NCBI RefSeq assembly: GCF_009730915.1
Contig: NC_052481.1
Location: forward strand, 20,496,461-20,560,460
Length of the DNA stretch: 64,000 nt
Origin: Dioscorea cayenensis subsp. rotundata
Taxonomy: Eukaryota; Streptophyta; Magnoliopsida; Dioscoreales; Dioscoreaceae
Direction: 5' to 3'
Part shown: positions 1 to 64,000 of the stretch, piece by piece
Position numbering within the stretch: the first letter of the stretch is position 1
How the letters are laid out: each line of letters begins with the position of its first letter
The notes under the pieces: generated by a model
The model's database searches: none
What the model was told of the DNA's origin: nothing
The model's input: only the letters and a program-made list of their open reading frames with translations
Position numbers and translations under genes: made by a program

Positions 1-400
1 ACCATAGCCACTTGACATATACCCAGATTTCATAGTAATATAGTATATATTCAACTAACTATTTAATGAAAAATATAGTCATGTGATGGAAATTTCCTTG
101 TACAAGCTGGTTGTTGTATAGTTAAATTCCTCAAAATCTCCTTCAAATTAGGACGATTGCTCTTAATTTTTTTCGGGTCATTTGACAATATTATTGTTAA
201 TTCATGCTTTTGGTTTTAAATTATATATTTTGAAAACAAAACTAAGAAGACATGTTTAGGCATGTTGTTTTGTTTTAAAAATATTTTTAGTAGCAATCTT
301 CATGTTTGTAAAAAAATAAGAAACAATATTTTTATGTTTTCAATTTTTTTGTAAACGCTTTTAAAACTCTTCCTCCCACTATTAAATCCTTCCTCTTGTG

Positions 401-446
<46 letters not shown>

Positions 447-880
447 TTTAATTTTTGATAACTTTTATTTTTTATTTTTTAAAAATATAATTTTTTTTAC
501 AATGAATACCAATAATTTTAAAAAATATATTTTTAAGAAAAATATTTATTAAAATTTATTATTTGGAATTGATATTTTACAAATTAGTTTACATATTATA
601 AATAATTATATTTTTATAATATATTTATGAAAATTATTGTTTTACCCTTGATTTTTATAAACTAAGATAAAATATATAATATTTTTAAGTTTCAAATGGT
701 ATAATTTTTATGAGATAGTTTTTATCCATACGATACCAATCTATATATGCTATTAATTTTTTTTAATTATACAATCAAGTAAATTAATATAAAAAATAAA
801 ATTTTATAAAAAAAACTAAAAAAATATGAATTTAAAAAAAAGATAAAAAAACATCATAATACTATAACAAAAGTTTTCAA
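1..880. other. AT-rich intergenic DNA with a CT microsatellite
   Basis: No credible gene. The stretch is strongly AT-rich with many A and T runs. It contains one long (CT)n tract at about 404-444. The LINE starts near its right end. Confidence 0.7.
404..444. repeat. (CT)n microsatellite
   Basis: About twenty uninterrupted CT dinucleotides, read directly from the sequence. Confidence 0.95.
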
Positions 881-1114
881 AGGAGAAGCCATGAGCCTCC
901 TTGGGGATCTCTGGAGTGGCGATAGTGGCGTCGCGGGGGAGCTATGGAGGCGGCCAAACAGGAATCGGACCCAAAGCCGATTAGTAGCCTAAGTCATTCG
1001 ATCATGTCGTTTGTGGAAGCGGTGAACTCATCCTCGACAGGTGAACACCCGGAGAAGCAGTAGCAAGGTGCACGTCGGGAGAAACAACAACAACCTTCAA
1101 GAAACTCCACTGGG

Positions 1115-3339
1115 ATGTCATCTAGCAAGCAAGTTGATTCTCCAGAATTAGCGGGGGCTAAGCGTCCTCGGTCGCCTAGCGATCAGACATGTGGACATTG
1201 TCTTAGAAATACCCACAAGACCTCCGAGTGCCGGCACCAGGTTGTTTGTCAGTTTTGTTCTTGTGTCGGACATGTGGCAGAAAGATGCAAGGTTTATCTC
1301 CACCGCAACCCACGGCGCAGGAGATTTCATGTTCATTTGAAACGTGGTAGTGGCTCGGAGGCATAGGGTATAGAGGCAAAGAGGATGTCGATGACTGAGT
1401 TAACTTCTATGATTAATCAACCTGTACAGCAGATATTGCCAAGGGCTAGACATTTATCGTTGTCTTTAGCCCTGTCGCCGGAGATCACTTCTATCCATAA
1501 GGAGTTACCTAAAATGGCTTTTCTTACTGTATCTTCTGGATTTATCACAGATAGTAGCTTGGAAGAAGTCTTTCCCAGCGTAATTCCCTTCCCTCTAGCT
1601 GGACCCCTCACGCTGGTGACAGAAGACACTTACCTCGTACCTTTGGAAAATAAAGAGGAAGTTAAAGAGGTTTGCAAGCAAGGTACGCTGAAGATTACCT
1701 CTAAGGAAGGGACTTGCTCTCTGAAACTAACCCATGGTCAGTGTAGCTAGGTGCGGAGGGGAGAGCTGCCAGCGACGGGCAGTGGGTCTTGATTTGGAAT
1801 CTGCCTCTTCACGGGTGGTGTTGGAATATCATCATGGAGGTCTTGAAGATGATCGGTGAGCTGGTTTCACTGTCACATGTCTCTAAACCTCACAAACTAT
1901 TCATTATAGTGTTCGTGTGTTGCCGATTGGGGTCGTCGTTATCGGTGGAGTTAGACCTCAGATTCGGTATGCGTAGGTATCAGGTGTTACTCACGACAGA
2001 TAGGAGTGAGTATCCAAAATACCAAGCTGACTCGGGGAGATATGTGCTGCCAATTGCTTCGGAGGAGGTGTTAAGCGATCCTGAGGTGACGATTCGTGCT
2101 ATTCGTGACCTCCCTTTTAAGGACAAAGGTAAACTCCCCATGGTGGGGGCGACTTCGGAAATGGGATTGGGACGGGTTAAGCTTCGCTCCCATCTAGTCA
2201 ATATGTTCGGGAATGAATTGCCAGGTGATTTAGTGTTTAGGAAGCTCTTGGATGGAGTGGAAGAAGGAGTTCTCGCAAGTATTGCGACTCCAGCAGCGGT
2301 GGAGCCTAGCTTCCGCGTGGATGGGGATGCTTTGTGCCAGGATGGCTCATCGGCGGTGGTCAAGCAGAGCTCCTACACCGGCGAGGGGTCTTCGCACCCA
2401 CGGTTGCTGGTGCAAGGGACCAACGGACATCCATTTGTTAGGCGAGGAGCCGTTGGTAACAAAAATGCTATGTCAGGTGGTCAGATGGAAACAGGGGGTA
2501 TAGGAGCTCTAGGCTCGAGGTAGAGGCATGTCAAGTGTTAGGTGGCCAAGCCTAAGAAGGAGAGACAGGTTCCTCGGCGGACAGGTGACGAAAGAAGGAA
2601 TTTCGAGGTTCTTGTTTCGTTTGTAGTACGTGACAAGGCCACGTGTCAGGCGAGTGTGAACTCTCAAGATTCCTTTTAGGATTCCTTGTGGGAGGAGAGG
2701 GGTTCTCGTCACTTGCTGGTGGTGGAAGACCTGCTTGCTTTGTATATCGGGCTGCATTTGAAGGATGGCCTAGAAGACGTTAAGGCCATTTTTGATAGCC
2801 ACTTGGAGGACCCCCTAGTTCTTTGTGAGGTGGACTAGGCCGTGGCCTATTCAAATAGCAAATTGAGCAAGGAGTCTGGTAGGGAGGTGAGTCACTGCAC
2901 GGGGGAGGTGACAATTGGTGCTGATAAGGGGGAGGTTGAAAGTGGGCCTGGACTGGGCTCATTGATTGGCATTGATGTGTTTGGCCTTATCGAAAATGAA
3001 AATAGGATGCCTAATTTGCATGTTAGTGGACCGGTTTTTGGCCCAGTGATTAGTTTAGCCTTGGGCTCTGTTGTGGGCCCTACTTTGGAGGTTGAGGGGG
3101 TGGATTTTGGGAATAAATCGAACAGACCTTCCGTTGTTCCCTCTTCTGGCTTTATTTGGCAATTTCTAGAGAATTTCTGGGCTTTAGTACTGGATAGACA
3201 TTTTTTGACTCTGGATACTACTAGGGTGGAGGTAGTTGACAAGATAGCTGAGGGCTCGACCCTTAATCATCTAATTTTGAAGCTTATTATGAAAAGTATG
3301 CTTTTGACGACTCGATGTCGGAGTTCAACAGATCCCTAA
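1115..3339 (+). pseudogene. LINE ORF1 remnant (zinc-knuckle nucleic-acid-binding protein)
   Basis: The open segment at 1115-1366 encodes two adjacent CCHC knuckles of the form C-x2-C-x4-H-x4-C (CGHC..H..C and CQFC..H..C). This is the usual RNA-binding module of plant L1 ORF1 proteins. Further open segments follow in changing frames at 1385-1750, 1789-2523 and 2842-3339, separated by in-frame stops. They look like the rest of a broken ORF1, but I recognise no specific domain in them. In an active element the product would coat the LINE RNA. An upstream ATG near 891 opens a frame that stops within about 100 bases. The knuckles are clear; the outer boundaries are inferred. Confidence 0.75.
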
Positions 3340-3708
3340 GGTAACTCATGCCGGGCCTACAAGCTGATACCCATCCCTCCTAGTCCGAGTAGCAAGATGG
3401 GACAAGCCAAAGTTCTAGATGGAATGCGGAAGAGGGTTTCTTGGCCGAATCACCTAGATCAGCTAAAAAGAAAACGTCTAGGGTGGCGCGAGGGAAAGTA
3501 CTCCTTCCAAACCCCTTCTTACCTCGGATTTTTCAAATGTGCAAATTGCTAGTTACTGTAATGCATGTGGTATTGCTTTTGCTGATTCTGCCAAACATGT
3601 GGATGATTATATTGCTCACATTCATATGTTAGAAAAATTTTGGGTGGCCTATTCCAAGGGTCAGGTGGAGAGCCCTAGGGAGGTCCGCGAGATTTAATTA
3701 GTTTCCTT

Positions 3709-6700
3709 ATGAATATTGTCTCTTGGAATGTACAGGGTCTAGGTAGACCATCAAAACGTTTTTTGGTTAAGGACTTTTTGAATTTACACTTTGCTAATGT
3801 CTGTTGTTTACAAGAGTCTAAGTTGGCTGAGATTTCTTTGGTTACTTGGAGGGAAATAGGGGGAGCTTATCTTGACCAATTTGTCTTCCTCCCTTCACGA
3901 GGTACTACGGGCGGTTTCGTCATTGGTTGGAATAGCTTTGTTCTTTCTGGCAAGTTAGCTTTTTTTGGGATCTTTAGTCTATCAGTAGATTTCTATTCAA
4001 AAATTGATAATTTACACTAGCAATGTACTGCGGTGTACGACCCAATTACAAGAGCACTTAAGATCTCTTTTTGAGAGGAAACGCGAGCTTGCAGTGGACC
4101 GGTGGAGGTTTCTTGGGTAGTCGGGGGTGACTTTAATGCCATTTTTTATCTCCTGGATAAGATGTCGGGTCTGCCTAGCTAATCTTGAGAAGTTGAGAAA
4201 TGCCAACGCACTCCTACAGGATCTTGGTCTCCAGGAGCCCTCCATGATTGGTAGGAGGTTCACCTGGACCAATGGCCAAGCAAAAGCCATTTAGGTGAAG
4301 CTTGATAGATTAATTGTTAATAATGCTTGGGCTGCCTATTTTCTTAAGATGATTCAGAGCTGTCTACCAAGAATTTTCTCGGATCATGTGCCGATTAGGC
4401 TCGAGTGTGGCTCTCAATGCTCTCAGCATAGGCCCTTTAGATTCGAATTAGCCTAGACCATGGTGGAGGGTTTTCAGTGATTTGGTACATACTCGGTGGA
4501 CGTCCACTTCCTCCATGGGCTGCGGGGCTTTCATTTTTGCCAAAAATACGTCATTCCTCAGGGAACAATTAAGACATTGGGCAAAATTTAGCTTTTGGTT
4601 CCATCAAGCTCAGAAAGTTGGCTTTTTTGGAGGATTAAGAAGGGTTGGACATTGAGAAGGAGCCCCGTTAGCTTAGTGCTTTGGAGGTGAGCCAGGAGCA
4701 GTCCCTCCTTGACACTCTGGAAGTAATTAGAAGGCAAGAGGAATTGTATTAGAAGCAGAGATCAAGGCTGCAGTGGCTTAAGGAAGAGACGAAAACACCA
4801 AGTATTTTCATGCGGTTGCCAACGGGCGTAAGAATCGTAACTTCATTTCATCTATTAGGATTAACGATGTGGAACTAGCGAATACCAAGGAAATTGGCAA
4901 TGTATTTGCCGCGCTGTTCCGTCATCAATTTGGCACCAAGAGGGATTTTCGCTTCAAGATCGATTAGGGAAAACTTTTGGCTAATAAGGCTCCTGTGGAC
5001 TTGTCAATGTTGGAGAGATCCTTTTCTCTCGAGGACTTGAAAAGTGTTGTTTTTGAACTTGGAGGGGATAAGGCTCCTGGTTCGGATGGTTTCCCGATTC
5101 AGTTTTTTAAATATTTCTAAGATATAATCAAGGCGGATCTTTTCAAACTCTGTGAGGACTTCTACTTTGGCAGAGCCAATCTGGAAAAGATCAATTGGGC
5201 CAATATTGTCTTTATTCCTAAGGTGGAATCGCCGGAGTCTCTAGGGGATTACCGACCCATCAGCCTGATCAACTCTTCAATTAAAATCATCTCAAAGATA
5301 TTGACCACTTGTCTTAGCAAGGTTATTAACTAGCTAGTGGACAAGGCCCGATCTGCTTTCCTTAAGGGGGGTTGCATCTTGGGCAATATCGCTACTACTG
5401 AGGAGCTGATTTTTAGTCTCCATAAGTGGGGAATCCCTGGGCACATCCTTAAAGTGGACTTTGCCAAGGCATTTGACACTATGGATTGGGATTTCTTGTT
5501 AGACCTTCTATAAGCTAGGGGCTTCGGGAGTAAATGGAGGGGGTGGATTATGTCCATTCTGAGCTCTTCAAAGGCTTCGACCCTTGTGAACAGTGCTTTG
5601 AACTGTTATATTTGTTACCAAAGGGGTTTGTGGCAAGGTGACTATCTTTCACCTTTGCTTTTTGTCTTGGTCACGGATATTATGAGCGAAATGTTCGCTT
5701 ATGCTTTATCTTCACATGTTTTGCTGGGTGTTCCATTGGGGGAATTCGGTAGCAAATATAATCTTCACTATGCAAACGATTTGTTAGCTATAACCATAGT
5801 CGGAATAGAGGATCTTAGGATCATCAAGCTGTTGCTTTATGTTTTTCAAGGGTTGTGAGGACTTGAAACTAATTTTTTCTAAAATGTGCCTTTACTCAAC
5901 CAAGAAAGGCCAGCTGCCTAGCGCTAATGATACTGCTACCCTTAATTGTGTGGTGTGTATTCTTCCTGTGTCTTACCTCAAATTACCTATTTCGGGCAGA
6001 AGACCTTGGCGACAGGATTAGGAGGGGGTAGTTGCTTAAGTTAGGAGACGTTTATCCTCTTAGAAATCACAACATCTCTGCTTAGGTGGCAGGCTTACGC
6101 TCGTCAACCTGATGTTTTTTGTTTTTCCTATATATTGGATGTCGATAATTAGATTGCCAAAGTGGGTTATTAAGGCGATTGATCGTATCAGAAGAGATTT
6201 TCTATGGTAGGGCCAAGAGATCAACAATCTGGGTTGTTATTTGGTCTGTTAGAAGCACATTTGCAGGGCTAGTGACCAAGGGGGTTGAGGAATTTTGGAT
6301 CTGAGTACGTTTAATAATACTTTGCTAGGAAAGTGGTGGTGAAAATTTTTAACTGACCTCACTTTGTGCTGTGCAAGTGTAATTCTCTTCAACTACAAGA
6401 GGTCCAATTGGAATGTGTTTCCTCGTAAGGTGGGGCGGATCTTATTTTTCTGAAAAGGGCTCTCTAGTTGTCTGCCGGCTCTGAGGGGTTATATTCTGCA
6501 AGAAGTCATCACTGAAAGAGAGACAATCTTCTGGAAGGACCGCTGGTTGGACACGAGAGCACCGATATTTCTGTGGCATGATACGTTTAGTGTTTCGCCA
6601 GATCCGAATAGCTCTCTTCGTGATCTGGTCAACCTTTTAACAGAATCCCCCTTCTCTGAAGTCTCAGGGGTGTCACAGATTCATAGCTGTCTTTCCTTGG

Positions 6701-7397
6701 TGTCTAAAGAGCGGACGGATAAGAAAAGATGGAGCCTTACGTTGAATGGGAGTTTTTCTGTGAAATCTTTTTATACAATTTTTTTGAACGATGGAGGTAC
6801 ACGCTACCCAGTGGCAAGATTCTTCTGGTGTATCCCGTGTCCGAAGAAAATTAATCTTTTCAATTGGCTTGTTTGGAAGAACAATATTCTTTCCTTGGAA
6901 ATAAAACCTTGCGATGCATAGGTGTAACCAGCTCCCGACTTCCACTTGTGTTTTATGCCACTATGCGTCGGAGTCAGTGGATCATCTTTTTAGCCGGTGT
7001 TCCTTTGCGCAACAGTTGTGGGGGGTCCTTACCTAGATTACTACAGCTTCCTGACCGGCCCCTGTCTATGAGTGATGTCTGGACCTGCTAGTGGGCCAAT
7101 CTGAGTCCTTCTTAAAGAGATTTGGGAGATCTGTTAGTTAAAGTTTTTGTGTGGAATATTTGGCTTACTAGAAATGATCGAATCTTTAATGCAATTGTTT
7201 TGCCTATTCATGCTATTATTTTAAAGATGGATCATGTGATGTTATCTTGGTTCTTATCGGCATCAGATAGTGCTAAGGAGAAGTTGCAGGACTCCATGAC
7301 CTTTATTTATCTTAACTTGGAGTTCCATGGTCCCCGCGTTGTGGAGGTTGGTGAGCCTGCTGATAGCGAGGATGATCGGGACTTGAGTGTGGAGTAG
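3709..7397 (+). pseudogene. LINE ORF2 remnant (endonuclease and reverse transcriptase)
   Basis: The frame at 3709 begins MNIVSWNVQGLGRPSKR and continues to CLQESKL, the start of the AP-endonuclease fold. A GGDFNAI-like motif (about 4125) and SDHVPI (about 4380) belong to the same domain. The reverse transcriptase follows: KAPGSDGFP (about 5070), DYRPISLINS (about 5250), VDFAKAFDTMDW (about 5455) and QGDYLSPLLF (about 5635). The catalytic YADD box reads YAND (about 5770), so one metal-binding Asp is lost. The 6547-6921 segment resembles zf-RVT (NGSFSVKSFY, then a W-rich stretch). Numerous stops and frame changes interrupt the frame. The element cannot make a working enzyme. Confidence 0.88.
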
Positions 7398-7623
7398 TCC
7401 TTATATTGTTGTTGGGCTTGAGGAGGCCCTTTGTTCCTCTGTTTGTTGTATTTCTTTTCGGTTTGTTGTGTCTCCACATCTAGTGGACTGTTTTGTAGTC
7501 AAGCATTATATTTTGCTCCTGGTTTTTCTTTGGTACTTTCTAATCTTAATTTAAGTTGTTCATCCATCTTTTCAAAATATATATTTATATATATAACAAC
7601 TTTGTGCTAACCAAAGGTATTTT

Positions 7624-8163
7624 TGTTAAATATTGGCTTGATATCCTTGTGATGAAGCCAAAAACTTGATCTCTTTTAATCCAACGGTCTAGATTGCTCT
7701 ATTGTTTATATAGGGTTATGTTTGTTGGGTGTTGTGTAAGGAGAGAAAAGAGAGAAAGATAGAGAGGGTGAGTTTTCTTGTATTTGGAGAGTGGAAAGAG
7801 TGAAGGTGTAGAGGAGAGCTCTTGTTCTTGTTTGATCTCATTAAAACAAGGTAAGACTCTTGTTTTTTTAGGTAAGGCTAATTTTTAGAGCTTGGTAATC
7901 CTCTTGTGGATTTATGCCTATTTCTTGTACTCTTGTACTTTTGTTATTCCCCCATAATATAGGGAAGCATTGTTCTCCCGTGGATGTAAACTTGTTCTTA
8001 GCCGAACCACATTAAATTGGTGTCTCTTACTTTATTCTTGTGAGATTGGTTGTATGTTATCCTTGCATTGCCCATTCATTGTGTGATTGCTGGGTATTGT
8101 GATATTGCACATCAAGTGTTCGACGAATTGCCACACTAGTTCCGCGCTTCCTCACACGCAACA
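7624..8163. mobile_element. Solo LTR, 540 bp, target duplication ATTTT
   Basis: The block begins TGTTAAATAT and ends CACACGCAACA (TG...CA, with TGTT/AACA inverted tips). It is flanked by identical 5-bp duplications ATTTT at 7619-7623 and 8164-8168. A single LTR with one intact duplication and no internal domain is the product of recombination between the two LTRs of a retrotransposon. The tips and the length fit a Copia-type LTR, but the superfamily is inferred. Confidence 0.82.
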
Positions 8164-8439
8164 ATTTTTGTTTTTTTTAAATACACAATTATTAGTGTAT
8201 CCAAATATTTTTGTTTTAAAAAATTAAAAATAAAATTTTAAAAAAAAAACAAAAATGAAAAAAAATAAAACAAAACAAAACCGATGCTAAACGTTATGTT
8301 TCTTTTTTTCTCTCTCTCCTTATTTCAAAGTTTTAAAAATTGCATTAAATTTGTATCATTAATGGGTTGGTAAGGTTTTTTCCCTTTCTTCCAAATTTCA
8401 AATATGGATCACAGCTTTGAGATTAAAGAAGATTAGTGC

Positions 8440-8652
8440 GTCAACTATTGGATAGCCCAATGGTATGACATCAAAGTGTAAGGGGGAGGTCATGGGTTCA
8501 AATCTCTCCCCCAACAGCACTGTTCATGTACTGTTCATACACTGTTCACCAGGGATTTCTATACTATTCTCATACTGTACATCCGGGTTCTAGTATTGTT
8601 TAGTACTGTTTATATTCATAAAAAAGGGCGTTTGTCGTCTATTATTCAAAAA
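8440..8652 (+). mobile_element. tRNA-derived SINE with 15-bp target duplication
   Basis: A 15-bp direct repeat AAAGAAGATTAGTGC flanks the block at 8425-8439 and 8653-8667. The head carries a Pol III box-A-like segment (GGATAGCCCAATGGTA, about 8450-8465) and a box B (GGTTCAAATCTC, 8495-8506). The 3' end is A-rich. The body after the head has several copies of a TACTGTTCA-like 9-11-mer (about 8515-8620). Together these are the hallmarks of a tRNA-derived SINE moved by LINE machinery. Confidence 0.88.
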
Positions 8653-8802
8653 AAAGAAGATTAGTGCTCTTATCGATGTTTATTAGTCAGAACGGGAGTA
8701 GATTTTTCTATGATAGATGGTGTACAAATAATGAATTGTTAAGTCATCAATAGAGGGGCCGGTAATAAGGTGATAAAGAACTCATACTATTGAACCTCGA
8801 AG

Positions 8803-9656
8803 TAGGGGTGTATTTGAGCCGAGCCGTTCGTGAGTAGCTCGATGTTCGGCTCGATAAAGGCTTGTTCGTGAGTAGCTCATATTGTAAACGAGCCAAGCTT
8901 GAACATCATTTTCAAGCTCGATTAATAAACGAGCCAAGCTTGAGCAGCCAAAAGCTCGGCTCGTTTTGGCTCGCGTACACAGCTCGTGACCAAGCTCGTT
9001 TATAAGCTCGATTGTGAGCTCGTTTATATATATATATATATATATATTACATTATATATATGTATATGTATATGTATATTAAGGTGTATATGTGACTATG
9101 TCATTGTTGTCAATTTGAGTTACACATATAGGGCTATAAACTACTATTCAAAGGCTAAGCTCATTAAAAGCTCAGGTCAACTAGTTCATTAAGTTAAATG
9201 AGCTCATAAGATAAACGACCAAACTCGGCTCATTAAATATTGTGAAGAACTCGTTTATTGTATAATTAAAAGCTCGTTTATAGTATCATTTATAATTTTA
9301 TTTGTAACAATCATTAATATAATCAACCTCAAATCGAGTTGAGTCACACTTGATAATGATTCATTAAATAAGTTTACTAAATAAAAAAATAAAATATAAA
9401 AAAAATAGTCAAGCCTTAATCAAGTTAGCTAGCTAAGTCTAAAGCTTCGAATTTTCTTAACAAGTTGAGCTCGAGCATGAAGCTCGAAAGAAGCTCGATT
9501 AGAGCTCGAGCTCGGTTAAAATAGTAACGAGCCAAGCTTGAACATAATAAATGAAGCTCGAAGAAAGCTCGGCTCGAGTTCAAACTCGATTAAATAGTAA
9601 CGAGCCAAGCTTGAACAAGGCAAAGCTCGGCTCGGCTCGGCTCATTTACAACCCTA
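8803..9656. mobile_element. Non-autonomous hAT element, 854 bp, 8-bp target duplication
   Basis: The element starts TAGGGGTGTATTTGAGCCGA and ends with the near inverse complement (TCGGCTCATTTACAACCCTA). It is flanked by a perfect 8-bp duplication CCTCGAAG at 8795-8802 and 9657-9664. The 8-bp duplication and TAGGG-type tips identify the hAT superfamily. It has no transposase. Both subterminal regions are packed with AGCTCG/CGAGCT words in both orientations, and the centre holds a (TA)n run near 9025-9048. An ORF inside (8986-9192) is chance. Confidence 0.93.
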
Positions 9657-9664
9657 CCTCGAAG

Positions 9665-10365
9665 TTATGAGATTGGTGAATACTATTTTAAATTGTTTTG
9701 TGCCGTAAAATTTGAACCAGATTCAATGGTTTATATTAATTATATAAAATAACATGTATGATATAAAATTGTATTTCTTTAATGTGCAAGTCTCATATAT
9801 GCTAGATTTATTAGTTAAATGAGCCCTCAATAATAAATTTTAATGTCTATAGATTATTTATGTTCATTAGTTGATCTTAAACTTATATATTAAAATGATT
9901 TTTTTAAATTTATTATAGTATATATATATATATATATATAGCTTCCGTCATAAGTTTCTATTATGCTTCTGTTTAATTAACATGACATGTAATATCAGAA
10001 CACATTAATATAAAGTAATTAGTTAATATAATGTGATTTAATTACTTATTTTTTTAGAAAAGTTAGGGGGGTTTATTATGAAAATGCTTTACTAGCTCTC
10101 ACTGTTTTTTCCCTCACTTCACCATCATTTCAAACTCAGATAATAATTAATACTTGTATAAATTATTCATTATATATCTCACGAGTTCAGATGAAAATAC
10201 TGTACATTTCATTTTTTACTATATTATTATTCATAAATCAGTATTACTGTTGATATCTATCGTAAAATTCAAATCAAAAGTGTTGAGTTCATTGGATCTC
10301 AATCCGACGGTTCAAGATCAACATTCATAGATATGGAATCTAGGAGCATACTCAAAAGATGCAAC

Positions 10366-10413
<48 letters not shown>

Positions 10414-11266
10414 TATAGCAAATATTTAATAATATAATATATTATATTTGTCATTTAGTTTTACACCATTTTTTATTTTTTTAATTTAAAAAAATAACAT
10501 TTGTCCTTCTTTACGTTAGCCTATGATTCATAATGATATTGCACTGATATTTATCTCACTAGTTTTTTTTTATAATATTTTTAATAGCTCACCAAAGCTA
10601 CGTAACATATGTATACCCAACATTTCATAGTATCCAAGTACCTATTCATTGCAAACGTGGCTCATACCATGAAATTTTTTTTGTACAAGCATATTGTTGT
10701 AAAATAGTTTAATTATATAAAATCTTTTTAAAATTAGAATCACCATTTTTAAAATTTTTTTTTAATTTCAAAATTTCAAACATAGCATTGAAATAGTAGC
10801 ATTGAGGGTTTGTGGAAGTGATAATTACGGTTTTAGACTTTTTAGATTTATATTTATTACTAATATAATAAAATATAAGTATATAAAATAATATTCTGAT
10901 ATGCAATGAATTCACTGTACTAATCAATCAAACAATTAGTGGGCGAAATCCACTTAATTTAATTTATAAAATGAAATTCATCAAAATTGAAAAATTTATA
11001 TCTAAAACTTCTTAAAATCTCTTCTGACATTCTTAACAATCCATATAAATAGGTATATATATATATATATATATATTATATCATGTGATATTATTTACAT
11101 ATTCTTAATAAATAGGAAATCCATCATCAATAAATCAAATCAGATGTAAGTAACGGATTAAAAAAAAGACAAGCATTATTCATTCTTTAAAAACGAACAT
11201 AAAATTATAAAAATACCAAAAATCTAAAAACTCTTTTATCACATACCCAAACATAAAAAAACAAAA
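9665..11266. other. AT-rich intergenic DNA
   Basis: No gene seen. It contains long (TA)n runs at about 9918-9940, 10368-10406 and 11052-11076. Open frames here are short, AT-driven and without recognisable domains. Confidence 0.6.
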
Positions 11267-11271
11267 TAAAT

Positions 11272-12695
11272 TGTTAAGTCTAACGACGTGGATTGGCATT
11301 ATGTGACAAGCCAAGAGGTGACATGCCAAAAGAAGATGACTAGGCAATGATGACTTGGCAAAAAAAGAAGTAACTAGGATGATGTTGTGACTAAAGCTTA
11401 ATGATATGGCATATGAAGATATGAAGCTCAGAAAATCATATTTGGAGACTATATTTAGAAGAAATTCCTCTTAATGATTCATGTGATGATTAACTAATTT
11501 TGGAAAGGGTATAAAGTTAAAAGGATCTCTTCAAGAAAGGTAAATTTTATCTTATGTATGATTGTATCTATCCTTGGTAAGATCCGGGATGATAAATCAT
11601 GTTTTTAATAAAACTCCTTTTAGGAAAGATCTATTTTAAAAGAGATGAATATTCTATTATTGGCAAGAATAAAAGATCATCATGAAGATTGCATGAAACT
11701 TAGTTTGGTGTGAAGCTATTTGAAGACACAAACTAAGATAGACAAGGACAAACCAATGTGATTCTCCAGACTATATTTAGCAACATAATTTGAAGGGAGA
11801 TCTAAGAGCTAATTATGGACGGAGTTATTCAAGGAGACAAATCATATATGAAGGATTGATTGAAGGTTACTTGAGATTTGATTGAAGATTTGAAGATCCA
11901 AGCATGGATGAATAGGATCATGTTTGAAGATATTGAAGGCTAAACTTGGATGAGATGAGATCAAGTTTAGTAACAATATTTCCATGAGTCAAACGAAAAT
12001 CATTTGGGAAGACCAAACTTGGACCAAGTTTGGAAAGAAGATCGGGAGATCTTCGGTGATCATCTATGGTGAGATGGTTGCGTGTGCCTTGGTAGGCACG
12101 TCCCTCAAGAGAGGGGACCTACTGAAGTGACGTGAGGAAGGAAGCGGTTGCAAGCAGGAGGAGTTCGGGACAAGTCAACTGCTACGAAGCGGACTGAAGG
12201 AACTGGGAGGGTTGAAAGTGTCTCAAGTTCGGGTGCAATGGCTAGAACTCAATCATGTTTAGTAAGGTGGGCAGTGTTGTAACTGGGTGTTACAACATCT
12301 AACTTTGGAAGGTGTCCAAGTTAGAAAGCCACAGAGAATTCTAGAAAAGGAAGGATCAAGTGGACGTAGGTGCGTCTATATAAGATATCCTGCTTGAAAA
12401 TTTAGGATGAGCCACAAGTGAGAGACCCTTTGGTGAGGGTTGAGGAGAGTGGGCATCGGGCAATCTTAAGAGGGTATTCTTTGTCTTGAGTGAGTAAGGG
12501 AGAGTTATACTCTTTATTCTATCACCTCTTTAAGTGGATTGTTTTTCCGAGCTTTGCTCCCCAGATGTAGGCAAGGTTGTGCTAAAGTGGGTTACCAATT
12601 TATGTGTTTTCTTTATCTTGTTTGATTGTGTGTATTCCTTATTCTAGTGAGTTTTTGAGTAACTCTCTTAATCACACTACCCACCAGAACTATCA
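11272..12695 (+). mobile_element. Solo LTR, 1424 bp, target duplication TAAAT
   Basis: The block begins TGTTAAGTCTAACG and ends CCAGAACTATCA. It is flanked by TAAAT at 11267-11271 and 12696-12700. It is moderately GC-rich in an AT-rich setting. A CTATATAAG TATA box at about 12376 lies roughly 320 bp from the 3' end, where the U3/R boundary of an LTR would be; this sets the + orientation. No gag or pol coding remains. The superfamily cannot be named from the LTR alone. Confidence 0.82.
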
Positions 12696-13009
12696 TAAAT
12701 ATGTAAAAATAGAGTCATACTTTTCTTACATGCATTGTAATTAACTCACTAATAATTTTTTTAAATTATTTTTTCTTACAAAATATGAGTAACCATATTT
12801 CAAATGTGTGTGTATAGACATGAAGATACTACTTCATCACACTTGTACTTTCACATTCAAACTTATTTCTTTGATAGAAGGCACAAGTACTCTGCATAGA
12901 GGACATGGTGTCAATAAAATAAAAGGGTGGTTAGCAACTCACTAATAATCTTTTATTAAAACAAAATCACATAAATAATTATCTATAGTCCTCCTTGCCG
13001 ATGGATAGT

Positions 13010-13216
13010 GGATACGGACATTATTCATTAAATAATACATTGAATAATATTGCATGAACGAAGGTGCAAGTTTGTACATATGCCTACGTGCTAAAAAATG
13101 ATTTGGTTGAACATAATTATGATTTAATTAATTTGTACGAGATTTCTTACAAATTGGAACCAAATTAAATTTATAAATTCCAAAATATACATATTTATAA
13201 GAAAGAAAATCTCATG

Positions 13217-13249
<33 letters not shown>

Positions 13250-13345
13250 TCTTTTTTCTAGAAACATAAGAAAAATTAAATCTTAACTATTAAATTTTAT
13301 TTCTTAATTATTCTAAACAACTTCTATCCGCACAACCAAGCATAC
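13010..13345 (+). repeat. Upstream region shared by glycosyltransferase copies 1 and 2
   Basis: This stretch is homologous to 15890-16055 plus 16680-16790. Shared blocks include ATACGGACATTATT, GATTTAATTAATTTGTA, GAGATTTCTTACAAA and ACCAAATTAAATTTATAAAT. Tandem duplication therefore included promoter DNA. The copy-2 version is interrupted by a MITE. No comparable sequence is seen upstream of copy 3. The rest of 12701-13711 is AT-rich and holds no gene. Confidence 0.75.
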
Positions 13346-13711
13346 CTCATATTATTATTATTATTATTATCACACTCAACTGATCAAAACCAGTCAAATT
13401 CAATCCTTTATATTGAAACAAAAAATATATTAATTAAGACCATTTTTTCTCACACAAATAAATAAAAATAACAAAAAAATTAAACAGAATTAGCTCGCAT
13501 ACCTCTGTTCCATTATATGCGTCTATGACAAAAAAACAATAAAATAATAAAATTTAAATTAAACAAAATAAATAAATAAAGGAAATTCCATTTTTATCCC
13601 ACGCTTTCTCCATGCCCACTGCACCCACTTCCTCCTCACTATAAAGCCATAAGCCCACCCAATCATCATCATCATCATCATCATCGTTACAATAAAGAAG
13701 CACAAATCTCG

Positions 13712-14245
13712 ATGCGAATCACCGGAGATCAAGTGGCACGGCGGCGCCTCCACAAGGCAATCCTCCTCCTCGCCGCAGTGACCCTCCCATGCACTCTCCT
13801 CTACCTCAGCCCCACGCCATCCACCACCTGGTTCCTCCTCTCCAACCCCTCTCAGCCGATTACCCCCTCCTCCTCCTCCTCCTCTCAAGACCTCCGGCAA
13901 GTTCTCAAGGCCGCGGCCATGGCGGACAAGAAGACGGTGATTTTAACGATGGTGAACTCTGCTTGGATATCACCGGGTTCGGTGATGGATTTGTTCATGG
14001 AGAGCTTCAAGCTTGGGAATGGGACGAGTGAGTTGTTGGATCATTTGGTGTTGGTGGCCATGGATGAGAAGGGTTACGTGAGGTGCATGCAGGTGCACAA
14101 CCACTGTTTCGCGTTGACCACTGAAGGCGTTGACTTTTCAGAGCAGAAGAACTTCATGTCCGGTGGTTACTTGAAGATGATGTGGAGAAGGCTTGAGTTT
14201 CTTGGAACTATTCTTAACTTGGGCTTTGACTTCATCTTCTCAGTA

Positions 14246-14310
<65 letters not shown>

Positions 14311-15638
14311 GAGTTTAGTAATTAGGTAGGATAAAATGAGCGTTCATTTCAAGCACAATGAGGATACGTGCAAGTGTGGTGAGAGTTTATTAATGAATTT
14401 GGTTTATTTATTTTTGAAAAAAGAAAAAGTATGGTGAGGGATTAACTATATATTTTGTGTATGTCCTTGATATATCATTGTCTATATTTTAATGGAAATA
14501 AATTTTACTGGCCTGTGTTTTTTAAAAAAAAAAAAAGAAGAAAAGAAATAAATACATGAGGGATCTAAAAAAAACTTTTTAATTAAAATTAATTTGGAGT
14601 TTAGTGAATCAATTATTATTATTATTGTTGTTGTTGTTTATTTATTTATTTATTTATTATGGTTATATGAATTACCTGATTGGATTTAAGAGTTCTGTAA
14701 TTGTTAGCTTGTTAGATTATTAGAAAACTAAGGGAAGGAATTCAAGTGGCATGTGCTCCTCAAAAGTTAGATTATTAAAAAAAATCTATTTTTATTTTTG
14801 AATTTAATTAATTATTTTCATTAGGCATCTTGTGAAAGTATAAATATTTTATTTTTATTCAAGGTTCTAGATTAATTTTGGGTAAAACCTCTCTATGTTA
14901 TAATACTTTGTTTTTATTATTATAATTAGACTAATTCTCTTTATTTGACACCATTAATCTTCTTTCAATGAGAGTGTCTTTATTTTAATTGATTTATTAA
15001 TTATTCATTGGAGTTTATATACACAAGTGTTTATGCATGCAAGAATTTCTCATGAAACCTTTAATTTTAATGACCAAATAAGTTAATTAAATTGTTATAT
15101 ATTAAAATAACTATTTGCTTTTAACTTCTTTTAACAGGACGCTGATATAATGTGGTTAAGAAATCCTTTGCTACATTTCTATTCAGATGGAGATATTCAA
15201 TTTTCTTGTGATAGATTTAGTGGCTTTTCAGAGGACATGAACAACGTTGCAAATACTGGTTTTTATTATGTCAAATCCAACAACAAGACCATAAATTTTT
15301 ACAAGTATTGGTATTCATCAAGAGTTAATTATTCTCGGCATCATGATCAAGATGTTTTTAATTTTATCAAAAAAGACTCATACGCAAGAGAATTAGGGGT
15401 AAAATTTAAATTTCTTGATACGGTTAATTTCGGTGGATTTTGTCAACCCAGCAAAGATTTCAACCAGGTTTGTACTATGCATGCTAATTGTTGTATTGGC
15501 TTGAGCCGGAAAATACATGACCTTGGTTTGGTGCTTGATGATTGGAGGAAGTATATGAGGATGAGTTCAGAGGAAAGACAAACTCAAAGAATGTCTTGGG
15601 GTGCGCCGAAAAATTGTAGTCTCGCTCCACTTGGTTAG
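13712..15638 (+). CDS. Glycosyltransferase-like protein, PF03407 type (At4g15970-like), tandem copy 1
   Basis: Two exons, 13712-14242 and 15138-15638, joined in phase 0 across a GT-AG intron, give 343 residues. This is the usual size for plant nucleotide-diphospho-sugar transferase-like proteins. Residues about 16-33 form a single hydrophobic anchor (ILLLAAVTLPCTLLYL), so a type II Golgi membrane protein is likely. The catalytic region has AMADKKTVILTMVNSAW, HCFALTTEGVDFSE and, right at the exon junction, FIFSDADIMW with the metal-binding DxD. FGGFCQPSKDF and CTMHANCCIGL close the domain. A family-conserved PNGGF reads ANTGF here. The donor sugar and acceptor are unknown. The start is supported by the same start context in all three copies. 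Confidence 0.88.
14248..14309 (+). repeat. (TTA)n microsatellite just inside the copy-1 intron
   Basis: About twenty TTA/ATT triplets begin five bases after the 5' splice site GT at 14243. A shorter version sits at the same place in copy 3 (about 21556-21582) but not in copy 2. Confidence 0.93.
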
Positions 15639-16087
15639 CATGCTTGTTGTTTTATAGGATTGTTGTGTGAATTTTTTAAAAAAAAATTATATATGAATAA
15701 TCAAGAGGATTTGATGAACATCCGATTTGTATTTTAATAGTTTTGTGTTGATTAAGATTGTTAAGATGGACATGTACTCAAGCAATTGCAAGTTGAAAAA
15801 AATAAATAATAAAATATCTCTTGGATGTATGGATTTCAGTAAAATTATTCAAAATATCTAATTATCAAAATAATAGTTAGCTAGAGGAATACGGACATTA
15901 TTACATTAAATAGTGTTACATGGATGAAGGTACGTACATGCACATATATATACGTGTTAGGAAATGAGTTGGTCGAACTGAACATTCTTCTGATTTAATT
16001 AATTTGTAAGAGATTTCTTACAAAAATGGCACCAAATTAAATTTATAAATTCTAATATATATATATATATATAGGGATAAGTCTTTT

Positions 16088-16654
16088 AGGGAGGTCCCCA
16101 TAATCCATATCTGGGGATGTCTAATGTTGCAGCCTTAGATTCTTCAACATCAACAAAATTCAAACTTTGATTCATATAAACAAGTGCATCAACCAATTAA
16201 CAAAAAAAAAATAACAAAAAATAAAGCCCATCTTTATAGCAACAATCTCCATCTAATAACATTCTGATTTTCACGATAAACATTTCGTCAATACCGAATC
16301 AAATGAAATATTATTCAATCTCGAAATTAACAGCATTTCAAGAACAAATTAACACTCAAATCAATCAGAAAAACGAATGAGAGGAAGGAATCGGTTGAAT
16401 GAGAGGAAGGAATCGATTGATCTATAGAGAGATGGATCTAAACCTTTAACACGAGAGACGATGGGGCGTTGGTGGAGACGGGGGAGAAGGCGTTGGTGGA
16501 GACGGAGACAGTGGATGCTGTGGAGGCGTTTGTGGAGATAGGGACATGTGGTTTTGGTAAAGAGAATTTCAGTGTGGTTTTGGGGGGAGCCGTTAGATCA
16601 AATGATCTAACGGCTCCTAGTTACATCCCAGATATGAATTCTGGGGACATCCCT
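16088..16654. mobile_element. MITE-like element inserted in the copy-2 promoter
   Basis: The left end AGGGAGGTCCCCATAATCC is matched by the inverse complement of the right end, AGGGATGTCCCCAGAATTC. The similarity continues inward through CATATCTGGG for about 35 bp. The flanks continue the sequence homologous to the copy-1 promoter, so the block is an insertion. An inner palindrome (GATCAAATGATC) lies near 16595. No transposase. The superfamily is not assignable because the target duplication is obscured by flanking TA repeats. The open frame at 16469-16681 is not a gene. Confidence 0.7.
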
Positions 16655-16979
16655 AGAAGATATATATATATATATATATAAGTTTGTTTTTAAATCATCT
16701 TCAAAGATCTGGAAAGAAAATCTTAATTAGCTACATTTAAATTTTTTTCTTAATTATTCTAAACTAATTCTATCCACTTAACAAAGCATATCCCATACAT
16801 ATTTATATTTTATTTTTAAAATACTATATATATATATCCCCATACTCTAAACTAAATCAAAATCAAAATTTTCAAAAAAATAAATAAATAACACTCAAGA
16901 TCACATTATCACTATAAAACCTCAGACCATCAACCACCACCGCCCACCACCACAACAAAAACAACAAGCACGAATCTCA

Positions 16980-19059
16980 ATGCAGTTCACCGGAGATGCC
17001 AAAGAACTCCGGAGGATCCTGCCGGTGATTCTCCTCCTCGCCGCGGTCACCATCCCTTGCACACTCTTCTACCTTTCCGTCAGCCCGGGCACCACCTTCA
17101 ACTCCCTCTCCAAGCTCTTTCCGACCACACAAACCTCATGGAAGGAGGAGCTCCGGCGAGTCATGAGCGCGGCGGCGATGGGTGACGAGAAGAAGACGGT
17201 GATCATAACGATGGTGAACTCGGCGTGGATGGCACCGGGTTCTATGATGGACTTATTCATGGAGAGTTTGAAGATTGGGAATGGAACAAGAGAGTTATTG
17301 AATCATTTGGTGGTGGTGGCCATGGATGAGAAGGGGTACGTGAGATGCATGGAAATGCATGGGCCATTGCTTCGCGTTGACCACTGAGGGGGTTGACTTT
17401 TCAGAACAGAAGAACTACATGACCGCTGACTATTTGAAGCTGACGTGGAGGAGGATTGAGTTCCTTGGAACTGTGCTTGAGTTGGGTTTTAGCTATATTC
17501 TCACGGTATGCTTGCATGCTTTTGTTTATTTATTTATCAACTTTTATGAGAGTTTTTGGTTCTATGTGTTTTGAATTATATTATCATGTTGTGAATTGAT
17601 GATATTGTTTTTAAGATGTTTAGTTTGTAAAAATAAGAATTGGAGTGTAGTTTGTGTGTTCATTTTTCATTATATGCTCTTGTTTATGGTTTATTTATGC
17701 TTTTGTGTGTTGATTTATTTATTTATTGCTGAGAACTTGAGAGGATGGCTCATATAGTGGTAAAATTTAGATTCTTTTTTAAATCATATTATGATTGTAT
17801 GTGAGTTCATTCTTTTATGTTTTTATGTTTTGATTTAGTTTTATTTTTTATTTTTATGAAAGTTTTTAGTAGCACGTGGAGAAGTTGGTTATATATTTTT
17901 ATGATTTAGGTTTTAAATCTTATATATAAGGATATTGATAATTGATGATAATTTTTTTTAGAAGTTAAGCTGTAAAAATTATTTTTTTTAATAAAAAAAT
18001 AATTTGGAGTTTAGAGAAGGAAGTATTTGTACTTTATATTATATTTTTTTATATTCTTTTTGTTTTTATGGTTATATGAATTACATGCTTAGATTTTGAG
18101 TTCTGTAATTGTTAACTTAGATTATTAGAAAACTAGGGGAAGGAATTCAAGTGGCATGAGCTCCTAAAAAGTTAGACTATTTTTGTAATAATAGATTAAA
18201 CAAAAATATCTGCTTTGATTTTTGAATTTAATTAATTATTTTTCATTAGGTATATTGTGAAAGTATAAATATTTTATTTTTATTCAAGGTTCTAGATTAA
18301 TTTTGGGTAAAACCTCTCTATGTTATAATACTTTATTTTTATTATTATAATTAGAGTAATTCTCTTTATTTGACACCATTAATCTTCTTTCCATGAGAGT
18401 GTCTTTATTTTAATTAATTTATTAATTATTCATTGGAGTTTATATACACAACTGCTCATGCATGCAAAAATTTCTCATGAAACCTTTTGAATGACCAAAT
18501 AAGTTAATTAAATTGTTATTTATTAAAATAACTATTTGTTTTTAACTTCTTTTAACAGGATGCTGATATAATGTGGTTCAGAAATCCTTTGCTACATTTC
18601 TATGCAGATGGAGATATTCAATTGTCTTGTGATAGTTTTAGGGACAATTCAGAGAACATGAACAACGTTGCAAATACTGGTTTTCATTATGCCAAATCCA
18701 ACAATAAGACCATAAATTTTTGCAAGTATTGGTATTCATCAAAAGGTAATTATTCTGGGTATCATGATCAAGATGTTTTGAATTTCATCAAGAAGGACTC
18801 ATACACAAGAGAATTAGGAGTGAAAATCAAATTTCTGGATACTGTTAATTTCGGTGGATTCTGTCAACCTAGCAAAGATTTCAACCAGGTTTGTACTATG
18901 CATGCTAATTGTTGTATTGGCTTGAACCGGAAAATACATGACCTTGGTTTGGTGCTTGATGATTGGAGGAAGTATATAAGGATGAGTTCAGAGGAAAGAC
19001 AAACTCAGAGAATGTCTTGGAGTGTACCGAAGGAGTGTAGTTTTGCGCCGATTAATTAA
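16980..19059 (+). pseudogene. Glycosyltransferase-like protein, tandem copy 2, one-base frameshift in exon 1
   Basis: Exon 1 is 16980-17505 and exon 2 is 18559-19059, with the same anchor, DxD (DADIMW) and C-terminal motifs as the neighbours. Exon 1 breaks after residue 126: the run GGG at 17361-17363 has one base more than needed. With GG the frame would read on through the HCFALTTEGVDFSE motif into an intact remainder; as written it stops at 17387. Both splice sites look normal and exon 2 is fully open, with ANTGF in place of PNGGF as in copy 1. This is either a very young pseudogene or an assembly error. The MITE at 16088-16654 lies about 330 bp upstream. Confidence 0.82.
18096..18558 (+). 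repeat. 3' intron half nearly identical to copy 1
   Basis: This stretch matches 14690-15137 in the copy-1 intron with few changes. Shared blocks include GGAAGGAATTCAAGTGGCAT, AAGGTTCTAGATTAATTTTG and GAGTGTCTTTATTTTAATT. The copy-3 intron has nothing comparable. Confidence 0.85.
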
Positions 19060-19759
19060 AATGTAAGGTGATATGATCTAATTTTTTTTTTTAAATGTTA
19101 TTTATTTATGATTTTTTTATGTAATTAGAATTATATGATTTTAAAGAGAAAAAAAAACCTATATCTTAATAGTTTAGAGTGTATTTGATTAATTATTACA
19201 TGAGAATATATATACCAGCAATCCAGCACAATGCAAATGATTGACTTATTATATAAATACTTGTATTGTTTTGTATTTGATTTTTTTTTATCATGATTAG
19301 TACAAAAAGAATTTAAGAAGTTGTACTGTATTTTATTATTTTTTCATGTTGTGTTTTAAAAAAATGAAAACCAAAAAATATATAAATATTTATAGTTAAA
19401 CCATGCATTTAGATTTTATAATCTCATCCCACCAAGATTTTGCATAAATATTAATTTGTAGATGACATTGGACACTTTTTTCTATATATAAATTTATTTT
19501 TATGTTTATCTACATATTTGCTCCACAATCTCATTAGATGAAACAATTTAAGAAAACTTTCTCAAAAAATCTAATCCATCATATTAAATACATTTAGGGG
19601 TGAGCATAATGAGTTTATATCTAACCTATCAGGTAGCATTTTATTTTAAATTTTTTAAAAATATATTCAAAAAAATATTTTATTATTAACAGACTTCCTG
19701 AGATGCAAGGATCAGAGGAACAAGATATACAGTGAAACTAAGAAAAAAATGTAAAAAAA
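19060..19759. other. AT-rich intergenic DNA
   Basis: This is the 3' flank of copy 2. No gene, repeat array or clear element end is seen. Confidence 0.55.
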
Positions 19760-19762
19760 TAA

Positions 19763-20593
19763 GCCCGTGTTTGATTGGCAACATGGAAAATGGCTGAAAA
19801 AGAAAATTTTTCCATGGAATATTTTTTCATGGAAAATTTTACATGGTAAATGAAAAAATAGTCGTTTGATTGGCATTATTTTTCTAGCTAAAAAAATAAA
19901 AAAATTCTATAGAAAATTTAGATTTTGTTGTTTGATTGCTCTTTTTTTCCACGGAAAATAAAATATTTTCCATGAAAAAAACCTCATTGTTTGATTGCAT
20001 CAATTTTCCTGTAAAAAAATCACATTTTCCATGAATTTTTTTTAAAATCATTAAAATTATAAACAGCGCTACGTGAATTGAATCTTACCATGGGATCTCT
20101 TCACTAACCTGGATAAATTTATTTAAAATATTATCAAGTTATATAATTTATATTTTTTTAAAAAAAATTAAAAGAAAAGGAAAAACTTTTCTTTTAAATT
20201 TTTTTAAAAAAATGTTATTTTAAAATTATAAACAACGCTACGTGGAATTGAATCTTACCGTCAAAACGCCGCGGGATCTGTTCACTGGATAAATTTATTT
20301 AAAATATTATCAAGTTATATAATTTATCTTTTTTTAAAAAAAATTAAAAAAAAAAAGATAAAACTTTTTTTTTAATTTTTAAAAGAAAAGTTATTTTAAA
20401 TATTTCAATCGCAAGTTATTATTTCACCTGTTACGTTTTTTCTGGAAAACTTTTCCCAAGGTGGGAATGAGGAAAAATGGTCACGTGATAGAGCTTATGG
20501 AAAAATTTTCTATGAAAAATTTTAGCAAACAAACATTGGAAAATGACCAGTAAAAATTTTTTCCAGGAGAAAAAAGGGCAATCAAACACAGCC
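19763..20593 (+). mobile_element. PIF/Harbinger-like MITE, copy A (TAA target)
   Basis: The left end GCCCGTGTTTGATTGGCAAC pairs with the right end GGGCAATCAAACACAGCC as an imperfect terminal inverted repeat. Both ends abut TAA (19760-19762, 20594-20596), the trinucleotide target typical of PIF/Harbinger elements. The inside is low-complexity, with many TTTTCCATGG and GGAAAATT words able to fold back. Two related members lie at 27444-27800 and 30419-30893. No coding capacity. Confidence 0.8.
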
Positions 20594-20596
20594 TAA

Positions 20597-21010
20597 AAGT
20601 AAAAAAATTATTTTTTATCCGAATCAATAGGATAAATCAAATAAAATAAACCCACACAAGTTATACACATTACACCAAATTGTTATATATACTACATCCG
20701 TCCCTTATAAATTTATTAGTAATCTAAAATTTATAAAAATTATATTAATTGTTAAAAATTATTTTTATTTAAAACGTAATTTAATATAATATATAATTAA
20801 ATAAGATTTATTAAAAATTATAAACTACCTTAATTATTAAATATAATATTTAATGCTTTATAAAATTCCTAAATTCACTGTAAAATTTAATGTTCCTACC
20901 ATGTGTAGACATCCAACTCAACCTTCCAAATATAAATCATGACCTCTCACGTTTTAAACACAATTAACACAACCCTCATCACCACTATCAACACCAAAGC
21001 ACGAATCTCA
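20597..21010. other. Upstream region of glycosyltransferase copy 3
   Basis: AT-rich. It does not match the shared upstream region of copies 1 and 2, except in the last 25 bases before the ATG (AGCACGAATCTCAATG). No clear TATA box stands out. Confidence 0.5.
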
Positions 21011-22895
21011 ATGCACTCCGACGGAGATCTCGAGACAGTTCAAAGCTGGCGCCGCCGCCTCCTCCCTCCGGCAATCCTGCTCGCCGCCGTCGTCTTACCC
21101 TGCTCTCTCATCTACCTGGCCTCCACCATGGACAACTCATGGCCTCTTCTGACCTCTCTCCCCGCCGGCGTTACTGAAGAAATGAAGCTCCGGCGAGTTC
21201 TCAGCTCCGCTGCCATGGCGGACAATAAGACAGTGATCTTAACGACGGTGAACTCGGCGTGGATTTCACCGGGTTCAGTGCTGGACTTGTTCATGGAGAG
21301 CTTCAAGCTTGGGAATGAAACGAGTGAGTTGTTGGATCATTTGGTGGTGGTGGCCATGGATAAGAAGGGTTACGTGAGGTGCATGCAGGTGCACAAGCAC
21401 TGCTTTGCGTTGACCACTGAAGGCGTTGACTTTTCAGAGCATAAGAACTTCATGTCCGGTGATTACTTGAAGATGATGTGGAGGAGGCTTGAGTTTCTTG
21501 GAACTATTCTTGACTTGGGCTTTGACTTCATCTTCTCAGTATGTTTCTCTTCTGCTTATTATTATTATTATTATTATTATTATGATGAGTTGAGAATTTA
21601 ATAATTAGGTAGGATAAGATGAATGGCACAGTATTAAAATATTAACTTTTATATTTTTTGCTTTTTTTTTTCTGATGTGTCATTGTTCCATATTTTATAA
21701 ATAAAAATAAAAATAAATTAAATTGGCGTATTGAAAAAAAGAAATAGATATAAGAGGGAAGTCACAAAAATACACTTTAAATGATGGGTAGAATTAATAT
21801 TTGATTTAGGGTTGAGAGAGGAATTTTAGGTACATGTGTGTTGAGGATTAACTCGACATCTTATGCATATCCTTAGACTGGACATAGTATGTGAGTTTTA
21901 AAAAAAGAGAAAAAATAAATAAATAAAGGAAAGAAACCACAAAGAAAAAAAATAGATATAAGAGGGAAGTCACAAAAATACACTTTAAATAGTGGGTAGA
22001 ATTAATATTTAATTTAGAGTTGAGAGAGGAATCTTGGGTACATGTGTGTTGAGGATTAATTCGACGTCTTATGCATATCCTTGGACTATCCTTGGACTGA
22101 ATATAGTATGTGAGTTTTAAAAAACAGAGGGGGAAAAAATTAAGAAAAAAAACCACAAAAATATACTTCAAATAGGGATGGAATTAATATTTAAAATAGT
22201 GGGTGGAATTAATATTTGAAATAGGGTTGAATGATCAGAGATTGAGATGACAGGTACTAAACAAATTTGAGCTTTAGTTTTTTATTTTGTGAGTTTGATT
22301 TTGTTGGCTGAAGTATGTGTTTCAGAATATTGTTTTAAGATGATGAATAGAAATTAATGGCTAAGATTATTTAATTGTTTAAATTGTTTTACAGGACACT
22401 GATATAATGTGGTTCAGAAATCCTCTACCACATTTCTATAAAGATGGAGATTTTCAAATAGCATGTGACTATTTTGTGGGCAATCCAAATGACTTAAACA
22501 ATAAACCAAATGGAGGTTTTATGTATGTGAAATCAAACAACAAGACCATAAGTTTTTTCAAGTATTGGTTCAAATCACAAGAAAGGTATCCTGGTGTCAA
22601 TGAACAAGAGGTTTTAAATTTGATCAAGAAGAATGCATTCACAAGAGAATTAGGAGTAAAGATTAGATTTCTTGATACCACCTATTTTGGTGGCTTTTGC
22701 GAACCGAGTAAAGATTTCAATAAAGTTTGTACAATGCATGCTAATTGCTGTATTGGTTTAGGGAGAAAAATTCATGACCTTGTTTTGATGCTCAATGATT
22801 GGGGAAGGTATATGTCAATGAGTCCGGAGGAGAGACAAAGTCAGAGAATGGCTTGGAGTGTGCCGAAGAATTGTAGTCTTGCTTCGCTTGGTTAA
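21011..22895 (+). CDS. Glycosyltransferase-like protein, PF03407 type (At4g15970-like), tandem copy 3
   Basis: Exons 21011-21538 and 22395-22895 join in phase 0 to give 342 residues. An in-frame ATG exists at 20939, but 21011 matches the start context CGAATCTCAATG shared with copy 2, so I prefer it. The N-terminal anchor is LLPPAILLAAVVLPCSLIYL. Motifs are AMADNKTVILTTVNSAW, HCFALTTEGVDFSE, the DxD as DTDIMW across the junction, PNGGFMYVKSNN (the standard family form), FGGFCEPSKDF and CTMHANCCIGL. It is the only copy with the ancestral NGGF motif and an intact frame, so it is the best candidate for the ancestral function. A Golgi glycosyltransferase is likely from family; the substrate is unknown. 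Confidence 0.88.
21744..22135 (+). repeat. Two-fold tandem duplication in the copy-3 intron
   Basis: A block of about 200 bp starting TAGATATAAGAGGGAAGTCA (21744) recurs at 21953, with a period of about 209 bp. It includes ACATGTGTGTTGAGGATTAA and TATGCATATCCTTGGACT. A partial third copy, CACAAAAATATACTTCAAAT, follows near 22155. Confidence 0.85.
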
Positions 22896-22992
22896 AACAA
22901 CTGTGTTTTGTTCTGTTCTTGTTGCAGAAAACCCCATCAATAGAAAATGGAAGAGATTCATCTGAATTTGATAACAGAAACTGCAATGCACT

Positions 22993-24837
22993 TCAGAGTT
23001 GCAACACCAGCATGTTTTTTATCAGGAATGAAACACCATCTGCTTCAGGCAATGCATGCTTTCTTGATAATCGGCTCCACCGCGGTTCAGGATCAGAAAC
23101 AGAACACACAGTTAAGAAATCAACTAGCTGACCAAATATTTTAAAAATCTCTGTACCATAAATCTTATCGTCATCAGCTACAAAGGTTGCATTCCTGTCC
23201 ATGGGAGCATCAGGGTGTCTTGAAACCTCAGACCATGTGTGATGCCATATATCAAACTCCCATAACTTCCTCACAGCTTTCTCCCTCCTGTTCAATAGCC
23301 CATCTGTGTCGCCCCACGATACGCATAGCATAAACAATCGACTATTACATGATATGAGGTTGAGTTTGTACTCTTGAATGCGCGGAGGTGGTTGGGATAC
23401 TTGGATCACAACCCACAAGCCCATCTCCAGATCATAGGCTGCAAGTTTATCATTCTCTGAGAAGACATAAAACTTCGCATTGCAAACAGCACCAGAACAA
23501 ACAGTCCCAAAATCTCTAGGCAATCTTGCAATTTCTATCCATTTATTTGTCACAGGATCATAGATTTCCCCAGTATCTAGAGGATGATACAATGATCCAG
23601 CACTAGAAATCCGATGACCACCAACGACGATCAGTGCGAATCTCAGCTGATTGTTGCTATTTTCTCTGGCAAATTCTGATGGTTCTCTGTTCAGTTCATG
23701 TGAATGGTGGCGAGTCTCATGAAGATAATCACTGACCTGACACCTGAGAGAAAACCTGTGAGGATCTTCATAAACATCCGAGATCCTAAACGACCGAGAC
23801 TTTAGATGATGGTTTGAGGAGCGATGAGTGTTTGCATTGAAAATGCTGCAATTGGCACTAACATGAAAGACTCCCAGGACAGGATGCAACCTTGCCGAGT
23901 TCATAGGTGCAGCTTTCCGCCACAAACCAGTCAAAGGATTGAATACCAACATCCCTTTGTGTACCTTAAAGGAGTCGTCATTCAATGGCAAGTTCAATTG
24001 GACAGAACTAGAGCAACCACCCACGATGTAAATCTCATTGCCCATGCTAGCAACTGAAAACATGAACCTATTCTTCAGCGCATCATCACTGATCCTATGC
24101 CACTGATCTAGTGAAACATCCAAAGCATGCATCTCACCATGATAAGATCTATTAGTTGAAATGCCAAACAAGAACAACCACGGACTCTGATAAGAACCCT
24201 GCAACCTCATCCGCATAAAATGCGGTGTGGTTGCCAGTAATTTCCACTTCTTGCACACTTGACGAGCAGCCAATAGAGATGTCAAGGGAAGCCGAATGAG
24301 AATCATCTCCATAACGTCATCAGGGAGTAATGGCATTTCAAATATAGGTTCTGGTTCACACACAGTTTCCTCAACATCCTTCGCCTTTTTTGAAATTTTC
24401 CACTGGAACAAACTAGCAGTGCCATGAGCCAAGCATTCGACATCGATTTTTTCAACCCCAGAAGCCAGCCTATGCAGCATGCAGTCCTCTGAAACATTAG
24501 ACCTTTTCCTGAAACTCAAATCAAAATCATCACAAGCACCAACTCTACATCCGCCACCTCTTATATAACGACTAATGAGACCAGAAGACGAACACCTTGC
24601 CTGTGTTCTTCCCCAACTCCAATACATACCTTGGCTACTCTTTTTCTTCTTCTTCTTCTTATTCAAGGCCACATTTTTTGACAACCTTAAAGCACTGAAA
24701 TCCCTCTGAAGAGATGAATCTCCATTGGAGAGCTCATCAGCAATCCCACTAGCCCTAATCACTCCCTCAGAAAAATGATTCAAGAGAGTTACCCTACTAC
24801 TACTTTTTGATCTATTCAAATCACTCACATTTACCAT
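22993..24837 (-). CDS. F-box/kelch-repeat protein, At5g42350 (CFK1)-like
   Basis: A single uninterrupted frame on the minus strand. I take the ATG at 24837 (MVNVSDLNRSKSSS), giving 614 residues. An upstream in-frame ATG at 24882 would add 15 residues rich in Cys and Val that do not look family-like. A lysine run (KKKKKKK) lies at about residues 60-66. The F-box is at about 167-210 (LPDDVMEMILIRLPLTSLLA..CKKW), and its partner would be SKP1 in an SCF ubiquitin ligase. Kelch-like repeats follow (IYIVGG, FALIVVGGHR, GEIYDPVTNKW, KLAAYDLEMGLW, KLWEFDIWHHTW). Overall layout matches Arabidopsis At5g42350/At5g42360. The target protein is unknown. Its stop lies about 100 bp from the stop of glycosyltransferase copy 3, in convergent orientation. 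Confidence 0.88.
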   Translation of the reverse strand: MVNVSDLNRSKSSSRVTLLNHFSEGVIRASGIADELSNGDSSLQRDFSALRLSKNVALNKKKKKKKSSQGMYWSWGRTQARCSSSGLISRYIRGGGCRVGACDDFDLSFRKRSNVSEDCMLHRLASGVEKIDVECLAHGTASLFQWKISKKAKDVEETVCEPEPIFEMPLLPDDVMEMILIRLPLTSLLAARQVCKKWKLLATTPHFMRMRLQGSYQSPWLFLFGISTNRSYHGEMHALDVSLDQWHRISDDALKNRFMFSVASMGNEIYIVGGCSSSVQLNLPLNDDSFKVHKGMLVFNPLTGLWRKAAPMNSARLHPVLGVFHVSANCSIFNANTHRSSNHHLKSRSFRISDVYEDPHRFSLRCQVSDYLHETRHHSHELNREPSEFARENSNNQLRFALIVVGGHRISSAGSLYHPLDTGEIYDPVTNKWIEIARLPRDFGTVCSGAVCNAKFYVFSENDKLAAYDLEMGLWVVIQVSQPPPRIQEYKLNLISCNSRLFMLCVSWGDTDGLLNRREKAVRKLWEFDIWHHTWSEVSRHPDAPMDRNATFVADDDKIYGTEIFKIFGQLVDFLTVCSVSDPEPRWSRLSRKHALPEADGVSFLIKNMLVLQL

Positions 24838-25470
24838 TTTCCGTACACAAATGACACACAAACACACAATACAATCACTCAATCCTCAAACCCTAACCTT
24901 TCATCTACTCAATTATCATTTTTCAAAGAAAAATTCCACCTTTCCTTTTCTAATTCTGGCAATCATACAAGAAACCACAAACCAACAGCTAAAGATCACA
25001 CCTTTAACACCTAAAACAATTCACCATTCAAAGAGTCCAAAGAAAACCTAAAGTCAAAGCAATACCGAAGAAATCCAAGAATCAAACTCTAGAATCACTC
25101 AATGATCACCAAAATATACACAATAAATTCACAGCGGCAACCAAATCAATCAATATAAAGAAGAAATCCAAAGCTAGAGAAACAAACCCTAATGGCGGGA
25201 ACCGAAAGAGATTTGGAGCTGGATTCCATGGAAATCCATCGAGTTTCCAGATCTGGGAATGCGGTTGCTGATCATCAGCTTTATAACCATAAATCACTAT
25301 AAAGAAAAAAAACACACTCATTATTCTCACTTAAAAATTGACTTACAACGGGACCCACGCGAACGTGAGAAATTAATGGCAACGGTCCGTTTTTGGGTTC
25401 AAAAAGTCTGGTCCTCATAAATTCGGCATATGCGAGTACATTGACCAATGGGTCAACACTGCCACGTGTG
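24838..25470 (-). promoter_or_regulatory. 5' leader and promoter of the F-box/kelch gene
   Basis: A TATAAA on the minus strand (25280-25285) lies about 440 bp upstream of the ATG, leaving a long leader that could hold an intron. A G-box-like CCACGTGT sits at 25462-25469, about 180 bp further upstream. The motifs are seen; their function is inferred. The short open frames here are not convincing genes. Confidence 0.5.
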
Positions 25471-26104
25471 TATTTATCAAAGATATAGACATAATAAAGA
25501 AATTGAAAATATAATTAGTGGCTTATCCATATCTCTTAAAATATTTTTTTATTAGTACTAAAATAATAAATAATTGTGTTTATATTTATTTCTATTTTTA
25601 TGTTTTGTTTGTTTATAATATAAAAGTTTTAATTTATATTAAACACATAGAAAAATAGATTTACAAATTTGTTGATGTCTTTTCAATAGAATCACTATGG
25701 CTACTTGTGTGTTCTTACTATTCAGATGTAGAAGCTGTTGAACATTTGCAAAGTGCATCCAATTTGAAGGGTCTGAGAAACTCTCTTATTGGAATGATAT
25801 GTTGATCTACTTAGATCGAACGCAATAATGGAATTTTCTCTTGCATTACTTTAGAATATCCTTCAATTATGTGGAAATTTGACCATTTATTTATCATTTG
25901 GATAAATACATCTCAGGATACCAAAAAACTGAACTACAAGAGCACATCCCAACGATCAAGTGGAGCCTCAATTTTGCAAGGTTCCTGTTGCCACCCTCTA
26001 CAGAAACATCTATGGCTTTGTTTGGGAGGAAGGGTTGAGGGGGGGTTTGGAGATAAGGGTTCTTTGACCTTTGCATGGGGAGAAGAGTTAGAGGAGGGAG
26101 TAAG
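25471..26104. other. Intergenic DNA, possible end of a DNA element
   Basis: AT-rich to about 25980, then a G-rich stretch starting CTTTGTTTGGGAGGAAGGG (26013). The inverse complement of a weakly similar end, TTGTTTGGATGAGGTTTAGG, is found near 27421-27440. These may be the ends of a composite transposon, but the match is short. No gene seen. Confidence 0.4.
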
Positions 26105-26106
26105 GG

Positions 26107-26825
26107 TTTAGAAGGTAAATGGAGGGTTGAAAACACTCCATTTCTAAACCATCCAAATTGAATGATTGAGAAGAGTTGTTAATTTTATGGACAAAAATAT
26201 TCTTAAAACTTTGTAATAACTAATAATATTTTTATATTTTATTACAAAATATAAAAATATTATTAGTGTCTTGTGGGACGGGGCCTCCGTGGGCAGCTAG
26301 GGTTTTCCTTCACTGAGATTTGGAGAAAAGGGGAAGAGGAAAAAGAAGATGAAGAGAGAAGAGAGAGAAAGACAAGGGAAAAGAGGAAAAGATGAGATAG
26401 GCTACTTGCCCACCAATTTCTTGCTTCACAAAATATATACTCCAATAACAACCACTACTATGAGTGTCTTGTGCCTCACGCTATCACTCGCTATTGGTTA
26501 AGGATTACAATCAGTATGATAATTATATGGTAGTTCCTTTGCTTCATCCCATGATATAATCCCTAAAATGCGTCACAGCTGTCATCCTTCGATTGCTCCT
26601 CTGCAGCCTGTTGTCCCTTTGACTGTTGACCACCATATCATTGGTAGCTTGCTTTTTGTTGACCACCACTTGCTCCTCATTGACTGTTACAGTTTAGAAA
26701 GTAAATGGAGGGTTGAAAACACTCCATTTCTAAACCATCCAAATTGGAGGATTGAGAAGAGTTGTTAATTTTATGGACGAAAATATTCTTAAAACTTTGT
26801 AATAAATAATAATATTTTTATATTT
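26107..26825 (+). repeat. Direct repeat of about 133 bp, copies at 26107-26240 and 26693-26825
   Basis: Both copies run from GTTTAGAA(G/A)GTAAATGGAGG through AACACTCCATTTCTAAACCA and TTAATTTTATGGAC(A/G)AAAA to TAATAATATTTTTATATTTT with only a few differences. Within each unit, GGAGGGTTGAAAACACTCC is a small hairpin. The 450 bp between holds an A/G-rich stretch and no gene. Confidence 0.88.
26219..26267. repeat. Perfect 22-bp inverted repeat with 5-base loop
   Basis: The arm at 26219-26240 (ACTAATAATATTTTTATATT, then TT) is exactly complementary to 26246-26267, around the loop ATTAC. The second copy of the flanking direct repeat (26693-26825) has only the left arm. Confidence 0.93.
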
Positions 26826-27082
26826 TGGGAGTGAATAAAAAAAAAAACCCTATCACTGAGCTTCCTCTCCTCTCATCGCTAAAGATCCACTGATGTTATA
26901 ATTTTATTGGATGAAAATATCTTTTTTCTTATGTCACTTAATCATTTTTCTAGTAATACTTAATTGAGATTATTGATTAGATTTATTTATTGATCCATTA
27001 TTTATCATTATATAATATTTGAAACTTGAAGGATATTTTGGTAATAACAGTATATAAATTTCTTTTATATTACCTTCAAAAC
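26826..27082. other. AT-rich intergenic DNA
   Basis: Nothing recognisable apart from an A run at 26838-26848. Confidence 0.5.
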
Positions 27083-27100
27083 CTTTTTAATTTTACATTT

Positions 27101-27330
27101 TTTTTTTGGGGAAGAGGAGCGGGGCGAACCCACTAGAGACCCCAAGGACGTGCACAAGCCTCGCTGGAACAAGTGGGGACGAAGCCGCGCTCACGTGGGC
27201 GCTGGAACCACTCGTACACAATCACTATTCACAACTCACAGAAATGTGCCATCAGCCGAGAATCGAACTCTCACCACTCGGTGAGAGCTCTATTGGCGAC
27301 CCGTGTACCAATAGACCCGCAGGTCGTTGG
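27101..27330 (-). mobile_element. tRNA-derived SINE (second family) with 18-bp target duplication
   Basis: An 18-bp direct repeat CTTTTTAATTTTACATTT flanks the block at 27083-27100 and 27331-27348. Read on the minus strand, it starts CCAACGACCTGCGGGTC, has a box-B-like AGTTCGATTCTC (about 27258-27270), and ends in a poly-A (the T run at 27101-27107). It is GC-rich, unlike its surroundings, and unrelated in body sequence to the SINE at 8440. The open frames at 27106-27442 are products of this insertion, not genes. Confidence 0.87.
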
Positions 27331-27443
27331 CTTTTTAATTTTACATTTGCCCCAAACAAGATATGGGTTGATCCCTTCCCTTCCCTTCCCTTTCCTTACT
27401 TTACTTTATGAACCCTTCCTAAACCTCATCCAAACAACATAAC

Positions 27444-27800
27444 ATGATAAAATTTTTCCTACCTCTATCATGGGAAAAGTTTTCCAGGAAAAACATAAGA
27501 TCCCGCTGCGTTTTGATCGTAAAATTCAATTCCATACAGCGTTGTTTATAATTTTAATAATTTTTTTAAAATTTTCCAAGGAAAATTGATGCAATCAAAT
27601 AACAAATGAGGGCTTTTCATAGAAAATGTTACATTTTCATGGAAAATAAGAGCAATCAAACAACAAAATCTGAATTTTTCATTAAATTTTTTTGATTTTC
27701 TAGCTAGAAAATAATGCCAATTAAACGACTATTTTTTTTTCATTTTCTATGAAATTTTTTTTTTTCAGCCATTTTCCATGCTACCAATCAAACATAATCT
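27444..27800 (-). mobile_element. PIF/Harbinger-like MITE, copy B, truncated at one end
   Basis: On the minus strand it begins GATTATGTTTGATTGGTAGC next to TAA (27801-27803) and follows copy A (CATGGAAAATGGCTG, TTGTTTGATTGCTCTT, CATCAATTTTCC). The other inverted repeat is missing; homology fades near 27444. Confidence 0.75.
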
Positions 27801-28092
27801 TAATGAAGTTAAGGGAAATAAAATAATACGAGGTTGAAAAAAAAATAATTTTTCCAAAATTATTTAAAAAGAGGAAAAAAAAGGAAAAATCATATTATTC
27901 AAATATTAAGAAAAGAATATATATATATATATATATATGTTGGCACTTATGCTGGATTACGTCCAATAGGAAAGCGCCACATCGGATTGGCCACGCAAAA
28001 CGAGTTTTTCTTTGAAGATCTTGAAAGGCAGTGACCCCCCTTCGATCCGGTTCGCAGCTTCGAACAACGAAGAGCTCGAGCTCGCCGGCGAA

Positions 28093-31000
28093 ATGGAGGG
28101 AAGGGAACGAGCAAAGAGCATTCAATCCATTAGCTTGGTCTTGGTCCTCATCTCGGCGGTGTTCGTTCCGGTTCTATCCATTGATGACAAGTGCGGGGCT
28201 TGCAATGCCGTCGCGGTGATCTATCTAACTCCTTTCCTTGCTTTCTCGTTTTGATATTTGATTTGATTTTAGGGAATGTTGATTTTGTGTTCTGGATTAT
28301 AGTTTTTCATTGTGGAATTTTATTGGAACTGATTGTTGTATTGAATGATTTGCAGGGTGAGATTGAGCTTGGACTTTTGAGAGTAAGTGTTCATTATCGT
28401 TGATTTTGAACTGATTTAACAATGAAAGACTTGTTTTTCTATCTAAATCCATTCATATTATTTGTCAAGAATGAAATTTTTGTTACGCCTTTACCAAATA
28501 TGCTGTTCGCACATTGCTTTTTTTTATATATTTTTGGTCAATCTCATGAATCTCATGTGATTCTAGTAATGCAGTATTCTGACCATTTCTCTATGAACAA
28601 GTTCTGTTTTGGGTTAAAATAAAAAAATAATTAAAATTTCCATGCTCAAGAGAATGTTAATGTGTTGTTTGTACATTGTTTTTGTTTTATATTTTGTTCA
28701 ATCTCTTGTGATTCTAGTAATGCAGCAGTCTGGCAAGAGAATAAGTTTTGTTTCCTGAGTTCTTTAATTTGGGAAAAACATGTCATATTTTCTAAATGCT
28801 CATGAGAATGTACTCTCACAAATAAGTATTTGCTTCTAATAAGAGGATATCCAGAACCATTATTTGTTTTGAGAAATTAGTTATTAGTTGTTTCATAGCA
28901 TAATCTTAGTTGGAAGTAAATAGAGACTCCTTTCTGTCAACTGTCGAATATCCATGTTCCTCCATCCTCTTCTATCTTGGCATCATGTAACTTGATTTAC
29001 CATTAGTTCTTTGTTGTTCTAAATTTAGTCTTTGACCATCGGTTATGTCAAATATGTCATATTATTTATATGATTGATTTTCCTGTCATTATATTCCAGG
29101 AAAAACCAAGAAACCATTTGGACATGCGACACCGTTTGGACTCCAAGGGCCAGCGTGAAGGGAAAGTCATTGATTATAAGTATCAACTTGAAATCTGATC
29201 CCTCAATGATTTGATTTTTTTTAAGCAATTCTTTCTTTGATAATGTCTGGTTGAATTTGTAATTGTACGCTAAAGTTGAAGATCAAATCATTTATATACA
29301 ATGTAAAATATTATTTCTAGGGGAATATGCTTTAGTGTACTAGTTTATTTCATATATTTAATTTTATAACCAGCTGAAATATAACTCCCAATGTCTATTT
29401 TCTCTGTTTCTAGGGTCAGCGAGTTGAGAGTTGTTGAACTCTTGGATGGCCTCTGCGAGAAAATGCTTGACTACACTCTGGAGAAGGTAAATTGTTTCAT
29501 TTTCTGACCTAAGCACATTGTCACACATAAGGAATGGTGCTTTTGTTTGATCCAGGCGCATTCAGTTTCTATCTTCTATTTTGCTGAAATGTATGGTGAA
29601 TCTTGCAGGTGGATTCAGGTAAAAAAGAATGGATCAAAGTAAAGGACTGGGACAGCCTCAAAGCAGGTAGAAATTTTCAGTTTCATTCAGAATTAAAGTT
29701 ACAAGTCATTTGCTTCTCCTGTGTTGGAATATTATGTCAAAGTTTTGGTGTACTTTTTCTTAAAGAGTTTGCAAATTTCCTATTAATCTATAAGGTTTCA
29801 CTATTACTTATCATGATTATTTTACAATATTTGACATCTTGGTTATACATATACACATTTAAATCATCTTCCTTCTGGATGACATATCTTAGATAAAAAT
29901 CTTTGCATGAAATTTTAAGTTTGGAAATCTACTTATCATTAATATCTGCACAGTTGCCCCCTGTGGCCTTTCTTACTCAAACTTTGAATTTTCTGATACT
30001 GTGACCTACATCTGCGTTGCCGTGTGATGATTCTGGTGTTGCAGCTGCATATCATAGCCAAAAGTGATGTTATGCCACTAGTAATATTTGAAATGTTTTA
30101 TGTGCAGTGTTACTATGCGTGTCTAACATTGGAAGCATATATACATAGATATACATGTGTGGAGAATATTGGAGCAGACCAAATTGTTTTGGAGAAATAG
30201 AACTTTGAAGGGATTTAAACCGTATTAAAATTTAAATTAAGATAAAATAAAAAATTTCAAATGATGGAAGTTCATGAATGTTGCTATAAACGATATAGAA
30301 AGATAAGAATAGATTAAAAGAAAAAAATTTATTAATTTATGAAGTTTAAAAAGATAAATAAAAGATTAGATAATTTTAAACATTACAAGATTGAAATTGA
30401 GAATCAAGAAAATATTAAGGATGTGTTTGATTGGCAACATGGAAAATGGCTGGAAAAGAAAATTTTTCCATGGAAAAATTTTACATGGAAAATGAAAAAA
30501 TAGTCATTTGATTGGTATTATTTTTTAGCTAAAAAATCAAAAATTTTCTATGAAAAATTCAGATTTTGTTGTTTGATTGCTCTTATTTTACACGGAAAAT
30601 AAAACATTTTCCCTTGGAAAAAGCCTCATTGCATCAATTTTCCTTGGAAAAAAGTTACATTTTCCATGGATTTTTTTTAAATTAATTTAAATTTTTTTTT
30701 AAAAAAATTTAAAGAAAAATGAAAAACTTTTCTTCTAAATTTTTAAAAGAAAAGTTATTTTAAACATTTCGCACGCCCAACTTTTCCTATGAGGCAGGAA
30801 AATTTTTTTACTAGGGAAAATAGGGTCACATGATAGAGTTTATGTGGCAAACAAACTGCCTAGAAAATTTTTCTAGGGCAATAAAACACAGCCTAAGATT
30901 TATTTTGGGAAGGAGATAAGGGAAATGAAGCACAAGGGGCTATGAGGGAATATTTTTGACACTCCTGTACTTAGTTTGTTATAACTGGACCCAACTGTGT

Positions 31001-32170
31001 AACAAACCTTATATTTATTTTTTCTGGATAATTATGGAAAATATTGTTTATGATAACAATATTGCCCCTAATTATCTCTGCATGCATTATTTTTTTAATA
31101 ATATTCCTAGTTGATAAGAAGTAAGAAAATTGAAATTACTATCTCCCCTTATTCCCAGTACTCTTCTATCCTCATTGTGAGAAATGTTCCACAATATATA
31201 TTTGTCTTCACTTTAATCCTTATTTATATTTAAATACACAATTTTTTTATGGTTTATAGTATTAATGAGATATACCATCCATTTGCAGATAAACCAAAAG
31301 CACGAGCATATTCAAAAGATTTATCTTCATATTGTGGAAGGTATAACTGCCATAATTTATGATGTATGAGAAATTCTCACCATATGCAATCTATCATAGA
31401 CCAAACTTCATATGACTGCCTATCTTGAGTGAAAGATTTGTTTCGCATTTGTTTATTCTTTATGTTGAATTTTTATGAGGATTTAACTTTTCTTGTGTAT
31501 GGGCGCAGGTTGCTTGAGGAAACAGAAGATGAGGTATGCTACTTAATCATGCAGCATGGTTCATGCTCTTGTTCATACTGTTGTTGGATTTTTTCTATTT
31601 TTTCTAAGAGAAAGTCAGGTGATGATGACTTTAATCTAACACAAGTTGATGGCCATATTACATCTAGGATTTTAGATATTTTTGACAAACAATTACTTTC
31701 AAAGATAAGAGCATTTTAAATGCCAGAAAGATTTGTGATTGTCCTCAACCAGCAGTTCAAAGTTCTCATTGCTCTCATTTATAATTGCACACTTTTTACT
31801 ATTAATATCTTACAAGCACAAAGTCCAGCTTCGTTTATGTACAGTAATGTTAATTATCTCTAGTAGCTATATGCTGCTAATTAAGTCAGAGTTCAATTGT
31901 TTCCTGTAGCTCACTGAGCAGATAAAACAAGGATCTGTTCAACCTGAGGATGTAAGCAAGATTTTGTGCCAAGATCTCAGCAAGCATTGCCGCAACGTGA
32001 GGTAGAATAAGTTCAGAAGCTATCTTAGAACATAAGTTTCAATATAATGCTTTTCAATGTTGAATTCAGACCACCCTTTAAACTATTATTTTCCAACCTG
32101 CAAGTTGATCTTTTTTTAATCTGTTGATTGCAGTGATTCCACATCTAAAGATGACCATAAAGAATTGTGA
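28093..32170 (+). CDS. Canopy/saposin-like ER protein (DUF3456, TLR4 regulator and MIR-interacting MSAP family)
   Basis: Nine exons join in frame with GT-AG introns: 28093-28215, 28356-28382 (27-bp microexon), 29100-29179, 29414-29486, 29609-29666, 31289-31340, 31509-31533, 31910-32001 and 32134-32170, giving 188 residues. Residues 1-30 form a signal peptide ending VFVPVLSI. The mature part starts DDKCGACNAVA, then EKPRNHLDMRHRLDSKGQRE, VSELRVVELLDGLCEKMLDY, SYCGRLLEETEDE and LCQDLSKHC; the paired cysteines give the saposin-like disulfide pattern. The C-terminus is HKEL, close to the KDEL retrieval signal. An ER-luminal accessory folding or glycoprotein-related role is expected from the family; the plant clients are unknown. 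Intron 5 is long because it hosts a MITE (30419-30893). Confidence 0.92.
30419..30893 (+). mobile_element. PIF/Harbinger-like MITE, copy C, in intron 5 of the canopy gene
   Basis: It begins GGATGTGTTTGATTGGCAAC and ends GGGCAATAAAACACAGCC, each end next to TAA (30416-30418, 30894-30896). The inside closely follows copy A over the first 250 bp and lacks the middle of copy A. Confidence 0.85.
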
Positions 32171-32915
32171 GGACAAAGCAAATAAATTATTGCTTTAAAT
32201 TTTTTAATCGGTGGATGATGAACAAGCTTGGCAACAAAACAATCCGTTTAATCATCTACAGAGGTCCCTTTTTTTAAATCATTTACTCATATAGACAAAT
32301 GTTATGATTATGTACTACTAAAACTAATGTGTACCTCAACTACATCCATTAATGTTTGAAAAGCTTCCAGTTATGAGTCAGATATCATAGAATGATATAC
32401 TCACAATGGTTTTGTTTCAAGCCTATTAATGTTTGAGCCTCTTTATCTTCCTTTTGTTGGAAAGCAGGCACATGAACAACAGTGAATGGACCGAAAGTAC
32501 ACAGATAGGAAAGCAGATAGGTGTGTGCTCTCTAGTCATCTTTGCAATAACCATCTTTTGCTTTCTGATTGCTACTTTTGGTCATTTTATCAATTTCATA
32601 CAATAGTTTGATCTGCACCTGAGCTTTTGCATTAAGTTTCTTGGACAATTATCTCTATTAAAGTTATGCAGACTCAGTGACAAAACTGCCAGTGTAAATG
32701 TACCACATCTTCACTTTCCACCTATTGTCCAACTAGAAGTTATTGTTTGCCAATTAGAACAACAAGCTTTTGTCTAGACAAATAGCAACAAAGATTGACA
32801 TTAGCATGAGGTATGGAAAAGCACATACTTCTCATTCACAAACAATCAATCAGTATCTTCAAATTTACAGGAGTTCAATGACAGAAAATAGACAGAAAAA
32901 CAAAAGGAAAATACA
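32171..32915. other. Convergent intergenic gap between the canopy and PP2C genes
   Basis: It holds the 3' untranslated regions of two facing genes. No further coding sequence or element is seen. Transcripts could overlap here. Confidence 0.6.
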
Positions 32916-34205
32916 TTAGATATTGTTGTCCATGACACCCTTAAGGAACTGTAGCCCCTCGGCCGATATGCTTCTCCGGACTCGAGACCTCGGGATCTCG
33001 ATCCGGGGAGGAGGATTGGGTGAAAAACATACAACTACTACGGTTAGATTATCACAAGTATTTCTGCTGAGAGCTTCGCGAACAAGCTCTTGCGAACACC
33101 GTTCGGGATCATTGTGAGCCATGAGCTCTTTCCGAACCATAGTCACCGCACACTGGCTGGTCATGACATCCCAGAGGCCATCACAACCCAATATTAGAAA
33201 CTCATCCTCCTCGGTAAGAATGGTCTTTTGTAACTCCGGTTCGGCACTCAAAGGGCAGAGCGAGCCCTTCGTGCCCTTAATGTGCCAATCTCCGAGAGCT
33301 CTTGCCACTGAGAGCTGGCCATTCAAGTAACCATCATACACAATGCCACCCAGTCTCTCGATTCGCAGCCTTTCGCTGTTGCAATTTGGCTTATGATCTA
33401 TGGATAGCTCGACCGCCCGACCTCGTCTCCCTAACACCGCTCTACAATCACCGGCATTGGCAATGTGCATAGTCCTGCAGTTCATGTACCAAAATTAGGA
33501 CCTACTTAAATAATGATTACTAGTTGGAAGTTTGAACAAATACAAACCTTCCAAAAATAAGAGCAGTCAGTGCAGTGGTGCCTGAAGAGCTATCAAGAGA
33601 ATGAGCATCAGCAAATGCATGATCAGCTCTAACAAATGCACTCTTCATGGCCTTATCAATGCAAATGGGGAAATGAGAGTCCTCAATTATGAACTTTAGT
33701 ATGTTCCTTCTCACATATGAAGCTGCATCTTTACCACCGTGGCCATCAAACACCTGCCAAACATGAACTATAACGTCTATAAACTCTAGAAAATGCAATG
33801 CATGATCAAATAAACCTCGGAAACTCACTCCATAGAAAGCCCCTGACAATGGAAAACTAGCAACACCATCAAGATGATCAACTAGATTATCCACACATAT
33901 GTGTTCATCTTCCATGTCCTGTTTAGGTCCAATCTCCGAATAGCTCCCGGACCGAAACACAGGCAAGAAACTGGGTTGCGCTTCCTCCGGTGGAGATGCT
34001 AAATCCTACAAACACAAGTATTTAGACACTTTCAAAGACGTATACAAATAGAATAACATACCGAATCTGTCGAACTAGCCAACCGAGCAGTGCTCACACA
34101 ATGCCGGATAACCGGCCGCAGTCGCGGAGGTTTTCCGGTTGTTCTCATAGGTTCAGTAACACTATCCTGACAATAATTAGGTGAGAAATCAGTTCCAGAC
34201 TCCAT
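32916..34205 (-). CDS. Protein phosphatase 2C (PP2C27/PP2C47-like)
   Basis: Four minus-strand exons, 34205-34062, 34005-33829, 33753-33548 and 33474-32916, join in frame to 361 residues. All metal-site motifs are present: [16 protein letters not shown] (first Asp), [46 protein letters not shown] and DNLTVVVV. The C-terminus [15 protein letters not shown] is typical of the Arabidopsis At2g33700/At3g51470 group. It removes phosphate from Ser/Thr using Mn/Mg, probably in the cytosol or nucleus; the substrate is unknown. The start at MESGTDF (34205) is preferred. In-frame ATGs at 34211 and 34298 exist, but the latter reads a hydrophobic stretch not expected for this group. The promoter has a palindromic G-box. 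Confidence 0.92.
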
Positions 34206-34859
34206 CTTCATCAATTCCCAATCCTCCAAACAACAAAAGCTCACAACTTTCCAAATGTTACCAATTTCCCAAACTCTAAATCCAACCAATACCAACAAAA
34301 CTCAATGATCCAAGATTGAGTTTTATGGGTCCAAAGGCAATAAATTTCCCCAACCCTCAACAACCACTCCAAATAGAAAAAAAGAATACCAACGTTCCAC
34401 GTTCAGAGAAGCACCATCAAAGCACTTGACTTACCACAAATTTCTCAACAACTCAAAACCCTAAGTACCATCAAAAACACCACCCACATTACCATGCTAA
34501 TAAAAATCTCCACCTAAATCACTAAAACCTCGTGCTTGAAAAAGAAAAAAAAAACCCTAACTAACTTTTTCTCCGTAAATAACAAGCATCAATTGATGTT
34601 AAACATCAATCATCAAAGCACTAACTAGATTTCCAAAGAAAAAGCCAAATGGGCCAAAATTTCAAAGAAAAAAAACAACTTTGCTACAAAATTAGCACTA
34701 GAGAACAAGAAAATGCACGAATTTCCAACCAAATCAACGAAACTATCACTTTCTCTTTGAAGAGAAGATCAAATTAGGGCAGAAAAAATCGGTGAAAAAG
34801 AAAGCGAAAGCAAGAAGATGACCAGAGAAGGAAGGGAGTGGAGAAAAACTGCACGTTTT

Positions 34860-34865
34860 TTTATA
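34860..34865 (-). promoter_or_regulatory. TATA box of the PP2C gene
   Basis: Minus-strand CTCTATAAAAAAA lies about 655 bp upstream of the ATG and is followed by a CT-rich leader (CTTCTTGCTTTCGCTTTC). It is well placed for a core promoter with a long leader. Confidence 0.6.
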
Positions 34866-34936
34866 GAGCTCTTAAAGTCACCGGCGATAACAGGTCTAAC
34901 CGGTCACCGAATAGGACTATGATTGGTTGGTAGACT

Positions 34937-34946
34937 GACACGTGTC
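34937..34946. promoter_or_regulatory. Palindromic G-box/ABRE upstream of PP2C
   Basis: GACACGTGTC is a perfect 10-bp palindrome with an ACGT core, about 75 bp upstream of the TATA box. A CE3-like ACGCGTGTC lies 155 bp further upstream at 35100-35108. bZIP factors of abscisic-acid signalling bind such sites; use here is inferred. Confidence 0.55.
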
Positions 34947-35108
34947 GGTTTGGTGGGTCCAGTTTGGATGTGGATCCAGTGCGGCTGCTGTGAGGTCCCC
35001 AACCGTCCGTTTTCGAGGCCGATGATTGGACGGTTGAGATCTTTGATAATTGGGCGCACGCGCGATCTGGTGATGAGGTGGGCTACTAATCTTTATGTGA
35101 CGCGTGTC

Positions 35109-36970
35109 GACCTGTGATGAACCCTAGTGGCTTTTTATCTGTAAACCCTCAGAATTTATTAAAATTACTTTTATACTGCTGTAAGTTTAAAGAAAATTGC
35201 TGATACACCCTTATAAAAAAATTATATTTGTAAGGTCATGATTGAAATCATTTAGATGAAACAATTAGAATGAATTTTAATTTTAATTTTTTTTTTAAAA
35301 AAAAGGGATGTATTTTATCTGAGATCCAGATCTGCATGGGATGAAAATTTATAGAACTATCATTTGATTAATATTCGTGATCCATTATTGCTTGATTTAA
35401 TATTAGCTATATCAATATATCATGCATTACTGTTTGTTTTTTCCAATAATATATATATACATATTTAAAATGTTAAATTATGATATTTCATTGTAATTTT
35501 TAAATTTTGGCAGTGTTCCAACATTGGAGTCATTTATGGGTCCACACTACAATTGAAAGATGCCTTCATTTCTTCAAATAATAATGGGAAAGAATACGGA
35601 CAATGACAGAAATAGCTTTGCATGCTTTAAGTTATTTCAATTTTATTTTTTATTTTTTCATGTAAAGAGTTACCAACTTACCATACCAAACCTCTCACCA
35701 ACCCCTTCAATTATTATTATTTTTTCAACAAATAAATGGCATGTTCTTTCATTTAAGAAAAATTAAGAACGTCCATAAATTATGAAATATAACTATAAAC
35801 TCAATATATATTTGTATTTTCACTTTATATGACATTTAAGTTTAATTACGAGTTTTCTTCAAAACAAACATTCTATGTAATTTTTGCAATCCCATATTTA
35901 ATAAATTTATTATACTTCTAAAACATCTCTATTTTTTTAAAATTTTATTTAAATTTAGATCACATAAAATAATACATTTACTCTTAAGTCTTAACTATAT
36001 TCATTGTGGGAGGAGAGAACTCTTGAAGGCAAGCTCTTCTCTTACATAAGTGGGTTTAGAACCAGATTAAACTACTAGATCAACTAGTTAAACCAATCAT
36101 AGAACTATTCCAATTTTGTGATTAACTCAGATTTATAACTGGTCTAATATGAATTTTATTGAACTAAACAGAGTTTGTAAAAAGTTTTAAAATGAATCTA
36201 TTGCTATTAATGGCTTCTTGTTATTTTGAACAATACTATTTCATGCTCAGAAAATGGATTTTTACCTTCTTAAATATTAAATTATTTAAAATGGTACTTT
36301 TTTATTATATCATATAATATATTATTTTATTATAAAAATATTATAAATATTTATATTGACTCCACATTAACTCAATTGACCCGTAATTGATCTAGTGAAC
36401 AAAACCCTTGGACGGTGCAATATATCATTCGATTTTGATAATTTTGATGAAAAATATAAAACAAGTGAAAAAAATTGATTTGGGAAATTTGAAATTTTCA
36501 TGAGTGATAGATAATTTTTCCTGTAACATAATAATTAAATAAATAATAAATAGGTAATATCAACACTATTAATTAATCACTGTATTTATTATATAAATCA
36601 TCAACCTAGTAATTAATAAACTTGATATTTCTTCCCAGAAGTCTTTTTATTTTAAATTTTAATATATATATTTTTTATCCACCATTATTCTTGGATTGTG
36701 TTCTCTCTTCCAATGATTCCTATATTTTTTCCCCCAAATTGATTTATACAACTTTTTTAAAATAACATATTTATTTTTCCTTTTTTTAAAAAATGTTTTC
36801 ACTGATGCCAAATCAATTAAATAAAACAATTTGTACGAGAGATAAAAATAGGTAGCTACCAACCCCTGCACAATGTTCCACAATTTTAATGCTTTTCATG
36901 TACCAATTTAGTGTGTGCAAATTCATTGAAGAATGTGACATGTTCTACCAACTCTTTTGAAATTCTTTGA
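35109..36970. other. AT-rich intergenic DNA
   Basis: No gene. The open frames at 35560-35766 and 36659-36883 have AT-driven composition and no domain. No transposon end could be confirmed. Confidence 0.55.
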
Positions 36971-36979
36971 GATTAATTA

Positions 36980-37750
36980 TTTAAATTAAATAATCCCTCA
37001 ATTATTTAAATTAAATAGAGCCACCAAAATTATAAAAAATTCAATTAGATAACTTAACTTTAGATTCACATTCAATTGGATCATCAGCACTAACTCTATT
37101 AATTATGAGTTGACATGACATGCCGCCATGTCATACCCCTTTACCACGTTAGTATGTCACATAAATAAAGATCGTCATTACTTTTGGAGATAGTCAACTC
37201 ATACACTCCCTCTGTTTCTTTTTATCTGTCATAAATTCATGTTCTTTTTTATCTGTCATTTTAAACATCAAGAAGCATTTACTATTTTTTTTTTCCAAAA
37301 TTACATTAACACTTTATTTAATTATCTTCTTGAAATTTAATATAAGAGAGAAATGTGATGATATAAATTAGGGATAATTTTGAAAAGATAACTAATTTTT
37401 TATTAAATTATATGAAATAACCAACTTTCTTCGTATATGAGATTTGATTATTCACAACAGACGGAGGGAGTAATTGGTGGTTCATGACAAATAAATAAAA
37501 GATAATTTGATTTTTAAATTTCTCTTAATTTTTTAATCATATAGGTTGTAGCAATGCTCTTGTCTAGTTTAATTATTTATCCACGTGGCATACTAATATG
37601 GCAAGAGGCCATGATGTGACATGCCATATCAGTATACCATTAATAGAGTTAGTCAAGGTGATCTAATTAGCGTAAATTTAAAATAAAGGCACTCAATTGA
37701 ATTTTCTTATAATTCAGTAACTCAAATTTGAGTGAGTAAATAATTAAATA
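36980..37750. mobile_element. Foldback (long inverted repeat) MITE, MULE-like
   Basis: The left arm (about 36980-37175) is an imperfect inverse complement of the right arm (about 37555-37750) over roughly 190 bp. Matching words include AAATTCAATT, GATCA(T/C)C, CTAACTCTATTAAT, GACATGCC/GGCATGTC and CCACGT. No transposase. The long arms suggest a Mutator-like foldback, but no target duplication could be fixed. The centre is occupied by a second element. Confidence 0.7.
37206..37470. mobile_element. Stowaway-like MITE nested in the foldback element
   Basis: The left end CTCCCTCTGTTTC and the right end ACGGAGGGAG form the typical Stowaway (Tc1/mariner) terminal repeat. TA follows the right end; the left flank reads TACA and is slightly degraded. 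It lies between the two arms of the outer element. Confidence 0.65.
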
Positions 37751-37765
37751 ATGTTATTTAGGCTG

Positions 37766-38217
37766 AATTGATAAGCCGAATTAGTAGTCCGAATGACATA
37801 GATGCCAAGTTGAAATCCATGTGAACATCCGCATCATTCTTTATCTATATCTTTTTTAGAAAAAAAAAATAATTTTTTTATAATCTAAACCCTTGTTTTA
37901 TAATTTTTTAAGTTTAAAGATTTATCATAAACTCTAATCCCTAATACCCTAAAGTCTTTAACCTAAATATTACAAAATCTTTAATCCAAAATTCAAAAAA
38001 CACAAACCCTAAATTCTAAATCCTAAACCTTAAACCCTAAACCCTAAATCCTAAGTTTTTTGGAGTTTGCGATTTATTGTTTAGAGTTTAGGGAGAGATT
38101 TTCAATTTATTAGATAACAAAGAGAAATTAATTTTTTATTAAAAAAAAAAGAAAGAATAACATGGATGCTGATATGCATGCCAACTTGGCTAAGACTACC
38201 AATTCGGCCTATCAATT
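37766..38217. mobile_element. Second foldback MITE with telomere-like core
   Basis: The left arm AATTGATAAGCCGAATTAGT pairs with the inverse complement of the right end, AATTGATAGGCCGAATTGGT. Matches continue inward (GCCAAGTTG, CATCCG/CAGCATCC, ATTCTTT) for about 80 bp. The centre holds degenerate telomere-like repeats. No coding. Confidence 0.68.
37980..38052 (+). repeat. Degenerate telomere-like repeats (CCCTAAA)n
   Basis: Consecutive imperfect heptamers: AAACCCTAAA, TTCTAAATCCTAAACC, TTAAACCCTAAACCCTAAAT. They lie in the middle of the foldback element. Confidence 0.8.
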
Positions 38218-40251
38218 ATTTGTAAATATCATTACTCTAAATAATTTATCTTTTTCATTTCATGTTGCATGATATTTATTGCATGTTTATCATGAATTTT
38301 GTTCTATTATGAGAGAGGATAGCTATGATGTTATATCAATTAAATGGATCACGTGACATGTCAAGTATGACATGGTAAATTCTGATTCGAGTTGGATAGC
38401 ATAATTCACAAAGCATGTTTATTTATTTATAGTATGTAATTTTGTTAAATTTAATGATTTTTATTCATTAAGAAAATAATCAGCCAAAAAATTTTAGTTT
38501 TATTTAATAATTATGATTTAGGGATGAGAATATTTTGAAATATTTATTAAATCATGCTGAATCATTCAAAAAGAAAAACATTAAAAAAATTACATTATTA
38601 TAATATTTCAAAAAATATAAATATATATGTACCATATTAACTACTGTTATGACAAGTGAGTTGAAATTTTAACATTCAATAAAATCAGAATTTCTTTTTA
38701 ACTGTACGAATGTAGATGTGATTCATGTGAAGTTGCTCTCATAAAAATTTTATAATATAATATATTTTAAATAAATTTCAATTTGGTTCTTCATGTTTAG
38801 TACTGTAAATTAAATAATTCATTTCAAAATTAAATGTAATTAATTATAAATAAAAAAGGAAATTTATCAATATTGTGTGTTGCTATATTTAATTAATTTA
38901 TATCCATGCATTTCATTTTTAATTATAAATGAACACAAAATTTGTGATTAAATAAAGAATTTGCCTCAGAGAGTTCAAGTCTCTTTCATAAGGACTTGGA
39001 CTTGCTTAAATGGCTTATGAAGTTTGTTATTGATACTGGCCTTTCCTTCTTTGTTTTTTTTTTATTTAGTTATTATGTAGTTTTTTTTTTGTAAAAAAAA
39101 ATAACAACAATAATTGAAAGTTATGATTTATTCATATTTATTAAAAAAAATTATACATATAAAAACAACTAACATGTGGCGAATGATATTTTGTTTCACC
39201 GGTATGTGTGTAATTATTTAAATTTTCATTTATATATTTTAAGAAAAACCTAAAATAAATTTTTAAAAATTATGACCTAATTTTTAGAAGGTGAGGTGTT
39301 GACAAATGCTTATTTATTTATTTATTTATTTTTTTTGAGAGTGGTAAGTAAAAGAAAAACTTTTCTTTAATAATAATAATAATAATAAGATATCTACTAT
39401 ATTTTGGAAAGAAATATTTTTTGAATTGTTTTCAATGCCATTATGTTTGGAGATAGAAAGGTCCTGCCAAATATGAAAGCATTAAATAAAAAAAATCAAA
39501 TTAAAAAAAAAAAGAAAAAGAAAAAAAAGCTCAAGAACCTGATTCCATCCTTAGAGCCTCCAACAAAACCCAAAAATCCTAGTCATCCAAATTCCTTTCC
39601 ATTCTTTCTTTCCACCATCAACAATCCCAGACAAACCAATATTCTGAAATCCACAAAAGATCTAATACACCAATTTCTCATGTAGTCAATGCTTACTTGT
39701 CATCTTTTTGCTCCATGGAATTCAATTCCTTCTATCCAATGCCATACATCTCATCACATCAATCTCAACTTTGGAATCCACCATTGCTTTGAGGAACACC
39801 AATGAATAGGTTTTGAATATCAAGTTCTCTTTTTTTCTTTACATGATTTTTGTATTTCATGTTACTCACCACTAATCCTCTTTCAACTTTTATTCACATT
39901 GAATGTGTACCAAACTAGTATTTCTCTTTCCTTTTTAAGTCTAAAGTTGTGATTTTGATTCTTATTGTCATCCATTCACTCTCTGCAAGTCTTTAGTGCT
40001 TCTCTTGTTCACATGAAGGCATCTCATGGTTGCTTCTTCGATGGTCACCAGGTTTCTCTTTTGGTTCCATAAATATTCATTGTAGCTGCTTGTAATTGCT
40101 CATGCCCCTTTTTGATTTGCTAGTTTTGCTTGTTATCTCTGTATAAAAGATTAGATTTTTTTGCGTTCTTGTGTTCTGGGGTTGTTTTGGATTTTCTGGT
40201 TGATGTTCATGAGGTCATTGCTCTTTGATGTGAAAAAGGTTGAAATTTGAT
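38218..40251. other. Intergenic DNA and upstream region of the GLR gene
   Basis: AT-rich, with a purine run near 39497-39530 and a (TAA)n near 39371-39388. From about 39540 the composition is less AT-rich and probably includes the promoter and leader of the receptor gene. The open frame at 39443-39685 is unlikely to be a gene. Confidence 0.5.
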
Positions 40252-43879
<3,628 letters not shown>

Positions 43880-44622
43880 TTAATTTAAATCACTTAAAAA
43901 GAATAGAAAAGTACCTTGTATGATTGCCATTCTCATGATCAAACAATGAGGTTTCAAGTTTGAACATGATAATTATATGTAGTGTAATTTTTCTGCAATT
44001 TTTATTGCAATTTTGCCAATGTAGCTTATTTACCCATGATCATGTCTTTCTTAGGGAGTTTTGCTTCAATGAAATTCTTGTGTAAATTATACTGTGATTT
44101 TTCTGGTTTTTTTTAGGGAGTTATGTGTTTTTTTATTATTTTTGCCAATGTAGCTTATTTACCCTGATCGGACGATGAGGTTTTTTGTTTTGTTTTATTT
44201 TGTTTTTTTTGTTTTTTATTTGCAGAATAGACAAGTCATATCAAAGGTTGTGCATGAATGAGGGAGTTAATTTCTTAACTCTTTCTCCTGTATTCTCATG
44301 ATCTCAATTTAGCCTCTGGGAACTCATCTTTAGCCTCTTTAGTAAAAATAAAAACACCTTCCGTAAAAGATATGATGTCGTTAGATGGGGAGGGATAGTT
44401 GACTAAAAGATTTTTTTTTTAATCATTATAGGGGCTTTGTTATCATTGATAAAAAATAATTAGTATAAATAAATAATTATTCTATAATAATCTGTATACA
44501 TTTGGAATAAAGTAAGATTTCTGACACACCAAAGTTTATACATTAATTTTATGCAAGAAAAAAATCATAGTAAAATTCTTATTTTTGCAATGTACATATG
44601 ATATAAACATATATTCATAAAA

Positions 44623-44663
<41 letters not shown>

Positions 44664-44960
44664 TCCCCACTTCAAAAAAAAAAAGCAATTGCATCATTAA
44701 AATGGAGGAAAAAAACCAAAAAAATCCATAACTCCTGAACCGGTGGTGGGGGCATATATACTAGTATATTATTATTATTATTATCATTATTATCGTTAAA
44801 CCATGCATTATTAGTGTTAATCGAATAATGTCTTATCGGATCCGGGTTCGAAGCAAAGATCCATAACCCGGATATGAAACCTGATCTCGAGGAATGATCA
44901 CAGATATATAGTCATCAACCTCATTAAACTACATCTCCTTCTTTGTATCAAGGACCAATA
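43880..44960. other. Intergenic DNA between GLR and homoserine kinase
   Basis: It contains the GLR 3' flank, a (TAA)n run at about 44622-44663 and a (TTA)n run at about 44767-44793. The last 100 bases form the leader of the homoserine kinase gene. No other gene is seen. Confidence 0.6.
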
Positions 44961-46090
44961 ATGGCGGCCTCCGTCGAGTTTTCTCCGATCACGAGGAGTC
45001 CATTTGACCATCAGCACCGTCCAATACCAACCTATCCTCGCTTCTCAACCGTCCGATGCTCCGCTTCTCATTTCACTCCCCAAACCCTAACCACCCCTCC
45101 GCCAAAACCCTAGACCCCTCCCCCGTCTTCCGATCAGTGAAGACCTTCGCTCCGGCCACCGTCGCCAACCTCGGCCCCGGCTTTGACTTCCTCGGCTGTG
45201 CCGTCGATGGCCTTGGTGACGTCATCACCCTCTCCGTCGATCCCTGGTGTTGCTCCCGGCAAAATAGTCATCTCCTCCATCTCCGGCGCTCCCAAGCTTA
45301 GCCACAACCCTCTCCGGAACTGCGCTGGCATCGCCGCCATTGAGATCATGCGCAAGCTTGGTGTCCGATCCGTCGGGCTTTCTCTTTCTCTTGAGAAGGG
45401 GCTTCCGCTCGGTTCCGGTCTTGGTTCCAGTGCTGCGAGCGCCGCCGCCGCCGCTGTGGCAGTTGATGCTCTCTTCGGCTCAACCCTCACTGCTCACGAC
45501 CTCGTCCTTGCTGGCCTTGAGTCCGAGGCGAAGGTCAGCGGATACCACGCCGACAACATCGGCCCCGCCATTCTCGGTGGCTTCGTGCTCATCCGCAGCT
45601 ACGAAACCGTTCGAGATCCTGCCGCTCAACTTTCCCGCCGATCGTGATCTGGTTTTCGTGCTCGTGAGCCCGGATTTTGAAGCACCGACGAAGAAGATGA
45701 GGGAGGCGTTGCCGGCGGAGGTGGGAATGAAGGAGCACATTCGAAACTCGAGTCAGGCGGCGGCGTTGGTTGCGGCGGTGTTACAGGGGGACGCTAGGGT
45801 TTTAGGATCGGCATTGTCGTCTGACGTGATTGTGGAGCCAAAAGAGGGCGCCTTTGATACCTGGGATGGCGGCGGTGAAGGTGGCGGCTATGGAGGCTGG
45901 GGCATTTGGATGCACGATTAGCGGCGCGGGGCCAACTGTGGTGGCCGTGATTGATGGAGAGCAGCAGGGGAAGGAGATTGGTGATCGGATGGTTGAGGCC
46001 TTCTTGGTGAATGGTGGTCTGAGGGCTAAGGCCACTGTGTCCAAGCTTGATCGAGTGGGAGCCAGAGTAATCAGCAGCAGCAATCAGTAG
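44961..46090 (+). pseudogene. HSK: Homoserine kinase (plastid), intronless, with four frame changes
   Basis: The product would phosphorylate homoserine in threonine synthesis in the plastid. The ATG at 44961 starts a Ser/Pro-rich transit-like peptide. The GHMP-kinase body is then spread over frames: FAPATVANLGPGFDFLGCAV, the ATP loop GLPLGSGLGSSAASAAAAAV (about 45399-45458), VSGYHADNI, VLVSPDFEAPTKKM, and [12 protein letters not shown] near the C-terminus. The frame changes near 45060-45115, in CCC at 45242-45244, in AAA at 45604-45606 and in AAAA at 45840-45843. The last three are each explained by one extra base in a short run. Every motif is otherwise conserved and the end at 46090 is normal. 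Plants usually need this enzyme, so assembly error is as likely as real loss. A GTGAGA soon after the stop and an AG near 47176 could bound a 3' UTR intron. Confidence 0.85.
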
Positions 46091-47651
46091 AATGCTCAAG
46101 GTGAGACCTCTTTTTACCTTCACTTCTTTTTTCCTTTTGAAGTAGATTATCCCATCTCAGCATTTTCTTTAATCATTATTTAGCTCCATCACTGCCGAAA
46201 TTCTTGCCATAGTGTCGGAAAGCTAGTTGCCTAGTTCTTATTCACAGTAGCTTTTTTTTTTTTATCAAGCTGAATGGATGTTCATGTATTTGTTTATCCA
46301 TTGGTTTGCATAAAGCTTTGTTTGTTTGACTTGTGTAATCCTAGCATCATGCAAACATTTTAATGTCAAGAAAGAGTTTGTTCATAATTTTTATTGAAAT
46401 GTTTACTGGAGTCTAGAAGACAATTGGACACATTGGTTGAATATTTTTATTTGGATCTTGAAAATAAAAATTAAAATTTTAGAGTTGAATTCTCAACTGA
46501 CCTGCATTATAAGAGAATTCCTGAAAGTCTAACCGGAGATAGTGATAGGCATTGGCATCAATCTAATGGAATTTTAGTTATTTGAACTGTTTATTTATTT
46601 ATTTACTTTTGGGTAGAATACAGGAGAGAGTGTAATTTCTGGGAATTATATCATGGGCTATTGTAATGTATGGTGCATACATTGTTTGACATCTGAGTTT
46701 TTACATTTTCAAACTGTTCTTTTTGCTTAATGTTACTTTCACATTCCTATTTGCTCCAAGAACTTATCTTGTAGGGATGTCTGTCTCTCTATTAGAGTTA
46801 TTAATGAATTCTAAATCTAATGCCTCAAACTTTCAGGAAAGCCAATGAACTTTAATGACCTATGTTTAGTGATTTGCTAAGTCATGGCTGCATTATTTTC
46901 CAAATAATATACTCTTTGTTATTTGGTCATGTATGTTTTGTATTTGATTGTAAGTTATGGAGTTTTTTTTCTCCATCATCAGTGATCTGAATTTTATGTT
47001 TTTTTATCTGGCTTGCTTAGTAATAGCAGCAGAAATATGTTTTTATGGTTTTCAGTAATCAAACCTTACACAAATTACCTCGTTAAAGTATTCTCATAAA
47101 CCATTCTTCATTTATGTGTTCTTTTTTTTTTGTTTATTTTTTATGGATTATGTTTTGAAAAGAGGATATATTGCAGACTCCGGCACTGTGGACGCATTGC
47201 TATGAGAATAATTCAGCCACCACCCAGTGAGCTCGGGACACTCGTCTATATGGGTGTGTGACATCCTGTGCTTAGTTTGAAGATTGTTTCATGAGAAGAA
47301 CAAGTGGCAAATTCTTGAATTCTATGTTGAAAGGGGAGATAAATGACAGTTGGAAAAAGACTTGTTCCATGTTTGGTGGAATTTTTTTAGTAGTAACTGA
47401 TTGTTTGAGATGGTTTGCCTGCTGATTGAGTTGGTGCAATATGCTTCCATCCAAAGCATGACATGCCCTTGATTATATTGTATAAAATTTTGTATCGTAT
47501 GCTAGTACTTACAGTACCCACTCATGAAAAATTTCCCATTGAAAGCATATGCATTATCCTTACAATTTTCAATTTATCAATTTCCACAGCATTATGGTTA
47601 TGTAATCACATTGCTGAACAAACTATCGTAATAAGAAATATGTGGCATGAA
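46091..47651. other. 3' region between homoserine kinase and GAPB
   Basis: AT-rich, no further gene. A less AT-rich island at about 47177-47260, preceded by TATTGCAG, may be a 3' UTR exon of homoserine kinase. The two genes converge here. Confidence 0.5.
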
Positions 47652-49879
<2,228 letters not shown>

Positions 49880-51586
49880 TTTTGCTGCAACTCAGACCAG
49901 ATGAAACTACATAGCACTGGTAGATATAATTTGCTCAAAGTTATGTGCTATTAATTAGCATCACTCATTTTTGTATGGTGATTGTATTTGGTGTGCAATG
50001 AAAATGTTCAAGAGGTGTGGAGTTTTGTGGTGTCAAAAGACAAGATGTGGGATAAGGGGTTTGTGTCAGGCCACACATTTCTATCCCTTTGTGTTGTGTG
50101 TATGATTCTGGTTGAGATTTAACAACTGTGACCTTGTTGATCCTTTTTATTTTGGATGGATTGTTTCATGGTTTTGAAGTTACAGTGGTTTCTCTTATTT
50201 GCTATTCGGTTGTAATCGAGAAAAATAATTTAGTGGATTATTTGGTTCTACATAACCAAGACGTGAGTTATTTTTAAACATAGTTTATAAATTTTAGTGT
50301 TTGTTTATTGTATAATGTAGAGATAGGTTGATAATTATGTTAAAAGATTGATATTTTTTGTTAAGTCACTAAATTGAAGCAATCCAACGGTGAAAATAGA
50401 TGAGAATGAGTCACATCTCGATTCGGATCATTTTTGTTTTTATTTTTTATTTTTACATTTTAAAGATAGAGAATATTTGGTTATTGCTTTAAGCCTTTGA
50501 GAAAGTGGAGCCATTATTGCAGGGATTTAATTTAAAAATATATGTTGATTGCCAATCATTTGTTTTTGTGAACTAAATTTTAACATTTGAATTAATCTAA
50601 CTCAAAATCAACCATGAATGATAAATAAGATATTATTTATGTGTTATATAAAAAAATTATTATAGATATTCAAATACAAATTTTTAACATTATTTTATAA
50701 TTGGGTCTAAGATCCAATTCTTAATAAACTGTATCCCTTCAAATATTCCAATTAAACAATGTAAATTCATCCACTTCTAATTCACCATTTTTTTTTCGAC
50801 GATAACTATTGTTTTTTTATTCATTCCACATCTTATCTTTTGACACAGAAATTTATCACAGATTAGAGAAATATTTTGTATATAATGTTCCTTAGCTCAT
50901 CAATATTGAGCTTATGTTTATTAATTGTGGAATCCCAAGCACTTATGCAGTGATTCTAATTTTCCTAAATCTCTGTATTTTTAAATTAGTTCCCATTTGG
51001 GCCTGAATTGATTAATGGCTTGAGCTTGTATAATTCATGGACAACTTCATTTCTATCTTAACAGTCTTGTGATTCAGTGCAAATTCTTGTGTGAATTTTT
51101 AATAAAATAGATAAACTATGATTTATTGAATATGATAACAAAAATTAGGAAAAAAAGCATTATAGAAAGAAAAAAATAAAAATAAAAATAAAAAGAGTTT
51201 CCAAACGTTAACATCTGTGCATATTTAAATAAATATTACGTAATAACCACTATATTAATATTAAAACTAAAATGAACACCATAACTTAATTTTTAAATAG
51301 AACCTTCAAATTAGGTTTTTTTTAATATTGCAAATTTTTTTTACTAAATTATGTATTTTCTGGATTATTTACCAAAATATGCATTTTGGGGGAAAACGAA
51401 TTTCTCCGATTTTATTTTGTTTTAAAATAAAAAATAGTCCACTAACGACCATAAAAATGGTAACAATGTTATCGTTTCATCTATTTTTTTTCTTATATAA
51501 TCCCAACTTCATACTACCTCCCCTCCATTCTCATTTTCTCCCTTTCTAATCCTATTTCAACTTCTAATTGTTCTGTATTTTATACT
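49880..51586. other. GAPB promoter side and AT-rich intergenic DNA
   Basis: Just upstream of the GAPB ATG, a minus-strand ATTATATC at about 49923-49930 may act as TATA box. A GATAAG (I-box, a light-response motif) is at about 50052 on the + strand. Beyond 50200 the DNA is AT-rich with no gene. Motif function is inferred. Confidence 0.45.
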
Positions 51587-52052
51587 TAAATATCTACTAT
51601 ATTATTAGGTTAATTTTTGAGTAATAATTATATTAATTCATTAGTTTATATTAATAATTTTATTATTTTATAATTATTAATTGTATTAATAATTTATTAT
51701 TAGCGCTCCAAGCATGTTTAGTTAGATAACCCACCATATTTTTAGGCTAATTTTTTTTATTAATAATTGTATTATGTCATTAGTTTTTATGAATGATTGT
51801 ATTATATCATAATTAATTATTGTATTAATAATTGTTATATTAACGCCGAAGCATATTTATTTAGATAACCTACTATATCATTAGGTTAATTTTTTATTAA
51901 TAATTATATTATGTCATTAATTTTTATTAATAATTGTATTATGTCATAATTATTAATCGTATTAATAATTGTCTTATTAGTGCCCAAGCATGTTTGATTA
52001 GATAACCTACTATATTATTAGGTTAATTTTTTTTATTAATAATTGTATATTG
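51587..52052 (+). repeat. Tandem repeat, unit about 137-140 bp, about 3.4 copies
   Basis: Units begin near 51590, 51730, 51869 and 52006 with CTACTATAT(T/C)ATTAGGTTAA or a close variant. They continue through TTAATAATTGTATTATGTCA and end near AAGCATGTTTGATTAGATAA. The last unit is partial. The block lies at the left side of the MULE/PMD element and may be its subterminal repeat. Confidence 0.82.
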
Positions 52053-52081
52053 TTTTTTATTAAAATATTTTTATCTGTTTA

Positions 52082-52200
52082 AGGTTTAGATTTTAGTGTT
52101 TAGGGTTAATAATTTGTTGTTTAGTGTTTAGTTTTTTGGGTTGACTATGTAGGGATTGGAGATTAGGGTTTAGTGTTTATAGTTTAGGGTTTAGGGTTAG
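52082..52200 (-). repeat. Degenerate telomere-like repeats (TTTAGGG)n
   Basis: Scattered imperfect units such as GTTTAGGGTTAAT, GGGTTTAGTG and AGGGTTTAGGGTTAG. Read on the + strand these are the G-rich form; the array at 37980 is in the opposite orientation. Confidence 0.72.
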
Positions 52201-52303
52201 ATAGGTGATATATTATATAAATAACAAGCCAATGTTTATGGTTTAGTGTGCAATCATATTTAAATTTTGGAAGATATATATTTGGATTTATATTTTTTTT
52301 TCC

Positions 52304-54250
52304 TTGCCTTATATTTTTTCAGGTCAACCTATTTTATTTTTTAATTTGTGTTATTTGATTATTGAATTGATTAATAACTTCTTACAACCTAATCTGGTTT
52401 TAAGATGTAGACATGTGTCTATTGTAGAGCCTCATCGTGAAATCACAGGCCTTTTAAAAGATGGATTCTACCATACGGGTCAAATTCTTAATTTCGGAAT
52501 TGGTGCCACTCTTGTGAGTGCATTAGTGGAGAGATGGCGGACAGAAACACACACGTTCCACTTTACATGCGGTGAAACAATAATAACATTGGAAGATGTG
52601 GCGCTATCACTAGGCTTACCTATTAACGGCCACAAAGTTATTTGGTAGACTTTTGGTTTAGAAAGTGCTCGCTGTGCAGAGTTTCTCGGAGTGGTCCAAC
52701 CGGCAGAGCAAAGGAAAGGTTAGAGTATAACACTAGCGTGGCTTGAGGAAACATTTGGCATGTCTGTCATAAGATGCAGGTCAATGAGAGATAGAATATT
52801 ATATACATACATATATCTTAAGGCTTATCGATTACATCCTCATGTTGGATATGTCCCATAACAGGGTTCATCTGAAGTGGTTACCACTTTTGAGGGATTT
52901 TACAGAAGCCGGAAGATATAGTTGGGGTTTAGCATGTCTAGCAACTCTGTATAGGTCTTTATGCCGTGCATCCAACAAGGATATGAAGAATATCAGTGGA
53001 TCGATGATATTACTTCAATCATGGGCATGGTACAGGATTTCAAATATATCCTCTCAAACATGTTCTATCGTATCCTTTCCTTTTGCCCGTAGGTGAGAAC
53101 AAATTAAATTGATGCTTCATTTTACACTCAATTATAATAAATTAAATTGTAATTCATTCTCATTTTTTAGGTGGGCGCACATTGAAGTGGATGACAATAG
53201 TCGCAGCAACAAGTACAATATGAAGCTATACAAGCAATTACTAGATCGCTTAGAGATACAACAGATAATGTTGTTAAAAAGATTGTAATACATGCACATA
53301 TTTTCGGTATTAATAATCGTTGCTAATTTGGTAAACAATTTTTAATAGTTTATATAGCGGTCTTATGATGCGGACGAGATAATAGCACAAGTACCACTCG
53401 ACATTTTTGTGGACAGACCTTTGTAGATTGTATTTACATCATTGATTTGCTTTGAAGTTGTTGAGTGACACTAAACCAATCGGGTGATAAGACAATTTAG
53501 CTTCTCCCAAGGTGTTAAGCTTGCTCCAGTTTGCATTAGACTGACCCATGATCATGATCTTCATGGAAAAAGCGACACAGATTGGGTACTGATACACAGG
53601 AGATGGATTGGATATTAGAGAGATAGAGCATCACGTTGCCTCACTTTTCATGTTCTCACCGGAAATAACGCAATGTTGGCGGAGTATTATGAATGGTATA
53701 CCACTAGCACCATACTATTTTTATCAACAGATCAAAACCTATTGGATCCTCGTACGAGAGGGAACACTTTTCCAGCGCCACTCATAGCGTTTCCTATAGC
53801 CGATGTAGATGTGCTACCATCGAGTCCTCCTATACGAAGATGTTGTAGGTGTAATTCTCAGGCCGAACATGACGAGACACATATTCCTCGTCAACCACAT
53901 CATGAGGGGTACCAATCATGTCACTCATCTGATGATATCAATGTTACTCAAGCATCTCATCTCCATCGATTTCCTCCATTTGAGCCCAATAGATACTCGG
54001 TTGATTTCGGGATGGACTTCGTGCGGAATTTATTTGAGTATCAACCTCATCCGCCTATAGAATGCGGACAATCTAGTCGTTCAACTCCATTTCGGTAACA
54101 AGACTGGGAATTATTGTCAAACCCTTCGTACTTTGTTGCAAACCTGAACATGCTAGCTTCAGCGATGCACAATTTGAATGAATCATCTGATGACGATCCA
54201 TCAGCCGAGCAAGCACGAAGACCTAGGCCGGGGGACTGCGTGATATAGAT
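52304..54250 (+). pseudogene. Plant mobile domain (PMD, MAIN-like) gene remnant
   Basis: The open segment at 52304-52648 encodes the clearest PMD part: HREITGLLKDGFYHTGQ, then LVSALVERWRTETHTFHF, then GETIITLEDVALSLGLPING. After a stop, further PMD-like segments continue in other frames: GLACLATLYRSLCRAS (about 52930), a WAHIEVDDN stretch (about 53170), a SDTDWVLIHRRWI stretch (about 53570) and AEYYEWYTTSTILFLS (about 53680). Stops and frame shifts show it is dead. PMD proteins occur as transposon passengers and as host MAIN/MAIL genes in meristem and silencing roles. Here the neighbouring transposase points to the transposon form. Confidence 0.8.
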
Positions 54251-54559
54251 ATCCATCCACCTCAATGTTTTACTGAGAGATAACAACGTAAATGGTAGAC
54301 TAGTTGTTGTATTAGATGTTGTTTTTCTTTATTATATGTGCAGAATGTTGTCTACTATTTTTTGGTTGGTGTTCTATGTTGTGCATTTTTTTATTATTTT
54401 TTTCATTTATTTTTTCTTCATAGGCTTAAACAAAGTTTTTAATGATAAGTCATTGTATGTTATAAATATATGGAAAGCTTACATCATAAAACATTACAAC
54501 AAAGAAGACATCTTCGAGGATTATGTCCTTCATTGCAATATAAAACCATAATGTTGTGG

Positions 54560-57135
54560 CTGCACACCTTCCCTAATATCCAACTCGTTGTGAATCCTTG
54601 TAGATTTTGGTTATCTTTTCGTCGGTCTTCTCATCTAACATCAAGCATAGATGTGGACCATTATAAGGGTTCCAATATCCCTCATTTGAAACTGGCTCGA
54701 ACTCTTTATAATATACATTAAATATTGTCTAAAGCTTATATACGTTGTTAACATATTCCTCCCAATGTAGACGAATATGCGAGCATGCTGTAAGGACATG
54801 GCGATATGGAAAATGTAGCTTCTGAAAAACATTTCAGTCACACCAATGCACTCTTAGATTGATGCGATAACTCCCAGCTATACCCCCACATTACGGGGGT
54901 GACATCTCATCCACTATGAAAGACTTCTCTTCATGGTCGAACTGGCGAACGTAAATACTAGATACTGCTTGTTGATAATCTTGGATTGCCTTCATCAGTG
55001 ATTTTGAAAAGATAAGGCTTGATGCAATCTGAGCTTGCGCCTGCACACCTTTCCTCACAAACAACTCAACAAGTCAAAAGTACATTGACTTAACCATAAC
55101 TGTTATGGGAAGGTTTTTTGTTCCCTTAAGCACGGAATTAACACATTTTGCGAGGTTGGTTGTCATGTGACCATACCTTACACTTCTTTATCGAAGGCTT
55201 GAGCCCACTTCTCCTACGGTATGTTATCCAGCCATCTCGTCACCTCTGCATCGTTGTCCTATGATAACATGCACCAGTAGTTAAAATCTTGAATGGTTTT
55301 TGAATAACCTACAACAATCAACCTATAAAGTTAAGATAATCTCAACAATTAACAATAATGTAAGACTTGGATTAAAAATTATTTGTAACTTGATAATATT
55401 AACAACTATCCGTTGCATTTTTTTGTTTCTGAAACAGTGTACAGTAAATATGGTACACACACGTAGTACTCATCTGACGCCTAAGCAATCTAAATGCTGA
55501 TTTGATAGATTCATGACGATCGAATATGAAGCATATTCCTTCTTGTAGTATTACACTAGAACGTAAGTTACGCAAGAAGAAAGTTCATGCAGCCAGCCTC
55601 TCTCTTTCCACGATAGTAAAGGCAATTGGCAAGATATTTTTATTACCGTCTTGTGTGATCATTATCAGTAAAGTACTTTTTGTATTTTTCATAAATTTGT
55701 GTGCCATCTTTCTGGACAACTGGTTTGCAATATTTGAAAACCTCCACACTTACGGGGAAGCACCTAGAAAACTCTGTGAAAGATGCGAGTATCACGTAAC
55801 AGATAAGGTCACAAGATCAACTATTATCCCCGGAAAAAACTATTGTAATGATGATAGCCATCTTGGTAATTTGTTGTAGGTCTCCTCCCAATTGTTGAAT
55901 GCTGCTTCAATCGCTTTTTGCTTAGTTGTCCATACTTTGCTATATATCAATGTGTATCCATATCGATTCCTGATCTCCGCTATCAAGACTGATACATTAA
56001 TGCTTAGCTGTTGTTGGACTAGTGCTTGTATTTTTTGACAAATCATGTTTAAATCTAGCTTTGAATGATCATGGGAGATCATTGCTGATGCGCACGTGTG
56101 AGGCCCAGTGTACTTTGTAATTTCCCAAACTTGTCTTTGCTTGTTGTAGAATGTGTGAACCCTCCAATTGCATCCATCACCATATGACTTGCATTTACCT
56201 GAGTATCGAGTCAGATCGGACTCGATGACTTTTTATTCTACTGAATTCAGTAGGCAGTAATGGTTAATTGCGATCACAACATCATTTTTGCTTTAAAATT
56301 GCATACATACCTGCAGATCTCCATTTATCATTACTCTGCTTAATGTATCAGCATACAATAAAGGGTATTCTAGGAATTCTTATGTGAACATTGCTTCCAA
56401 ATCAGGGGTCCGCATATGTGCTAGAGGCTCCATTGGCGCTATTGTGATATTATGGCTTGCCATAGGGACATCTTCGAAATTGCAGGTTTTTAAGTGAATG
56501 TCATCAACACTTACTTCATTGTCCTCCCCAAAGCTGTCACCATTGTCATCATCATCGTCTATACTAGATCGTCATACCCACCGAATTCGGTTTCATGAGT
56601 ATTATGAGAAGAACACATTCCGCCTTCTGGATGTTGTGAATTAGTGAAATCAATATTGGGGGTGGATCATCTTGTGCCCTCCACTCTGTAGAGAGTCTTT
56701 CAGGTTCATTAACTTGGTATGGTGATGAAGTTTTCACTCGTCCCATGTTGCATTAAACTGGTCATTTGTGGCGATTTGTTGTCAGGAAAAAGCACCCTCA
56801 GAAGTTGTAATGTTAAACTCCATGTACAATTATATAATGCCAATATCGGGATTTTTTTTTTGTGGTAGTTGAACATCTCGATCACTATGCAATTTGAATG
56901 ATCGATAGCAAATATTGCTGGATCCTGAAGAAATTGGGAGCAGGTATTTGATATGTGAAACTTTTTGGTTGTCCGGCATCTTAATGCTTTCATCAATAGA
57001 TCACTTTAAGTTTTCATAAGAGATGTCGTCTTTGACATAAAAATATGATTGATCCTCTGACGAAAATATAATTGTGTCTTCACTTGCAATGATGAAACCA
57101 TTGTAGTAAACCAAAACAAGTGAGGTCTCTACCAT
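54560..57135 (-). pseudogene. MULE (mudrA-type) transposase remnant
   Basis: Read on the minus strand from MVETSLVLVYYNGF (57135). The N-terminal MuDR DNA-binding region includes ESDLTRYSGKCKSYGDGCNW and QVWEITKYTGPHTC (about 56230-56090). Next comes an open segment with LIAEIRNRYGYTLIYSKVW and NNWEETYNKLPRWLSSLQ (56082-55840), very typical of MULE transposases. The DDE core follows, with CKPVVQKDGTQIYEKYKK (about 55740-55680) and a shifted segment resembling the NIFPIAFAIVE core. A SWIM-like finger remnant (FPYRHVLTACSH, about 54810) and EYVNNVYKL end it. Several stops, frame changes and at least one deletion make it inactive. Confidence 0.82.
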
Positions 57136-57263
57136 TGTTGAAGCCAAGAAGAAGTAAGGGTGAGTGAGTTTAATGAGAGTAAATAGTGTGCAAGAGTGAA
57201 AATGGGCTACTTAGGTTGGTTTATATAAGAAGTTCGAATTTTGACTATTTTCATTTATGATAA

Positions 57264-57470
57264 TTGTAGGCTTGACCATCCTAATTACTGACTGATGTAG
57301 GTTTGACTGTCCTACTTTGTAATAAGTTTTGACTGGTGCAAGTTTGAGCATCCTAATTTGTACTAATTATTGACCGGTGCAAGTTTGACCATCCGACCGA
57401 TGTAGGTTTGATCGCCCTACTTCATAATAATTACTAACTGGTGCAGGTTTGACCGCCCTATTTACTAATA
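57264..57470 (+). repeat. Short tandem repeat with GGTTTGACC units
   Basis: Four to five degenerate copies of a 40-60 bp unit: (C/G)TG(C/A)AGGTTTGACC(A/G)(T/C)CC followed by TAATTACT-like spacers. Separate instances begin near 57267, 57295, 57339, 57378, 57401 and 57442. It lies just upstream of the transposase remnant. Confidence 0.75.
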
Positions 57471-57560
57471 TTTTTGGGATTTGTATTTTTTTAAAAATAA
57501 AACATAAAAAAAATATAAATAAATTTTTATTTTCTAATATAACTTTTTAAAAAAATTAAA

Positions 57561-57602
57561 AAATTCTTAGCGGCAACTCCCCTGAGTTGTCGTTAAGAAT
57601 TT
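57561..57602. repeat. 19-bp hairpin (AAATTCTTAGCGGCAACTC arm)
   Basis: The arm at 57561-57579 pairs with 57584-57602 with two mismatches, around the loop CCCT. It is GC-richer than its surroundings and may mark the right end region of the MULE. Confidence 0.8.
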
Positions 57603-57801
57603 TATTTTATTTTTTTAAAGATTAAGCATGTATACTTAAGGGCATCTCCCACTCTCACGTTTTCAATTTTAAAAAAAAAATGAAAAATAGGAGAAGCTCT
57701 CCCTCCCTTTTTAAGGATTGAAAAGCGGAGAAATTTTCACCATGTTTACCTAACTTGCGCATTCTAATAAATAATCTAGAACATGCGTAATTTCGTAAAT
57801 A

Positions 57802-58188
57802 TTTTTTTTTTACAATAATAAAAACAAGCCTCAAAATTACCCCCATTTTCACCACCGCCATTTCCCATTTTTTTTTTACAATATTAAAAACAAGCCTCAA
57901 AATTACCCCCATTTTCACCACCGCCATTTCCCATTTTATTTTTAATTCAAACAAATATAAATCCACAGTTGTGACTTATGATTTATTAAATCTTTATAAT
58001 GATAATAATAATAATTAATAATTAAAAAAAAATTGAAATTTAAAATATTATAATAATTCCATAAAACTCAAATATATAAAGTAGTGTCATTTCTCTCCAA
58101 AGGAAAGAATTTTTCTTTTTAATTCAAATAAATATAAATCCACCCGTCGAGACTTGTGATTTATTAAATCTTTTATAATGATGTGGGG
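57802..58188 (+). repeat. Two local duplications
   Basis: A block of about 67 bp containing ACAAGCCTCAAAATTACCCC and CACCACCGCCATTTCCCAT is present twice in tandem (57802-57867, 57868-57934). Another block starting TTTTTAATTCAAA and containing AATATAAATCCACC and GTGATTTATTAAATCTTT occurs at about 57940-58000 and again at 58118-58185. The open frame at 57655-57966 on the minus strand simply reads the first duplication. Confidence 0.85.
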
Positions 58189-58189
58189 C

Positions 58190-59259
58190 CCTTTTATTCT
58201 TACCTGGCCTTTAATTAGGATCGACCGATTAAAAAAATTATTGATCACAAATCAATTTTAATTTTTTTGACTTCAAGAGATTGTGAGTTCATGATTTCCA
58301 TTAGGAGCAAGCCCCTAACGTTAATTACCCCAGACTAATGCATGGTAACCTCCTATTAAGAGCAAGTGTGGATGAGACACAACAAATATGAGATAAATTA
58401 ATTTGATCAATTACATAAATTTTATCGAGAAAAAAATGATTAGAAAACTCTATCTCTCATAATTTTACTATCCTAATCTTCCTCTAGCTTTACATAATTT
58501 GAGTCTATTTTCGACTTTGTCTTATCCTAACTTTTCACCGAAGATTGCGTTGAGGATGTCTCCTTTGATTTTGTTGCCTTTAGTCTTATTTTTCTTGCTT
58601 ATATCTTGAATATCAACTGGATTTCAAGTTGTGACTTCTCTATGTTTTTGAATCACAAGCTCGATTCCATTTGGTTTAGATTTTTGGGAGCTCTGGCATT
58701 TTACGTTTGTGAAGCTTTCAGTCTTGGACCTATGAAGCTCTTTGACTCTTTGACTTTTGATGTCTCGAGATTCCTGAACTCATTTGTTTGTCCCATCATT
58801 TGAACTTTTCAAGCCTCGACTCTCCTATACTTTTGAGTATTAGCTTGTGTATCTCTAAGCATGACTATTCATATGATTAGGTCACTAACTTGATTGCTTT
58901 AACTTGTTTGTTTTTTAAGAATATTTTGTGGATTTTGGGTGGTGATCCTCATTTGTTTGCGAATCATAAACTTGAGATCTTTTGGTTTTGGAATTTGAAG
59001 GCTTCAGTGTCCCACACTTGTGAAGTCTTTATCTTCATCATTATCAAGGAAATATATATATATATATATGTATATATATTTTAATTCACTTGAAACATAT
59101 TTCTTTTGCTCAAAGCTTTTTTTTTTACTCCAAGAACTTTTTTTTAGTCATCACTTAGAGAACTTTCTTTCTTTTTACTAGTTGAGCTTTTTATAGTAGA
59201 TTTGAGAGAGTTATTTTCTTTTCCTTTCCTTTTATTTTATTTTATTTTATTTTATTTTG
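58190..59259. other. Intergenic DNA, no recognisable gene
   Basis: Short open frames (58606-58803, 58890-59084) show no known domain. A repeated phrase (TTTGTGAAGC/TTGTGAAGTC with a nearby AATCA(C/T)(A/A)A) suggests an old local duplication. A (TA)n run lies at 59050-59080 and TTTTA repeats at about 59230-59258. Confidence 0.45.
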
Positions 59260-59439
59260 ACATGTGAGATGTGAGCATCATTCAATAGTGGGGAAAGACC
59301 TCTACTGACCATGTAGATCTCAAGAGGGGAGTTTTTCACCATTGCTTTAAACTCCACAAGGGTCACCGGCCTTCAAGAGATTTTTTTTACTTAAGAGAAA
59401 CTGTTACAATGAGGGTTCTTTAATATATTGTTTTGAACT

Positions 59440-59934
59440 CCACTCACTCAATATATTTTTCACTTCATCAAGAGGGTCTAAAGAGGTAATGGAGAAACTC
59501 TCACAATGAGGGTTCTCTACCACTACATTGGACCTCAACATGAGTTGATAATCTTCAACATATTTTCCACTTAACTCAAGAGAGTCTAAAGAAGTAATAG
59601 AGAAACTCTCACAATGAGGGTTATCTAACACTATATTGGACCTTAACATGAGTGAGTGGTCTTCAAGAGACTTTCCACTCAACAAGAGTGAGTGGTCTTC
59701 AAAAGAAATTCCACTCAACTCAAGAGAGCCTAAAGAAGTAATGAGAAAACTCTCATAAAGAGAGCTCTCTACCACTACATTGGACTTAACAAGAGTGGGT
59801 GGTCTTCAAGAGACTTTCTAGTCAACTCAAGAGAGTCTCAAGAGGTAATGAAAAAACTCTCACAAGGAGAGCTCTCTACCACTACATTGGACCTCAACAT
59901 GAGTGGGTGGTCTTCAAAAGACTTTCCACTCAAC
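59440..59934 (-). repeat. Minisatellite of about 130-bp units with an open frame on the minus strand
   Basis: Four to five degenerate copies contain, on the + strand, AACTCTCACAATGAGGGTT, CACTACATTGGACCTCAACA, GGTCTTCAAGAGACTTTCC and ACTCAACTCAAGAGAGTCTA. On the minus strand, 59775-59404 stays open for 123 residues and reads as a repeated peptide (NPHCESFSITSLDSLELSGK, then EDHSLMLRSN). One unit has lost a base near 59785, which shifts the frame. I do not recognise the peptide. The hAT element has been inserted at its right edge. Confidence 0.8.
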
Positions 59935-62900
59935 TAGGGATGACAAAAACCAAACCGACCCGTGGTTTCTGACCGGATCTACCACGAACAAGCGATTTTT
60001 TTTTTGTTGAAAATCGAGGGACGGGGCGGGGCGAGTCTAGTTTTACTTTCGCCCGCCCGCCCACTCGCTAAAAAATTTGGATATATACTCATATATATAT
60101 ATATATAATTTTTAAAATTTCTCACTTCATAAATCAAAGTAAATAAGATTACATTCACTTAGTTATGATAGTTATGTATTTTAATTAAACTTATGTATTA
60201 ATGGTTTAATTACAAAAATACAATACTTCAAAAATATAATTTGCTAATATTGCTATAACTTGGACTTATTAATAAATAATGTATATTACAAGGGTTTTAT
60301 AAAAACATTTCCTTAATTTCTATTTTCTAATCTCATTCTTCTAACTTTCTAATCTTCTCCCATAGAGTCACGGACCCAACCCTAATGGCTGAGCTGAGAG
60401 CCTGAGATCCATCATCCATTCACTTCGTCATCTCCACCACCTCATCGCCAGAAGGCCCGGAACCCATCAACTTCTTTACCGCTATCGCCGGAAATACCAC
60501 CTCCTCCTCATTCTTGACCATCGCCCGTTCAAATCAGTGAGTTTTTCATTCAATGGATCCTCTCTTACTTTTATTTTTAATGGTGTAGCTAGTGCAGAGG
60601 TTGCATGGATTGTGTTCATTGTTCCTATTTGATTCCATGATCTGGTCTTTGTTGGTGATTATTGCAGCATGATCAAAGAACCTGTTTATTCATAAAAATG
60701 CACATGATGTATGAAATTGACATGCATGTACTGTTATAAGAGTTTTATCCCATACTAAATATTTATAACTTAAGGTAATTGAACTCAAAGGGAAAAAAGA
60801 CATTTATTTAGTTAGCAAGTCATGCAACACATTTTGCTTCAATGTAGTATGACTTTTAATTCAAAAACGTGCACCACATTTGTCATGATGAGTCATGGAT
60901 AACTAGACCTTCCAATGAAAAAATTCCTTCTGTTTAAAATAAGAATAAGCTAATATTTAATTGAGCGTTTTCAAGACATACATTTACATAAGTAAGAAGA
61001 AGATTTTGAATGGTTTGAAGTGGACACCGGAAATTAATGAAGGTCTGAGCATTATTATTGATGAAAATTATGGTGGTGGATGCATTTACAAGTCATGTCT
61101 CATGATGCTTTAATTTGATGTCTATTACATTCAATAAACAATTATAAGTTAATTCTTTAAAGTCAAACATGAGTTTTGTTGTAGTGTTTAAGCTATGATA
61201 TTTTTTTGTTCTAGTTTGAATTATAGTTTGATTGGTTTTCAATTATTTTAAAGATTTAATATAATTTGCCACATTAATTTGTTTTTGTTCAGTTTTTTAA
61301 ATCAAATTTATTATGGATAGCCAACATGTGGCCAATCCCGTGGAAAATGAACATTAATAATCACCACCTATATTTCAAGATGAGGATGTAAGATTAACTT
61401 CTACTCCATCATTGGTGGATGGAAATTATGGGTTTTCTACCTCAATTCCAATTTCAAATGCTACTCCAATTTGTCCAACATCTTCAATGAATTGTGATGA
61501 TGATACCACTTACAATCCAAAAAGATTAAAATCACCGGTGTAGGAACTTCACAAAACAAGAAATTCATGGAGAGTGGAAAGCAATATGTAATTATTGCAA
61601 AAGAGAATTGGTGGGAAGTCTAAAAATGAAACCACTCATTTGCATGATCACCTTAGAAGATGTCCAAAATGAACACACAAAGACCTTAAACAACAACTTC
61701 TATTATCAAAGCAAAACAAGGTGGATGGAATGACAACACTTAGCAATTATGCCTTTAACCAAGCTTTGGCAAGAAATGACCTTCCTTGAATGATAATCGT
61801 GCATGAATACCCTTTATCAATGGTTGATCATAATGGCTTTAGTAGATCTTCCTTTCTTCTCCAACCATTGTTTAATATTCCTTGTCGTAACACAATAAGG
61901 AATGATATCCTTAAAATGTACAAAGAAGAGAAGTTGAAAACAATGAGAATGATTGAAATGAATGATAGTAGAGTTGTAATTACAAGTGATATGTGGACAA
62001 CTAATCACCAAAAGAAATGATATATGGCACTTACCGCTCACTTCATTGATGATTCTTGGGCTTTACAAAAACGGATCCTAAGATATGATTTTATTTATAA
62101 TTTATTGATAATTTTTATGTTATAGTTTGGAATTTTATTTTTTATTTCTTTCATGCCTTTAATTATTTTAAGTTATTTTATATGAATATTGGCTTAATAT
62201 ATGTTTGTGTTTTGTTATGTCCCTACCCCACACACAAAAGAAATAATTACCAAGGAGTTAATAAAAACACTATTAGATTGGGGAATGTATGGAAAATTAT
62301 CTATAAACACTTTAGATAATTGTTTTGTCAATGATAGTGTTGTCAATCTATTACTTGATCGGCTTCAACCAAGATCACTTTTACTTTGTGGTAAATTTTT
62401 CCATATCCGTTGTTGTGCACATATTTTGAACTTGATTGTCAAGGATGGGTTGGATGTGATTGGCGATGGTGTTGATAAAATTAGTGAAAGTGTTCTTTTT
62501 TGGACAGCTACTCCAAAACGAATAGAGAAGTTTGAAGAGTGTGCTCAACAATTACATGTCCCAACTTCAAAAAAATTGTGCCTAAATTGCAAAAGAAGAT
62601 GGAATTCAACATATTTAATGATTGATATACATCCCTCGCCTATAAAGATGTGTTTAGCCGTGCAAGATAAAGAGAGTTAATATACAAGATTTCATCAACA
62701 GAGGCAAATTGGGATATGGCAAGGATAATTGCTGAAAAATTGCAACTCTTTTATGAAGTAACTGAAATGTTTTCAGGCACAAAGTATCCAACGACAAACA
62801 TTTATTTTTCAAAGATTTGTGAGATCAAATTTGCGTTAACTGAATGGCTTTATAATTTTAATGTGGTTGTTGCATTGATGGCTACAAGGATGTTAGAAAA

Positions 62901-64000
62901 TTTTGATAAATATTGGAGTGCATGTCATGGCTTCATGGGGATAGCTACCGTGTTTGATCCAAGTTACAAGAAATGCATGTTGGAATATCACTTTTCTAAA
63001 ATATATGGAGATGTTTGTGATGTTGAAATTGATAGAATTGATTCTATTTGTCATAATTTGTTTTCTGAATATCAAACAAAATATTTAGAATTCGGAGTTG
63101 GAAAAAACAATCTGTCATTGTCTACATTGGCTCAGAAAAAAATTGTTACAAATTGATATGATAAATTTCTTAGTAGGAGAAAAAGTAGAAGTATTCAAAA
63201 GAAGTCAGAATTTGATTTTAATTTGGAAGAAGATGTTGACCGAGATCTAATAATTTTGATTTATAGCAATGGTGGAAGACTGCCGACGTCAAGTATCCGA
63301 TTATGCAAATGATTGCTAAAGATTTATATGGTATCCTTGTCTCAGCAGTGGCTTCGGAATCTACATTTAGTACGGGCGGTAGATTGTTGAGTGCATCTCG
63401 TAGTACACTTCATTCAACTATGGTAGAAGCTTTAACTCGTGCCAAAAATTAGTTGGTGAATCAATTAAAAGGTAACTTAATAATTTTTTTTTATCTCACC
63501 TTTTATTACAAATTTGATTTGTATCTTATTTTGTTTTTTACTAGATCCAAATACAAATTTATTGGAAACTACTTTAACTTGTATGGAGGAAGATGATATC
63601 AATTTCATGGCTTTTGACTTGGTAAATTATATTGTACCTAAGTATATTATTTCTTCCATATTTATATATCTTTGTAGAATTCTTATTAAGATATTTTCTC
63701 TTTTTTGTTTACTTTTTTTTATAGGATTGGTAAAGGGAGACAAACTCAAGATGTTTCTTATTTAATGTTATTTCATAAGTAATGGAAGTTGGACTATGTT
63801 TTCATTTAACTTAATTACTCTAGAAAGTTGATATGTGTGAACTTAAAAACAAGTTGCTTACTTGCTTTGTATGGTTATGTTCTTCATGTTTTGATTAGTA
63901 ATGTTATGTTTTTATTCGACTTAATTGCTTTTATTAGCATGTAATGTAATGTTGGACTATGTAATATTATTTTATAATAAGCATCTTTGAACTTTGAACA
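59935..64000 (+). mobile_element. hAT transposon, 5' part, continuing beyond the window
   Basis: The left tip TAGGGATGACAAAAACCAAA is typical of plant hAT elements and abuts the minisatellite. The subterminal region has a GC-rich block (GGGACGGGGCGGGGCG, CGCCCGCCCGCCCACTCGC) near 60020-60070. A leader with a likely intron (donor about 60538, acceptor about 61292) precedes the coding region. The right end is not in the window, so the 8-bp duplication (expected CACTCAAC) cannot be checked. Confidence 0.72.
61313..63455 (+). pseudogene. BED-finger hAT transposase remnant (RICESLEEPER/DAYSLEEPER-like)
   Basis: The ATG at 61313 (MDSQHVANPVENEH) meets a stop after 14 codons. Beyond it the hAT protein can be followed across frames. 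A BED-like finger (CNYCKREL, then HLHDHLRRC) lies at about 61590-61675. LSMVDHNGFSR, VVITSDMWTTN and MALTAHFIDDSWAL follow at 61815-62065. CCAHILNLIVKDGLDVI and ATPKRIEKFEE lie at 62412-62540. MFSGTKYPTTNIYFSKICEI follows at 62770-62830. The C-terminal dimerisation domain is at about 63270-63450 (KYPIMQMIAKDLYGI, VASESTFSTGGRLLSASRS). Stops and frame changes are frequent. Host-domesticated sleeper genes are related, but this copy is broken. Confidence 0.85.

Follow-up and report, generated by a model that had tools for sequence, protein, structure and literature searches.

A copy 2-type patch in a tandem glycosyltransferase gene points to gene conversion between neighbouring copies

The window, meaning the whole 64,000-nucleotide stretch analysed (C11:20496461-20560460), holds the last three (c1, c2 and c3, for copies 1, 2 and 3) of five tandem same-strand PF03407 genes, and c1 is a mosaic of two sequence types. 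The 3′ part of its intron and most of its exon 2, roughly 1.0 kb, are of the type found in its neighbour c2, and the sequence on either side is of the type found in cA and cB, two further copies on the same contig (C11) just 5′ of the window. The mosaic has two switch points, and it is c1 that differs from its relatives. Read from sequence comparison, the pattern is very probably the product of gene conversion of ~1.0 kb from c2 into c1 after c1 and cB split, and a single unequal crossover would not account for it. We regard it as a clear but ordinary conversion in a tandem array.

The three window copies are all two-exon genes on the same strand, with c2 beginning 3.3 kb downstream of c1. A protein search of the assembly (584 Mb, 2249 contigs) with c3 as query gave 19 matches, counted by exon piece and with the window's own included; other matches lay on C19, C14, C4 and C16. 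The compared set comprised cA, cB and the regions on C19, C14 and C4, with the C19 gene as outgroup, and all comparisons were made within one assembly, that is, one accession of one species. The protein search also suggested a 533-aa open frame around cB, which was rejected, the translation of the cB intron being full of stops. The features of the array are as follows.

C11 about 20479087-20481879, same strand as the window copies: cA, CDS
C11 20493720-20495252, same strand as the window copies: cB
13712..14242, + strand: c1 exon 1 (ATG, donor GT, 177 codons), all of it native cA/cB type, 13885 included
14248..14310, + strand: (TTA)21 microsatellite near the 5′ end of the c1 intron, also in the cB intron and shorter in the c3 intron
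14566..15605, + strand: putative converted tract of c1, outer bounds (left switch ~14566-14603, right switch 15589-15605)
15138..15638, + strand: c1 exon 2, starting DADIMW and ending with the stop, c2 type to 15589 and cA/cB type from 15605
15639..15892, + strand: c1 3′ flank, cA/cB type, aligned with cB to 15823 and with cA to 15892
16980..17505, + strand: c2 exon 1 (526 nt), frameshifted by 1 nt at about 17353-17366, with stops beyond
17985..19010, + strand: matching donor-type stretch in c2 (3′ intron and most of exon 2)
18559..19059, + strand: c2 exon 2, open, with a PF03407 match
21011..21538, + strand: c3 exon 1, of its own type in the N-terminal part (as far as about 21187), remainder cA/cB type
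21188..22895, + strand: c3 interior common to cA/cB, its left edge corresponding to 13885 in c1
22395..22895, + strand: c3 exon 2, cA/cB type

To establish which part of c1 is native, we compared each segment with all other copies of the array. Because its N-terminus and both 200-bp flanks are closest to cB and cA, c1 reads as a cA/cB-type gene with a native exon 1 that does not derive from copy 3. At the N-terminus c1 is identical to cB at 159/180 positions and to cA at 141/171, against 107/171 (63%) for c2 and 93/165 for c3; in the 200 bp upstream of its ATG the counts are 150/198 for cB, 149/190 for cA, 85/154 (55%) for c2 and 96/171 for c3; and in the 200 bp past its stop they are 171/194, 159/192, 91/168 and 74/175, respectively. 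Taken together, the N-terminus, promoter, last codons and 3′ flank of c1 are 76-90% identical to cA/cB versus 54-71% to c2. These values contradict the original prediction, made from the three window copies, that the N-terminus and promoter of c1 are c2-like; that claim fails for the N-terminus and the proximal 200 bp and stands for the distal 5′ flank (13033-13368), which is 75-79% identical to c2, though cB matches there too. The switch that had been placed near 13885 is likewise not seen in c1, and the boundary belongs instead to c3, at about 21188. What the three-locus alignment does bear out is that c3 is the closer of the two to c1 over the exon 1 body (13892-14242; 325/351 versus 285/351 for c2) and over the first part of the intron (67/80 versus 56/93); in the five-copy comparison the c2 exon 1 body covers 350 of the 351 columns. 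From the microsatellite to 14514 the c1 intron is weakly alignable to other copies.

The foreign part of c1 begins within the intron. An alignment of c1 with cB over 14514-14603 has a score of 61, where the best of 200 shuffles reached 38, while the match to c2 begins at 14576 and the c2-type run is clear by eye from about 14594; the left bound of the tract was judged by eye from these overlapping alignments, and the previously proposed intron switch at ~14555-14590 is about right. From there the 3′ intron is identical to c2 at 503/553 positions versus 260/561 to c3, and exon 2 up to 15590 at 419/453 versus 342/453, in agreement with the c2 likeness first reported for these segments. Between 15589 and 15605, about 15 codons ahead of the stop, c1 switches back to the cA/cB type, a second switch that had gone unnoticed, and native-type sequence resumes in the 3′ flank beyond the tract. 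The mosaic itself is thus real, with its parts exchanged relative to the earlier description: the 3′ intron and most of exon 2 are foreign and exon 1 is native. The single-window view can invert the reading of the mosaic in this way because the closest relatives of copy 1, cA and cB, lie outside the window. For comparison, exon 2 of cA and cB is only 338-347/453 identical to c1 and c2. Synonymous divergence follows the same division, with dS between c1 and c3 rising from 0.19 in the exon 1 body to 0.83 in exon 2 and dS between c1 and c2 falling from 0.68 to 0.175, a contrast between the two segments at synonymous sites that none of 2000 permutations reached. The c2-like patch has the gene's own ancestry on both flanks, and it includes non-coding as well as synonymous sites; the intron part of the likeness may, as another possibility, come from a repeat element common to c1 and c2.

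We additionally scored diagnostic sites, gap-free positions at which cA and cB share a base other than that of c2, as cA/cB-like, c2-like or neither in c1. The N-terminus of c1 has 41 cA/cB-like, 4 c2-like and 6 neither (n=51), the exon 1 body 42, 1 and 0 (n=43), exon 2 to 15590 6, 68 and 10 (n=84), the last 48 nt 7, 0 and 0 (n=7) and the 3′ flank 57, 2 and 2 (n=61). With the 16 ‘neither’ sites dropped, the maximum chi-square along the 169 two-state coding sites is 105, a value reached in 0 of 20000 permutations, the largest of which gave 27.7. Third positions alone give the same picture, with cA/cB, c2 and neither counts of 16/2/2 in the N-terminus and 23/0/0 in the exon 1 body (39, 2 and 2 over the whole of exon 1) and 2/28/6 in exon 2, as do strict fourfold sites, at 12/0/0 in exon 1 and 0/4/1 in exon 2. 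In exon 2, the accepted topologies are the three that join c1 with c2, and each of the remaining 12 (of 15) has a deficit of 137-144 log units. The best topology for the exon 1 body groups cA with c3 and cB with c1, and the AU test leaves 4 of 15 topologies unrejected there, one of which pairs c1 with c2 (p 0.15). In the flanks, the best tree splits cA, cB and c1 from c2 and c3 with 97% bootstrap, and three topologies that break the cA, cB and c1 group, including one with c1 and c2 as a pair, are not rejected (AU p 0.09-0.13). The trees are overwhelming for exon 2 and merely supportive elsewhere, so outside exon 2 the weight is carried by the identities and site counts.

Several other explanations bear on the same data. 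One is that c1 is at base of the copy 2 type and that copy 3 supplied its present exon 1 body and 5′ intron (from 13885 to about 14570), which is what the three window copies suggest on their own, the exon 1 body being nearest c3 and exon 2 nearest c2 and the distal 5′ flank resembling c2. We consider this very unlikely, as the N-terminus, promoter, last codons and 3′ flank of c1 are of the cA/cB type, cB also matches the distal flank, and c1 lacks a switch at 13885. A related candidate, two separate conversions into c1 from c3 and from c2, also arose from the three-copy comparison and was rejected, the first of the two being removed by cA and cB. It is also highly improbable that c1 is an assembly chimera built from misjoined c1 and c2 reads: a tandem array in a plant genome, seen in one assembly, is a setting for such errors, but c2 reads misplaced in c1 should be near-identical to c2 unless divergent haplotypes were mixed, whereas c1 and c2 differ at 34/453 positions in exon 2 and 50/553 in the 3′ intron, and the window is without any N.

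Of the two exchange mechanisms originally put forward, gene conversion or unequal exchange, conversion holds up and a single unequal exchange does not. One unequal crossover that joined the 5′ part of c1 or c2 to the 3′ part of its neighbour would suit adjacent same-strand copies and a left switch that falls in an AT-rich low-complexity stretch of the intron. However, c1 and c2 are both still present, and the c1 3′ flank (15639-15892) is of the cA/cB type rather than the c2 type expected of such a fusion, so that a second exchange would be needed, the pattern of which equals that of conversion; we therefore judge a single crossover extremely unlikely. Two switches with native sequence on either side, with both loci present, argue for gene conversion instead. 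There is next to no chance that no exchange occurred and that unequal selective constraint or convergence underlies the exon 2 likeness of c1 and c2, since although dN/dS does vary along the gene (0.47-0.95 in the N-terminus, 0.12-0.49 in the exon 1 body), the pattern is kept at synonymous sites, at third codon positions and throughout the 3′ intron, where the number of identical bases leaves protein selection no explanation.

Under gene conversion, c1 would have split from cB within the cA/cB lineage, after which ~1.0 kb of c1 would have been overwritten non-reciprocally from the corresponding part of its neighbour c2, leaving an intact chimeric frame, cA/cB-type in its N-terminal half and c2-type in the half that bears the DxD motif. 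The recipient is c1 because its exon 2 departs from cA/cB and its surroundings do not, and since cA and cB are without a c2-type exon 2, the change falls on c1's own branch. As a non-reciprocal transfer predicts, c2 is without a cA/cB-type exon 2 in the one assembly analysed (340-347/453 to cA/cB). We infer that homology-directed repair acted once, with c2 itself or its direct ancestor as donor and not a lost sister; the c2 lineage would be the donor in either case, and a lost sister of c2 may have served.

The distances give no clean date for the event relative to the c1-cB split, so the order of events rests on topology. Divergence between c1 and cB is 0.129 in the 3′ flank (23/194) and 0.295 in the 200 bp upstream (48/198), with dS of 0.107 in the exon 1 body and 0.175 in the N-terminus, and divergence between c1 and c2 in the tract runs from 0.061 in the intron core to 0.175 for exon 2 dS. 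This divergence is uneven, at 27/463 in the intron core (14660-15130, which leaves out the leftmost 84 bp of the tract, 74-88% alike in windows), 50/553 over 14576-15137 and 13.0/83.2 at exon 2 synonymous sites, so a single event is not certain; the unevenness could perhaps be attributed to overlapping events. According to PMC3924818, conversion occurs mainly above 80% identity, with a low rate below, and mean tracts are about 200-500 bp in yeast experiments. By that standard, an identity of about 75-80% makes these copies poor substrates for conversion, though they were presumably closer at the time of the event, and a 1 kb tract is on the long side for these copies and may record more than one event. 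Since the conversion, exon 2 has taken 4 synonymous and 9 non-synonymous changes in c1 and 4 and 5 in c2, with 12 unresolved, which is too few to judge relaxed constraint in either copy. PMC9010478 gives median Ks of 0.064 for D. alata-D. rotundata and 0.163 for D. alata-D. dumetorum; set against these, the 0.06-0.175 that separates c1 from c2 in the tract would put the event at roughly the time of the D. alata-D. rotundata split or earlier, and if it took place at or before that split, we predict that the c1 mosaic might occur in D. alata.

Plant PF03407 proteins are generally placed in CAZy family GT77. The PF03407 domain (Nucleotid_trans; nucleotide-diphospho-sugar transferase) is matched by c1 with 224 bits (E 2.7e-66), by c3 with 235 bits (E 1.1e-69) and by c2 exon 2 alone with 140.1 bits, against a curated cut-off of 22. 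The c1 frame is intact at 343 residues, with a cA/cB-type first half and a c2-type second half, and its exon junction sits just ahead of the DxD motif, so that exon 2 opens with DAD (DADIMW in c1 versus DTDIMW in cA, cB and c3); the new exon combination joined just before DxD that had been proposed is thus present. A PDB sequence search with c3 gave one chance-level match (E 0.91). The clades of plant GT77 glycosyltransferases and their roles, RGXT, RRA and XEG113 among them, are treated in PMC3342304. The proteins c1 and c3 resemble these enzymes in having a PF03407 domain and a DxD motif; placing them in one of the clades, or linking them to a sugar donor, acceptor or cell-wall polymer, would be provisional.

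Interlocus (ectopic) gene conversion between tandem duplicates is also described in PMC6368629 for the CRK/DUF26 clusters of plants, and our case is similar in that patches are replaced non-reciprocally among neighbouring homologues, keeping or mixing similarity. It differs in that one tract is placed here, with its switch points and recipient, and in that most of one exon and part of an intron were swapped with the present donor frameshifted. This is a well-delimited case of conversion at exon scale within a tandem array of a plant, the recipient and likely donor being identified, and whole-CDS phylogenies of these genes would be misled by it. No title on this array was found among the literature matches listed, and the array may still have been described. 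If the chimeric protein is active, it would be a naturally occurring domain swap, made where the two exons meet ahead of the DxD motif. That the DxD half of a dying paralogue was rescued into an intact neighbour, giving a working chimera with changed specificity under a cA/cB-type promoter, is a doubtful proposition.

The likely donor c2 looks broken in this assembly, though sequencing error is possible. Despite its 1-nt frameshift, the exon 1 body of c2 has dN/dS of 0.18-0.28 against other copies, and this low value suggests that the frameshift is recent or a sequencing error. A frameshift is also seen in cA near the C-terminus (L009 about 4836-4856), where the protein ends a few residues early.

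Copy 3 is a mosaic as well, its interior from 21188 to the stop codon (22895) being of the cA/cB type inside a shell of its own. Against the cA/cB consensus, its identity is 93/144 in the N-terminus, 315/318 in the exon 1 body, 387/407 in exon 2, 40/43 in the last 48 nt and 61/135 in the 3′ flank, and its intron aligns with the cB intron over 304 columns at 76%. The interior was homogenised with the cA/cB lineage separately from the c1 tract, and either direction fits. Exon 2 dS is about equal among c3-cA, c3-cB and cA-cB (0.34-0.37), and c3 is nearest cA in the exon 1 body and nearest cB in the intron. The exon 1 body of c3 is identical to that of cA at 339/351 positions (window 21188-21599, L009 2259-2676) and to those of cB or c1 at 318-325/351, and the likeness to cA could perhaps reflect another exchange, across the roughly 38 kb that separate these two copies. 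The c3 intron also carries two copies (21733-21831 and 21942-22036) of a unit of about 95-100 bp that is single in the cB intron, 86-87% alike.

Elsewhere in the window, the c2 5′ flank holds about 580 bp (about 16065-16675) that the c1 and cB alignments skip, with imperfect inverted ends of 76 and 71 nt aligned, an AT repeat included; this insert looks like a small DNA transposon (MITE). Rfam at gathering thresholds gave 0 matches over the whole window, and Pfam matches mark three further open frames.

22993-24885, − strand: F-box/Kelch open frame
32916-34005, − strand: protein phosphatase 2C open frame
40234-43879, + strand: ANF_receptor/Lig_chan open frame

We take the domain combination of the last of these to be that of plant glutamate-receptor-like channels. 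Finally, four diverged direct repeats of 153 nt, with spacings of 108, 144 and 107, lie at 59426-59937.
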